From: Myxococcaceae bacterium
Lineage (GTDB): Bacteria; Myxococcota; Myxococcia; Myxococcales; Myxococcaceae
Direction of reading: 5' to 3'
Assembly: GCA_017881265.1 (NCBI GenBank)
Contig: JADGRA010000069.1
Coordinates: forward strand, 1 to 48,564
Length of the DNA stretch: 48,564 nucleotides
Part shown: positions 1 through 48,564 of the stretch, one piece after another
Position numbering within the stretch: position 1 is the first letter of the stretch
Layout of the letters: the number at the start of each line of letters is the position of its first letter
Notes under the pieces: generated by a model
What the model was told of the DNA's origin: nothing
The model's database searches: none
The model's input: the letters and a program-made list of their open reading frames with translations, nothing else
Position numbers and translations under genes: made by a program

Positions 1-133
1 CTCGGCGCTTCCATCGGCGGACGGTGGCTTCGCCGATGTTGAAAGTCTCGGCGACCTCCAGCTCGGTGAAGACGCCGCGCTTGCAAGCCGCGATGACGCG
101 AAGGCGAAGGTCTATCGAATACGGGGCTGGCAT
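1..133 (-). CDS. IS630-type transposase, N-terminal part (runs off window)
   Basis: A minus-strand frame opens with ATG at 133-131 and runs off the left edge after 44 codons. It begins MPAPYSIDLRLRVIAA and contains a helix-turn-helix stretch (VAETFNIGEATVRRW), typical of the DNA-binding N-terminus of IS630-family DDE transposases. A good ribosome binding site, GGGAGGTG, lies just upstream of the ATG. The catalytic domain would lie outside the window, so intactness cannot be judged. It fits the mobile-element-rich context of the first 11 kb. Family assignment rests on the short N-terminus only. Confidence 0.7.
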   Translation of the reverse strand, partial: MPAPYSIDLRLRVIAACKRGVFTELEVAETFNIGEATVRRWKRR

Positions 134-464
134 TCACACCTCCCGGGACCCTGCTTCGCACCCAGCCATGACATTACCGAACTGATCGCCCCCATTGCGG
201 GCACTGCTAACCTGGCGATCGACTCACCCGGCCACCGCTATGAGTGCTCGCAGTGCCTCCCGGCAAGTGTGGAAGTAGCCCAGGTGACGCGTGCCCACCC
301 CGGTGCCGCCTTTGGAAGTGACGCGACGAGTCCGAAAGGCGGGCAGTCTCCGACCCACCCGCGACGAAATGACCCACCCGACCCGGAGAGGGTTTCGGGG
401 GTTAGCCCTGGTGTCGAGAATGCATTGTTCGCAGGAGCCGTTGCGAAAAAGAGGAGAGGCGTCA
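134..464. other. Intergenic stretch, no supported gene
   Basis: 331 bases between the transposase start and the next plausible gene. Several short open frames cross it on both strands, but none has a ribosome binding site or recognisable protein. It probably includes the end of the transposon that carries the IS630-type gene, although no terminal inverted repeat could be identified from one end alone. Confidence 0.4.
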
Positions 465-779
465 ATGCAGGACGCAGCCCGACAGACCCTTTCGGACGAA
501 GCCTCCTCGGAGGCTTTGGAACAGCTGGCCTCGCTCGGAGAGCCCATGGACCCGACGGCAATGCTCAGCACGCCCGAAGTGACGCAGGCTGTGCGTTTGG
601 CCGCCGCCGCTGTCGTGCATTCAGACCTGGAACGTTACGACGGTTTGCAAGGCGTCATGGTCGGGCGGGCCTACAGTATCGCCTACCAAGAGCTCTCCCG
701 GTACGACGCGAAGGACGGTCCACTGTTGGGCTGGCTCTCGCGGAGGGTCCAGGACGGCCTCGTGCAGGACTTTGCGTAA
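465..779 (+). CDS. Hypothetical protein, 104 aa
   Basis: The frame is open further upstream, but the start is placed at the ATG at 465 because a strong ribosome binding site (AGAGGAGAGG) lies about 5 bases before it. The 104-residue product begins MQDAARQTLSDEA and is acidic and Ala/Leu-rich, with no signal peptide or membrane segment. I do not recognise a family. It sits alone between an IS630-type transposase and a tRNA-Gly remnant, so it may be an orphan cargo gene or a fragment. The strong RBS favours a real gene. Confidence 0.45.
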   Translation: MQDAARQTLSDEASSEALEQLASLGEPMDPTAMLSTPEVTQAVRLAAAAVVHSDLERYDGLQGVMVGRAYSIAYQELSRYDAKDGPLLGWLSRRVQDGLVQDFA

Positions 780-910
780 CGGCGCTTCCTCGCGCTTGGG
801 TACTGGCAGCACTGAATGTCGTTCCGAACGTACCGCTGGGAGCCTCTGGGAGGCCACGGGAGCGTCTCGCCGGAGGGCGAAGGGTAGCCAAGACCCGGTG
901 TGTACGTTCA

Positions 911-959
911 AGAGTTTCCCAAGCTCGGGGTCGAGGGTTCGAATCCCTTGCGCCGCTCA
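911..959 (+). pseudogene. tRNA-Gly(CCC) 3'-half remnant, copy A
   Basis: The sequence reads like the 3' half of a tRNA-Gly with anticodon CCC. It has an anticodon arm around TTTCCCAAGCTC, then GGGGTCG, a T-arm GAGGG-TTCGAAT-CCCTT, and an acceptor-like end GCGCCGCTCA. Bacterial tRNA-Gly(CCC) has the same order (TTCCCAA loop, GAGGGTTCGA, CCCTT, CGCCCGCTCC). No D-arm or 5' acceptor strand is present, so it is not a functional tRNA. The IS3-like element starts within a few bases of its 3' end. Two further decayed copies lie at 5886-5929 and 9765-9795. Confidence 0.6.
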
Positions 960-971
960 TCGTCTTACCCG

Positions 972-995
972 CCGTGCTGGCTACTTTCCTCATCC
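972..995 (+). repeat. Left terminal inverted repeat of the IS
   Basis: Begins CCGTGCTGGCTACTTTC. Its reverse complement matches 2088-2111 at 22 of 24 positions; the two mismatches are adjacent, near the inner end. Confidence 0.8.
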
Positions 996-1011
996 GAGCG
1001 TCATTAACGGC

Positions 1012-2010
1012 TCATGCGGCGCGGCGATAGTCATGGTGAAGCCCATTGAGGATCGGAATCGCGATGATGCCGCCGGCACACTGTGGCAATCGAGGAACCG
1101 GCTGCTCTTGGTCGATGCCCTGATGCGGCCGAGCTCCATTGTAGAAGCGCACGAATTCGGCGACTAGGCTTCGTAGGTGCGGCTCGTTGAATATGAGCAC
1201 GTGGTCGAGCAGCTCACGACGGAGGGTGCCGACGAAACGCTCCGCGAAAGCGTTCATGTTCGGCGCCGAGGGAGCCGACCGCACGACGGACGCCCCGGTG
1301 CCTTGGAAAGCCCTGACGAAGCAGCGGCCGAACTTCGCGTCACGGTCGCAGACCAGCACCTCGGGTGCGCTCTCTAAAGTCGCGTTCCTCGCTTGCTGTG
1401 CGCACCAGTCGTCGGTGGGACTGTATGTCACGGCGGCGCGAATGACTTTCCGGCGACTTAGGTCGAGGAAGAAGAAAACAAACACTTGGCGAAACCGCGC
1501 GTCGTACGTCTGCACGAAGTCGCAAGCCCACGTGACATGGTTGCTGATGAAGGTCGCCCAGCGCTGCCCGTCTCCGGGCGGCCGCCTCTTCATGTACCGT
1601 TGAATGGTTCGCTTCGTAACCTGGATTCCTAGCTTGAGGAGTTCGCCCCGAATTCGCTCCGCGCCCCAGCGGGGATTGGTCGAGTTCACTTCGCGGATGA
1701 GGGCCGCGAGGCCCGTCGGCTTCCGGCCTCCTGGATGGGAGCGCCATCGCCAGAAGAGGCGGAAACCTTGTCTGTGCCACCGCAGCACCGTTGCCGGCTG
1801 GACCAGCGTCACCGCTGTTCGCCACGTCCCGGTCCACCTCGCCAGGACGGCGATGGTCCACCGCTGCGCGGGCGACCAACGCACGCGCTTACCCCTGAGC
1901 CGACACTTCGCCACCACCAACTGTTGCCTGAGGAGTTCGTTCTCTGCGACGAGCGACGCGCGCGACTGGAGCAGTCCCACCACGAATCGGCACAGGGCAC
2001 CAAGCATCAT
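1012..2010 (-). CDS. IS3-like DDE transposase (rve integrase core), 332 aa
   Basis: Catalyses transposition of the surrounding element. The N-terminal 40 residues form a leucine-rich helix (ENELLRQQL), followed by a helix-turn-helix-like region (residues about 48-140) and an rve-type integrase core from about residue 158. The acidic triad is visible as D164 (WACDF), D222 (VCDRD) and E257 (NAFAERF). The D222-to-E257 spacing is the D-x34/35-E expected for this superfamily. The C-terminus has the usual [11 protein letters not shown] motif. It is a single uninterrupted frame, unlike classical two-frame IS3 elements. The start is the first ATG; no strong RBS is seen. Confidence 0.88.
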
Positions 2011-2087
2011 CGCTGTAGGCTACCAGTCTGAACTCCGAAGCTCGGAGGTCTACGCACCGAACCCTGGCGACGCCGAGAACCACGCGA

Positions 2088-2111
2088 GGATGGAGAAAGT
2101 AGCCAGCACGG
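2088..2111 (-). repeat. Right terminal inverted repeat of the IS
   Basis: Reads GGATGGAGAAAGTAGCCAGC and ends ACGG on the plus strand. It is the inverted partner of 972-995. Confidence 0.8.
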
Positions 2112-2116
2112 GTCAG

Positions 2117-2339
2117 CCACTTCACTCACGCTTAGGAAGCGGTTGGGAGAGCCAGCAACAATCGCCGGGCATTGTTCCAGACCTTGCAGCACTAATGCAG
2201 CAAAAGAGAGCGTAACCGATGTGACAGATGGATCCGTTGGACGCTTTTGAGGGTTAGAGGCTCCTCCAGCCTTGTAAGAATTACCGACGGTTAGCATGGG
2301 TTGGGAATGCTCGAGAACCGCTGGAGTCGGAGCTTCAAC
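2117..2339. other. Intergenic stretch between IS and tRNA-Asp remnant
   Basis: No coding frame with an RBS is seen. With the following tRNA remnant and its 3' flank (to 2533), the gene-free stretch is about 420 bases. Confidence 0.4.
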
Positions 2340-2390
2340 GCCTGTCACGCCGGAGGTCATGGGTTCAAGTCCCGGACTCCTCGCTTCCAA
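2340..2390 (+). pseudogene. tRNA-Asp-like 3'-half remnant (att-like copy 1)
   Basis: GCCTGTCACGCCGGAGGTC matches the anticodon loop (GUC), 3' anticodon stem and variable loop of bacterial tRNA-Asp. A T-arm follows (ATGGG-TTCAAGT-CCCGG), then an acceptor-like end (ACTCCTCGCTTCCA). The 5' anticodon strand, D-arm and 5' acceptor strand are absent, so the similarity starts at the anticodon loop. Tyrosine-recombinase elements that target tRNA genes typically duplicate exactly this portion. The last 24 bases recur at 4232-4255. Confidence 0.6.
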
Positions 2391-2533
2391 GTAGTTGAAA
2401 ATCCGGCACCGCATCGGCTCGGTTCTGCGGCTTCACCAAAGCCTGGGCCGCTTCGAAGTGACGCGGCCCGCCCACCGATTCTAGCCTCGTCGGGGGTTCA
2501 GACAGGTCTCCGGGGCACGCACACCCAGCTCAA

Positions 2534-3595
2534 TCAGTAACCATCGACATCGATGATCGCCTGGGCAAAGGCCCGCGGGGCTTCCTGCGGAAGGTTGTGG
2601 CCGACGCCGCCGGTGATGAGCCGGTAGTCATACTTGCCGGAGAACTTGTTGCGATAGGCTGTGCTGGGCGCGTGGATTGCCCCGTTGGAGTCGCCTTCCA
2701 TGGTGATGGCCGGCACGGTGACGACAGGAAGCGCGGCCAGCCGCTTTTCGAGGTCGTCATATTTCCGCTCACCATCCGCTAGGCCGAGCCGCCAGCGATA
2801 ATCGTGCATCACGATGTCAACATGGTCCGGGTTGTTGAAGGAAGCTGCAGAGCGGTTGTACGTGGCATCGTCGAAATTCCACTTCGGCGAAGCCTGGTGC
2901 CAGATGAACTTATTGAACTCGTCGAGGTATTTCGCATAGCCGGCCTTGCCGACTTCAGTGGCGAAATAGTACTGGTACCAAAATGCGGATGCAGCCTGGG
3001 GCGGCAACGGTGTCTGGTTGCCCGCAGGACTGCTAATCAGATAGCCGCTGACGGAAACGATTGCCTTGACGCGTTCTGGCCATAGTACTGCCATGACGTC
3101 GGCAGTCCGCGCCCCCCAATCAAAGCCGGCTATGATTGCTTTCTTGATCTGAAGAGCATCCATAAAAGCGATGATGTCTAAGGCGACGGCTGATTGCTGA
3201 GCATTCCGGAAGGTGTCGGTCGACTTGAAACGTGTCGTTCCATAGCCCCGCAAGTACGGAACGAGGACCCTGTAGCCTTTAGCGGCCAACAGGGGCGCGA
3301 CGTCGACGAAGCTATAAATGTCGTAGGGCCATCCGTGCAGGAGGATTACTGGAGGCCCATCGGTTGGACCAACTTCGGCATAGCCAACATTCAACAGACC
3401 GGCGTCGATTTGCTTTATTGAGCCGAAGGATGTGTTTGTCCCCGGCTTCGCCGGAGACAAGCTTTTCGGCGCACTAGGCTGCGCGGTCGACGATGGCATC
3501 GCGCTGAACTGGAGGGCGGCAATAGTCACCGCGGCGGCCCCAAGGAGTCGACGGCGATGATGGTTGTGTTCGACGAAGAATCTTAGCGAATTCAT
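2534..3595 (-). CDS. Tat-exported alpha/beta hydrolase, epoxide hydrolase/dehalogenase type, 353 aa
   Basis: The N-terminus has a twin-arginine-like signal (HRRRLLGAAAVTIAALQF, residues 13-30) ending near SSTAQPSA, implying export in folded form. The hydrolase fold has an HGWP oxyanion motif at 87-90, a nucleophile elbow GFDWGA with Asp159, a candidate acid at Asp302 (GDSNG) and His333 (GVGHN). An Asp nucleophile points to epoxide hydrolases or haloalkane dehalogenases rather than Ser esterases; the substrate is unknown. Base composition is visibly less GC-rich than the core genes. It lies between two copies of a tRNA-Asp 3' end, so lateral acquisition is likely. Confidence 0.85.
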   Translation of the reverse strand: MNSLRFFVEHNHHRRRLLGAAAVTIAALQFSAMPSSTAQPSAPKSLSPAKPGTNTSFGSIKQIDAGLLNVGYAEVGPTDGPPVILLHGWPYDIYSFVDVAPLLAAKGYRVLVPYLRGYGTTRFKSTDTFRNAQQSAVALDIIAFMDALQIKKAIIAGFDWGARTADVMAVLWPERVKAIVSVSGYLISSPAGNQTPLPPQAASAFWYQYYFATEVGKAGYAKYLDEFNKFIWHQASPKWNFDDATYNRSAASFNNPDHVDIVMHDYRWRLGLADGERKYDDLEKRLAALPVVTVPAITMEGDSNGAIHAPSTAYRNKFSGKYDYRLITGGVGHNLPQEAPRAFAQAIIDVDGY

Positions 3596-4046
3596 TTGTG
3601 ACCTCGTTGGTTCGATGGTTATCTGCGAGGTGCGCTGACGTCGAGTGGGTATGACCAGCCTCCTTTCGGGAGCTTCATGGCACTAGGGGCGCTGCTCTCG
3701 TTGAACGCGAGCGCGAGGAGCATCCAAGCCCCGATTTTGCTACGCGCCGGCGTGGAGGAGCTGAAACAGGCGCGCTTCTCGCAGGCTCCCCATCGGGTAT
3801 GGTTAGGACCTCGGCTCGCCCATCTTCAGAATGAAGTACCGCTCCGAAAGCCAAGCTTAGCGGACCGTCAATCAAGGGTCTGCGGGGGCCCTCACATCGG
3901 TCATTCTAGGGTGGCATGTTCAAGCGCCTCGTAATAGGACTTTCCCGCGAGGCTGGCCTGCTCGCTCGTCTGCTTGTCGACTGGCTTTTGTCGCCGCTAC
4001 CGAATTTGCGCGGTGGTGCGTCGAAAGCCCGATTCGTTCGCCGAGA

Positions 4047-4100
4047 ATCCGCCACGGATCCGCCACGGATCCGCCACGGATCCGCCACGGATCCGCCACG
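4047..4100 (+). repeat. 11-bp tandem repeat, about 5 copies
   Basis: The unit ATCCGCCACGG repeats almost perfectly five times; the first copy begins AATCC and the last ends at CCACGACTGG. 11 is not a multiple of 3, so it is unlikely to encode a protein repeat. It is a VNTR-like array in non-coding DNA. Confidence 0.9.
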
Positions 4101-4158
4101 ACTGGTGCAAACTGCGGGGTTCCCGGGTGGACTCATGGGGAGTCGACGAATAGCAAAA

Positions 4159-4176
4159 ATCTGATTAATTTCAGAT
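4159..4176. promoter_or_regulatory. AT-rich inverted repeat, possible operator
   Basis: ATCTGA and TCAGAT arms flank TTAATT within unusually AT-rich DNA, about 270 bases before the VOC lipoprotein gene. It could be a regulator-binding site or part of a foreign promoter. No -35/-10 pair could be assigned with confidence. Confidence 0.25.
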
Positions 4177-4231
4177 CGTTTGAGCGGAAATCGATGTGCG
4201 GTCGGAGGTTACAAGATATACTCTGGACGCC

Positions 4232-4255
4232 TTCAAGTCCCGTACTCCTCGCTTC
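4232..4255 (+). repeat. tRNA-Asp 3'-end duplicate (att-like copy 2)
   Basis: A 24-base match, with one mismatch, to 2364-2387: TTCAAGTCCCGTACTCCTCG then CTTC. This copy restores the A-T pair at the base of the T-stem (CCCGT rather than CCCGG). The two direct repeats are 1868 bases apart and enclose the alpha/beta hydrolase. Confidence 0.65.
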
Positions 4256-4442
4256 GAGAATCTCCCAAGGGTCAGGTGGCTTGCACGCTCATGAGCATTC
4301 GCGTCAGGCCCTTGTTTCAGGGGTCCGGTGTACCTAGTTTTTGAAAGTTTCAGACCAGCGACGGGGCGCTCAAAAGAGCGTACTCGCAGCTGAAAACTGA
4401 ATAGGCGGCGAATTCCGGTGGCCCGCCGCGGAAGGAACGCCA

Positions 4443-5345
4443 ATGACGAAGGTCCAGAGAACGCTCATCGCAGTCGCCTTCCTCGCCGGCACTGGATGCG
4501 CGACGGTCCAGGAACCACGGCTTCAGTTTCCAGCGATTGTTGATCCTCCCAGGCAAGAGCACCACGTCGGCAAGGTGATTTTTGTTGAACTCGTGACGCC
4601 AGACCTTGCTGCCTCAAAGCAGTTCTATGCGGCACTGTTCGGCTGGACATTCCGCGATGTTCAAGCCGGTACGAGACACTACGCCGAGGCATCTCTCGGT
4701 GGTCACCCTATCGCAGGACTCTTTCACAAGGATTTACCGGAAGGAGAGCATCGACAGCCGGCGTGGCTGACCTATATCTCCACGCGTGATGTCGACGCGG
4801 CAACCAAGATAGCCCTGGAACGAGGCGCCAAGGTCTTGTTCGAGCCCCACACGCTCCCTGACCGTGGGCGGGAAGCTGTGTTCGCGGATCCGCAGGGGGC
4901 CGTCTTTGTGGCTCTCGCCTCGAGTAGCGGCGATCCACCCGAGGTCCTGGCCGCCCCCGGAGACTGGATTTGGAGCTCGCTCATCACGAGCGATCCGAAA
5001 GCCGCCGCTTCCTTCTACCAGGCACTATTCGCTTACGAAGTCTTCGATTTGCCCGCTGTCGCAGGTGCACAGCATCTCATGCTGGCATCCGACAACTATG
5101 CTCGCGCGAGCGGCAATACGTTGCCTGCCACCGGGCCAGCCTTCCATCCCTACTGGCTCAACTACGTACGCGTCGAGGATGCGGTCAAGATGGCCGCGAA
5201 GGTCGTGGCGCTCGGTGGCCGCGTGCTGGTCGAGCCGCGGGTTGATCGTCATGGCAGCATGGTTGCAGTGGTCGCCGATCCCCAGGGCGCACCCTTCGGA
5301 CTGCTTGAATGGCAGGAAACCCAGACCAAAGCGGTGACCAAATGA
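4443..5345 (+). CDS. Lipoprotein with two VOC (glyoxalase-like) domains, 300 aa
   Basis: A lipoprotein signal runs to the lipobox LAGTGC (Cys19), so the protein should be anchored in the envelope. Two vicinal-oxygen-chelate domains follow: residues about 43-160 (VIFVELVTPDLAASKQFYAALFGW through FADPQGAVF) and about 170-290 (WSSLITSDPKAAASFYQALF through VADPQGAPFGL). Tandem VOC proteins of this kind are usually cytoplasmic; membrane anchoring is unusual. Catalytic metal ligands cannot be assigned from sequence alone. The RBS GGAAGGAACG precedes the ATG. The stop overlaps the start of the next gene (ATGA), so the two are translationally coupled. Confidence 0.85.
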   Translation: MTKVQRTLIAVAFLAGTGCATVQEPRLQFPAIVDPPRQEHHVGKVIFVELVTPDLAASKQFYAALFGWTFRDVQAGTRHYAEASLGGHPIAGLFHKDLPEGEHRQPAWLTYISTRDVDAATKIALERGAKVLFEPHTLPDRGREAVFADPQGAVFVALASSSGDPPEVLAAPGDWIWSSLITSDPKAAASFYQALFAYEVFDLPAVAGAQHLMLASDNYARASGNTLPATGPAFHPYWLNYVRVEDAVKMAAKVVALGGRVLVEPRVDRHGSMVAVVADPQGAPFGLLEWQETQTKAVTK

Positions 5346-5614
5346 AGAAGCGACTGTGGTTCGCCTTCGCCTTCGGGGTTGTTCTGCTCACGGCCACGTC
5401 GTCCGGCTGCGCCGTAACTGGCGGCGGATATGGGTACGACGCGCAGTACTACCAACGCGGCGGTTACAACTACGGTGGCTGGGCACCTAACTACGTGGTG
5501 GCGCCTGTTCGCGTCGAGCGTCGCGAGGACGACCACCACGACGAACACGGTGGTGGCCGCCCGGTACCGTCCATTCCGTCGGATTCACGCTCTCGTGGCT
5601 CGCACGAGCATTGA
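5342..5614 (+). CDS. Small Tyr/Gly-rich lipoprotein, 90 aa
   Basis: The start is the ATG at 5342 that overlaps the TGA of the VOC gene; a longer frame upstream would bury the signal peptide. The product begins MKKRLWFAFAFGVVLL and has a lipobox-like SSGC (Cys23). The mature part is rich in Gly, Tyr and Asn (GGGYGYDAQYYQRGGYNYGGW), followed by a charged tail with EDDHHDEHGGG and a second His patch (SHEH) at the end. The family is unknown. Coupling suggests it works with the VOC lipoprotein in the same compartment; the His/Asp cluster could bind metal, which is inference. Confidence 0.75.
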   Translation: MKKRLWFAFAFGVVLLTATSSGCAVTGGGYGYDAQYYQRGGYNYGGWAPNYVVAPVRVERREDDHHDEHGGGRPVPSIPSDSRSRGSHEH

Positions 5615-5885
5615 GGTCTGCTCGCCCACACCTCGCCACAGGATGAAGACCACCAACGTCGGGACGCATCCGGTGACACCTCGTCATGGGATGCAAGCTA
5701 CCCGGCTCCGACTGGCCCTGGCCGAGCTGCACGGCGACCACGCGGCCGTGACGGCCCAACTCGAGGGGCTGCTCGCCCTGGGCCTGCCTGCGATGGGTGG
5801 AAGCATGCGGTGAACCTGGCGACCACAGCAGCCGACCCGGAGGGTAGCTGTTGATTGGGGGCTCGACTCTCCGAGGCTTCCGCGG
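5615..5885. other. Short gene-poor stretch
   Basis: One small plus-strand frame starts at ATG 5643 and ends at 5813 (56 codons, containing RLALAELHGDHAAVTAQ). It has gene-like codon use but no clear RBS, and reads like the tail of a larger lost gene. It is not called as a gene. Confidence 0.3.
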
Positions 5886-5929
5886 GCCAGCTTCCCAAGC
5901 TCGGCGTCGGAGGGTTGAACCCCTTCCGG
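5886..5929 (+). pseudogene. tRNA-Gly(CCC) 3'-half remnant, copy B
   Basis: CCAGCTTCCCAAGCTCGGCG, then TCGGAGGGTTGAACCCCTTC, repeats the anticodon arm and T-arm of copy A with small indels. Its anticodon stem AGC-TTCCCAA-GCT is closer to the canonical form than copy A. It abuts the truncated TAXI pseudogene, consistent with a recombination junction at this site. Confidence 0.5.
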
Positions 5930-6537
5930 TTGTCGAGCACAAAGGACTTCATCGCCCACCAGCACGTCGCGGTACTCGCCACCAAAGTGAGTCTGCTCAT
6001 CCGTGAGGATTTACATCCTGCCGTGCAGTACCTCCTGCTCGACGCGGCGACGGAAATCCATGGAGGACCTCCCTTTTTCAGCATGCTGGGCAGTTTCCAG
6101 CCGGTGAGCCCATGGATGTCCCGCTCAGTTCCGATGCGCAGCATTTCTACAAGTCAGGACTGCCCTTTCTCTACCGGTACTTCCCGTTTTGGTTGGCAGT
6201 CTTGGTGAAGCGCCTTGTCATCTTGCTGATTCCCGTAGCCGGTCTCCTCTGCCCCATGTTTCGAGTGCTCCCGGCGGTTTACTTCGGCGCCATGCAGCGG
6301 CGGATACTCCTGCTGTACAGGGAGCTGAAGCTGGTGGAACGGGAACTCGACGAGCAGCCCACTCGTGAGAACGGAGCGAACTTAGTCGCGCAAGTCGATC
6401 AGCTGGAGCAAAGAGCGAACCGGTTGCGTGTCCCGCTAACGCTCAGTCAAAATCTCTATCAGCTCAAGACGCACATCAATTTAGTTCGGGGACGAATTGC
6501 TGGAAACGGTGCCGAGGTTCGGCCTCCGAGCGATTGA
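5930..6537 (+). pseudogene. TAXI-family TRAP solute-binding protein, C-terminal remnant
   Basis: Two frames together encode the C-terminal part of a TAXI-family protein with its membrane-anchored tail. The first reads IAHQHVAVLATKVSLLIRED and LHPAVQYLLLDAATEIHGGP to about 6090. After loss of one base, the frame continues FPAGEPMDVPLSSDAQHFYK through 6537. The second part includes a membrane segment (AVLVKRLVILLIPVAGLLCP) and a basic/helical tail. The N-terminal ligand-binding lobe is missing; the break coincides with the tRNA-Gly remnant at 5886-5929. The 141-residue frame starting at 6112 alone could still be translated, but no RBS supports it. Confidence 0.75.
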
Positions 6538-6643
6538 GGCTCCAGGGCCACGGGCCCTCCCCGTCAAGACCACCAGCCGGTGTTCGACGTAACCGGTGAG
6601 TCACTGCGCGGCTGGGCAACTGTCTTCATGGGACTTCTTGGGC

Positions 6644-7873
6644 TCAAGGCGTGGCTGGCGCAGGCTGCCGCTGGTTGTCGGCCACGGCAAGTGCCGCTCG
6701 CGCGCAAGAATACCCGGCCCGCATGAAGTGCGGCCACCGGGAGCGATCAACGAAGGTCTCGTAGAAATGAGCGCCTCGGACCTCGGCGTAAGGCACCGGA
6801 TGCAGCAGCACGAGGCGCTCTCCGGCAAGCAACGCCTGCTCTCGAGCGAGGGCTACCATCCCCGACCACCGCAGCTGCCCGCTGGCCCGAAGGATTGCGA
6901 AGGATCGTTGATGCCACCCCGTGACGTTCTCTCCCTCAAAGCCTTCCGGCAGGTAGCAGTTGAGGCCCACAACGAGGTCCGGGTCGTGGGCCAGGACGGG
7001 ACGCACGGGGAAGATGTTAACGATGCCGCCGTCGCCGTAAAGGTGCTCACCGACCCGAACCGGCTCGACGAAGATGGGAATGGCCACGGCCACCCGCATT
7101 GCCACGGCAACCGGCAGGTCTGGTGTTGTCTGCGTTCCGAAGATTTCCACCCGGTTCAGGTCCACGTTCCACGCCGGCATCGAGAACGGGACTGTGGTCT
7201 CCCCGAGCCGAACGTCGCCGATCAGCGAGCGCAGCGAGCGCTCAAGGGCGTCGCCTCGCAAGAGGCCCGCCCAGCCACCGAGCGCGCGGCCCGCCGAACG
7301 AACTAGGGACTTCCAGTCCGGATCGACGTAGCCGCGCCGAGGTAGCGACAGCCAGAAGCGCGCGATGGCGGCCGAGTCAAGTCCGCAGGCCCACAAAGCA
7401 GCGAACAATCCGGAGCCGGAACTGGCGGCGATGGCGGTCGGGCGAATTCCGGCCTCCTCGAAGACGCGCTGCACGCCAACGACGGACGCAGTGGCGCCGC
7501 TGCCCCCCGAGACAACTAGGCCCATTTTCAGACGCCGCAGCGCGGGGAGGTCCAACGGCGCGAAGGCCGGGAAGGGGTCGGTCTCTAGGACGGGCTCCCG
7601 GTCGGTGGGCAGCGGAAACAGCGTCCGCCTCGCGACTGATAGGAAAGCAGAGTCCTCGCGCAGCGCCCGGAGCATGTCGGAGCCGACCGAGAGCGCATCG
7701 AAGACAGAGCGGAGGTTGTTCGGGTCGAGTACTCGGCCCACGAACCCCCTCGACCGTCGCTCGGCTGTCTCCCGCGCAACGCCTTTGCCGTCAGCATGCA
7801 AGTTCCTTGAAACCGACGCCGACGTCCTTCGAGGCGGTCTCGATCCCGAGCCTGAAGATTTCCCACTCTTCAC
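6644..7873 (-). CDS. Patatin-like phospholipase, 409 aa
   Basis: A patatin-fold lipid acyl hydrolase. The oxyanion region is SGGSGATA (residues 122-129). The nucleophile elbow aligns as A-S-S-G-S with Ser152, where families usually have GxSxG. The dyad Asp is in YGDGG (Asp281). The roughly 110-residue N-terminal extension is rich in Arg and Ser, with no clear signal peptide. The start is GTG at 7873, preceded by GAGGGGGCGGGAA; later starts are possible. It stands alone, upstream of the oppositely oriented TAXI remnant. The replaced glycines around Ser152 are a mild oddity, but the Ser-Asp dyad is present. Confidence 0.85.
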   Translation of the reverse strand: MKSGKSSGSGSRPPRRTSASVSRNLHADGKGVARETAERRSRGFVGRVLDPNNLRSVFDALSVGSDMLRALREDSAFLSVARRTLFPLPTDREPVLETDPFPAFAPLDLPALRRLKMGLVVSGGSGATASVVGVQRVFEEAGIRPTAIAASSGSGLFAALWACGLDSAAIARFWLSLPRRGYVDPDWKSLVRSAGRALGGWAGLLRGDALERSLRSLIGDVRLGETTVPFSMPAWNVDLNRVEIFGTQTTPDLPVAVAMRVAVAIPIFVEPVRVGEHLYGDGGIVNIFPVRPVLAHDPDLVVGLNCYLPEGFEGENVTGWHQRSFAILRASGQLRWSGMVALAREQALLAGERLVLLHPVPYAEVRGAHFYETFVDRSRWPHFMRAGYSCARAALAVADNQRQPAPATP

Positions 7874-8122
7874 TTCCCGCCCCCTCGAGCCTCGTCACGC
7901 TGGCTTGTGCAGCTAGGCGCTTCGCTTCAGCTTTCCTATCGCGCAAAGCGCGCGCCACCTAGGCTTTATAGACACCCGAGTCCATACATTCTTAGCTTCG
8001 AGATGGTGTTGGCACCCACTCCTGCACAAGGGCATTCCCGACGGGCAAAGCGAGAGAGTTCCGCTTGGATAGACACGGACGGCGAGGGTACCTCCGGCGA
8101 TGGACAAGCTGGTTAACGGTGG

Positions 8123-9634
<1,512 letters not shown>

Positions 9635-9764
9635 GGGGAACCCTCCTGGCCAGACTCTAGCGCCAGGCGCCCCTTGTGCCTCCCGCCGTCGGGATGCTCG
9701 TCCTGCGCGCTCCAGTGAGTCCGGCTACTGCCAAGGCCCCGAGTGTGCGTTCAAGAGCCCCGCG

Positions 9765-9795
9765 CGAGCTTCCCAAGATCGGGGGGGGTGAAGGG
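9765..9795 (+). pseudogene. tRNA-Gly(CCC)-like remnant, copy C
   Basis: GAGCTTCCCAAGATCGGGG repeats the anticodon arm of copies A and B; the T-arm is degraded to a G-run and GGTGAAGGGG. About 20 bases upstream, GTGTGCGTTCAAGAG (9742-9756) also matches GTGTACGTTCAAGAG (900-914) upstream of copy A. Copies A and C therefore share more than the tRNA half. Confidence 0.4.
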
Positions 9796-9806
9796 GTCTG
9801 CGATCC

Positions 9807-10178
9807 CTCGGATACGCGGTCGTCGCGGACGACGCCGAGGCCGCGAAGCTTCTCGGCGAGCTGCGGCAGGATCCGCAATACGGGATCGGCCGCGAGGTGC
9901 CGAAAGACGAAATCCAACGGTTCTCGCCCGACCTGCTCGCGCGACGGTGGTCTTCGAGCCAGCGCCTGGTGCTCGGTTCGGCTCCGCGACCTCGGGCGAT
10001 TTGGGTTCGAAGCCCGCCGACGCGCGACGGCACGGGTACTGGCCGACGCGGTACCGCGCGGTCTACCTCGCCTGGGGGCCGGGCATCCGGCCCGGGCGGA
10101 CTCCAGAGATGTCGCTCAAAGGCGTCGCCGGGCGGATTGCCGCTCGCCTCGGCATCTCGTTCGAGCCGGGTGTTGCGA
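9807..10178 (+). pseudogene. Type I phosphodiesterase/alkaline-phosphatase family, C-terminal remnant
   Basis: Two frames encode the C-terminal part of an alkaline-phosphatase-superfamily enzyme. The first (GYAVVADDAEAAKLLGELRQ, then PKDEIQRF) runs to about 9945. The second then continues with EPAPGARFGSATSGDLG, RRHGYWPTRYRAVYLAWGPG and MSLKGVAGRIAARLG to about 10178. HGYWP contains the conserved metal-ligand His of this family. The catalytic N-terminus is missing, and its left boundary lies beside the tRNA-Gly copy C. It is non-functional through truncation and a frameshift. Confidence 0.65.
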
Positions 10179-10208
10179 GGCAGCCGTCCGTTGCCGGAGG
10201 CACGCCCA

Positions 10209-11043
10209 GTGGATCGCGAGGCAGACTCGGACGTCCTGTTCGTAGCGCTTTTGCGAAGCGGACCAGTCTTTCGTAATTCGCTCGTTTCAGGACCGGGTCC
10301 TCGCCGGGGAGGACGAAGCACAACTCAGGGCTACCGCACGGGCGGCCAAAGCCACTCTGCATCGAGAGGTACCGCTCTCGTCTCGCGCACCGATCCGAGG
10401 ACCCAAAGGGAAGCGCCATCCTGCGCGGCGTTTCCGCGTTGCGCACCTCAGCTTCGCAGCCACCGCTGTAGAGCTGCCACGCACCTCGGACAGTCGAAGA
10501 GCGCTCTCAGCATCACTTCGTCTCAATGTCATTCACGTATTTGAGCGACGGCCGCCTCGCGGCGAGCCTCCAGGCGAATGGTTTCTGCTGACGAACCTAC
10601 CCATCGACTCACCCGAGGCGATCGCTTTCGCGGTGGATTGCTCTCGCGGGCGGTGGGTGATTGAGGAATTCTTCAAGGCACTGAAGACAGGCTGCCAGTA
10701 CGAGCGACGGCAACTTGAGAGTGCTCACAGTCTTCTAAATGCCCTGGCCATCTTGGCCCAGGTGGCATGGCGGCTGCTGCTCCTGCGGCACTTGGCTCAG
10801 ACCGATGAGAGGGCGCCAGCGACAGCAGCGCTCACGCCCAAACAGCTCGAGGTGTTACACGCTGTCGCGAAGAGACCCCTTCCTACGAAACCTATGGCAC
10901 GCGAGGCGATGCTCGCCGTCGCGGCCTTGGGCGGGCACCTGAAGAGCAATGGGGACCCTGGCTGGCTCGTCCTTGGGCGGGGGCTACACGACCTCGTCCT
11001 CATGGAACTCGGCTGGCGGGGCAGGGAGGAGGCCGAGAAGTGA
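10209..11043 (+). pseudogene. IS4/Tn5-type transposase, truncated and frameshifted
   Basis: The remnant starts as VDREADSDVLFVALLRS, shifts frame near 10258, and continues as FVIRSFQDRVLAGEDEAQLR, NVIHVFERRPPRGE, EWFLLTNLPIDSPEA and RGRWVIEEFFKALKTGCQYE to a stop at 11041-11043. The order matches IS4-family transposases of the Tn5 type, with an (Y)REK-like catalytic Glu in WVIEEFFKALK. About the first third, including the first catalytic Asp, is missing. The last 136 residues remain open from 10633 but would be inactive. It marks the right border of the decayed accessory zone, next to the aryl-polyene cluster. Confidence 0.8.
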
Positions 11044-11704
11044 TCAATCGTGAGAGGCGCACGCTATATCCGCCCGCGTCGCTGCCTGCGTGCGAGATGA
11101 TGGCGCCGGCCTCGCCGGTACGGCCGGGGCGGGCGACAGTCCGTGGTTTCGCCACACGTTCTCGGACCGCAACTTTGCGTCCGAGCCGGAGCCCGGACCG
11201 CTGCGTGTCGAACGCCGATACCCGCCGCGCTGCGCCAGTTTAGAGCTGAGGGACCAAGTTCGTCCGGCCTTCATCGACGTTCAGAGGCAACGGATTGAGG
11301 CGGGAGGTGAATTGGCGAGGGGTTACGGGGAAAGTCGATAGCAACCAGCGCGACCCTCGAGACCTCAAATAGGACGTCGCCACGTGATTGTCATCGGCGG
11401 GCAGCCTTTGAGCGCTGGCGCCGGCTGCCCCCCGCGAAAACCCTTCGTTTCTTCTGCCGCAGGGGGAAAGCGACCCCTGTCGCGAACAGGGTCCTTTCTC
11501 TGGCAAGCTCCTAAACTTCCGTCTCAGCTGTACGGACTGTGAGGCCTTTGAAATCCATGGGCCGCCGATTCTCACTGGCCCAGGCCGCCTCCAGTTAGCC
11601 CAACCCTCCCGCGCTGGCTTGCGGCTTGCTTCCGGGTGAACGACTGTCTAGTTGTTAAGGGCGAGGCAAATTCAGCTGCGCCACGAAGCACAACGCGAAG
11701 AGCG
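11044..11704. other. 661-base stretch upstream of the polyene cluster
   Basis: No convincing gene. Frames at 11090-11341 (plus) and 11044-11274 (minus) lack RBS and recognisable families. It should contain the promoter for the ligase-ammonia-lyase pair; no consensus promoter could be assigned. An imperfect hairpin lies at 11472-11493 (GACCCCTGT and ACAGGGTC arms) followed by CTTTCTC. It may be an old terminator or an attenuator, with low certainty. Confidence 0.4.
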
Positions 11705-13006
11705 ATGGATTCGACGCTGACCCTCTGCGATCGGCTTGCCAACGTACGAGAATTGTATGTAGCGAACGCGTTGGGCCCTTGCTCCCCTGACCCACGACTG
11801 CACGCGAAGACTGTCGGGCGTGACCTAGCTCGACTGGGCTTGGGAAAGGGTGACCGGCTGGCGGTGGTGCTTCCAAACGGCCCTGACTTCGTTGCGACGT
11901 TCATCGCTTGTCTCCAGCACGGGATGACGTTCTTGCCCCTTCACCCGGGCATTTCGGACCATGACCTTGTGGACCGGTGTCGCGCAGCGAGCGTCACCGG
12001 GCTGCTGAGTACCCGGAAAGGTTTGCTCCGGGTTGCTCCAGGCGGCCCATTCCCTTCGCAGTCGACCGATGTTCCGGCCGTTATTTTCTTCACAAGCGGA
12101 AGCTCAGGAACTGCCCGGCCGGTGGCGCTCTCCGGGCAGGCCTTGCTGCACGTGGCGGACACCCACCACGCAGCATTGGGCTACGGCCCAGGCGATACCA
12201 TCACCGGCTACCTTCCTTGGAGCCACACCTTCGGGTTCACCCTCGAGCTTCTGATGGGTCTCTTGTACCAGGGCCTGCTCCGTTCCGTTTCCGCCACGGC
12301 CTTCCCGGAGGTCTTCGACGCCCGGTCGGGTGATTGTCTTTTCACGGTCCCGCGAATGATTGAGCGTCTCTCCGACCGCGCCCTGCGCCACGTACGAGCG
12401 GGGATTGTGGGGGGTGCACCCATCCATGGGCGGGTCCGGCGGCGCCTGCAAGCGACTCGACTTCGCGTCGGCTACGGACAGTCGGAGTGCGGGCCAGGTG
12501 TGTCGCTCGGCGATGCGGGCGAGTGGGAGTTCGACGACTTCCTGGGCCGCGCCGTGGGGTGCGCGGTGACACTCCGCACTGACGCTGGCGAACGCGTTGG
12601 CGAGCTCTCTGTGCAAGGTCCCAATCTGGCGATGGGCTACGTGCAGGGCGACCATCTGATGCCGGTAGCCTCCCCGGATGGATGGCGCGCGACGGGAGAC
12701 CTGGCAACACCGTCTGGCAATGGTTTCGTCTTTCAAGGGAGGAAAGACGAGCTCTTCAAGTTAGACAATGGCCGGATGGTGAACCCCGTTCCCCTCGAGC
12801 GGCCCTACGAGGGCTCCATCCTTCTGATTGGCGAGGGCCGCGGGGCCGTCCAGCCACTGTTGCGAGGCGCGGAGCCGCAGGGCTTTACGCTTCCGGTGCC
12901 CTATCTCCCGCCCAGGGCGATGCCTGAGGACTTCTGGAACGCCTGCACGACTCCGACCGGTAAGGTGTCCCGGCGGCGCGCTCAGCAACTTTTCTATCAA
13001 GCATGA
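11705..13006 (+). CDS. AMP-forming acyl-CoA/ACP ligase (aryl starter activation), 433 aa
   Basis: An ANL-superfamily adenylating enzyme. The P-loop-like A3 motif is FTSGSSGT (129-136), A5 is YGQSE (257-261), A7 is TGDL (330-333), a hinge-region motif KLDNGRMV lies at 352-359, and the C-terminal catalytic Lys lies in PTGKVSR (Lys420). At 433 residues it is compact, like ligases of aryl-polyene loci. The start is the ATG at 11705; the frame upstream lacks ligase similarity. The next gene (ammonia-lyase) overlaps its stop by 4 bases. The likely role is activation of 4-coumarate or a related aryl acid onto ACP or CoA, inferred from the neighbour. Confidence 0.85.
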   Translation: MDSTLTLCDRLANVRELYVANALGPCSPDPRLHAKTVGRDLARLGLGKGDRLAVVLPNGPDFVATFIACLQHGMTFLPLHPGISDHDLVDRCRAASVTGLLSTRKGLLRVAPGGPFPSQSTDVPAVIFFTSGSSGTARPVALSGQALLHVADTHHAALGYGPGDTITGYLPWSHTFGFTLELLMGLLYQGLLRSVSATAFPEVFDARSGDCLFTVPRMIERLSDRALRHVRAGIVGGAPIHGRVRRRLQATRLRVGYGQSECGPGVSLGDAGEWEFDDFLGRAVGCAVTLRTDAGERVGELSVQGPNLAMGYVQGDHLMPVASPDGWRATGDLATPSGNGFVFQGRKDELFKLDNGRMVNPVPLERPYEGSILLIGEGRGAVQPLLRGAEPQGFTLPVPYLPPRAMPEDFWNACTTPTGKVSRRRAQQLFYQA

Positions 13007-14514
13007 GCCCTCCTTCCAACAGCTTGGCGTTCGACGGCCGGCGACGGCTGGCGCCCCTGGACCTCGAGGAGGCCGCGCGTCCCATCACGCTTTCCTTCTC
13101 GAACTCCGCCCGTGACCGTGTGGCCCGGTGTGCGCGTTTCGTGAAGGAGCACGCCGATGCGGGCAACGCCATCTACGGTCTCTCCACCGGGTTCGGCCCC
13201 CTCGTGTCCTTCGAGGCTTCTGCCGATGCAGAGGCTCAGGGAACCGGGCTGCTCAATCACCTTCGCACTGGCCAGGGGGAGGTGCTCGCGCCGCCCGTCG
13301 CGCGGGCCATGTTGCTGGCGCGGGCCTGGTCGATGGGTCAGGGACATTCCGGCGCCAGCTTGGGCGTCCTCGACGCACTCAGCGCCGCGCTGGCCGTCCC
13401 ATGGGCGCCTGCCGTGCCCGAGTGGGGTTCCGTTGGAGCCAGCGGTGACCTTGCTCCCCTGGCCTACGCCGCCGCGGCGCTCTGCGGTGAGGGCGAGGCA
13501 TTCTTGGGCGAGGAACGCCTGGCAGCCGCCGCGGCGCTGGAGCGCGGCGGTCTGCGTCCTTTGCTGCTTCAAGGCCGGGACGCGCTCGCCCTGGTCAATG
13601 GCACTGCATTGACCGCAGCGGCGGCCTCGCTCACCGTCGCCTCCGCACGTCGCGCCGTTTCCATCAGTCTGGAGCTGTCGGCCTTGCTCGTGGAAACAAT
13701 CGGTGCCGCGGGGAATTTCAGCGCGCCCACGCTGCTGGCCTTGTCTGGCCATCCTGCGGGGCACCGGGTGGCGCAGCGACTGGAAGCTCTCTTGCGCGGC
13801 TCCACCGCGAAGCGGGACCGGCCGCTGCAGGAAGCGTACAGTCTCCGGTGCGTGCCGCAGCTGGTCGGCGCTGTCGAGGAAACGGTAGAGCACGCGCACC
13901 AGGTCATCACCAACGACCTCAATGGCGTGAGCGACAATCCGGTGTTTTTCCCTGACGAGGGCACGGTGATTCACGGGGGAAACTTCTTTGGTCAGCAGGT
14001 CGCCTTCGTCTCCGACGCGCTCAACCTGGCGCTCACCCAGCTCGCCAACCTCGCCGAGCGCCAGCTCGACCTTCTCCTCGACCCGGTTCGCAATGGAGGG
14101 CTTCCACTCCTCCTCTCGGCCAAGCCGGGAGCCCAGTCGGGGCTCGCTGGGGTGAACCTGTCGGCCACCGCCATCGTTGGCTCGATGCGCCGCTACTCAA
14201 CTCCTGCCAGCATCCAGAGCCTTCCCACCAACGGCCACAACCAGGACGTGGTCCCTTTTGGGACACAGGCCGCGCTCGAGGCACTTCGACAAGCCGACAG
14301 GCTTGCCCTGGTTCAGGCCTCGCTTGCGCTTGGCCTTCGTCAGGCGACCTACCTCGGGGCGCCGCATCCAACGTCGGGCGCCGGGACCGAGCTCATGGAA
14401 CAGCTCAGTGCATGGGTGCCGCCGGTCGATCCGGATCGCCCTTTGGGCGGGGACGTCCGGCGTCTGGTCCAAGAGCTTCATGCGCGGGAGCGTGGAGCTC
14501 CGAAACCTTCGTGA
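13003..14514 (+). CDS. MIO-type aromatic amino acid ammonia-lyase (tyrosine-type), 503 aa
   Basis: Member of the HAL/TAL/PAL family, eliminating ammonia from an aromatic amino acid. The MIO-forming triad Ala146-Ser147-Gly148 is in GSVGASGDLAPLAY. The catalytic Tyr58 is in YGLSTGFGPL. The selectivity pair is His86-Leu87 (LLNHLRTG), the pairing of bacterial tyrosine ammonia-lyases such as the Rhodobacter enzyme, whereas histidine lyases have Ser-His. NGTALTAAAASL, NDLNGVSDNP and YSLRCVPQ are also present. The likely product is 4-coumarate as polyketide starter. It is coupled to the ligase (ATGA overlap). Its last 110 bases overlap the convergent glycosyltransferase gene. Confidence 0.9.
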   Translation: MSPPSNSLAFDGRRRLAPLDLEEAARPITLSFSNSARDRVARCARFVKEHADAGNAIYGLSTGFGPLVSFEASADAEAQGTGLLNHLRTGQGEVLAPPVARAMLLARAWSMGQGHSGASLGVLDALSAALAVPWAPAVPEWGSVGASGDLAPLAYAAAALCGEGEAFLGEERLAAAAALERGGLRPLLLQGRDALALVNGTALTAAAASLTVASARRAVSISLELSALLVETIGAAGNFSAPTLLALSGHPAGHRVAQRLEALLRGSTAKRDRPLQEAYSLRCVPQLVGAVEETVEHAHQVITNDLNGVSDNPVFFPDEGTVIHGGNFFGQQVAFVSDALNLALTQLANLAERQLDLLLDPVRNGGLPLLLSAKPGAQSGLAGVNLSATAIVGSMRRYSTPASIQSLPTNGHNQDVVPFGTQAALEALRQADRLALVQASLALGLRQATYLGAPHPTSGAGTELMEQLSAWVPPVDPDRPLGGDVRRLVQELHARERGAPKPS

Positions 14515-16474
14515 CCGGAGTCGGTGGGGCCGCGTCCCAAAACTCGTAGAAGTTGAACCACTGGTACGGGTCCTGGCGGACCAGCGCTTCGAGCCGACGG
14601 ACGTACTCCTCGACCCATGTCCGGAGTTGAGCGTCGCGGCTTTCGTCCCCCCGGAAGCTCAGCTGTCGCGGCGGGTCCGCGAAGAAGCGGTAGCTCGCCG
14701 GCGCTACTTGCAGGGAGAAGGTTGCGATCAGCGGTGCGCCACTCACCGCCGCGAGGAGGAAGGGCCCAACCGGGAAGGGGGCCTCGTGACCCAGAAACGG
14801 AACGCGGACAACGTGCCGGTCCATCGGGCGGTCGCCCTGGACGGCAAGAACGGTCCCTTCGCGAAGCGAGCGGAGCATCTCCAGCGAAGAAAGGCTGTCC
14901 GAGCCCACCTCGATGATTCGCGGTCGCGGACCCTGTGCCCGGTCCAAGTAGCGGGTAATCCTCTCGTGGTCCCCACGGTAGGCGACGATGGCCAGCTTCT
15001 GCGCTGCCTCCCCCAGCAAGCCGGCCGCGATCTCCCAGTTGCCGAGATGCGCGGTGAGAAGAATTGCCCCTCGACCGCTCGCAGCAGCCGAGCGGATGTG
15101 GTCAAAGCCATTCTCTTCGAACCGAAAAATCGCTTTGCCCCGGGTTGCGAAGAGCGCTCGGTCAACCATCGTGCGCGCGAAAGCGAGAATGTGGCGATAG
15201 GTGCGAAAGAGGCGAACTGGCCGCGGCGCCGGTCCCACCGCGCGCTCGAGATACTGGAGCGAGGCGTTGCGGGCAATGCGTGAGGTGCAGAGGAAATAGA
15301 ATGTCACTGGGTAGAGAACCCAGTAGGCGGCGGAGAGCCCGAAGTACCGGGTCACCTGGAAGAAGAACCAATAGCCGAAGACGCCCCCACGGCTCTGGCC
15401 GGACCACCGCTTTGCCCGGGGCTTGCGGGGCAGGAGGAGCGCCTCGAGAGCCCCGAGCGAGGCGAAGACTCCCACCACCAGTGCCGCTGCGACCGCTGGC
15501 CGAAGGCCGCGGTGCACCAGTGCCGTCCAGCCGATGGCGGCAAGCAGCGCGGGGAGTGCGCCCAGCCCAGCAATCACGCAGCTCAGCCCGGCGGCCACCC
15601 GAAGCCAGGGGTCGAGTGCCTCAAGGCTACAGACGACGCCCGTTGCCGCAGCTGCTGCCCGCCAGCCGGGTCCTTCTCCGCCAAGCCAAGCCCAGCGGCG
15701 AAGCGCGAACAGCGAGAGCCCCGGACGATGCGGAAGCCAGTGTAGCCGTGGGCCAAGGGGCATCGGCAGGGGCATCCGCAGGCAGGCCAGCGTGTTGAGA
15801 GCCACGATGCGGACGTTGTCCACAACCATCCGAAAATGCGTGACGCGGTCCGCAGGGTACAGGACGTGGATGGGGACCGTGTGGAACGGGATCCCAGCCC
15901 AGGCTGCACGGAGCAGGACGTCGGCCTCGAACTCGTAGCGTCTGCCCCACGGCCTCAGCTGCACCGTTTCCGGCAGTGGGTAAGCCCGGAACCCGGACTG
16001 GCTGTCAGCCACCCGAAGGCCTGTTTCGAACCAAATCCAGAAATTGGAAGTCTTCCGGCCAAACTCGCTCGAACCTGGAGCGCCCGCAGCGACCAGGTCC
16101 CGAGCGCCGAGGATGAGGGCGCCCGGGTCCTTCTCTGCCGCCTCCAGGAATCGGGGCAAATCGGCGGGCAGGTGCTGTCCGTCCGCGTCCATCGCGATGG
16201 CATAGCGGAAGCCCCGCTGGTGGGCAGTTTCGAAAAGCTGCCGAAGGGCGGTCCCTTTGCCCGCGTTGGTCCTCTGGCGAAGCACGGTTGCGCCGGCCGC
16301 CTGCGCACTCTCGGCGGACCCGTCCGTCGAGCCATCATCGAAGACGATCACCGTCGAGACATGTTCGAGCGCCCCGCGCACCACGTCGCCGACCGTCCGG
16401 ACGTTGTTGAAGACCGGAATCACGACGCAGGCCTGCTCGAGTTCGCCGGTGCGCTGTGCGGTTTCAGACTCCAC
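14405..16474 (-). CDS. Glycosyltransferase family 2 / LpxL-like acyltransferase fusion, about 689 aa
   Basis: The N-terminal GT2 domain (residues about 14-225) has FDDGSTDGS (45-53) and the DxD-type DADGQH (96-101). A membrane region with several hydrophobic segments (about 270-350) follows, then an LPLAT domain (about 370-660) with HLGNWE (His476-x4-Glu481), the HX4D/E catalytic motif, and the family-typical ending QWFNFYEFWD. Such fusions occur in aryl-polyene clusters, where they are thought to build the lipid/sugar anchor at the inner membrane. The start is taken at GTG 16474, just before the GT fold; ATG 16558 is in frame but overlaps the divergent neighbour. The 35-residue tail overlaps the ammonia-lyase gene antisense. 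Confidence 0.85.
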   Translation of the reverse strand: MESETAQRTGELEQACVVIPVFNNVRTVGDVVRGALEHVSTVIVFDDGSTDGSAESAQAAGATVLRQRTNAGKGTALRQLFETAHQRGFRYAIAMDADGQHLPADLPRFLEAAEKDPGALILGARDLVAAGAPGSSEFGRKTSNFWIWFETGLRVADSQSGFRAYPLPETVQLRPWGRRYEFEADVLLRAAWAGIPFHTVPIHVLYPADRVTHFRMVVDNVRIVALNTLACLRMPLPMPLGPRLHWLPHRPGLSLFALRRWAWLGGEGPGWRAAAAATGVVCSLEALDPWLRVAAGLSCVIAGLGALPALLAAIGWTALVHRGLRPAVAAALVVGVFASLGALEALLLPRKPRAKRWSGQSRGGVFGYWFFFQVTRYFGLSAAYWVLYPVTFYFLCTSRIARNASLQYLERAVGPAPRPVRLFRTYRHILAFARTMVDRALFATRGKAIFRFEENGFDHIRSAAASGRGAILLTAHLGNWEIAAGLLGEAAQKLAIVAYRGDHERITRYLDRAQGPRPRIIEVGSDSLSSLEMLRSLREGTVLAVQGDRPMDRHVVRVPFLGHEAPFPVGPFLLAAVSGAPLIATFSLQVAPASYRFFADPPRQLSFRGDESRDAQLRTWVEEYVRRLEALVRQDPYQWFNFYEFWDAAPPTPVTKVSELHAPAHEALGPDAGRPRPKGDPDRPAAPMH

Positions 16475-16556
16475 CGAAACATCTCGCCCTCCCGAGCACT
16501 CGTTGTCAAACGGCCCTGGGTGGCGAACCCGGGGGAAACGGGGTACACGCAAAGCC

Positions 16557-17015
16557 ATGGTTCTCGTGGCTCGCCTCCGAGCGCAGGTCGAATTGCTCGC
16601 GCGGCAGCACACGACCCCGGGAAAGGTCGCCGTCGCCGTCGGTATGGGCGTCATGCTGGGGTGCAGCCCGTTCCTCGGCGTTCAGGTGGTCCTCGCGGTC
16701 GTGCTGGCCAGACTCTTCCGCCTCAACCCCATCGCCGCCGTCCTCGGCGTGCAGATTTCCATTCCTCCGCTGACACCAGTCGTCCTCTTTGTGACTGCCC
16801 AGCTCGGGGCACTCGTGCTTCGCGGCCACTGGCTCCCACTCCGGCTGGCGGGTTTCCAAAACGTTCCTGCCGCGACGCTGGTGGCCGATTTGTTCCTCGA
16901 CATGCTGGTGGGCGGAGTGCTCGTCGGGGGCGTGTTCGCGGTCCTCCTCGGCAGCGCCTCTGCCGTTGCGGTCTCGCGATTGCAGCGGCAGCCGGTCGCG
17001 CTCCATGGATACTGA
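16557..17015 (+). CDS. DUF2062 membrane protein, 152 aa
   Basis: A small protein with hydrophobic segments at about 25-55 (KVAVAVGMGVMLGCSPFLGV and following), 65-85 (ISIPPLTPVVLFVTAQLGAL) and 110-135 (ADLFLDMLVGGVLVGGVFAV). The GCSPFLGVQ motif and short length match DUF2062, whose molecular role is not established. Family members are often found beside glycosyltransferases. It is divergent from the GT2-acyltransferase gene and overlaps the following halogenase gene by 11 bases, so translation of the two is coupled. The start is ATG 16557; no strong RBS is seen. Confidence 0.8.
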   Translation: MVLVARLRAQVELLARQHTTPGKVAVAVGMGVMLGCSPFLGVQVVLAVVLARLFRLNPIAAVLGVQISIPPLTPVVLFVTAQLGALVLRGHWLPLRLAGFQNVPAATLVADLFLDMLVGGVLVGGVFAVLLGSASAVAVSRLQRQPVALHGY

Positions 17016-18216
17016 CGTCCTGGTCATCGGTGCCGGACCCGCCGGAAGCGTTGCTGGGTCCATTCTGGCGCGACACCACCACCGGGTGGTGATGCTCGAG
17101 GCGGGAACCTTCCCCCGCTTCCAGATTGGCGAGTCTCTCCTTCCGCGTTCGAACGACATCCTGGCCGAGGCTGGATTGCTCGATGCTGTCGTTGCCCGAG
17201 GGTACCAAGCGAAGAACGCCGCTCTGTTCCTCCAAGGCGCTGTGCGTGAGCGTTTTTGCTTTGCGGAAGTGTTTCCGGGACAGCGGACACAAACCTTTCA
17301 GGTGCCCCGAGGGGATTTCGACCAAACCCTGGCCACCACCGCCCGGCAGCACGGGGTGGATGTTCGCTTCAACCAACGCGTCGAGGCAGTCGCCTTCGAC
17401 GCGGGAGGAGCCCTGGTCACAGCCAGCGACGTCGAGACCGAGGCACGCACCCAGCTTCGAGCGCGTTTCGTCCTCGACTGTAGCGGGTACGGAAGGGTCC
17501 TTCCGCGCCTGCTCGCACTCGAGCGCCCGTCGGTCCTCACGCCGCGCGTGGCGCTCTTCACCTGGGTAGAAGGGGACGAGCGTCCGGCTGGAGACCACGA
17601 GGGAGACATCTGGATTTGCATCCATCCCCGAGGAGCCTGGGCGTGGATCATCCCGTTCTCCAACGGTCGGACCTCGGTCGGTCTGGTGATGGAGCCAGCG
17701 GTTTACGAAAGCGTTCCGGGCTGCGACCGAGACCGGTTGTTCAAGCTTCTCTTCGAGGATGAGAACATCCTCCAGCGGCTGCGGCGCGCCGTCCCAGTGC
17801 TCAAGACAGTCAAGCTTCAGGCGTGGTCCAGCGCCGTGGAACGGCTCCATGGCACGGGGTGGGCGCTCACCGGAAATGCAGCGGAGTTTCTAGACCCAGT
17901 GTTCTCCTCTGGCGTGACGCTCGCTCTGGAATCTGCGGCCCGCGCAGCCGCGCTCGTTCACCGTTCTTTCTCCGGGGAACCGGTGGACTGGGCCGCTGAG
18001 TACGACGGCGTGGTGCTCAAGGCGGTCGGTGTCTTCAAGGCCTTTGTCCGGTCCTGGTACGCAGGTGAGCTTCAGAGAGTCTTGCTCCGGGCGGACAAGG
18101 CGGATGCCATCAAGCGCTCGATTACTGCAATCCTGGGGGGCTACGTGCTCGACTCCAACAACCCCTTCGTGCGCGAGCCCGAACGCGCGCTCGCCGCGCT
18201 GTTGAAGCTCGGCTGA
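17005..18216 (+). CDS. Flavin-dependent halogenase-like oxidoreductase, 403 aa
   Basis: An FAD-binding monooxygenase-fold protein of the tryptophan-halogenase group. The dinucleotide motif is GAGPAG (9-14). IGESLLP (41-47) corresponds to the GES loop. Lys70 in QAKNAALF lies where halogenases place the catalytic Lys. The diagnostic WxWxIP motif is exact: Trp212-Ala-Trp214-Ile-Ile216-Pro217. The most likely reaction is chlorination or bromination of the aryl ring or an ACP-bound precursor with reduced FAD; no reductase is encoded nearby. Non-halogenating homologues exist in pigment clusters, so activity is inferred. The start is ATG 17005, overlapping the DUF2062 stop; an upstream TTG is unlikely. 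Confidence 0.85.
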   Translation: MDTDVLVIGAGPAGSVAGSILARHHHRVVMLEAGTFPRFQIGESLLPRSNDILAEAGLLDAVVARGYQAKNAALFLQGAVRERFCFAEVFPGQRTQTFQVPRGDFDQTLATTARQHGVDVRFNQRVEAVAFDAGGALVTASDVETEARTQLRARFVLDCSGYGRVLPRLLALERPSVLTPRVALFTWVEGDERPAGDHEGDIWICIHPRGAWAWIIPFSNGRTSVGLVMEPAVYESVPGCDRDRLFKLLFEDENILQRLRRAVPVLKTVKLQAWSSAVERLHGTGWALTGNAAEFLDPVFSSGVTLALESAARAAALVHRSFSGEPVDWAAEYDGVVLKAVGVFKAFVRSWYAGELQRVLLRADKADAIKRSITAILGGYVLDSNNPFVREPERALAALLKLG

Positions 18217-18228
18217 GCCACGCCCCAC

Positions 18229-18963
18229 TCAGCTCCTGAGGAGCGACGAGAGGGTCTCGAAGGCGAACCCGCGCTCCTTGAGCTGCTCCAGCAAAAGGGG
18301 AAGGTGCCGGACCGTCTGTTCTCGAAGGGTCGAGTCGCCCCGCAGCTGACCATCGTGCAGGGCCAGGATGCTGCCGGCCCGTGCTCGCCCGGCGAGGGCG
18401 ATCGCGCGGTGAGGCGTGAGCGGGAAGACGCCGTCCCGCGCCGAGTGGGTCCAGGTCACCACCGTCAAGCCCAGGTCACGTGCGGCGGCGTGCACCGGTG
18501 GATTGCGAATCCCCACCGCAGGTCGGTAGTAGGAAGGCGCGCTTCCTGTCAGCTGAGCGAGGACGTCCTGGCAGCGCCGGAGGTCTTTCTGCAGCCGGGA
18601 AGCCCGGAAGAGGTCGAGCCCTGTGCCGTGACTGTAGGTGTGGTTCTCCAGCTGGTGTCCGGAGGCGTGAAGGAACCGCGCGAGCGCGCCGTGCAACTCC
18701 AGTTGACGGCCGATGCAGAAGAAGGTGGCCCTGGCCTGGTGCACCTCCAGAATGTCGGCGATGCGGGCCGTGTGTCGCGGGTCTGGTCCGTCGTCGAAGG
18801 TGAGCGCGACTGCGGGGCGCGTGGTCGGTCCCCGCCAGACGACAGGACCGAAGAGGGCCACCCTCGGATGAAACACACCGAGCGTCGCTGCCGTCAGGAG
18901 ACTGCCGGTGGCCACCGCTGAAGCGACCGCCGCCTGGAGACTGGACGACTCAGGCCCGGACAT
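18229..18963 (-). CDS. NodB-type polysaccharide/amide deacetylase, 244 aa
   Basis: A carbohydrate esterase 4 fold. Motif 1 is TFDDGP (55-60) with the base Asp57 and metal ligand Asp58. Motif 2 is HTYSH (His108 and His112). Motif 3 is YRPAVG (146-151), and LHDG (202-205) gives the late His. All metal-binding residues are present. An N-terminal hydrophobic segment (about 10-32) suggests membrane anchoring or export. It is the last gene of the ketosynthase operon and overlaps the preceding gene by 14 bases. In this setting it may remove an N-acetyl group from a sugar attached to the polyene lipid; this is inference. Confidence 0.85.
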   Translation of the reverse strand: MSGPESSSLQAAVASAVATGSLLTAATLGVFHPRVALFGPVVWRGPTTRPAVALTFDDGPDPRHTARIADILEVHQARATFFCIGRQLELHGALARFLHASGHQLENHTYSHGTGLDLFRASRLQKDLRRCQDVLAQLTGSAPSYYRPAVGIRNPPVHAAARDLGLTVVTWTHSARDGVFPLTPHRAIALAGRARAGSILALHDGQLRGDSTLREQTVRHLPLLLEQLKERGFAFETLSSLLRS

Positions 18964-19876
18964 GACGCACCACGGTCAAGGACTGACCGCCCCCAAGCGC
19001 GAGGCCATGGACTGCGCAGGCGGACCCTGCCGGCGACGCCCGAACGTGCATTGCTGCAGCCACCACGCGGAGCAAGCCGGCGGAGGCATGAAAGCCAAAC
19101 GGCGCCGTCTCCAGGCAGCGCACAAGAGGCGGTTGCACTTCTGCCAGGACTGACGTCTCCGCTTCCAGGACCGCGACGCTCGCCGCGGACAGGGAGACCG
19201 AGTCCACTCCGGTCCCGGGCTTCGTCCCGTCGAGGAGGAGCGGACGCAGCTGCTCCCGGGTGGGGTAGCGAAGGATGGGGCACGAATGGGCCGTGAGCGT
19301 GCAGCGCTCGACGGACAGAGGGCCCGGTTCCCTTCCGAGCAGGATGGCGGCAGCACCCTCTCCGAGGCTCGGCGCGGCGCTGCAATCGAACGCTCTGTAG
19401 CCGGCCGCGAGCGTCTCGGTCCATTCGTCGGCAGCCACCACCAGCACCCGTTCGGCGCGCCCGGTGCCGAGAAGCGTCGTCGCCACCTGCAACGCAGATT
19501 CTCCCGAAATCTCGCGAGCACTCAGTGTCAGGGAAGACCCGTGCGAGCCGAGCATGATGGAGAGCTGGCCCGCGGGCGAGTGATGAACCGACTGCTGGAA
19601 GGCAATGGGGCTCCCAAACGCCGCACCGCGCGTGGCGATGCCTTCGAGAAAGTCCGCTGTGGAGGCGAGGCCTCCGTAGCCAGTCGCAAAGACCAGCGCC
19701 AAGTCCCGCGTCTCCATCCCGGGAGGCAGCGCCCGTTGGGCTGCACCCAGAGCCATCCGCTCCAGCCTGGTCATGCGCTTGGCGCGGCTGTCGGCCAGCT
19801 CCGGGAGCGCTCTGACGCGGTAGGCGTCCTCGACACCGGGGGCCACCAGTCCCAGCCCGAGGATGCTGACGTTCAT
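18950..19876 (-). CDS. Ketosynthase-like (chain-length-factor-type) protein lacking the Cys, 308 aa
   Basis: Resembles the N-terminal ketosynthase-like domain proteins of aryl-polyene loci. It starts MNVSILGLGLVAPG. Where ketosynthases have the STACASS nucleophile, this protein has LSAREISGES, placing Glu122 at the Cys position. The catalytic His pair is also missing and the C-terminal half is short. It is therefore probably a non-catalytic partner, analogous to the chain length factor of type II PKS. Its ATG overlaps the TGA of the intact ketosynthase upstream (19873-21039), supporting a 1:1 heterodimer. The start at 19876 is fixed by this overlap; a much longer upstream frame is out of register with the neighbour. 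Confidence 0.8.
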   Translation of the reverse strand: MNVSILGLGLVAPGVEDAYRVRALPELADSRAKRMTRLERMALGAAQRALPPGMETRDLALVFATGYGGLASTADFLEGIATRGAAFGSPIAFQQSVHHSPAGQLSIMLGSHGSSLTLSAREISGESALQVATTLLGTGRAERVLVVAADEWTETLAAGYRAFDCSAAPSLGEGAAAILLGREPGPLSVERCTLTAHSCPILRYPTREQLRPLLLDGTKPGTGVDSVSLSAASVAVLEAETSVLAEVQPPLVRCLETAPFGFHASAGLLRVVAAAMHVRASPAGSACAVHGLALGGGQSLTVVRHVRA

Positions 19877-21039
19877 TGGGTGGGCCCGGCGAAGACCAGA
19901 GTGGCGTTGTTTCCCCCGAAGCCGAATGAATTGGACAGTGCCACCCGGAGCGAAGCGACCACGCCTCCTGGAGGCACATGCCGGAACGGAAGCAATGGGT
20001 CCGGTTCGCTGAGGCCGGCAGTGGCTGGTGCGAAGCCGGCCGCCAAAGTTAGGACGCAGAAGACCGCCTCCATTGCGCCCGCGGCGCCTAGCGTGTGTCC
20101 GGTGGACCCCTTGGTGGAACTCACCAGCGGCCCTGGCGACGGGAACAGCGCTCCCACCGCCAGCCCCTCGGCGCGGTCGTTGGCCGGCGTGGCCGTTCCA
20201 TGAGCGTTGACGTAGTCGACCTCGGAGGCTTCGACACCCGCGTCCGCGAGGGCCGCCTTCATCGCCGCCAGCGCGCCGAGCCCTTCCGGGTGGGGCGCGG
20301 TCATGTGGTGGGCGTCCGCGGTGCAGCCCCAGCCAGCGACTCGACCCAGGACGGACGCGCCACGGCTTCGAGCGTGCTCCTCGTCCTCGAGCAGTACGAA
20401 GGCAGCGCCCTCGCCCAGGGACAACCCGCTTCGGTTGACGTCGAAGGGGCGGCACGGCTCGCTGGAGAGCAGCTTGAGTGCGTGAAAGCCTGAGTACGTC
20501 AACCGACAGAGCGAATCCACGCCCCCCGCCAGAGCCCAGGGCTTGCCCTGGCGGATGCAAGCAGCACCGTAGCCAATCGCATTGGCGCTGGACGAGCACG
20601 CAGTTGAGAAGGTGTACCGCTCCCCGGAAAGGCCGAGCTCCGAGGCGAGAACATCGGCGATGGCACCCGCTGGATGGTAGGTGAGCAGCTCCCGGTCGGC
20701 CCGACCCTCCTGCCCTCGATGGCGAAGGTAGTGCTGTTCAGATTCGAGAATGCCGCCAGTGGTCGTTCCGACCGCCACTACGCCGCTTCCGGAGAGCACT
20801 TGGTGAGCGAGTGCCTGCCGCGCGGCGAGCAGGGCCAGGGCGACGCTCCGAGAGGGGTGCTGGCCGGAGACCAGGGCCTCGTCCACTTCGCCCACGTGCA
20901 GGGCGGGCAAGCCCGGCAAGGAGAAGAGGGAGAGGGGATGCAGCCCGCGACGGCCTGTACGGAGCCCGTCCAGGTGAACTTCGGTACCGCTTCCTAGTCC
21001 CGAGACGATTCCGAGGCCGGTGATGGCCACCCCGTGCAT
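19873..21039 (-). CDS. Beta-ketoacyl-ACP synthase (intact KAS II type), 388 aa
   Basis: A condensing enzyme with a full active site: Cys148 in FSTACSSS, His280 in NAHGTATPAND, Lys310 and His315 in STKGSTGHTLGAAG. N- and C-terminal thiolase halves are both complete, ending FGFGGNNATLVF. It extends ACP-bound polyene chains with malonyl-ACP. The ACP gene lies 3 bases upstream on the same strand, and the Cys-less ketosynthase-like gene overlaps its stop by 4 bases. This gives an ACP-KS-CLF cassette. Confidence 0.9.
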   Translation of the reverse strand: MHGVAITGLGIVSGLGSGTEVHLDGLRTGRRGLHPLSLFSLPGLPALHVGEVDEALVSGQHPSRSVALALLAARQALAHQVLSGSGVVAVGTTTGGILESEQHYLRHRGQEGRADRELLTYHPAGAIADVLASELGLSGERYTFSTACSSSANAIGYGAACIRQGKPWALAGGVDSLCRLTYSGFHALKLLSSEPCRPFDVNRSGLSLGEGAAFVLLEDEEHARSRGASVLGRVAGWGCTADAHHMTAPHPEGLGALAAMKAALADAGVEASEVDYVNAHGTATPANDRAEGLAVGALFPSPGPLVSSTKGSTGHTLGAAGAMEAVFCVLTLAAGFAPATAGLSEPDPLLPFRHVPPGGVVASLRVALSNSFGFGGNNATLVFAGPTQ

Positions 21040-21042
21040 GCC

Positions 21043-21324
21043 TCATCCTCTCGTTGAATCGACGAAGGCGGCGAGGCTGGCGATGGACTCGAAGTGCCGC
21101 TTGGCCGACCCATCATTGGGAAAGAGAACATCGAATTTGAACTCAATCGCCGACAGGAGCTCGAGTGCGGAAAGCGAGTCGAGGCCGAGGCGGTTGTCCG
21201 GGGCGAAGAGGGCCTCGGCGTCGCCGATGTCCTCGGGTTTCACGCCTTCCAGGCGAAGGGCTTCGACGAGAAGCGACTTGAGCTGGTCGCGGAGGGCGCG
21301 CTGGTTGTCCGGGTTGGTACTCAT
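21043..21324 (-). CDS. Acyl carrier protein, 93 aa
   Basis: A short acidic helical protein with the phosphopantetheine site LGLDSLSALEL, Ser50. Helix II (LSALELLSAIEFKF) is typical, and the C-terminus (FESIASLAAFVDS) forms helix IV. It is the only ACP visible in this cluster, whereas characterised aryl-polyene loci of enterobacteria carry two. It lies between the Tyr-less reductase (4-base gap) and the intact ketosynthase (3-base gap) in one tight operon. Confidence 0.9.
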   Translation of the reverse strand: MSTNPDNQRALRDQLKSLLVEALRLEGVKPEDIGDAEALFAPDNRLGLDSLSALELLSAIEFKFDVLFPNDGSAKRHFESIASLAAFVDSTRG

Positions 21325-21328
21325 GGGA

Positions 21329-22090
21329 CTAGTTCAGGCCACCGTCGATGGAAAGACATTGGCCGGTGATGTAGCCGGCGTCGTCCTCGCACAGCATGTT
21401 CACCATCCCTGCGACTTCGTCGGCGGTTCCCGCCCTTCGCAACGGCGTTCGACGGACCAGCGCCTCGAGCTGCTGGGCGTAAGCCTGGGTGGTCCCTTCC
21501 GTCCGGATCGCCCCCGCGCAGACGGCGTTCACGGTGATACCGAGCGGACCGACCTCCCGCGCCAGCGCGCGCGTCAACCCCAGCACACCGGCTTTAGCGG
21601 CTGCTTCGACCGCTTGCCCCTCACCGCCCTGCAGGGCGGAGGGTGAGGCGAAGTTGATGATTCTTCCGAAGCGGCGCCGGGCCATTGCCTTCACTGCCTG
21701 CTGACACGTGAGGAAGGTTGACCGGAGGCTCAGGTCCAGGACGGCGTCCAGATCCGCCGCGTCGAGGAACGCGGTCGGAGGGCGTGTGTCGAGGCCGGCC
21801 GCATTGACGAGCAGCTCGGGTGAACGACCCATCTCCGCCAGCCGGTCAAAGAGGTCGACCACCTGGGCCGCCCTCGTGAGGTCCAACCGTTCGAAGACGA
21901 CTTCGGGGTGAGCTTCGGCGACCCCCCGCCCGGCCTCTTGGTGACCCTCGTCCTCGGCCAGGTAGATGGCGGTCACCGCATGCCCCTCGCGTGCCAGCCG
22001 GCGAACCACCGCGAGGCCAATCGTTTCGGTTCCGCCAGTGACGAGCGCATGGTGCGCGGTGGGGTACATGACGCTGACGATGTCTACCAC
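21329..22090 (-). CDS. FabG-like SDR with catalytic Tyr replaced by Glu, 253 aa
   Basis: A short-chain dehydrogenase/reductase with TGGTETIG cofactor motif (18-25), NAAG (96-99), active-site Ser149 and a typical C-terminus (GYITGQCLSIDGGLN). In the YxxxK motif, the alignment GQAVEAAAKAG versus GQxNYxAAKAG places Glu162 at the catalytic Tyr; Lys166 is kept. The codon is GAA, two changes away from a Tyr codon, so a sequencing slip is unlikely. Ordinary ketoreductase activity is doubtful. A second, intact reductase is at 27886-28611. The start is GTG 22090, overlapping the upstream stop; ATG 22069 is an alternative. Confidence 0.85.
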   Translation of the reverse strand: MVDIVSVMYPTAHHALVTGGTETIGLAVVRRLAREGHAVTAIYLAEDEGHQEAGRGVAEAHPEVVFERLDLTRAAQVVDLFDRLAEMGRSPELLVNAAGLDTRPPTAFLDAADLDAVLDLSLRSTFLTCQQAVKAMARRRFGRIINFASPSALQGGEGQAVEAAAKAGVLGLTRALAREVGPLGITVNAVCAGAIRTEGTTQAYAQQLEALVRRTPLRRAGTADEVAGMVNMLCEDDAGYITGQCLSIDGGLN

Positions 22091-22908
22091 TGAACGCGCA
22101 GACGGGCCCAGTGCCCCTCCCGTGAGTGGGCTTTGACCTCAACCTGATGCGATTCCCCCCGCTCGACGCACGCCGTCGCCAGGGCGAGCAGGGTTTCGGT
22201 GGCGCAGTCCCCGGCGCCCACGTCGCCCCCAGTGGCCGCCGGCTCGAAGCCGAGCTCTGCATCGCTCAACGTCGGCCATACGGACGGAAACGACGAGGAT
22301 TCCAGAAGGAACAGCGCGGCGACCTCGCGCAGTGGCTCCTCGGACGCGGGGGGATGCACCGGTCCAGCAAGCTCGACACCGCCGGTGATGCAGGCGCGCG
22401 ATTCTCCGCGGCCCAAGCGCCTCGCAGCCCTGACCACTGCCGACAGTCCGCTGATGCCACCTGCGGTGATCGTGGCGAGTGAACCGCGGAGGCCGAGCGC
22501 GATGGCCACCTCTGCCGGCGCGGCTGTGGACAGCGTGTAGACGAAGGTGGATGGGGAGCCAAACCCGCTTCCGCGCTCCCGGAGGTCTCGCAGGAATTCA
22601 CCGTCGGTGGCCGCGGAGCCCCTCGCTGTCCCCAGGAGGAGGTCGGTCTGCGCCGGGTTGGGCGGGGGTGCCGTCGGGTCCGAGGCTGCTCGTGCCATGA
22701 GCAGCGCGTGCGCCAGCTGGACGAGCACGGTCGCCTCCCGATGCGGCCTCCTTGCCTTGGGGTGCGCCACACGGAGGGGAGGGGCTTCGGGCCACGCGGC
22801 GAGGGCGCCCCCCGAGGACCCCGCGTTCGGCCGTGCATTGACCCACACCCCACCGGGGGTCCAGACCGCCGTGGCGGTGACAGCCACGGGTGTATTCAAG
22901 ACCCTCAC
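22084..22908 (-). CDS. Second Cys-less ketosynthase-like (CLF-type) protein, 274 aa
   Basis: Related in layout to the 308-residue protein at 18950-19876 but divergent. The nucleophile region reads TITAGGISGLSA with Gly151 at the Cys position, and no active-site His motifs are visible. Conserved ketosynthase-like landmarks are GTARGSAATDGEFL, FGSPSTFVYTLSTAAPAEVA and CITGGVE. It is probably a structural partner for the intact ketosynthase encoded directly upstream, whose stop overlaps its GTG start (GTGA). It could instead set chain length or recruit ACP; both are inference. Confidence 0.75.
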   Translation of the reverse strand: MRVLNTPVAVTATAVWTPGGVWVNARPNAGSSGGALAAWPEAPPLRVAHPKARRPHREATVLVQLAHALLMARAASDPTAPPPNPAQTDLLLGTARGSAATDGEFLRDLRERGSGFGSPSTFVYTLSTAAPAEVAIALGLRGSLATITAGGISGLSAVVRAARRLGRGESRACITGGVELAGPVHPPASEEPLREVAALFLLESSSFPSVWPTLSDAELGFEPAATGGDVGAGDCATETLLALATACVERGESHQVEVKAHSREGHWARLRVQW

Positions 22909-24074
22909 CCCGGCCTCCGCAGGATGACCGCGGTGTTAATCCCGCCGAAGCCGGCGCTGGCGATGAGGGCGAGGCCGCCGGGCGAAGCTTGGCCCACGCC
23001 GATGACAGCTGGGACGAAGGCCGACGCGTCGATACGCCGGAGGTTGACGACGGGGGGAAGAACCTTCCGGGCGAGCGTCCGCGCGCAGACGGCGATGTCC
23101 AACGCCGCAGCAGCGCCCAGGGTATGTCCGACGGCGCCCTTGATTGCACAGACGGGCACCGGGCGGTTCGCAAAGAGCGACGCGTGAACGACTGCTTCCA
23201 TTCGGTCGTTCTGGACGGTGGCCGTGCCATGCGCGTGGTAGCGGTCGATGTCGTGCGCCGTCACACCGGCGTGTGCCAGCGCTCGCCGACACGCAGCGAG
23301 GAGCCCCGAGCCCGAGGGGTCTGGTGCGGTTTGGTCGAAGCCGTCGACGGCCGAACCGAAGCCCTCGATGAGGGCGATTGGCCTCCGACCCTGGGCCCGC
23401 GCGTGAGCCACTGACTCCACGATGAGAACGGCAGCGCCCTCGCCCAGCGACAGCCCGTTGCGGCTGACATCGAACGGCGCTGCCGGAGCCGCCGACAGGG
23501 CTTTGAGCGCGTGGAACCCTTGGTAAACGAAGGCATGGAGCGCCTCGGTGCCGCCGACCACGACTTCGTCACAGCCACCTTCCTCCACCAGCGCGAGTGC
23601 CTCACCGAGTGCGACGGCGCTGGAGGCGCAGGCGGCTGCGGTCGTGTAGACCGGTCCCCGGGCGCCTGTCGCGGCGGCCAAGGCGCGCGCTGGACTGCCG
23701 AGTACGTCCTCGGCCGGGAGGAGGCCGCGTTCGTGGCTAGAGAGCTCACGCTCCAGCGCTCCCTTGGTTGTGCCCAACACCACGCCGCGTCGCCGGGTGG
23801 GTTCGAGGATGCGTTGGCCAAGCGCATCCGCGAGCGCGGCAAGAAGCAATTGCGACGCTCGGTCCGTCGCTGGGTGCTGGTTGAACCCCGCAGCGGCGGC
23901 GAGCAGGTCGACGTTGTCCGGTACTTCTGATGCCAGAGAGCTGCACAGCCCCGCCGTCGGGAACCGGGTCACCGGCCGAATTGCCGTGCGGCCTTCGAGC
24001 AGCGCGCCAACCGTGACTTCGATGCCGAGCCCGAACCCCGTGACGGCGCCAATGGACGTAATTGCTGCCGACAT
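22905..24074 (-). CDS. Beta-ketoacyl-ACP synthase (second intact copy), 389 aa
   Basis: A complete KAS II-type enzyme with Cys149 in TAAACASSA, His282 in HAHGTATVQND, Lys312 and His317 in IKGAVGHTLGAA. It is the first gene of the minus-strand operon, followed by a Cys-less partner. It is clearly distinct in sequence from the ketosynthase at 19873-21039, so the two are not a recent duplication. It may start elongation from the aryl-ACP, or act at another stage. Its start faces the LolA-like gene across 50 bases, which must hold divergent promoters or one shared control region. Confidence 0.9.
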   Translation of the reverse strand: MSAAITSIGAVTGFGLGIEVTVGALLEGRTAIRPVTRFPTAGLCSSLASEVPDNVDLLAAAAGFNQHPATDRASQLLLAALADALGQRILEPTRRRGVVLGTTKGALERELSSHERGLLPAEDVLGSPARALAAATGARGPVYTTAAACASSAVALGEALALVEEGGCDEVVVGGTEALHAFVYQGFHALKALSAAPAAPFDVSRNGLSLGEGAAVLIVESVAHARAQGRRPIALIEGFGSAVDGFDQTAPDPSGSGLLAACRRALAHAGVTAHDIDRYHAHGTATVQNDRMEAVVHASLFANRPVPVCAIKGAVGHTLGAAAALDIAVCARTLARKVLPPVVNLRRIDASAFVPAVIGVGQASPGGLALIASAGFGGINTAVILRRPG

Positions 24075-24124
24075 GCACCGTGGCCCTCCCGGACCTCCTG
24101 CGGAATGCTTATTCTTCGGCTGGT
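24075..24124. promoter_or_regulatory. Divergent promoter region of the polyene operons
   Basis: A 50-base gap between the starts of the ketosynthase operon (minus) and the carrier/exporter operon (plus). It includes ATGCTTATTCTTCGG, less GC-rich than its surroundings. Synthesis and export genes are therefore likely to be regulated together. No specific -35/-10 or operator could be defined. Confidence 0.4.
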
Positions 24125-24739
24125 ATGTCCGTCCTCACACTAAACGGCCTATTCGCGACGACTTTACTGCTCGCCCTTCACGGCGCGGCCGGCACGTCGC
24201 CCGAGCCCCTACCGCAGGAGCTACTCGCGCTGCGCGAGACCCTGCAACGCACGGAGAAGCTCTCCGCACGCTTCACGCAGACTCGCCATTTGGCCGCCCT
24301 TCGGGATGCGCTGGTGACCGAAGGAACTCTAGACTACCAAAAGGGTGGTCGGCTCGTCTGGCGGACCCTGCCGCCGGCCGAGAGCGAGCTCGTCCTCGAC
24401 GGTCAGCATGCGACCATCAGCTACCCCGGGATGGGCGCCGCGCAGTCGGTCGATTTCTCCTCCGAACCCGGCATGGGCAGGGTTTTCGAGACCATTCGCG
24501 CCGTGCTTCAGGCCGATCTCGACCGCCTGCTCCCGCTGTTCCGCCTGACAGTCGAACGCAAGGAGCCTCTGAGCATCTCCTTGTCACCGCGCTCGGAGGA
24601 GCTCGGACGGACGCTGCGGCGCATCCGGCTCGTGTTCGATCGGAGTCTCCGCTTGGTCCGTGTGGTCCTCACTGAGCCGGACGGCGACTCGACCGAGATC
24701 TCCTTCCGAGACCACAACGTTCAGACCGCGACCCGCTGA
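24125..24739 (+). CDS. LolA-like outer-membrane lipoprotein carrier protein, 204 aa
   Basis: It starts at ATG 24125 with a signal peptide (MSVLTLNGLFATTLLLALHG, cleavage near AAGT), so the product is periplasmic. The mature part shows LolA-like features: an early helical region (LRETLQRTEKLSARFTQTRH), then alternating strands with GTLDYQKGGRLVWRTL. LolA-like proteins are a regular component of aryl-polyene loci, where they are proposed to carry the polyene lipid across the periplasm. It precedes the MMPL exporter by 2 bases, forming an export operon of three genes. In-frame starts further upstream would run into the divergent gene and hide the signal peptide. Confidence 0.8.
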   Translation: MSVLTLNGLFATTLLLALHGAAGTSPEPLPQELLALRETLQRTEKLSARFTQTRHLAALRDALVTEGTLDYQKGGRLVWRTLPPAESELVLDGQHATISYPGMGAAQSVDFSSEPGMGRVFETIRAVLQADLDRLLPLFRLTVERKEPLSISLSPRSEELGRTLRRIRLVFDRSLRLVRVVLTEPDGDSTEISFRDHNVQTATR

Positions 24740-24741
24740 GC

Positions 24742-27177
24742 ATGCTGGCAGGTCTGCACAGAGCCCACCGGTGGATGGCAGCCCATCTGGGCGTCACGCT
24801 GCTGGTCCCCGCGGGCTTCGTGTTGGGCGGGCTCCTTCTGTACGCCCGCACGGCGACGGAGCAGGACGTCGGCGCGATGCTCCCGGACGGACCAGGCTCC
24901 CCGCGAGAAGCGGCCCGGCTCCTCAGTGAATTCGGCGTGCTGAATACGTTGCTCATCGACCTGGAACTCCCGGGAGCAACTGAGGAGCAGCTGGCAGAAC
25001 AGGGCAGTGCGCTCGCCGCCGCCCTGCGAGCCTCGGGGTCATTCACCGAGGTCACCACCGCGCCCTCGAGCGAGGAGATGATGGTGCTGGGACGGGTGCT
25101 GTTCCCGAGACGTCTCTACCTCCTCGAGGACCCGCGCGCCGACATCGAACGGCGACTCGAGCCCGAACGCCTCAAGGTCGCTCTGACCGCACTCCGGAGC
25201 CAACTCGCATCGCCCCAGGCCCTGGTGACGAAGGTCGACTTGCTGCGGGATCCCCTCGGCCTTGACTCGGAGCTCATCGCAGGACTCTCGCAGCTGGCGG
25301 GAGACGTCCACCCCTTTCGAGGTCAGTTGCTCTCGCGCGATGGGCACCATCTGCTCCTGGTGACGACTCCGGCACGGTCCGCGCTCGATGCGAAGGCGTC
25401 TCGGGCGCTGCTCGACACGCTGGCGGGCCTGACCGCTCGGTTGCCTCCCGGTCCCGTAGGCCCCGCCGTGGTGACCGCGGTCGGTGGACCGAGGTTCGCT
25501 GCGGAGACTGCTGAGGTCGTTCGCAAGGACGTCGTCATCACCCTGTTGACGTCGGCGGTCGGACTGAGTCTTCTGTTCCTGGCGCGGTTCAGAAGCCTGA
25601 GGCTCTTCTTTCTCGCAGCCATCCCGGTCGGGCTCGGGATGGTCGGTGGATTCATGGCAGTCGTCCTTGTGCAGGGGCGAATCCATGCACTGACTTTCGC
25701 CTTTGGCTCAGTGCTGATGGGCGTGGGCATGGACTACCCTCTGTACCTTCTCAACGCGGCGTCCGTGCAGCCTGGGGCCGCCATGGCGAGGATGAGCGGG
25801 GGACTCGATGAGACGTGGCGTTCGCTGTGGCTCGGCTTCCTCACCACCCTCATCGCCTTCCTGATGATGCTGCTTTCACACTTTCCGTTCCTGCAGGAAG
25901 CGGCTCTATTTGCCGGCGCAGGCATTGTCACGTCCTTCGCCGCCACGCTGATTCTGCTGGTTCCGCTGTGCGCACGCTGGGGTCCGAAGCGGTGGTCCGA
26001 CGTCCCCGGGTGGATGCCCGCGCTGCAGCGGTGGAGGGTGCCCGCCTGGCTGGCAGGTGGGACGGCGCTGGTCATCCTCGGTGCCTCGGTTGTCCTGACC
26101 CCGAAGTTGCGCTTCGATGGCGAGCTCCGTCACTTGGACGCTCAGCGTCCCCAGACCCTCGCTGCCTTCGAGCGGGTGATGGACCGGTTCGGCCTCCGCA
26201 GTGCCGACTCATTGGTGGTGGCCCGTGGTCATTCCGCCGAGGAAGCCCTGGCCCTCAACGACGCTGTCGGCAGCGTGGTGCGTCACTCGACGGCAGTTGG
26301 AGGGACCTCCGCAGCGCTCAGCGTCGGCTCCTTCCTCCCAGCGGTTGCCACCCAGCGGGCGCGGGCCCAGCGGCTCGCCAGCCTGGATGTGTCCAGAGCG
26401 CGGGCCCAGCTGTCGGAAGCGGCAGTCAAGGCGGGCTTTCTGCCGGGCGCGTTTGACGGCTTCTGGGCAGAGGTCTCGGCGGTGCGGGCCGGGGAAGTCG
26501 CACCGTTGACCTCAGAGGATTTCAGCCTGACGTCCTTGGCCCCGCTGGTTAAGCGCTTGCTTCGGTGTTCGGCGACCTCCTGTATTGCCGTCACCCCCGT
26601 CCAGCTCGGCGGGCCGGCCCAGCTGACAGCCCTCGCCGCAGACCTTCCAACCGGCGCGGTGCTTCTCAACACCGATGCCCTCGCCAAAAATACGATGGCG
26701 AGGATTCCCCGTCAGCTCGCGTTGATGAGCGGTCTTGGGCTCGGACTGAACGTGCTGCTCCTAGCGTTCGCCTACCGGTCGCCGCGACTGGCCGTCGCCG
26801 CCTGTCTTCCAGGGTGCCTCGGGCTGGCAGGGACGATGGCGATTCTCGCGGCGAGCCATAGCCCCTTGAACATCGTGTCGGCGAGCGCCCTGGTGCTCAT
26901 CCTCGGTTGCGGCGTCGACTACGGCATCTTCGCGCTACAAGGCCTCACCGGGCCTTCGCCAGTGACCGGCGTGGAGTCGACCGGGGTCGTGTTGACGGCG
27001 CTGACGTCGCTCATCGGCTTTGGAACGCTCGTCCTCGCGTCGTACCGTGCCTTGCAGTCTTTGGGCGCTGCCGTTGGGCTTGGAATCATCATCAGCGCCG
27101 CCGCAGCCATCCTTCTCCTGCCAGGCTTTTGCCGCTTGCTCGGGTTCCGGGTGCTGAAGGTCGAAGGGTCACCATGA
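24742..27177 (+). CDS. MMPL/RND-type exporter, 811 aa
   Basis: A large inner-membrane transporter of two similar halves, each with one N-terminal membrane span, a periplasmic domain and a bundle of about five spans. The family GxGxDY proton-relay motif occurs twice, as GVGMDYPLYLL (about residue 328) and GCGVDYGIFAL (about residue 721). The length agrees with MMPL proteins of aryl-polyene and hopanoid loci. It is likely to move the finished polyene lipid from the inner membrane to the LolA-like carrier. Its stop overlaps the next start (ATGA). Confidence 0.9.
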   Translation: MLAGLHRAHRWMAAHLGVTLLVPAGFVLGGLLLYARTATEQDVGAMLPDGPGSPREAARLLSEFGVLNTLLIDLELPGATEEQLAEQGSALAAALRASGSFTEVTTAPSSEEMMVLGRVLFPRRLYLLEDPRADIERRLEPERLKVALTALRSQLASPQALVTKVDLLRDPLGLDSELIAGLSQLAGDVHPFRGQLLSRDGHHLLLVTTPARSALDAKASRALLDTLAGLTARLPPGPVGPAVVTAVGGPRFAAETAEVVRKDVVITLLTSAVGLSLLFLARFRSLRLFFLAAIPVGLGMVGGFMAVVLVQGRIHALTFAFGSVLMGVGMDYPLYLLNAASVQPGAAMARMSGGLDETWRSLWLGFLTTLIAFLMMLLSHFPFLQEAALFAGAGIVTSFAATLILLVPLCARWGPKRWSDVPGWMPALQRWRVPAWLAGGTALVILGASVVLTPKLRFDGELRHLDAQRPQTLAAFERVMDRFGLRSADSLVVARGHSAEEALALNDAVGSVVRHSTAVGGTSAALSVGSFLPAVATQRARAQRLASLDVSRARAQLSEAAVKAGFLPGAFDGFWAEVSAVRAGEVAPLTSEDFSLTSLAPLVKRLLRCSATSCIAVTPVQLGGPAQLTALAADLPTGAVLLNTDALAKNTMARIPRQLALMSGLGLGLNVLLLAFAYRSPRLAVAACLPGCLGLAGTMAILAASHSPLNIVSASALVLILGCGVDYGIFALQGLTGPSPVTGVESTGVVLTALTSLIGFGTLVLASYRALQSLGAAVGLGIIISAAAAILLLPGFCRLLGFRVLKVEGSP

Positions 27178-27875
27178 GTGGCCGGCCAGTCACGGTCCTG
27201 GTGGCCCTCCTGTGCGGGTGTGCACAGCCGGACGTCCGGCCGTCACCACCGTCAGTGTCGATGTCGGTCGAGGCCGCGGAGGCAGCGAGGGCGGCGCTCG
27301 TCTCCAAGGAGCCTGGGTCCTTCAAAATGCTTCACCAGGTGGTCGCGACGTACCAGGTTCAGAAGTACTTGATGTCCGGCTACTTCTTGGCGCGCAAGGA
27401 CGGGTCCTTCCGCGTGTCGGCCACGGCGGCACTGGGCCCTAAGTTGTTCGACGTTGCCAAGCTCGACGGGCGATGGGAGGCCCGCGTCTACCTGAAGGAC
27501 TTCGCCGAGCGGTTCGACCCCACCAACCTTGGACGCTCGGTCGAACGCATCTACTTCCTGCCAGCCACCGGGCCGCTCGCCGCTGAGTCCGGGAGCTGGG
27601 TCTCGAGGTCGAGCATCGCCGGCGAGGGGGACATCGATGCGGTCGAGGAGTGGCGGGAGGACGGAACCCTGGCTCTTCGTCGCAAGCGCTACTACCGGGC
27701 CGGCAAGCAGGTGGTGCAGGTGGACTACGGCAAGCTGGAGCTCGTCCAGGGAAGCTGGCTCGCGCGGACGGTCCATCTGACAGACAGCAGGGGCTTTTCC
27801 CTCGAGCTAAGCGTGACCGGGTACGAGCCGGGGTTCCCCGTGCCGGACGACCTACTCAGAGTACAAGGCCTCTGA
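27174..27875 (+). CDS. Envelope lipoprotein of the polyene cluster (DUF3261-like), 233 aa
   Basis: The short signal MSGRPVTVLVALLCGC ends at lipobox Cys16, so the mature protein is lipidated. The body is beta-rich, with KMLHQVVATYQVQKYLMSGY near the start and FSLELSVTGYEPGFPVPDDL near the end. DUF3261-type lipoproteins accompany LolA and MMPL genes in many aryl-polyene loci, and size and position fit. I infer that it serves as the outer-membrane acceptor. It is translationally coupled to the exporter. The start at 27174 is fixed by the ATGA overlap and the signal peptide. Confidence 0.7.
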   Translation: MSGRPVTVLVALLCGCAQPDVRPSPPSVSMSVEAAEAARAALVSKEPGSFKMLHQVVATYQVQKYLMSGYFLARKDGSFRVSATAALGPKLFDVAKLDGRWEARVYLKDFAERFDPTNLGRSVERIYFLPATGPLAAESGSWVSRSSIAGEGDIDAVEEWREDGTLALRRKRYYRAGKQVVQVDYGKLELVQGSWLARTVHLTDSRGFSLELSVTGYEPGFPVPDDLLRVQGL

Positions 27876-27885
27876 CCGCTGCCGG

Positions 27886-28611
27886 CTACATCCACAGCCC
27901 GCCGTTGACGCCAATGACCTGGCCGGTGACGAAGGCGGCCTCGTCCGAGCAAAGGTAGCGGATGACGTGCGCCACCTCGCTCGGTTGGCCGACACGACGC
28001 AGCGGGACCAACGGCAGGTAGGCCTGGACTGGGGCACCTGCGAGCATCTCCGTCTCGATGAATCCCGGCGAGACGACGTTCACGGTGATGCCAAGGCGCG
28101 CGACTTCGAGGGCCAGAGACCGCGCCGCCGAAGCGAGGGCGCCCTTGCTTGCCGCATAGGCGACTTGCCCGGCACTTCCCCGCTGGGCGGCGACCGATGA
28201 GACGACGACGATGCGCCCCCTCCTCTGTCGGACCATTGCTTTCACCACGGGCCGGCCGACGGCCAGGAACCCATTCAGGTTGGTGCCAATGACCTCGTCC
28301 CATTGCGTGTCATCCATTAGGGCGAAGAGTTGATTGTGGGAAATGCCAGCGTTCAACACCACGGCGTCAGGATTACCCAGTTCCTGCAGCAAGGTGTGCG
28401 TGGCGGCTTCTGTCTGTTGGCGGTCCCTCAGGTCGAAGGACACCAGATGTGGCTCCGGGCCGCCGGCCCCGAGGATGGCGGCTGCGACGCTGCGAGCGGC
28501 CGCCTCCTGGCGACGGTAGTGCAACCACACGCGATAGCCTGCTGCGCCAAGCGCGAGGGCCGTGGCAGCACCAATCCCGCGGCTCGCACCGGTGACGAGC
28601 GCCTGCTTCAA
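27886..28611 (-). CDS. 3-oxoacyl-ACP reductase (FabG-type SDR, intact), 241 aa
   Basis: A complete NADPH-dependent ketoreductase: TGASRGIG (7-14), NAG (87-89), Asn111, Ser139, Tyr152 and Lys156 (YAASK), and the FabG-like ending VTGQVIGVNGGLWM. It is the only visible reductase in the cluster able to reduce the beta-keto groups. It begins with a TTG codon just 2 bases after the stop of the small 11-mer-repeat gene, with little RBS of its own. Its translation is therefore probably coupled to that gene. It converges on the lipoprotein gene with a 10-base gap. Confidence 0.9.
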   Translation of the reverse strand: MKQALVTGASRGIGAATALALGAAGYRVWLHYRRQEAAARSVAAAILGAGGPEPHLVSFDLRDRQQTEAATHTLLQELGNPDAVVLNAGISHNQLFALMDDTQWDEVIGTNLNGFLAVGRPVVKAMVRQRRGRIVVVSSVAAQRGSAGQVAYAASKGALASAARSLALEVARLGITVNVVSPGFIETEMLAGAPVQAYLPLVPLRRVGQPSEVAHVIRYLCSDEAAFVTGQVIGVNGGLWM

Positions 28612-28613
28612 GG

Positions 28614-28901
28614 CTACTTGGCGGGTGACACGTCGTTCGCCGTCTTCTTCATGGCGTCCCCGGTCTTCGAGGCCGCCTTGCCGGTCGCATCCGCACCGCT
28701 CGAGACGGTCTTCTTGGTCGCGTCCGACGTGTCAGCGGCGGCCTTCTTCGTCGCCTTGGACGTGTCCTTCGCCGCCCTTTTGGTCGCATCGGCCGTGTCG
28801 GCCGCCGCCTTGTCGACCTGCTTGCCCGCCTTCTGCATCGTGTCGTCGGCGAAAGCAGTGGTGGCGGTCATCAGGATGACTGCAGAGAGAAGTCTCTTCA
28901 T
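28614..28901 (-). CDS. Exported 11-residue-repeat (LEA-like) protein, 95 aa
   Basis: Start at ATG 28901, with GGAGG spaced 7 bases upstream; an ATG five codons earlier is less likely. The signal peptide MKRLLSAVILMTATTAFA is followed by a mature domain that divides into 11-residue units: KAAADTADATK, RAAKDTSKATK, KAAADTSDATK, KTVSSGADATG, KAASKTGDAMK and a final KTANDVSPAK. This periodicity of Ala, Asp, Thr and Lys resembles group 3 LEA and apolipoprotein-like amphipathic helices that protect membranes or proteins. It is probably periplasmic. It is immediately upstream of, and probably coupled to, the ketoreductase gene. Confidence 0.8.
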   Translation of the reverse strand: MKRLLSAVILMTATTAFADDTMQKAGKQVDKAAADTADATKRAAKDTSKATKKAAADTSDATKKTVSSGADATGKAASKTGDAMKKTANDVSPAK

Positions 28902-29058
28902 CACTTGAACCTCCAAATGACAGTTGAAGTCCGTGGAACGACCGCGAGCAGCGGGTGAGTCTCGCTGACTCGAGTAGGTTGCTTGTGCTCCGGGCGGAAC
29001 GAAACGTCAACGTGCCGTGGCAGCTTCAACCCGAACGAAGCGCGCGCGTCGCCGCTCC

Positions 29059-29208
29059 TCAGACGCTCCGGCCACTGACGAGCCGAATGATGATCACAAC
29101 GACCGCCACCACCAGGAGCAAGTGGATGAGCCCGCCTCCCACATGCATGGTGAATCCAAGCAGCCAGAGCACGACCAGAAGCACCGCCAAGCCCCAAAGT
29201 AAGTTCAT
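29059..29208 (-). CDS. lmo0937-family small membrane protein, 49 aa
   Basis: A very short gene with an excellent RBS (GGAGGGGACGCA-ATG). The product begins MNLLWGLAVLLVVLWLLGFT, continues with MHVGGGLIHLLLVVAVVVII and ends with a basic tail (RLVSGRSV). Two membrane helices joined by HVGGGLIH are the hallmark of the lmo0937/DUF5670 family, small proteins of unknown role often induced by stress. It is flanked by other small envelope genes on the same strand, including a GlsB/YeaQ protein. Confidence 0.85.
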   Translation of the reverse strand: MNLLWGLAVLLVVLWLLGFTMHVGGGLIHLLLVVAVVVIIIRLVSGRSV

Positions 29209-29244
29209 TGCGTCCCCTCCACTGCTGCGCCAAGGCAATCCTAG

Positions 29245-29484
29245 CTACGGATGCTGCTCGTACTGTTGCGACCCGTTCTGCTGATGCTGTTCATTCTGCT
29301 GATGCTTTTCGTTTTGCTGATGTTCTTCATTCTGCCCTTCATGGTGCTCCTCCTGCACGGGAGGCGCAACATGGGCGTAATGGTCTGGGTGCCCATGCGG
29401 GTACTCCTCCGTCGTTACGCAGGCGAGACTGGTGAAGCACAACGAGAGCATCATAGCACTGACAACTGCGGCTTGGAATCGCAT
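29245..29484 (-). CDS. Small His/Gln/Glu-rich lipoprotein, 79 aa
   Basis: It begins at ATG 29484 (RBS AAAGAAG); an in-frame GTG ten codons earlier is possible. The signal MRFQAAVVSAMMLSLCFTSL ends at AC (Cys22, lipobox SLAC). The mature part starts with HGHPDHYAHV, then QEEHHEGQNEE and a degenerate five-residue repeat (HQQNE, KHQQN, EQHQQ). It has no recognisable domain; the His density suggests metal binding, which is inference. It lies directly upstream of the lmo0937-family gene on the same strand. Confidence 0.7.
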   Translation of the reverse strand: MRFQAAVVSAMMLSLCFTSLACVTTEEYPHGHPDHYAHVAPPVQEEHHEGQNEEHQQNEKHQQNEQHQQNGSQQYEQHP

Positions 29485-29613
29485 ACGAAGCTTCTTTCGA
29501 GCAGCAACTACCACTGAGAAACTGAGTGAAAACCCGTGCCGAAACGGCCCACGGGCCAGTCCGTGAAACGCCCGGCCCGTCTCACCTTGCCGAGCGTGTC
29601 AGGCCCCCATCCG

Positions 29614-29886
29614 TCAGACTCGCCTGGATCTTCCGACGGACCTGATCATCCGAAGCACGCCCAGCAGAATGACCGCCCCGATGAAGGCGACGATGATGGT
29701 GCCCGCGATACCGTTGAGCGGCGCATGCCAGCGCATGTCCCGGAATAGCCAGCCCCCGATGAAGGCCCCAATCACGCCGATGATGACGTCACCGCCGAGG
29801 CCGTAGCTGCTCCTCATGACTGCATTTGCAAGAAATCCGGCGACTGCGCCAATCACAACCCACAGCAAGAACGTCTCGAGAGTCAT
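29614..29886 (-). CDS. GlsB/YeaQ/YmgE-family stress membrane protein, 90 aa
   Basis: A compact protein with three hydrophobic helices: TFLLWVVIGAVAGFLANAVM, GGDVIIGVIGAFIGGWLF and IAGTIIVAFIGAVILLGVLR, with Gly-rich packing as in the transglycosylase-associated protein family. The family is commonly stress-induced; the molecular function is unknown. The start is supported by RBS AAGGAGC. Its leader resembles that of the 31577-31885 gene: both read CCTTGCTC, a short spacer, TCAAGGAG, two variable bases, then TCAAATGA. Confidence 0.9.
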   Translation of the reverse strand: MTLETFLLWVVIGAVAGFLANAVMRSSYGLGGDVIIGVIGAFIGGWLFRDMRWHAPLNGIAGTIIVAFIGAVILLGVLRMIRSVGRSRRV

Positions 29887-30273
29887 TTGAAGCTCCTTGA
29901 TTGATGAGCAAGGACGGTGGAATCCACCTTGCCGGAACTGGCGGGCCGCGGTGCATGGGCGTCACGCTCACCTCCGGAACGGCCCGCGTCACCCGGAGGT
30001 AGGTCGTCTGTCCTCGTCTGCGCCCCCTTTTTGAAGCGCTTTTGGATGGAGATAGGCACGAACTGGTTGAACGGCCTGGCAGCCTCGGGATTCGGGCACG
30101 CAAATCCTGCGCGCTCGGGGTCGTCGACAATCGGCCGTCGAATCCCATGAATCCAGGGAGTTGCACCGGCAGTTCCCACCTGGAACGCCACCGAAGCGGA
30201 AATGCCCTGATGGGAATGGCTGCTCCCGTCTCGTCGCCGCCGCTGATGCCCGGGGGAAGGGGTCGGAGCGCTT
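29887..30273. other. 387-base stretch without a gene
   Basis: Contains the leader of the GlsB/YeaQ gene at its left end, including an inverted repeat GGTGGA-ATCCACC at about 29930-29943. A minus-strand frame (to 30191) is open but has no RBS, domain or signal peptide. No other structure is apparent. Confidence 0.4.
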
Positions 30274-31404
30274 TCAGGACCCGGTCTTGAGGTTGGTGGG
30301 TACCGGCTTTTTGCCCTCGACCGGCGCCGGTCTTCCAGCGTAGACGCGCTTCAGTCCCTCCTGGAGGCCGAGGAGGAAGCCGTTCTCCACCACCTTTTCC
30401 ATGGTTAGCAGCAGCTGCCGGTCCGACCCGGTGAGGTCGTCCCGGATGAGAATCGCCCCAGAGGCCGTCGTGCCTTCCGCCGGAGTGGAGATGGCCATGG
30501 AGAGCCGGCCGAGCAGCATCTTGATTGCGCTTCCAAGGCTCGCATCGTGAGGGATGATTTCCGAGGTTTCGAGGCGCGGGTCGACCTGACCGGTCAACTT
30601 CCCATCCCTCGACTCGAAACTCATCTTCATGCTGAAGAGTCCCGGTGCGAGCTTCACGTCGTTCTGACTGTCGATGAGCGCGTTCATCTGCGAAACGTCG
30701 AAGCCCTCGATTCGCGCCTGTCCCGCGAAGGAGGGCGCCAGCCCGAACGGGTCCGCCTGGACCACGACTGACATCCGACCTGCCCGCTGAACAATTCCTG
30801 CGGCGGCAAGCGTCATCGGCCCGGAGGTTAGCTTCGGGCGCGACCCAAGGTTCTCCAGGGTTGCTTCGATGTCGTGAAACCACAAAGTCGGCCGGTACTT
30901 CTGGTGGACCCAGACGTAGAGCACCTCGCCGTCTTTTGCTTGAAGGCGGTCGAGCACAATCTTCATCGGGATGAGGGTGGAGAGCTCCGGGAGCCGCATC
31001 GCTTCGCCCGGCACAGGTTGCTCCAGCACCACCTTCACGCCGCGCGCATCGACCCGCGCCACCAGTTGGCCAGTCACCAGCTTCCCCCACAAGAGCTGCA
31101 GGGAAACCCGTTCGGCGTAGAAGAGAGGCTCCCTCGTCTGCCGTTCCGGCTGGACAAGCTTGAGGTGCGTGACCTCGTACGTCAGAGGGAAGAAGCTCAG
31201 GCGTGCGTCGAGAAAGTCGCCGTCGATACCGTGGAGCTGGCTTACCCATCGACGCGTCTGCCAGCGGGCGACAGGGTGCGCAGCTAGGTGCACCCCCAGC
31301 ACCGCCACGCCGAACGCAGCTGCCGCAACCAACCAGATGGACGACCGTTTCCCCGGTGGCCAGCGGAGGCGTTTGCCGGTGGCGGTCTTGCCTCGCTCGC
31401 TCAT
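30274..31404 (-). CDS. AsmA/DUF748-like envelope protein, 376 aa
   Basis: A cationic N-terminus and one membrane helix (about residues 22-42, SSIWLVAAAAFGVAVLGVHL) anchor a large periplasmic domain. Beta-rich segments follow, such as DARLSFFPLTYEVTHLKLVQ, EPLFYAERVSLQLLWGKLVT and WFHDIEATLENL. This succession of strands is typical of DUF748/AsmA-like proteins, related to bridge-like lipid transport proteins. The C-terminus contains AIKMLLGRLSMAIS and a short basic tail. A role in envelope lipid homeostasis is inferred from family only. The gene stands alone. Confidence 0.7.
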   Translation of the reverse strand: MSERGKTATGKRLRWPPGKRSSIWLVAAAAFGVAVLGVHLAAHPVARWQTRRWVSQLHGIDGDFLDARLSFFPLTYEVTHLKLVQPERQTREPLFYAERVSLQLLWGKLVTGQLVARVDARGVKVVLEQPVPGEAMRLPELSTLIPMKIVLDRLQAKDGEVLYVWVHQKYRPTLWFHDIEATLENLGSRPKLTSGPMTLAAAGIVQRAGRMSVVVQADPFGLAPSFAGQARIEGFDVSQMNALIDSQNDVKLAPGLFSMKMSFESRDGKLTGQVDPRLETSEIIPHDASLGSAIKMLLGRLSMAISTPAEGTTASGAILIRDDLTGSDRQLLLTMEKVVENGFLLGLQEGLKRVYAGRPAPVEGKKPVPTNLKTGS

Positions 31405-31576
31405 CTTGGACGACCAATCTCGGGCGCGGGGACCCCGGCGCCGAGCGGCGCGAGGGTGTCCGAGCGTCGGGAGTACCGGCCAACGTCGGACGCGTCGCCA
31501 TACGCTCTAGTCAAGGAGAAAGCTCGCCACGCCGAAAGACGACGTGGCGCCTGCGGATGCTGACGTCAAGCCATTC

Positions 31577-31885
31577 CTACTTCTTTTCCGTTGTGGTCTC
31601 CGAATTGGTCACCGACCCCGTGGAGTCCTTCGCCACCGTTGATTTGGTGTGTGTCGTCTTGTCGTGAGTCGTGCCCGGCGCGTCGTGCTTGGTTGTGCTT
31701 TCCTTCACGGTGGTAGAGGTGCCGTCTGACTTGTGCTTGACGGTCTTTTCCGTGGTCGCCGAATCCTTCGTGGAAGGAGTCGCCGTCGAGCTCTCCACCT
31801 TGGTCTCGGTGGTCTTTGGCGTCGCCTGCGCCAGCGCCAAGGTGGGGAGCGCGAGAACTGCCAACAGTAGGCTTTTCCGCATCAT
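31577..31885 (-). CDS. Exported Thr/Lys-rich low-complexity protein, 102 aa
   Basis: The start is the first of two adjacent ATGs at 31885, after the RBS AAGGAG. The signal peptide MMRKSLLLAVLALPTLALA is cleaved near AQA. The mature part is almost entirely Thr, Ser, Lys, Glu and Asp (SSTATPSTKDSATTEKTVK and similar) and should be unstructured. It resembles the 11-mer-repeat protein at 28614-28901 in size, charge and export signal, but without fixed periodicity. Its leader is shared with the GlsB/YeaQ gene, suggesting co-regulation. Confidence 0.7.
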   Translation of the reverse strand: MMRKSLLLAVLALPTLALAQATPKTTETKVESSTATPSTKDSATTEKTVKHKSDGTSTTVKESTTKHDAPGTTHDKTTHTKSTVAKDSTGSVTNSETTTEKK

Positions 31886-32074
31886 TTGAGTCTCCTTGAG
31901 ACAGAGCAAGGTAGGTATCGCGCCCCTCCACGGCAACCCGCGTCGAGGTCTGTGCAAGCCAGCGCGCGCAACCGTTGCGGGGTGCCGCTCAGCCCATCCA
32001 CAAGCCGGCGGGCGACGGGCTCCGGAACCAAGGGACGCGTTCGCGGAATCTCCGGAAGGGCGCCCGCATCGCCC

Positions 32075-33871
32075 TCAGTCGGACTCGTCAACGGTGAGCT
32101 GGTAGCTGTCCTGGAAGTTGGATTCGCGGTTCTTCGAGTCCTGCACCTTGAAGAAGTACGTTCCAGGCTCCGCCGCATAGCGGATGACTTCCGGGGCGTC
32201 GCCCTTCGCGCGGTCGGCCGTCTGGACCAGCGTGAGCGAGCCGTCCGCCTCCTGCCGGTAGAGAAACAGCGCCACGTCCACCTTGAGGATGCCGGTGAGG
32301 GTCGCCCGCAGCGGCGTCTTCACTTGCCGGTCGCCGAGGTCCAGGCGGTAGAAGTCCACGTCGCGCTTCGGGTACACCGTCCCGCGGATGGGCTTTCCGG
32401 GGGAAAGGGGAGTGGCCGTCGCCGGCGAGTCATTCGGCTCGCGCTCCTCGGCGCCGGTGTCGGGCGTCGTCGTCACGGTGAGGCGGTACGGCTGGTCGGC
32501 ATTCTCGAAGTCCCGCACCCACTTGCCGTCCACCTTGCGCGGGGCCCCCTCCACCCTGACGTAGCACTCGGTGGCACAGGCCACGCTGTTGAGGCGTTCC
32601 GGCTCCTTCACCGCCCCGTCGTTGGATTTCAGCAGCACCTTCTCGGTGCCAGGCTTGTCGCCGGGTGCCACCACCGAGAGGACGAGGTCCACCCGGTCGA
32701 GGCCGGACAACTCAAAGCGCGCCAGCGACGGCTGGGGCACCCGCAGCACGTAGTAGTCGACGTCGCCGGCCGGGGAGAGGAAGCCCTCGCGGTAGCCGTT
32801 GACGGGGAGCGGCGTGGCGTGGGCCAGGTCGTCGTTGGGCTCATACTCTGCGTTGGCGCCAGCAGCTTCGCGGGACACGGTGAGGGTGTAGGGCATTGCC
32901 GCGTTGCTGCCGCGGTGGGCATCCTTGCCGGCGCCCGTCCAGGCGCTGCGCACCACCACGTAAACGACTTTGTCCGTGCCCCGTACGGCGACGTTGCGTT
33001 GGTCGAAGGGCTGCCCTTCCTGGCCGCGGCCGAGAAAAAGCTGCGCCTGCGCTTCGGAGAGGACCTGCACCTCGAAGCGCACGCCCGGCACGGCCGTCAG
33101 GTTGAGGCGCAGCGGCACGCGGGCCACCTCGACCGGCGATGCCATGTTGCCCCCGTCCCCCGCCGGCGCCTCGGGTGGCGCCGGCAGGGCAGGGGGCGGC
33201 ATGGCCAGCGGTCCCGCGTCCGGCGGCATGGGGCCGGCATCGCTTGTGTCCGACGGCGCCAGCTCCAGGCGGAAGTAGTCCTCGTCGCCGGAATGGGCGA
33301 GGAAGCCCTTCACCACCCAGGGCCCCTGGCCTTCGGGCGTGGACGTCACCTCGGTGGCGTCGGCCGCCCTGTCATTGGGCTCCACCTCCATCCCAGGCAA
33401 TGGCTCGCCGAAGAGGAGGGACAGGGTGTAGGCGCCGCCCGTTCCACGGCGCGCGGCCGATACCTTGAGGAGCAGCTTGTCCTTCACCGAGAGGTTGGGC
33501 AGGTGGGCCGGCCGGCCCGCGCCGGCGCCATTCACGACGGCCAGGCGGTTTTTGGCGACGTCGTACACCTCCAGCACCCCCACGGTTCCCGGGATGCCAC
33601 TCAGCGTGACGTCCACCAGACGGGGATGGTCGGCGAAGAGGAGGTACCAGTCCTCGTCGGGCTTGGCCGGGTCGGCCGTGAGGCTGCCGGCGACGAGGGT
33701 GGACTCGCCAATGGCCATGGACTGGTCGGGCCTGTCATTGGGCTCGACTTCCGCCCGCCGGACAGGGCCTGCGTCCGCCGACGGCGGTGGGGCAGGGGCG
33801 GGGGCCGGACGGGGGCAGGCCGTGGCCAGCAGGTACAGCAACAGCGGGGCGGCGCGCGTCGTCAGTTTCAA
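32075..33871 (-). CDS. Lipoprotein with four PPC-type domains, 598 aa
   Basis: The signal MKLTTRAAPLLLYLLATAC ends at lipobox Cys19, followed by a Pro/Ala linker. Four repeats begin with the bacterial pre-peptidase C-terminal signature: EVEPNDRPDQSMAI, EVEPNDRAADATEV, EYEPNDDLAHATPL and EREPNDSPATATPL. Each is followed by a DxDxY/F strand pair such as GDEDYFRLEL, GDVDYYVLRV and RDVDFYRLDL. These jelly-roll domains usually accompany secreted peptidases, but no peptidase domain is present here. It is probably a surface- or periplasm-facing binding protein. A Cys pair (VACATECYV) lies in the third unit. Confidence 0.85.
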   Translation of the reverse strand: MKLTTRAAPLLLYLLATACPRPAPAPAPPPSADAGPVRRAEVEPNDRPDQSMAIGESTLVAGSLTADPAKPDEDWYLLFADHPRLVDVTLSGIPGTVGVLEVYDVAKNRLAVVNGAGAGRPAHLPNLSVKDKLLLKVSAARRGTGGAYTLSLLFGEPLPGMEVEPNDRAADATEVTSTPEGQGPWVVKGFLAHSGDEDYFRLELAPSDTSDAGPMPPDAGPLAMPPPALPAPPEAPAGDGGNMASPVEVARVPLRLNLTAVPGVRFEVQVLSEAQAQLFLGRGQEGQPFDQRNVAVRGTDKVVYVVVRSAWTGAGKDAHRGSNAAMPYTLTVSREAAGANAEYEPNDDLAHATPLPVNGYREGFLSPAGDVDYYVLRVPQPSLARFELSGLDRVDLVLSVVAPGDKPGTEKVLLKSNDGAVKEPERLNSVACATECYVRVEGAPRKVDGKWVRDFENADQPYRLTVTTTPDTGAEEREPNDSPATATPLSPGKPIRGTVYPKRDVDFYRLDLGDRQVKTPLRATLTGILKVDVALFLYRQEADGSLTLVQTADRAKGDAPEVIRYAAEPGTYFFKVQDSKNRESNFQDSYQLTVDESD

Positions 33872-34012
33872 GGAGGGGAACGCCTACCACAGCCCCCGCA
33901 CGCCGTTCAGGGAACGGCGCCTCCTGCCGGGTCCCCAGTGCGTGGGGCCTGGCCGTCCAGGGCCCCCCGGGGCTGGTGCTCGCCTCCCCGCCCATTGCAG
34001 CATGGGTGTCCC

Positions 34013-34846
34013 ATGCGCGCGTGGCCCCTGGTTTTGCTGTTGCTTGCCGTGACGACGGCCGAGGCGGCGCCCAAGGTGGGCTGGGTGCGCGCCAGTGGCC
34101 AGCTCGACGCCTCGACGCCCAGCCGGTATACGCCCCTGCACCTTCTGGACGGCGTTGCCTCCACCGTCTGGTGCAGCCGGGGGGCGGATGCCCTCAGCGA
34201 GACGCTCAGCTTCGGCTTTGCCGAGCCGGTGACGCTTACCCGCGTGGACGTGACGACGGGGAACGCAGCCAGCGACGAGACGTTTCATGCCTTCACCCGG
34301 GTGCGGAAGCTGCTCCTGCGTGGGCCCAGTGGCACGGCCACCCTGGTGCTGGAGGACCGACCGGAGGCGCAGTCCGTGCCGCTGCCCAAGCCCTTGCGGG
34401 GACAGGCCTTCACCCTGGAAGTGCTGGACACCTTCCCCGCCGAGGACGTGCTGGCCGCAGCGTGCCTGGCCGACTTCCTGCCCTTTTCTGGGACGACGCC
34501 CCTGGCCGGCGCCGGGCTGACGAAGCAACTTCGTTACCAGCCCGGGGGCACGGAGTTGCTGGGCGTCTGGTACGGGGGCCCGGTGGGGGCGCCGGACAGC
34601 TCGCTCACCTTCTTTCTCGACGGCAGCTGGCGGCTGTCCCCGGAGGGGCCGAGCGGCCGGGGCAAGCCCCTGCGCGGCAGCTTCTGGATGAAGGCCGGCG
34701 AGCTGTGGCTCAGCATTCCGGGGATGGGCAAGGTGCAGGCCCACCCGCGGCTGACCGCCTCTGAGGCAGGCGGCAAGACGACCGCCTCACTCACCCTGGA
34801 GGGGCAGGTGGGCGAGCTGAAGCAAACCTTCCGGGACCGCCGCTAG
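34013..34846 (+). CDS. Exported discoidin/NADase-type glycan-binding-like protein, 277 aa
   Basis: Starts at ATG 34013 with signal peptide MRAWPLVLLLLAVTTAEAA. The N-terminal domain (about 25-165) carries the pattern YTPLHLLDGVASTVWCSRG then LSFGFAEPVTLTRVDVTTGN, as in discoidin-type and NADase-type glycan-binding domains. The C-terminal part (about 180-277) is a lipocalin-like beta region with ELLGVWYGG, LTFFLDGSWRL and GSFWMKAGELWLSI. It is divergent from the PPC lipoprotein, sharing a 141-base control region. The exact ligand is unknown. A much longer open frame upstream is antisense to the lipoprotein and is not coding. Confidence 0.75.
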   Translation: MRAWPLVLLLLAVTTAEAAPKVGWVRASGQLDASTPSRYTPLHLLDGVASTVWCSRGADALSETLSFGFAEPVTLTRVDVTTGNAASDETFHAFTRVRKLLLRGPSGTATLVLEDRPEAQSVPLPKPLRGQAFTLEVLDTFPAEDVLAAACLADFLPFSGTTPLAGAGLTKQLRYQPGGTELLGVWYGGPVGAPDSSLTFFLDGSWRLSPEGPSGRGKPLRGSFWMKAGELWLSIPGMGKVQAHPRLTASEAGGKTTASLTLEGQVGELKQTFRDRR

Positions 34847-34885
34847 GCCAGGCGTCGGAAATGGCCCCCGAAGCCGAGGGGGTCT

Positions 34886-35272
34886 TCAGAGCGCGGCGCG
34901 CTTCTTCTTGGCCGAGAAGTGCTGGAAGAAGTCGACAATCTCGGTGAAGGCCACCTCGGCATCGCTGGCGTCCTTGAATTCGGACTCCAGGAAGATGCCG
35001 CCGCAGGATTCGCACGTGTCGTAGTGCAACCGGTGCTGGCGCTCTCCGCCGTCCACGCGGACGAGGTCCACCTGGCACTCCGGGCATTGGCCGGTGAGTG
35101 CCTCGGCGTCGACGCGGCCGCCCAGGCTCTCCAGCCCGGGCAGGTTGTTGTGCAGAAGAACGCGGTTCAGGTCGGCGACGTCAATCCAAAGGCCGAAGCA
35201 CTGTCCGCACCTTCGCAACGTCGCTTCCCCATCGAGCTCACCCATCTCGACGTTGCAGCTGGGGCAATTCAT
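34886..35272 (-). CDS. Zinc-ribbon (zf-TFIIB-like) protein, 128 aa
   Basis: It contains two zinc ribbons, each with paired CxxC knuckles: MNCPSCNVEM with RRCGQCFGLWID (residues 3-31), and GQCPECQVDL with DTCESCGGIFLE (about 62-95). The segment CGQCFGLWID is the usual zf-TFIIB signature. The short C-terminal helix ends KKKRAAL. Proteins of this type are cytoplasmic, and their role is not defined. Its start is separated from the converging end of murA by about 110 bases. Confidence 0.85.
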   Translation of the reverse strand: MNCPSCNVEMGELDGEATLRRCGQCFGLWIDVADLNRVLLHNNLPGLESLGGRVDAEALTGQCPECQVDLVRVDGGERQHRLHYDTCESCGGIFLESEFKDASDAEVAFTEIVDFFQHFSAKKKRAAL

Positions 35273-35381
35273 GGCGGACTCGGTCTTCTCCTGTGGCCGG
35301 GGCGATGCCCCGTGGGACGCGACAGTGGAGATACTAGGGCGGGGAATTTTTCGACTGCAACCCTACCGGCGCTCGGAGGGC

Positions 35382-36644
35382 TCACTTGACCCGGGTCGCC
35401 CGGGCTCCGAGCTGCGACAGCTTGGCCTCCAGCTTCTCGTAACCACGGTCCAGGTGGTACACGCGGCTCAGCTCGGTGGTGCCCTGGGCTCGCAAACCTG
35501 CCAGGATGAGCGAGGCCGAGGCGCGCAGGTCGGTGGCCATGACGGGCGCTCCGGAAAGGTGGGGCACGCCCTTCACCACCGCCGTGCGGCCCTCCACCCG
35601 GATGTTCGCCCCCATCCGTTGCAGCTCCGCCACGTGCATGAAGCGGTTCTCGAAGATGTTCTCCGAGATGACGCTGGGTCCCGAGGCGACGCTGAGGAAG
35701 GCCATCATCTGGGCCTGCATGTCGGTGGGGAAGCCGGGATGTTCATTGGTCTGGATGTCCACCGGACGTGGCACCTCCGGGCCGCGGCAGCGCAGCCCGG
35801 CCTCGGTGCTGGCGATGGAGCAGCCCGCCTCGCGGAGCTTGCTGAGGAGGGCATCCAAGTGCTCGGCGCGCGCCCCGCGGACGTGGACGTCGCCGCCGGT
35901 GATGGCAGCCGCGACCAACAGCGTCCCGGCCTCGATGCGGTCGGGGAGGATGGCGTGGTCGACGGGGCGCAGCCGGCTCACCCCGTGGATGTGCAGCGTG
36001 TCGGTGCCGGCCCCCTCGATTTGGGCCCCCATGGCCCGCAGCACCCGCGCCAACTCCTCCACCTCGGGCTCGCGCGCGGCGTTCTCCAGCACGGTGTCGC
36101 CCTCGGCCAGCACCGCCGCCATGAGCACGTTCTCGGTGCCCGTCACCGTCACCTTGTCGAAGCGCACCGTGGCGCCACGCAGGCGCGTGGCCCGGGCCTC
36201 GACGTAGCCCTCCTCCAGCTGAATCTCCGCCCCCAGCGCCGCGAAGCCCTTCAGGTGCTGGTCGATGGGGCGGGCGCCGATGGCGCAGCCCCCGGGCAGC
36301 GACACCCGGGCGTGGCCGTAGCGGGCGAGAAGCGGACCGAGCACCAGCACCGAGGCGCGCATGGTGCGCACCAATTCATAGGGCGCCTCGGCGGTGATGC
36401 CGTTGACGGCATGCACCCGCACCACATGCCGGTCCTCCCCCGGCAGGCGCTGGGCGTCGACGCCCATGGTGCGCAGAAGCCGCAGCAGCGTCGAGACGTC
36501 GGCCAGGTCCGGGACGTTGCGGAAGGTGCTCGGGCCCTCGGGCAACAGCCCGGCGGCAAGCAGCGGCAGGGCCGCATTCTTGGCCCCGGACACCGTCACC
36601 TCGCCCTCCAGCCTGCGCCCGCCCTCCACCAGGATTCGGTCCAC
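35382..36644 (-). CDS. murA: UDP-N-acetylglucosamine 1-carboxyvinyltransferase, 420 aa
   Basis: The first committed step of peptidoglycan synthesis: enolpyruvyl transfer from PEP to UDP-GlcNAc. The catalytic/fosfomycin-target Cys is present (Cys120 in [12 protein letters not shown]). Lys22-Asn23 in SGAKNAALP bind substrate. Other family blocks are visible: [25 protein letters not shown] and [14 protein letters not shown]. The start is GTG 36644, set by a strong RBS (AAGGAGG); the open frame continues upstream but is not MurA-like. It is the last gene of a prfA-prmC-murA series, 28 bases after prmC. Confidence 0.97.
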
Positions 36645-36672
36645 GCCGTCGTTCCTCCTTGGGTGCGGCCCG

Positions 36673-37539
36673 TCAGCCGCGGGGCCGTGTCCCGAATGCC
36701 ATGCGGTCACGCCGCTCGAAGTCCTGTTCGACGCGCACTGCCTCATACCCGCGCTGCAGGAGCAAGTTCCGGACCGCCGCACCCTGCTCCTCCCCCATCT
36801 CCAGCGCCAGCAGTCCCCCGGGGACGAGGACGTCGTAGGCCCCCTCCACCACCCGGGCCACCACGGTGAGGCCCTCGGGCCCGCCGTCCAGCGCGAGTCT
36901 GGGCTCACGCTGCACCTCGGCCTGAAGGCCCTTCAGTTCCACGGTGCGCACGTAGGGTGGGTTACTGACGACGGCGTCGAAGGGGGCCTCCCCGGCCACG
37001 GCGGCAAACAGGTCGCCCTGGCGCACCAGCACGCGGTTCCCGACGGCGTGGGCCTCGGCATTGGCCTGGGCCAACTCGCAGGCGCCGGCGTCGATGTCGG
37101 TGGCCACCACCGTCGCCGCGGGGCGTTCGGCGGCCAGGGTGACGGCGATGCACCCGCTGCCGGTGGCCACGTCCAGCACGCGCAAGGGGCCTTCGGTGGG
37201 CAGCGTCCGCAGCACCGCCTCCACCAGGCCTTCCGTCTCCGGCCGGGGGATGAGGACGCGCGCGTCCACCTGGAAGGGGCGTCCGTAGAATTCACGTCGG
37301 CCGGTGAGGTACTGCACCGGGGTCCCGGCGACGCGGGCCTCGATGAGCGCCCGGTAGGCCTGCAGCTCGGCGCGGTCCAGGGGCCGGTCCAGGTCCGTGT
37401 ACAGGCGCAGCCGGGTAAGGCCCAGCACGTGGGCGAGCAGCAACTCCGAGGCGAGCCGGGGGGCGTCCACGCCGCGCTTGTCGAAGTGCTGGGTGGTCCA
37501 GCCGAGCACCCGGCGGACCGTCCACGGGGCCTCGCTCAT
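36673..37539 (-). CDS. prmC: Release factor glutamine methyltransferase, 288 aa
   Basis: Methylates the Gln of the GGQ motif in class I release factors. The N-terminal five-helix domain precedes the Rossmann domain. The conserved RPETE (99-103), [11 protein letters not shown] (123-133) and NPPYV (193-197) motifs are all present; NPPY holds the target Gln. The start ATG 37539 overlaps the stop of prfA, whose product is its substrate, so the two are translationally coupled. Confidence 0.96.
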
Positions 37540-38621
37540 GCGCCCGGGCTCGCCCCCACGCCCTCCGCCTTCAGCAGCTCGGCCTGGAAGAAGGTGCGGC
37601 AGGCCGTCACCACGTCGTCGATGTTCCCGGCCATGCGCGCCGCCAGGTTGTGCCAGGTGACGCCGATGCGGTGGTCGGTCAGCCGGTCCTGGGGGAAGTT
37701 GTAGGTGCGGATTTTCTCGCTTCGGTCGCCGGTGCCCACCTGGCCCCGACGCAGGGCCTCGCGCTCGCTGGCCAGCCGTTCCTGCTCCAACTCGAACAGT
37801 TTCGCCCGGAGCATCTTCATGGCCATGGCCCGGTTCTTCGTCTGGCTCTTCTCCTGCTGGCACTTAACGACGATGCCGGACGGCTTGTGACGGAGCCGGA
37901 CGGCGGAGTCGGTGGTGTTGACGCTCTGCCCTCCGGCGCCGGTGGAGCGCATCACCTGCATCTCGATGTCGGCCGGGTTGAGCTGGACGTCGACGTCCTC
38001 GGCCTCCGGCATCACCGCGACGGTGATGGTGGAGGTGTGGATGCGCCCTTGCGCTTCGGTGGCCGGCACGCGCTGGACGCGGTGCACGCCGGACTCGTAC
38101 TTGAGCCAGCCGTAGACGCCGCCGCCGGAGATGACGGCGCTCGCGTCCTTCAGGCCGCCGGCGTTGCCCGGGCTGACATCGAGCAGTTCGGTGCGCCACC
38201 CCTTTTGCTCGGCGTAGCGCAGGTACATCTGCAGCACCTCCTCGGCAAACAGGCCCGCCTCGTCCCCGCCGGCGCCAGCGCGCACTTCCAAGATGACGTC
38301 CTTGTCGTCGTTGGGGTCGCGCGGCAACAGCAGCAGGTGCAGCGCCTTCTCCAGCGCCTCGCGGCGCTCCTTCAAGACGGGTAGCTCCTTGCGTGCCATC
38401 TCACGGGCTTCGGGGTCACTGCCGCTGAGCCAGGCGTCGAGTTCCTCCTCGTCGCCCTTCACCTGGCGGTAGGTGCGAAACGTCTCCACCAGCTTCTCCA
38501 GGTCCGAGCGTTCCTTGGCCACCTTGCGGAACTTGATCGAGTCCGCGAGCGTCTCCGGACTGGAGAGCTCGGCGGTGAGCCGGTCGAAGCGGCGCTCGAC
38601 GTCGTGGAGCTTCTCGAGCAT
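37536..38621 (-). CDS. prfA: Peptide chain release factor 1, 361 aa
   Basis: Terminates translation at UAA and UAG. Gly230-Gly231-Gln232 in [18 protein letters not shown] is the peptidyl-tRNA hydrolysis motif. The stop-codon-recognition tripeptide Pro-Ala-Thr (186-188 in [14 protein letters not shown]) identifies RF1 rather than RF2, which has SPF. The length of 361 is normal. It is the first gene of the series with prmC and murA, and is divergent from the small basic protein gene across 111 bases. Confidence 0.97.
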
Positions 38622-38732
38622 GGCAGGCTTCCCCTACCGGCCCTGGGGGCCTCGCGCAAGGCACCCCCCGGCCGCCGGGCGGCGAAGCAGCTGCCCCGTC
38701 GCCGGGAGGGCTGTGCTAAGGAGCCTGGCCCC

Positions 38733-38849
38733 ATGGCCAAGCCAGTGAACACCAACCGCAGCAAGAAGAAGCTCAAGAACCGGGCCAAGCTGAAGCGCGG
38801 CGTGCTGAAGCGCCGGCGCATCCGCAAGCGGAAGGCCACCGGGAAGTAG
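38733..38849 (+). CDS. Lys/Arg-rich 38-aa protein
   Basis: A very short gene with a clear RBS (TAAGGAGCC, 8 bases before ATG). It begins MAKPVNTNRSKKKLKNRAKL and ends RRRIRKRKATGK; 19 of 38 residues are Lys or Arg, and none is acidic or Cys. Size and composition resemble small ribosomal or ribosome-associated proteins (bL34, THX or AURKAIP1/COX24-type), though I cannot assign a family. It is divergent from prfA, itself a translation gene. An RNA- or DNA-binding role is likely from charge alone. Confidence 0.75.
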   Translation: MAKPVNTNRSKKKLKNRAKLKRGVLKRRRIRKRKATGK

Positions 38850-39017
38850 TCCGTAGGGCGGCACCCCCCAAGCAACCCCCCCGGCCCACAGCGGCGGCGC
38901 GGCGCTGGACCTCTTTCCCCTTGGGAGAGCGCCGCCGAAGCGAAGGGCGGCGGCCGCGCCTTGCATCGGCCAGGGCGCCCCCCTTAAGTACTGTCGGCTT
39001 TCCCCCCCCGAGCGCCC

Positions 39018-39833
39018 ATGGCACGCGAGAAGGACAACATCGCGCTCTCCGACGAGCACAACTCCCGGGGCATCGAGCTGGCCGACCGCGGCTGGCTCGA
39101 TGAGGCCATCCGGGAATTCAAGCGGGCGATTGACCTCGACCCGGACTCGGCCCACGCCCACGACAACCTGGCCACGGTGTACGCCGAGAAGAAGCTGTAC
39201 CGCGAAGCGCTGGCCGAGTACCTGACCGCGCTGAAGCTCGAGCCGGACAGCGCCACCGCGCACTACAACCTGGCCTGCTTCCTCTCCACCCACGGGCCGG
39301 AATTCGCGGTGTCGGCCTACCGGCAGGCCATCGACTTGGACCCGGAGTACCCGGACGCCCACCTCAACCTGGGCCTCACCTACGCCGACCACGGCCGGGT
39401 GGAGGAGGCCGTGACTGAACTCAAGCGGGCCATCGACCTGGACCCCGCCGACGCCTTCCCGCGCCACGAGCTGGCCGCGCTGCTGATGGACGAGGGCGAC
39501 TACCGAAATGCCATCACCCACCTGAAGGAAGTGGTGCGGCTGGAACCGGACAACTTCGAGGCCCACCTGGACTTGGGCATCTGCTATGCGCAGAAGGGCT
39601 TCTACGCCGAGGCCGAGCGGGCCTATGGCCGGGCGCGCGAGCTGAACGCCGAGGACCTGCTGTTGCACTACAACCTGGCGGCGCTCTACGCGCTGTGGGG
39701 AAAGAAGCCCGAGGCGCTGGCCGCCCTCAAGACGTCCCTCGAGCTCGACCGGGCCAAGGTGACGGGCTGGCTGGCCACCGACCCGATGTTCGACGCGCTC
39801 AAGGGCGACCCGGAGTACGAGAGCCTTCTGTGA
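39018..39833 (+). CDS. Tetratricopeptide repeat protein, 271 aa
   Basis: The protein is built of about seven TPR units spaced by 34 residues, each with the W/L-G-Y-A-F-A-P pattern: GWLDEAIREFKRAIDLDPDS, LYREALAEYLTALKLEPDSA, RVEEAVTELKRAIDLDPADA and FYAEAERAYGRARELNAEDL. It has no signal peptide or other domain, so it should be a cytoplasmic protein-interaction scaffold. Its stop overlaps the GTG start of the CNNM/CorC-type gene (GTGA), coupling the two. The RBS upstream of the ATG is weak. Confidence 0.92.
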   Translation: MAREKDNIALSDEHNSRGIELADRGWLDEAIREFKRAIDLDPDSAHAHDNLATVYAEKKLYREALAEYLTALKLEPDSATAHYNLACFLSTHGPEFAVSAYRQAIDLDPEYPDAHLNLGLTYADHGRVEEAVTELKRAIDLDPADAFPRHELAALLMDEGDYRNAITHLKEVVRLEPDNFEAHLDLGICYAQKGFYAEAERAYGRARELNAEDLLLHYNLAALYALWGKKPEALAALKTSLELDRAKVTGWLATDPMFDALKGDPEYESLL

Positions 39834-41155
39834 GGGCGGCCGCGTGGCACATCGCCATCGCGGTGGGCCTCATCGGCCTCAACGCCTTCTTTGTGCTGGC
39901 AGAGATGGCGCTGGTGAAGGTGCGCCCGGCGCGGCTGCAGGCGCTGGCGGAGGCGGGCCGCACCGAGGCCGCCTCCGCGCTACACATCATCGAGGATTTC
40001 ACCCCCTACCTCAGCGTCATCCAATTCGGGGTGACGCTGTGCGCGGTGGGCATCGGCTGGGTGGGGGAGCCGGCGGTGGCGGACACGCTGGAGCGGCTGC
40101 TGTGGCCCCTCGTCCACACCCGGCCCGCGCTGCTGGCGGCGCTGCCCACCTTCTCCGTGGTGGTGGGCTTCTCGCTCGTCACCGTCTTGTGCCTGGTGCT
40201 GGGGGAACTGGTCCCCAAGGGCATCGCCATCCAGCAGGCGGAGGGCACGGCCATGGCGGTGGCCGGGCCGCTGCGGGCGCTGTACGTCGTCTTCTTCCCC
40301 GGGGTGTGGCTGGTGAACCGGGCCTCGGGCTTCGTGCTGCGGCTTTTGGGGTTGAGGGCCAAGCCGGGCCAGGAGCAAGCGCACACCGAGGATGAGCTGC
40401 GCATCATTCTCGCCTCAGCGGCGGAGATGGGCACCATCGACAGCGCCCGGGCGGAGCTCCTGGAAAGGGCGCTCGCCATGACGGAGAAGACGGCCCGGCA
40501 GATTCTGGTTCCCCGTACCGAGGTCCACTACCTCGACCTCGAGGAGTCGCTCGAGCACAACGTGGCCGAGGCGCGCGCCACCGGGCACACCTGGATGCCG
40601 GTGTGCCGGGCCAACCTCGACCAGGTGGAGGGCGTGGTGAACGTGAAGGACCTCTTCGTGCTTCTGGCGGAGGGGAAGCTGAATAGCCTGGCGCAGGTGC
40701 AGCGCCCGGTCCTCTTCGTCCCGGAGAACGTCACGCTCGACCAGCTGCTGGCGGAGTTTGGCAAGCGCCGCCGGCAGCTGGCGGTGGTGGTGGACGAGCA
40801 CGGGGGCACTTCCGGGATTGTTTCCGTCTCGGACGTGGTGTCCGAGGTGGTGGGGGACGTGGCCAAGCTGGGGCGACACTCGGCGGACGTGAAGACGCTG
40901 CCCGGCGGGCGCTTCGAGGTCTCCGGGAGCACCTCCCTGGAGGAATTGCACGACCGGCTGGACATGGACTTCGACGTGGACGGCGCGGAGGTCACCACCA
41001 TTGCCGGCTACCTGATGGCCAAGCTGAACCGGGTGCCGGTGCCGGGCGACGCCGCCGGGGTGGGGGAGTGGGAGGTGCGGGTGGCCGAGACGGACGGGCC
41101 CCGCGTCCTGAAGGTGCGCATTGAACCGCGTCCCCCGCCCGCGCCCGTCCCGTAG
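39830..41155 (+). CDS. CNNM/HlyC-CorC-family membrane protein with CBS domains, 441 aa
   Basis: Starts at GTG 39830, overlapping the TPR gene stop; the longer frame upstream is antigenic shadow sequence. The N-terminal DUF21/CNNM region (about 1-190) has several membrane helices, including AWHIAIAVGLIGLNAFFVLA and TFSVVVGFSLVTVLCLVLGE, and the conserved GELVPKGIAI. Two CBS domains follow (about 215-340, with MTEKTARQILVPRTEVHYLD and LAVVVDEHGGTSGIVS). A CorC/HlyC C-terminal domain closes the protein (about 355-440). The family is linked to divalent-cation transport or homeostasis; older hemolysin names are not evidence of toxicity. Confidence 0.92.
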   Translation: MRAAAWHIAIAVGLIGLNAFFVLAEMALVKVRPARLQALAEAGRTEAASALHIIEDFTPYLSVIQFGVTLCAVGIGWVGEPAVADTLERLLWPLVHTRPALLAALPTFSVVVGFSLVTVLCLVLGELVPKGIAIQQAEGTAMAVAGPLRALYVVFFPGVWLVNRASGFVLRLLGLRAKPGQEQAHTEDELRIILASAAEMGTIDSARAELLERALAMTEKTARQILVPRTEVHYLDLEESLEHNVAEARATGHTWMPVCRANLDQVEGVVNVKDLFVLLAEGKLNSLAQVQRPVLFVPENVTLDQLLAEFGKRRRQLAVVVDEHGGTSGIVSVSDVVSEVVGDVAKLGRHSADVKTLPGGRFEVSGSTSLEELHDRLDMDFDVDGAEVTTIAGYLMAKLNRVPVPGDAAGVGEWEVRVAETDGPRVLKVRIEPRPPPAPVP

Positions 41156-41192
41156 GGGCCCCTCCAAACGGGAGCGTGACCATTCACCGAGT

Positions 41193-41213
41193 GTCACGCC
41201 ACGTCACGTCACG
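41193..41213 (+). promoter_or_regulatory. Iterated GTCACG motif upstream of smc
   Basis: GTCACGCCACGTCACGTCAC contains three GTCACG units, the last two 5 bases apart, about 80 bases before the smc start. It could be a regulator-binding site or chance repetition in GC-rich DNA. The 135-base gap between the CNNM-type gene and smc contains nothing else notable. Confidence 0.25.
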
Positions 41214-41290
41214 TGTTGCTTGCTCACGCCGAAAGCGGCGCGTAACCTGTGGGAAAGTAGCCCTCCCTTCTGCCCGGAGCCACGCCCCGC

Positions 41291-44200
41291 ATGCGCATCA
41301 AGCGCCTGGACATCACCGGCTTCAAGTCCTTCATGGACCGCAGCGTCTTCGCTTTTGGAGACGGCATCACCGGCGTCGTCGGTCCCAACGGCTGCGGAAA
41401 GTCCAACGTCGTCGACGCCCTGCGCTGGGTCATGGGGGAGCAGAGCGCCAAGGCGCTGCGCGGCCGGGGCATGGAGGACGTCATTTTCAATGGCAGTGAG
41501 AGCACCGGGCCCCTCTCCATGGCCGAGGTGTCCCTGACGCTGTCGGTCGAGGCCGCCGACGCGCTCGCGCCCCAGTACGCCGGCTACCCGGAGATGACGG
41601 TCACCCGCCGCCTTTTCCGATCTGGGGAGTCCGAGTACCTCATCAACAAGACCTCCTGCCGGCTGCTGGACATTGTGGAGCTGTTCCTCGGAACCGGGGT
41701 GGGCACGCGCGCCTACTCCATCATCGAGCAGGGCCGCGTGGGCCTGATTGTGTCTTCCAAGCCGGAGGACCGCCGCTTCCTCATCGAGGAGGCCGCCGGG
41801 GTGACGAAGTACAAGTCCCGGCGCCGGGCGGCCGAGCGGAAGATGGAGGCCACCGAGGCCAACCTGCTGCGGGTGGCGGACCTGGTGGCGGAGCTCTCCA
41901 AGCGCCTCGACACCCTGGGCCGCCAGGCGCGCAAGGCGGAGAAGTACAAGACGCTGAAGGCGCGGATGCAGGAGATTGAGCTGCACCATGCGGCCCACCG
42001 CTGGCTGGCCCTGGCGGCGGAGCAGAAGCAGCTGGCCGAGCGACTGTCGGCGCTGAGCGGCACGGAGAGGGAGGCGGTGGAGGGGGTACGTGCCCTGGAG
42101 GACGCCATCGCCCTGGAGCGCTCGGCCCTCGACGCCGAGGCGCTGCGGCTGCAAGCGCTGGGGGAGACGGCGCACGCGCTGGAGTCCGACGTCCAGCGCG
42201 ACGCGCAAAACCTCGCCCACTGGCAGGAGGACGTGGCTGCCGCCCAGGCCACCGAGCGGTCGAGTGGGGCGGAGCTGGCCGAGGTGCAGGGGCTGGCCGA
42301 GGCCTTCGCCGCGCGCGTCCTCGCCCTGGATGCTGAGTTGGCCGCGCTTTCCGAGACGTCTGAGGAGGAGTCGGCGGCGCTGCGACGGGCCCAGGAGGGC
42401 TTGGAGGCGGTGCAGGTGATGCAGGCGGAGGGCACCGGGCAGATGGAACAGCAGCGGCTAACGCTGCTCGGCCTGGCCGCCCGGGTAGCCAACCACGAAA
42501 ACAACCTGGTCAACCTGGCGCAGAAGCGCGAGGAACTGGCCGGCCGGCACGCCCGCGCGGAGGCCGAAGCCGACGCGCTGCGGGCGCAGGTGGCCAGCCT
42601 TGACCGCGAGCGCAACGAAGTCACCCGCGCTGTGACGCGCAGCCGCCAGCTTACCCTGGAACTGGCGGAGCGCAGCGGGGCCGAGGAGGAGAGCCTGGCG
42701 CGCGCCCGGGCGGCCTTTGCCGAGCACGAGGTGGCCGTCATCTCGGCCCGGGAGGAGCTGGCCGACCGCCGGAGTCGCCTGCACTCGCTGCAGGAGATTC
42801 AGCGCCACTACGAAGGCTTCGACCGCGGCGTGCGCGCCGTCATGCGCTATGCCGCCGAGGGCGACGGCAAGAGTGGCGTGCGCGGGCTGGTGGCCGACGT
42901 CGTCACCACCAGCGCGCGCTTCGAGAAGGCGGTGGAGGCCGCCCTGGGCACCCGGCTCCAGCACGTGCTGGTGGAGGGCAGCGAGGAGGCCTTCGCCCTG
43001 GCCGGCCACCTGCGCAGCCTGGGCGAGGGGCGCAGCACCTTCCTGCCGCTGCAGGCGGTGGCCCCCTCGGGAATTCGGCCGGTGCCGCCCGCGGGCATCC
43101 CCGGCGTACTGGCCATGGCCCTGGAGCAGGTGTCCACCGAAGCGGCCTTCCGCCCGGCGGTGGAGGCGCTTCTGGCCGACGTGCTGCTGGTGGAGGACTT
43201 GGCCGCCGCCCGGGCGGTGGCCGCAGTGGCCCCGGGCACCTTCAGCTGCGTCACCCTGGAGGGAGAGGTGCTGGGCCGGGACGGCTCCGTCACCGGCGGG
43301 GTGCTGGAGGGCCCGGCGGTGGGGGCGCTCCAGAAGAAACGGGAAATTGCCGAGCTGGCCGAGGCGCTGGTGGGGCTGGAGGAGCGCTTCCAGGAGGCCG
43401 TCACCCGGGGCCTCAGCCTGCAGAAGCACGTGCTGCACACCGAGGAGGTGCTGAAGGGGCTGCAGCGCCACCACCACGAGGAGGAGCTCAACCGGAGTGC
43501 CCTGGAGAAGGACCTCACCCGGGCGGCCGAGCAGCTGGCCTCCCTGCGGGAGCGCCTGTCCGCCGCCGGCCTGGAGGCCGAAGGGCTGCACCAGAGCCTG
43601 CTTCAGGTGCAGCGCGAGGAGGAGACGTCCCGGGGCGAGGTGGCCCACGCCCAGGCCGAGCGCGCCGCGCGCGAGGAGGGCCTGAAGCAGCTGGCCGAGC
43701 GCATCGAGTCGCTGCGTACCTCGGCCGAGGCGCACCAGGCCGAACTCTTGGAGTTGCAGGTCCGCCGCGCCGCCCACGCCGAGCGCGGCGAGGCCGCCCG
43801 CCGCACGCTGGCCGAGGCGGTCGCCTCCCGCGACCAGCTGCTGGTGCGCAGCACCCGGCTGCTCGAGACGCACGCCCAGGCGGCCGAGCGCGCCCGGGAG
43901 CTGCTCGGGCGCATCGCCGCAACGGCGGCCGGACACCAGGCGCGCAGCGATGAATTGGCCGCCCGGCGCGCCGAGCTGGAGAGCAGCCAGCACGCCCATA
44001 CCGCCCGGGCGGCGCGCGTGCGGGCCGAGGAACAGCGGCTGCGCGAGGAGCGGGCCAGCCTGGACGACCTCACCGAGGGCCTGAGCCAGCTCACCCTGCG
44101 GGAGCGCGAGCTGGTCCTGGAATTGACGCACCTTCTGGACGGCGTGCGGGACCGGCACCAGACGGAACTTGCCCACCAGCTGCACCGCTTCCACCTGCTG

Positions 44201-44890
44201 CCGGCGCTGGACGATGCCGCCGAAGCGGAGATGCGCGAGCTCCGCGCCCAGGTGGAGCGGATGGGCGAAATCAACCTCACTGCCATCGACGAGCACCGCG
44301 AGGTGGCCGAGCGGCATGGCTTCCTGGCGGCGCAGAAGAAGGACCTCGAGACGAGCCTCGCCCAGCTGCGCAGCGCCATCAGCAAAATCGACCGCACCAG
44401 CCGCGACCGCTTCGCCCATACCTTCGAGGCGGTGAACGAGAAGTTTCAGGCCGTCTTCCCCCGCCTCTTCGGCGGGGGCCGGGCGTGCCTGGTGCTGGCC
44501 GACGAGGCGGCGGGCGTCGAGGGGGGCGTGGACATCGTCGCCCAGCCCCCGGGAAAGAAGCTGCAGAGCGTCACCTTGCTGTCCGGCGGGGAGAAGGCCC
44601 TGACGGCGGTGGCGCTCATCTTCGCCATCTTCCTCATCAAGCCCTCGCCCTTCTGCGTGCTGGACGAGGTGGACGCGCCGCTCGACGAGGCCAACGTGGG
44701 CCGCTACAACGCGTTGCTGCGCGAGATGAGCGCGCAGTCGCAGTTCATCCTCATCACCCACAACAAACGGACGATGGAAGTCGCCGACACCCTGTACGGG
44801 GTGACGATGGAGGAGCCGGGCATCTCCAAATTGGTGTCGGTGCGGCTGCGGGACGTGGCCGCGGCCAACGACGACCAGGCGGTGGCCTGA
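41291..44890 (+). CDS. smc: Chromosome segregation protein SMC, 1199 aa
   Basis: An ATP-driven loop-extruding chromosome-organising protein. The N-terminal head has Walker A GPNGCGKSN (31-39). Coiled coil follows (about 170-500), then the hinge (about 505-665, with GVRGLVADVVTTSARFEKAV and a closing region GRDGSVTGGVLEG). The return coiled coil runs to about 1000, and the C-terminal head has signature LLSGGEKAL (about 1095) and Walker B CVLDEVDAPLDEAN (about 1120). Length and domain order are canonical. The start is ATG with a modest RBS (CGGAG). ScpA and ScpB are not in the window. Confidence 0.98.
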   Translation: MRIKRLDITGFKSFMDRSVFAFGDGITGVVGPNGCGKSNVVDALRWVMGEQSAKALRGRGMEDVIFNGSESTGPLSMAEVSLTLSVEAADALAPQYAGYPEMTVTRRLFRSGESEYLINKTSCRLLDIVELFLGTGVGTRAYSIIEQGRVGLIVSSKPEDRRFLIEEAAGVTKYKSRRRAAERKMEATEANLLRVADLVAELSKRLDTLGRQARKAEKYKTLKARMQEIELHHAAHRWLALAAEQKQLAERLSALSGTEREAVEGVRALEDAIALERSALDAEALRLQALGETAHALESDVQRDAQNLAHWQEDVAAAQATERSSGAELAEVQGLAEAFAARVLALDAELAALSETSEEESAALRRAQEGLEAVQVMQAEGTGQMEQQRLTLLGLAARVANHENNLVNLAQKREELAGRHARAEAEADALRAQVASLDRERNEVTRAVTRSRQLTLELAERSGAEEESLARARAAFAEHEVAVISAREELADRRSRLHSLQEIQRHYEGFDRGVRAVMRYAAEGDGKSGVRGLVADVVTTSARFEKAVEAALGTRLQHVLVEGSEEAFALAGHLRSLGEGRSTFLPLQAVAPSGIRPVPPAGIPGVLAMALEQVSTEAAFRPAVEALLADVLLVEDLAAARAVAAVAPGTFSCVTLEGEVLGRDGSVTGGVLEGPAVGALQKKREIAELAEALVGLEERFQEAVTRGLSLQKHVLHTEEVLKGLQRHHHEEELNRSALEKDLTRAAEQLASLRERLSAAGLEAEGLHQSLLQVQREEETSRGEVAHAQAERAAREEGLKQLAERIESLRTSAEAHQAELLELQVRRAAHAERGEAARRTLAEAVASRDQLLVRSTRLLETHAQAAERARELLGRIAATAAGHQARSDELAARRAELESSQHAHTARAARVRAEEQRLREERASLDDLTEGLSQLTLRERELVLELTHLLDGVRDRHQTELAHQLHRFHLLPALDDAAEAEMRELRAQVERMGEINLTAIDEHREVAERHGFLAAQKKDLETSLAQLRSAISKIDRTSRDRFAHTFEAVNEKFQAVFPRLFGGGRACLVLADEAAGVEGGVDIVAQPPGKKLQSVTLLSGGEKALTAVALIFAIFLIKPSPFCVLDEVDAPLDEANVGRYNALLREMSAQSQFILITHNKRTMEVADTLYGVTMEEPGISKLVSVRLRDVAAANDDQAVA

Positions 44891-44900
44891 CGCGCGTTCC

Positions 44901-44928
44901 CCCCCGGGCGGGCCGCCCGCCCCCGGGG
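44901..44928. terminator. GC-rich hairpin between smc and the next gene
   Basis: CCCCCGGGCGGG pairs imperfectly with CCGCCCGCCCCCGGGG just after the smc stop and before the convergent stop at 44932. There is no T-tract, so it may be a weak bidirectional terminator or only a GC-rich foldback. Confidence 0.4.
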
Positions 44929-44931
44929 CTA

Positions 44932-46128
44932 CTAGAGGTGCACTTTCGGGCACACCTTCTCGTCGCTGGTCTTGAGGTCCTTGGCCTTGTTCATCAGGGC
45001 CTCGCTCTCGCTGGCGGTCTTCTTGGCGGCGGCCTCCAGGGGCGCCCAGGCCGCGTTCTTCGCGCCCAGTGCCGTCACCACGGTGAGCTGCTCCTGGCGC
45101 AGCTTGCTCTCGTTCTCTAGCGTCGCGATGTAGACGTCGTCCTGGGCCACCATCTGCTTGCAGCTGGCCACCAGGTCCTTGAGCATGCCCTTGGCCTTCT
45201 TCGGGTCCTTCTTGGCGACGTCCTGGTACTGCTTCACCAGGGCGTTGTACGCGTCGCTGCTCTTCACCTTGCGGTCTAGCTCCAGCTGCGACGTCGCCGC
45301 GCGGGGAACGGCCATCGCGTCCAGCTGCGCGAAGCGCACCGCGTCGGGCAGGGCGCCGGTGTCGGTCGAGTCCGCCACGGAGTTGAGGAAGGTGATTTCG
45401 TAGGGGACGACAATCTGGTCCGACTTCGGCTTGGGGTAGGGCAGGGCGGTGAGTTTCGGGGTGAGGCAGGTCTTCACCGCCGGGGGCCCGTCGGCCACCG
45501 TCACCAGCACCGGCGGTGGCAGGCTGCCGTCGCCTGCCTTGAATTTCTCCGGGGCCTGGGTCAGCTGCACCTTGAGGCCGATGGCGGCCGGGTCCGGGCC
45601 CTTCTCGAAGGGCGCAAAGCAGGGGCACATGGCGGGCAGGGCCAGCCGCACCGTGCCGGTGACATCCGAGAATTCATTGGTTCCGAAGCGCACCTGGGTG
45701 GTGGGGGGCAGCTCCGGCCACTGCTCGGAGAACGTCGCCGGCTTGCTCCCGGCAGGCAGGGGGGCCAGCGTCGGCGACACCCGCGTCACCGCGTCCTGGA
45801 TGCACTTCTTGCCGAAGGCCGTCAGTCCGTCGGAGTCGACGGTTTGGGTGAAGCCTGCGTCATTCACCGTCAAGGTGATTTTGAAGGCCGGCGACTTGCC
45901 AGGGACGAAGAAGCGGGTGTCGGCCATGCATTCGAGGACCAGGGGCCGCGCCAGAATCCACAGCCCGCTGAGGGCGGTGTCCGTTGCCGGCGCCTGGATG
46001 GTGGTGGGCTTCAAGAAGCACACGGCGAGGTCGAAGGGGACGAAGTTGCCGACCTTGTCCTTGTCGGCGGCCCTCGCCGTGGTGGCGAGAAGCAGAGCGA
46101 GGCTGCAGGCGGCGAGGCGGGAAGACAC
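44932..46128 (-). CDS. Exported hypothetical protein, 398 aa
   Basis: The start is GTG 46128, fixed by GGAGG six bases upstream and by the signal peptide it opens (MSSRLAACSLALLLATTARA). The N-terminal two thirds are beta-rich with several Cys (AVCFLKPT, VLECMADTR, GKKCIQDAV, PAMCPCFAPF, VKTCLTPKL) that could form disulfides. The C-terminal 130 residues are helical and coiled-coil-like (QLELDRKVKSSDAYNALVKQ, NESKLRQEQLTVVTALGAKN). No known family is recognised. Convergent with smc. Confidence 0.75.
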   Translation of the reverse strand: MSSRLAACSLALLLATTARAADKDKVGNFVPFDLAVCFLKPTTIQAPATDTALSGLWILARPLVLECMADTRFFVPGKSPAFKITLTVNDAGFTQTVDSDGLTAFGKKCIQDAVTRVSPTLAPLPAGSKPATFSEQWPELPPTTQVRFGTNEFSDVTGTVRLALPAMCPCFAPFEKGPDPAAIGLKVQLTQAPEKFKAGDGSLPPPVLVTVADGPPAVKTCLTPKLTALPYPKPKSDQIVVPYEITFLNSVADSTDTGALPDAVRFAQLDAMAVPRAATSQLELDRKVKSSDAYNALVKQYQDVAKKDPKKAKGMLKDLVASCKQMVAQDDVYIATLENESKLRQEQLTVVTALGAKNAAWAPLEAAAKKTASESEALMNKAKDLKTSDEKVCPKVHL

Positions 46129-46189
46129 TTGGTACCTCCGGCAAACGGGGGCATTCCCCCTCTGGGGGGACCGCCCCCTTAGCAAAGCG

Positions 46190-47131
46190 TCACGGGACTT
46201 TCACGCGCCGAAGACGGCCCTCCGGCGCCCGGACTTCCAGTGCGACCGGTGCGGTGGCAAACCGGCAGCGCGCCAGGGCCGCGGCGCTGGCCGGCGCAGC
46301 GTCGACGCTGAGCACCTCGTCCTGCGCCCGCAGCCGGTAGCCGAGCGGCGCCTCGCGCACCAGGACACCCGGCGGAAGCCGGGCCAGCCGCGCGGCCTCC
46401 GTCTCGTCCAGCCCGGGGTTGGCCGTCTGCAGCAGTTGCAGCCGTTGCACCTCGGCGTCCAGCCCGCGGCCGAGACGTCCCTCCGGCACCGCCACCACCG
46501 TCCAGGTGCTCAGCAACGGGCCGTGGGGCGGCCGGGGAGGCGTCCAACTGCTGGCTAGCCGGGCAAACGCCTCGGTGGCCGCCCGTTCCAGCACGCCCGC
46601 TGGCTGCAGGGCCGCTGCCTCGCTGCCGCCATGGGCGAAGGGGTCCGCGCGTGCCTCGGCCGTCGTCTCCACCAGCGTCTGGGAGGTGTTCGGCTGAAGC
46701 ACCTCCACCGTCGCGCGCCAGCGCAATTCGGCCGTCGCCCCCACCGCCGAGCCCGAGGCGCCCTGCACCTCCTGCTGGCTGGAGGCCTGCCCGGTGTCCA
46801 CCCGCACCCGCACCACCAACGCCTGCTCCGGGCGGATGTCCGCCGCGCGCAGCAGCGGCACCGCGGTGCTGGCGCTCCAGTCGCGCCGCTCCGGGTGCAG
46901 CAGCTGGACTTCGGCCGGGGCCCACACCGGCACCACGCCGTCCACCGCCTGCAGGGCCACCGCCGCCAGACGCTCGCCCAGCGCCGGCGCCTGCTGGCTG
47001 TCGGCGCCGTGCACCGGTTCCAGCACCACGGCGGAAAAGCGCGCCGAGGCGTCCAGCTGCGCGTGGGCGGTGACGGGCGTCCCGGCGCAGCCCGCGGCCA
47101 GGGCAGCGGCCGCCAGCAGGGCCGTCCTCAC
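46190..47131 (-). CDS. Putative lipoprotein, 313 aa
   Basis: The start is GTG 47131, which overlaps the stop of the glutaredoxin gene and opens a lipoprotein signal (MRTALLAAAALAAGC, Cys15). The body is rich in Ala, Val and Leu with regular beta-strand patterns (QALVVRVRVDTGQA, RWRATVEVLQPNTSQTLVET) and a C-terminal part with LGYRLRAQDEVLSVDAAP. No family is recognised. Translational coupling with glutaredoxin is clear, but the functional connection is not obvious since one is cytoplasmic and the other exported. Confidence 0.7.
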   Translation of the reverse strand: MRTALLAAAALAAGCAGTPVTAHAQLDASARFSAVVLEPVHGADSQQAPALGERLAAVALQAVDGVVPVWAPAEVQLLHPERRDWSASTAVPLLRAADIRPEQALVVRVRVDTGQASSQQEVQGASGSAVGATAELRWRATVEVLQPNTSQTLVETTAEARADPFAHGGSEAAALQPAGVLERAATEAFARLASSWTPPRPPHGPLLSTWTVVAVPEGRLGRGLDAEVQRLQLLQTANPGLDETEAARLARLPPGVLVREAPLGYRLRAQDEVLSVDAAPASAAALARCRFATAPVALEVRAPEGRLRRVKVP

Positions 47132-47394
47132 GCCGGCGTGGCGTCGAGGAGGGGGGTGAACTTGCCGGCGGCGTCCAGGGCGATGAGGTCCGTGTAGCCG
47201 CCGACGTGCAGGCCCCCGACGAAGATTTGCGGGACGGTGCGGTGTCCGCCGGACCGCTCCACCAAACCTTGCCGGGCCGCGTCGTCCCCGGTGACGTCTA
47301 CCTCCTGGTAGGGCACCCCGCGCGCCGTCAGCCACGCCTTGGCGCTGCGGCAGAAGGAGCAGGAGGTTGTTGTGTAGACGACGACGTTCTGCAT
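47128..47394 (-). CDS. Glutaredoxin, 88 aa
   Basis: A small thiol-disulfide oxidoreductase with the dithiol site CSFC (residues 12-15, in TTTSCSFCRSAKAWL), the cis-Pro segment TVPQIFVGGLHVGG, and the glutathione-binding GGYTDL. The length is typical. Start ATG 47394 is the only one that gives an intact thioredoxin fold; a long upstream frame is not coding. The active site differs from the usual CPYC by Ser-Phe, as in CSFC/CSYC glutaredoxins. It overlaps the downstream lipoprotein gene (GTGA). Confidence 0.93.
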   Translation of the reverse strand: MQNVVVYTTTSCSFCRSAKAWLTARGVPYQEVDVTGDDAARQGLVERSGGHRTVPQIFVGGLHVGGYTDLIALDAAGKFTPLLDATPA

Positions 47395-47553
47395 GCTGAC
47401 GACTCCTCGTGTCGGGCTCTGTGGGTAAGAAGCGTCCGGACTCTCCGGGCGGTGTTGGGCCGCGTACGCTTGTGGCGCCCCCAACAGTGCAGCAGCGACC
47501 CAGGGCGTGCTAGGCCTTCTGGTGGGTCGTAACGGCCCCCGGGGGTAGGCGCG

Positions 47554-47892
47554 ATGCACAACACGCGGGTGCTGGGCCGTCAGCGCCGTCGCTTCAAGGT
47601 GAATCTCGGCCCCGCCTCCGGTTTCACCGTGGACGTCTCCGCGGGGGGCTTCTGTGCCGAGCTGATGCGCGTCTTTCCCAAGGGCACCGCGGTGAAGGGC
47701 AGCGTGCTGGTGGACGGGACGGAATTCGAGTTCTCCGGCCGGGTAGCCTGGGCCCGCCAGGGGGACTTCCGCATCAACCTGCGCGGACGCATGGGGGTGT
47801 GCTTCACCGACATCCCTCCCCAGCTGCGGCAACTCTTCGGGCTGTCGCCCACCGGCACCCCGCTGCCGGCCGCGGGCCCCTTCATCCGCTGA
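47554..47892 (+). CDS. PilZ-domain protein (c-di-GMP binding), 112 aa
   Basis: A single PilZ domain with both ligand motifs: RQRRRF (residues 9-14, RxxxR-like) and VDVSAGGFC (D/NxSxxG, about 27-35). Strands such as FEFSGRVAWARQGDFRINLR and the terminal GVCFTDIPPQLRQLFGL match the family. With no other domain, it would act as a stand-alone c-di-GMP receptor; targets such as motility or exopolysaccharide control cannot be inferred from here. It is divergent from glutaredoxin and convergent with groEL. Confidence 0.85.
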   Translation: MHNTRVLGRQRRRFKVNLGPASGFTVDVSAGGFCAELMRVFPKGTAVKGSVLVDGTEFEFSGRVAWARQGDFRINLRGRMGVCFTDIPPQLRQLFGLSPTGTPLPAAGPFIR

Positions 47893-47957
47893 AGACGCAA
47901 GGGGAAGGGCGTCCCGCGCCCGCCGGGGGATGCCCGTTGGAAGGACTGACCCAACGA

Positions 47958-47997
47958 CGACGGCCCCCGTGGGGGGGTGTCCCCACGGAGGCCGTCG
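47958..47997. terminator. Hairpin between pilZ-domain gene and groEL
   Basis: A long GC-rich stem: CGACGGCCCCCGTGGGG pairs with CCCCACGGAGGCCGTCG around a short GGGTGT loop. It lies between two convergent genes, 35 bases after the groEL stop. No clear U-tract on either side, but the stem is strong; probably terminates groEL and perhaps the PilZ gene. Confidence 0.65.
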
Positions 47998-48031
47998 CAC
48001 GACAGCGGACTTGGGGGGGGAAGACGGGAAC

Positions 48032-48564
48032 TTACATCCCCATCCCGCCCATGCCACCCATGCCGCCCATTCCACCGCCACCGCCACCGCCGCCCCTGCC
48101 CTCGTCCTCCTTCGGACGGTCGGCCACCATGGCTTCGGTGGTGAGCATGAGGGAGGCGACGGAGGAGGCGTTCTGCAGTGCGGTGCGGGACACCTTGGCC
48201 GGGTCGATGACGCCGGCGGCGAGGAGGTCCTCGTAGACGCCGGTTTGGGCGTTGAAGCCGAAGCTTCCCGTGCCTTCCTTCACCTTGTTGACGATGACCG
48301 AGCCTTCCAGACCGCCGTTGCCGACAATCTGGCGCAGGGGCTCCTCGAGCGCGCGGCGCACAATCTCCACGCCGAACTTCTCGCCCTCGAGCCAGTCACC
48401 CTTCTCGAGCGCCTTGAGGGCGCGGACGTAGGCCACTCCGCCGCCCGGGACGACGCCCTCTTCGACCGCGGCGCGGGTGGCGTTGAGCGCATCCTCCACC
48501 CGGGCCTTCTTCTCCTTCATCTCGGTCTCGGTGGCGGCGCCGACGCTGACGACCGCCACCCCGC
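48032..48564 (-). CDS. groEL: Chaperonin GroEL, C-terminal 176 residues (runs off window)
   Basis: A frame open to the right edge encodes the end of GroEL. It begins [20 protein letters not shown] and continues [20 protein letters not shown], a highly conserved block with the ATP-contacting [22 protein letters not shown] and LMLTTEAMV are also canonical. The C-terminus is a flexible Gly-Met tail ([14 protein letters not shown]), the type that lines the chaperonin cavity. The 5' part, including the ATPase N-terminus, is outside the window. Myxobacteria can have more than one groEL; which copy this is cannot be told here. Confidence 0.97.

Follow-up and report, generated by a model that had tools for sequence, protein, structure and literature searches.

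The locus and its genes

The window analysed here is a stretch of 48,564 nucleotides (contig JADGRA010000069.1, assembly GCA_017881265.1) from the genome of a soil myxobacterium of the Myxococcaceae. It carries two pairs of ketosynthase (KS) and KS-like genes, KS1-CLF1 and KS2-CLF2, which flank a single ketoreductase (KR) gene and a single ACP gene. The features of the locus are as follows.

11636..13006, plus strand: AMP-binding acyl ligase (PF00501), putative coumarate/cinnamate ligase
13003..14514, plus strand: aromatic amino acid ammonia-lyase (PF00221, 415.7 bits), putative FlxA-like role
14405..16654, minus strand: fusion of a glycosyltransferase 2 and an LpxL-type acyltransferase (PF00535 and PF03279)
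16578..17015, plus strand: DUF2062 protein (PF09835), start approximate
16966..18216, plus strand: FAD-dependent halogenase-like oxidoreductase with a WAWIIP motif (PF04820; NF033113 below cut-off), start approximate
18229..18963, minus strand: FlxP-like polysaccharide deacetylase (PF01522), directly 3' of CLF2, in an equivalent position in Aureispira
18950..19876, minus strand: CLF2, KS-like partner of 308 aa with Glu122 at the Cys position, ATG start (PF13723, 66.8 bits)
19873..21039, minus strand: KS2, ketosynthase of 388 aa (PF00109/PF02801; Cys148-His280-Lys310-His315)
21043..21324, minus strand: ACP of 93 aa with the LDSL serine (PF00550)
21329..22090, minus strand: KR, FabG/FlxB-like ketoreductase (PF13561; TIGR01830 and FlxB models below cut-off)
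22084..22908, minus strand: CLF1, Cys-less KS-like partner of 274 aa, GTG start (PF00109, 36.7 bits)
22905..24074, minus strand: KS1, ketosynthase of 389 aa (PF00109/PF02801; Cys149-His282-Lys312-His317), in a tree clade with Aureispira KSb
24062..24739, plus strand: LolA-like carrier (PF03548; LolA2_flexi below cut-off), true start probably downstream of 24062
24742..27177, plus strand: MMPL-type exporter (PF03176)
27168..27875, plus strand: putative lipoprotein, start approximate, without a match in the Pfam search; it lies beside LolA in relatives too (about 51% identity in genomes G017 and G032)
27886..28611, minus strand: second FabG-like SDR; in G017 and G032 it heads a KS4-dehydratase-oxidoreductase-KS3 run, which is missing from the window

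As an earlier note on this DNA had claimed, the cluster has a single ACP, the other ACPs of the genome being located on other contigs. None of the annotated genes encodes an isomerase.

Two ketosynthases and their Cys-less partners

The same note had described a KS-like gene behind each KS gene, sharing 4 bases with it and encoding Gly (CLF1) or Glu (CLF2) at the Cys position. Both descriptions were correct; the start codon of each partner gene runs into the stop codon of its KS gene, and the overlaps read GTGA for KS1-CLF1 and ATGA for KS2-CLF2. In each pair, a KS with the Cys-His-His residues adjoins a Cys-less partner of predicted KS fold. Both KS1 and KS2 retain an intact Cys-His-Lys-His set, and these catalytic residues are invariant in the orthologue alignments (six orthologues for KS1). 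The Glu of CLF2 is likewise invariant (7/7 orthologues). The corresponding residue of CLF1 varies across orthologues (G, A, T, S, E, A, S); because of this variation, a special role for the Gly was dismissed. The pairs had also been called divergent, which holds for their sequences (KS1 and KS2 are about 37-40% identical where they cross-match) but not for their transcription, as KS1, CLF1, KR, ACP, KS2, and CLF2 are all encoded on the minus strand.

The two CLFs are short and distant in sequence from solved CLFs (best PDB E of about 1e-4). Single-chain predictions nevertheless gave a KS fold for CLF1 (VIA Z 17.3, rmsd 4.8 Å, 239 residues) and for CLF2 (VIA Z 19.0). In fold searches, the models aligned to 6kxd_B and 6smp_C, and by these alignments they have the KS fold in common with the ishigamide Iga11-Iga12 and anthraquinone AntD-AntE systems, which differ from the window in having longer CLFs and a single pair each. 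ApeC was absent among the matches listed in these searches. The best PDB match of KS2 was entry 9s5h.

Pairing, ancestry, and conservation

Several observations support, at the level of genes, the view that each KS is tied to its own neighbor. KS2 and CLF2 are naturally fused into one ORF in genome G005 (L039 5263-7401), and KS2-type fusions also occur in G150, G153, G192, and G193. In G159, which belongs to another Myxococcota family, the fused KS and CLF are of the KS1 type. The KS tree and the CLF tree separate the two pairs alike, and the KS and CLF distances are correlated (Mantel r 0.92), with r dropping to 0.52-0.74 when any single genome among five Myxococcaceae has its partners exchanged. 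Swapping the distant pairs hardly alters the correlation (0.911 for Aureispira and 0.927 for G157, versus 0.919); therefore, pairing in those two rests on adjacency and on long-branch trees. Of the earlier proposal of two KS-CLF heterodimers, the two KS-CLF-type pairs and the linkage of each KS to its neighbor are supported, while KS1/CLF1 and KS2/CLF2 as physical dimers are what we infer from these data.

The KS1 and KS2 types fall in different old clades of the tree. Judged by these phylogenies, the two pairs are ancient separate lineages, and a recent duplication of one pair is ruled out. KS1 lies outside the ApeR clade, grouped with Aureispira KSb, and its identification as an ApeR is excluded by this position. 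In the CLF tree, CLF2 is the one closer to ApeC.

Both pairs were present in all eight Myxococcaceae genomes found with KS2, and the operon KS1-CLF1-KR-ACP-KS2-CLF2-deacetylase is kept in Citreicoccus inhibens and other Myxococcaceae. A KS1-based scan of 84,980 genomes, which used narrow peptide patterns, gave matches in Myxococcaceae only, and a search of plasmid DNA returned generic KSs only. The dN/dS values of KS1, CLF1, KS2, and CLF2 (0.09-0.19) indicate purifying selection. It had been asked whether the short proteins might be degraded genes. The CLFs are indeed shortened and evolve faster than their KSs, CLF1 most of all; however, dN/dS between two close relatives is 0.17 for CLF1 and 0.13 for CLF2, the frames are open wherever contigs cover them, a KS fold is predicted, and KS fusions in several lineages and the invariant Glu of CLF2 also argue against decaying duplicates, a reading with hardly any probability left that we consider ruled out.

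Relationship to flexirubin-type, aryl polyene, and youssoufene systems

The flx cluster of Chitinophaga pinensis (flxA-flxY) contains five putative KSs, an ammonia-lyase, a ligase, a deacetylase, LolA, a glycosyltransferase, and an exporter (PMC3992019). The window shares with it an ammonia-lyase, a ligase, FabG, several KSs, an acyltransferase, a glycosyltransferase, LolA, and a deacetylase. The flexirubin starter genes are thus represented, with predicted roles, and the KS and CLF genes are followed by the deacetylase, with LolA and the glycosyltransferase nearby. Plasmid pAUEa of Aureispira anguillae carries the order KS-short KS-ACP-KS-CLF-deacetylase-LolA beside an ammonia-lyase and FabG. 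Because of this matching gene order, the layout is not particular to the window: the locus is a flexirubin-type layout inside the Myxococcaceae rather than a new system, and it has common ancestry with the Bacteroidota flexirubin-type cluster of Aureispira. Compared with these flexirubin clusters, the window differs in its single ACP, where they have two, and in lacking a FlxC-like KS, as well as a dehydratase and a thioesterase in the cluster; it adds the MMPL exporter and the halogenase-like oxidoreductase, and its host belongs to the Myxococcota.

Similarity also extends to the ape clusters of E. coli CFT073, Xenorhabdus, and Acinetobacter, which contain a KS with a short CLF (ApeO-ApeC), a GT2/acyltransferase, LolA, MMPL, ACP, and KR. 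However, ape clusters combine one KS-CLF with an ApeR homodimer, two ACPs, and dehydratases, whereas the window has two KS-CLF pairs, one ACP, and no ApeR. In the window genome as assembled (95.7% complete), no orthologue of the ApeR-clade KS3, no FlxC-like KS, and no dedicated dehydratase were found; the latter two are present in Citreicoccus. KS3 and KS4 of relatives are absent from both the window genome and G006, and the two pairs remain as the common core. Several relatives have ApeR-like and FlxC-like KSs that are missing from the window genome, so the two pairs may be its whole dedicated condensing set, although its completeness means that these absences are not final.

The use of several KS-CLF pairs in one reducing type II system has been described before. 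In youssoufene synthesis (ysf), multiple KS-CLF pairs act in sequence, each building part of the same polyene in a modular way (PMC9381841). The youssoufene/cinnamoyl-lipid type II PKSs (ysf, gla), likened to the window by description, contain two or three such pairs, compared with two in the window; they are actinobacterial and form the ring from the polyene itself, in contrast to the ammonia-lyase starter of the window.

Proposed role of the two pairs

We consider it probable that this is a flexirubin/aryl-polyene-type cluster in which condensation is the task of two cognate KS-CLF heterodimers, most likely sharing work on one chain. The ammonia-lyase would provide a cinnamate or coumarate starter, which the AMP ligase would activate. 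The starter would then be extended on the single ACP, with condensation by KS1-CLF1 and KS2-CLF2, ketoreduction by KR, and dehydration probably via a housekeeping FabZ, since the cluster has no dedicated dehydratase. By analogy with the youssoufene pairs, the two heterodimers would most likely divide early and late elongation of one chain between them. The putative product, a conjugated aryl polyene pigment, would be joined to a lipid and exported with the participation of the GT2-acyltransferase, LolA, MMPL, and the lipoprotein. One ACP and no dehydratase in the cluster, unlike ape clusters, count against this scheme, and so do the shortness of the two CLFs and their distance from solved CLFs.

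A less probable arrangement, which still deserves some weight, is that only KS2-CLF2, nearer to ApeO-ApeC, is the polyene synthase, while KS1-CLF1 primes, edits, or boosts the rate in the manner of ApeR. The ApeR homodimer raises ApeO-ApeC throughput yet is dispensable for full-length chains in vitro (PMC8358021), and an accessory KS1-CLF1 would suit the window genome and G006, which have no ApeR-like KS3. The position of CLF2 in the tree agrees with this arrangement, as do the fused KS2-type pairs of the Myxococcota genomes G150 and G153, where no KS1-type partner was detected. Against it, KS1 is placed apart from the ApeR clade and has its own Cys-less partner, and Citreicoccus, G002, G005, and G009 hold KS1-CLF1 together with an ApeR-like KS3.

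It is unlikely that the two pairs make two chains, an aryl polyene and a second acyl chain (for example, esterified to the polyene), with a common ACP and KR. The ancient separation of KS1 and KS2 would fit such a division, an additional lipid part is present in flexirubins, and the LpxL-type acyltransferase requires an acyl donor; nevertheless, the operon has just one KR-ACP set and a single route to a starter, ordinary fatty acids could supply the acyltransferase, and Dar enzymes are what produces the additional part of flexirubin (PMC3992019). A darA/darB search of the window genome gave three KAS III-type matches (one FabH-like, one KAS III/type III PKS-like, and one below cut-off), among which no dar gene, and no clear DarB-like gene in particular, was recognized.

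Implications

Sharing of one chain by the two pairs remains our preferred reading. More tentatively, and with somewhat less than even confidence, flexirubin-type synthases may represent an old reducing type II PKS branch of Bacteroidota and Myxococcota in which the chain is passed between dedicated KS-CLF heterodimers on one ACP; the window species would be a minimal case, having no dedicated condensing enzymes besides the two pairs. The flexirubin paper gives polyene assembly merely as 'several putative ketosynthases' (PMC3992019). One survey restricts flexirubin to Bacteroidota (PMC10734526), and a survey of conserved Myxococcota clusters mentions neither aryl polyenes nor flexirubin. The present analysis places a flexirubin-type cluster in the Myxococcaceae, including Citreicoccus inhibens, which is cultured and lemon-yellow (PMC8538283). 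With two conserved KS-CLF pairs, natural fusions, and a reduced two-pair cluster, such clusters offer a small gene set for the question of sequential versus parallel use of heterodimers.

Organization of the operon and its flanks

The pigment locus, of the flexirubin/aryl-polyene type, contains a minus-strand operon in the order KS1-CLF1-KR-ACP-KS2-CLF2-polysaccharide deacetylase, in which KS1 and KS2 are ketosynthases, CLF1 and CLF2 their Cys-less KS-like partners, and KR a ketoreductase:

24074-22905, minus: KS1, PF00109 and PF02801 matches
22908-22084, minus: CLF1, weak PF00109 match
22090-21329, minus: KR
21324-21043, minus: ACP
21039-19873, minus: KS2, PF00109 and PF02801 matches
19876-18950, minus: CLF2, PF13723 match
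18963-18229, minus: polysaccharide deacetylase, last gene of the operon

The four-base overlap previously noted within each pair was recovered at both junctions (GTGA for KS1/CLF1, ATGA for KS2/CLF2). The flanks carry putative starter genes (AMP ligase, aromatic ammonia-lyase), further enzymes (a GT2-LpxL acyltransferase fusion, a halogenase-like FAD oxidoreductase, a second SDR), and a DUF2062 gene, LolA, MMPL, and a putative lipoprotein. In the halogenase-like enzyme (16966-18216, plus), the WxWxIP motif is present as WAWIIP, and relatives' copies are 76% identical. Chlorinated members exist among flexirubins, and by analogy this enzyme may act in aryl ring chlorination. At the cluster's left edge (10633-11043, plus) lies a weak match to a DDE transposase, possibly a remnant. 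Overall and third-position GC are both higher from roughly 32 kb onward (32000-48564), with third positions at ~90% GC versus ~75-80% in the cluster; the cluster may be acquired DNA.

Conservation and pairing of the KS-like partners

The window genome (4.4 Mb, Myxococcaceae) shares this operon with Citreicoccus inhibens M34 (G017), its sister G032, G012, and G006, while G002, G005, and G009 hold it in pieces. The KS1-CLF1 pair accompanies KS2 in 8/8 genomes, in G005 and G009 as contig-end pieces only. Neither KS1 nor KS2 shows any variation at the catalytic Cys, the two His, or the Lys. Where this Cys aligns in the partners, the Glu described earlier for CLF2 is found in 7/7 sequences, whereas the Gly of CLF1 is not fixed (G, A, T, S, E, A, S). 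The closely related G017 and G032 give dN/dS values of 0.17 for CLF1, 0.13 for CLF2, 0.19 for KS1, and 0.09 for KS2. Together with conservation among Myxococcaceae, these values indicate at the sequence level that CLF1 and CLF2 are maintained genes, contradicting the possibility, raised in the earlier note, that these short proteins are degraded.

Single-chain AlphaFold models of CLF1 and CLF2, built on few sequences (mean pLDDT 70 and 67), align with KS folds over their full length (Z 17.3, rmsd 4.8 Å, 239 residues; Z 19.0, rmsd 3.2 Å, 250 residues), and their Foldseek matches include the CLFs of AntDE and ishigamide.

In G005, KS2 and CLF2 form a single ORF (L039 5263-7401); KS2-type fusions also occur in genomes G150, G153, G192, and G193, and a KS1-type KS is fused to a CLF1-type partner in G159. 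In the KS tree, KS1 falls in one clade with Aureispira KSb, G159, G157x, and G192x (97/95), whose partners group with CLF1 in the CLF tree (96/87); when each pair is treated as a unit, a single split (93/95) sets type 1 apart. KS and CLF distances are correlated (Mantel r 0.92; as high in 0/9999 permutations), and exchanging the partners of a single Myxococcaceae genome lowers r to 0.52-0.74. Swapping those of Aureispira or G157 leaves it nearly unaltered, so pairing there is based on adjacency and long-branch trees. The earlier claim of two KS plus Cys-less partner pairs is borne out beyond chance by invariant catalytic residues, conserved partners, matching trees, and fusions. Its heterodimer reading is favored for the pairs by fusions, trees, and distance correlation, while the proposed roles, sequential action or two chains, remain candidates.

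Comparison with other clusters

Plasmid pAUEa of Aureispira anguillae (Bacteroidota) encodes ammonia-lyase, FabG, KS, ACP, acyltransferase, a hypothetical gene, and thioesterase, followed by KS, a 187-aa KS-like protein, ACP, KS, chain length factor, polysaccharide deacetylase, and LolA; both KS-like partners are Cys-less at the aligned site. The C. pinensis flx cluster has an ammonia-lyase assayed as tyrosine ammonia-lyase, five putative ketosynthases (FlxC, FlxI, FlxL, FlxN, FlxO), coumarate ligase, deacetylase, acyltransferase, LolA, glycosyltransferase, and exporter (PMC3992019). We infer that its ketosynthases comprise FlxC and two KS-CLF pairs. Unlike the window cluster, the E. coli ape cluster combines a single KS-CLF with ApeR and has dehydratases and two ACPs. 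The window arrangement is a flexirubin-type layout in a different host family, with a smaller gene set.

Other loci were also encountered. L104 (G034:C234:92001-110000), a different type II locus from another genus of Myxococcaceae, encodes ACP, KS, CLF, two SDRs, KS, and a KS-like protein in which Asn replaces the Cys, and is probably a further double KS-CLF arrangement. Two pairs again occur on a Streptomyces sp. NBC_00335 plasmid (L115 2508-7897: KS, Cys-less KS-like protein with Ala, fused KS-CLF), and Priestia plasmid pBM500 carries a fused KS-CLF (L116 4603-7032). The window genome itself has a small locus for a polyketide or lipid apart from the pigment cluster (L130 6621-10267, G000:C61), where a type III PKS/KAS III-like gene precedes an ACP and then an acyl-activating-enzyme-like gene.

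Possible roles of the two pairs

Reducing type II systems that use more than one KS-CLF pair (two or three) are already known; youssoufene synthesis is reported to be started by YsfB-C, brought to C18 by YsfD-E, and extended to C20 and C22 by YsfJ-K (PMC9381841). The main rival to such a division of labor is that KS1-CLF1 is a helper with an ApeR-like role (PMC8358021); that the two pairs make two chain types is a weaker alternative. With a single KR, a single ACP, and a single starter route in the cluster, the simplest reading, by analogy, is that KS1-CLF1 and KS2-CLF2 would split the work on one chain.

Beside the second SDR, Citreicoccus and G032 carry an ApeR-like KS3, an FlxC-like KS4, a FabA/FabZ-type dehydratase, and a desaturase-like FAD oxidoreductase. 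KS3 or KS4 orthologues are present in G002, G005, G009, and G012, and none was found in G006 or the window genome as assembled, in which only one FabA/FabZ-type dehydratase was found. Unless assembly gaps hide KS3 and KS4, the two KS-CLF pairs would be the dedicated condensing enzymes of the window species.
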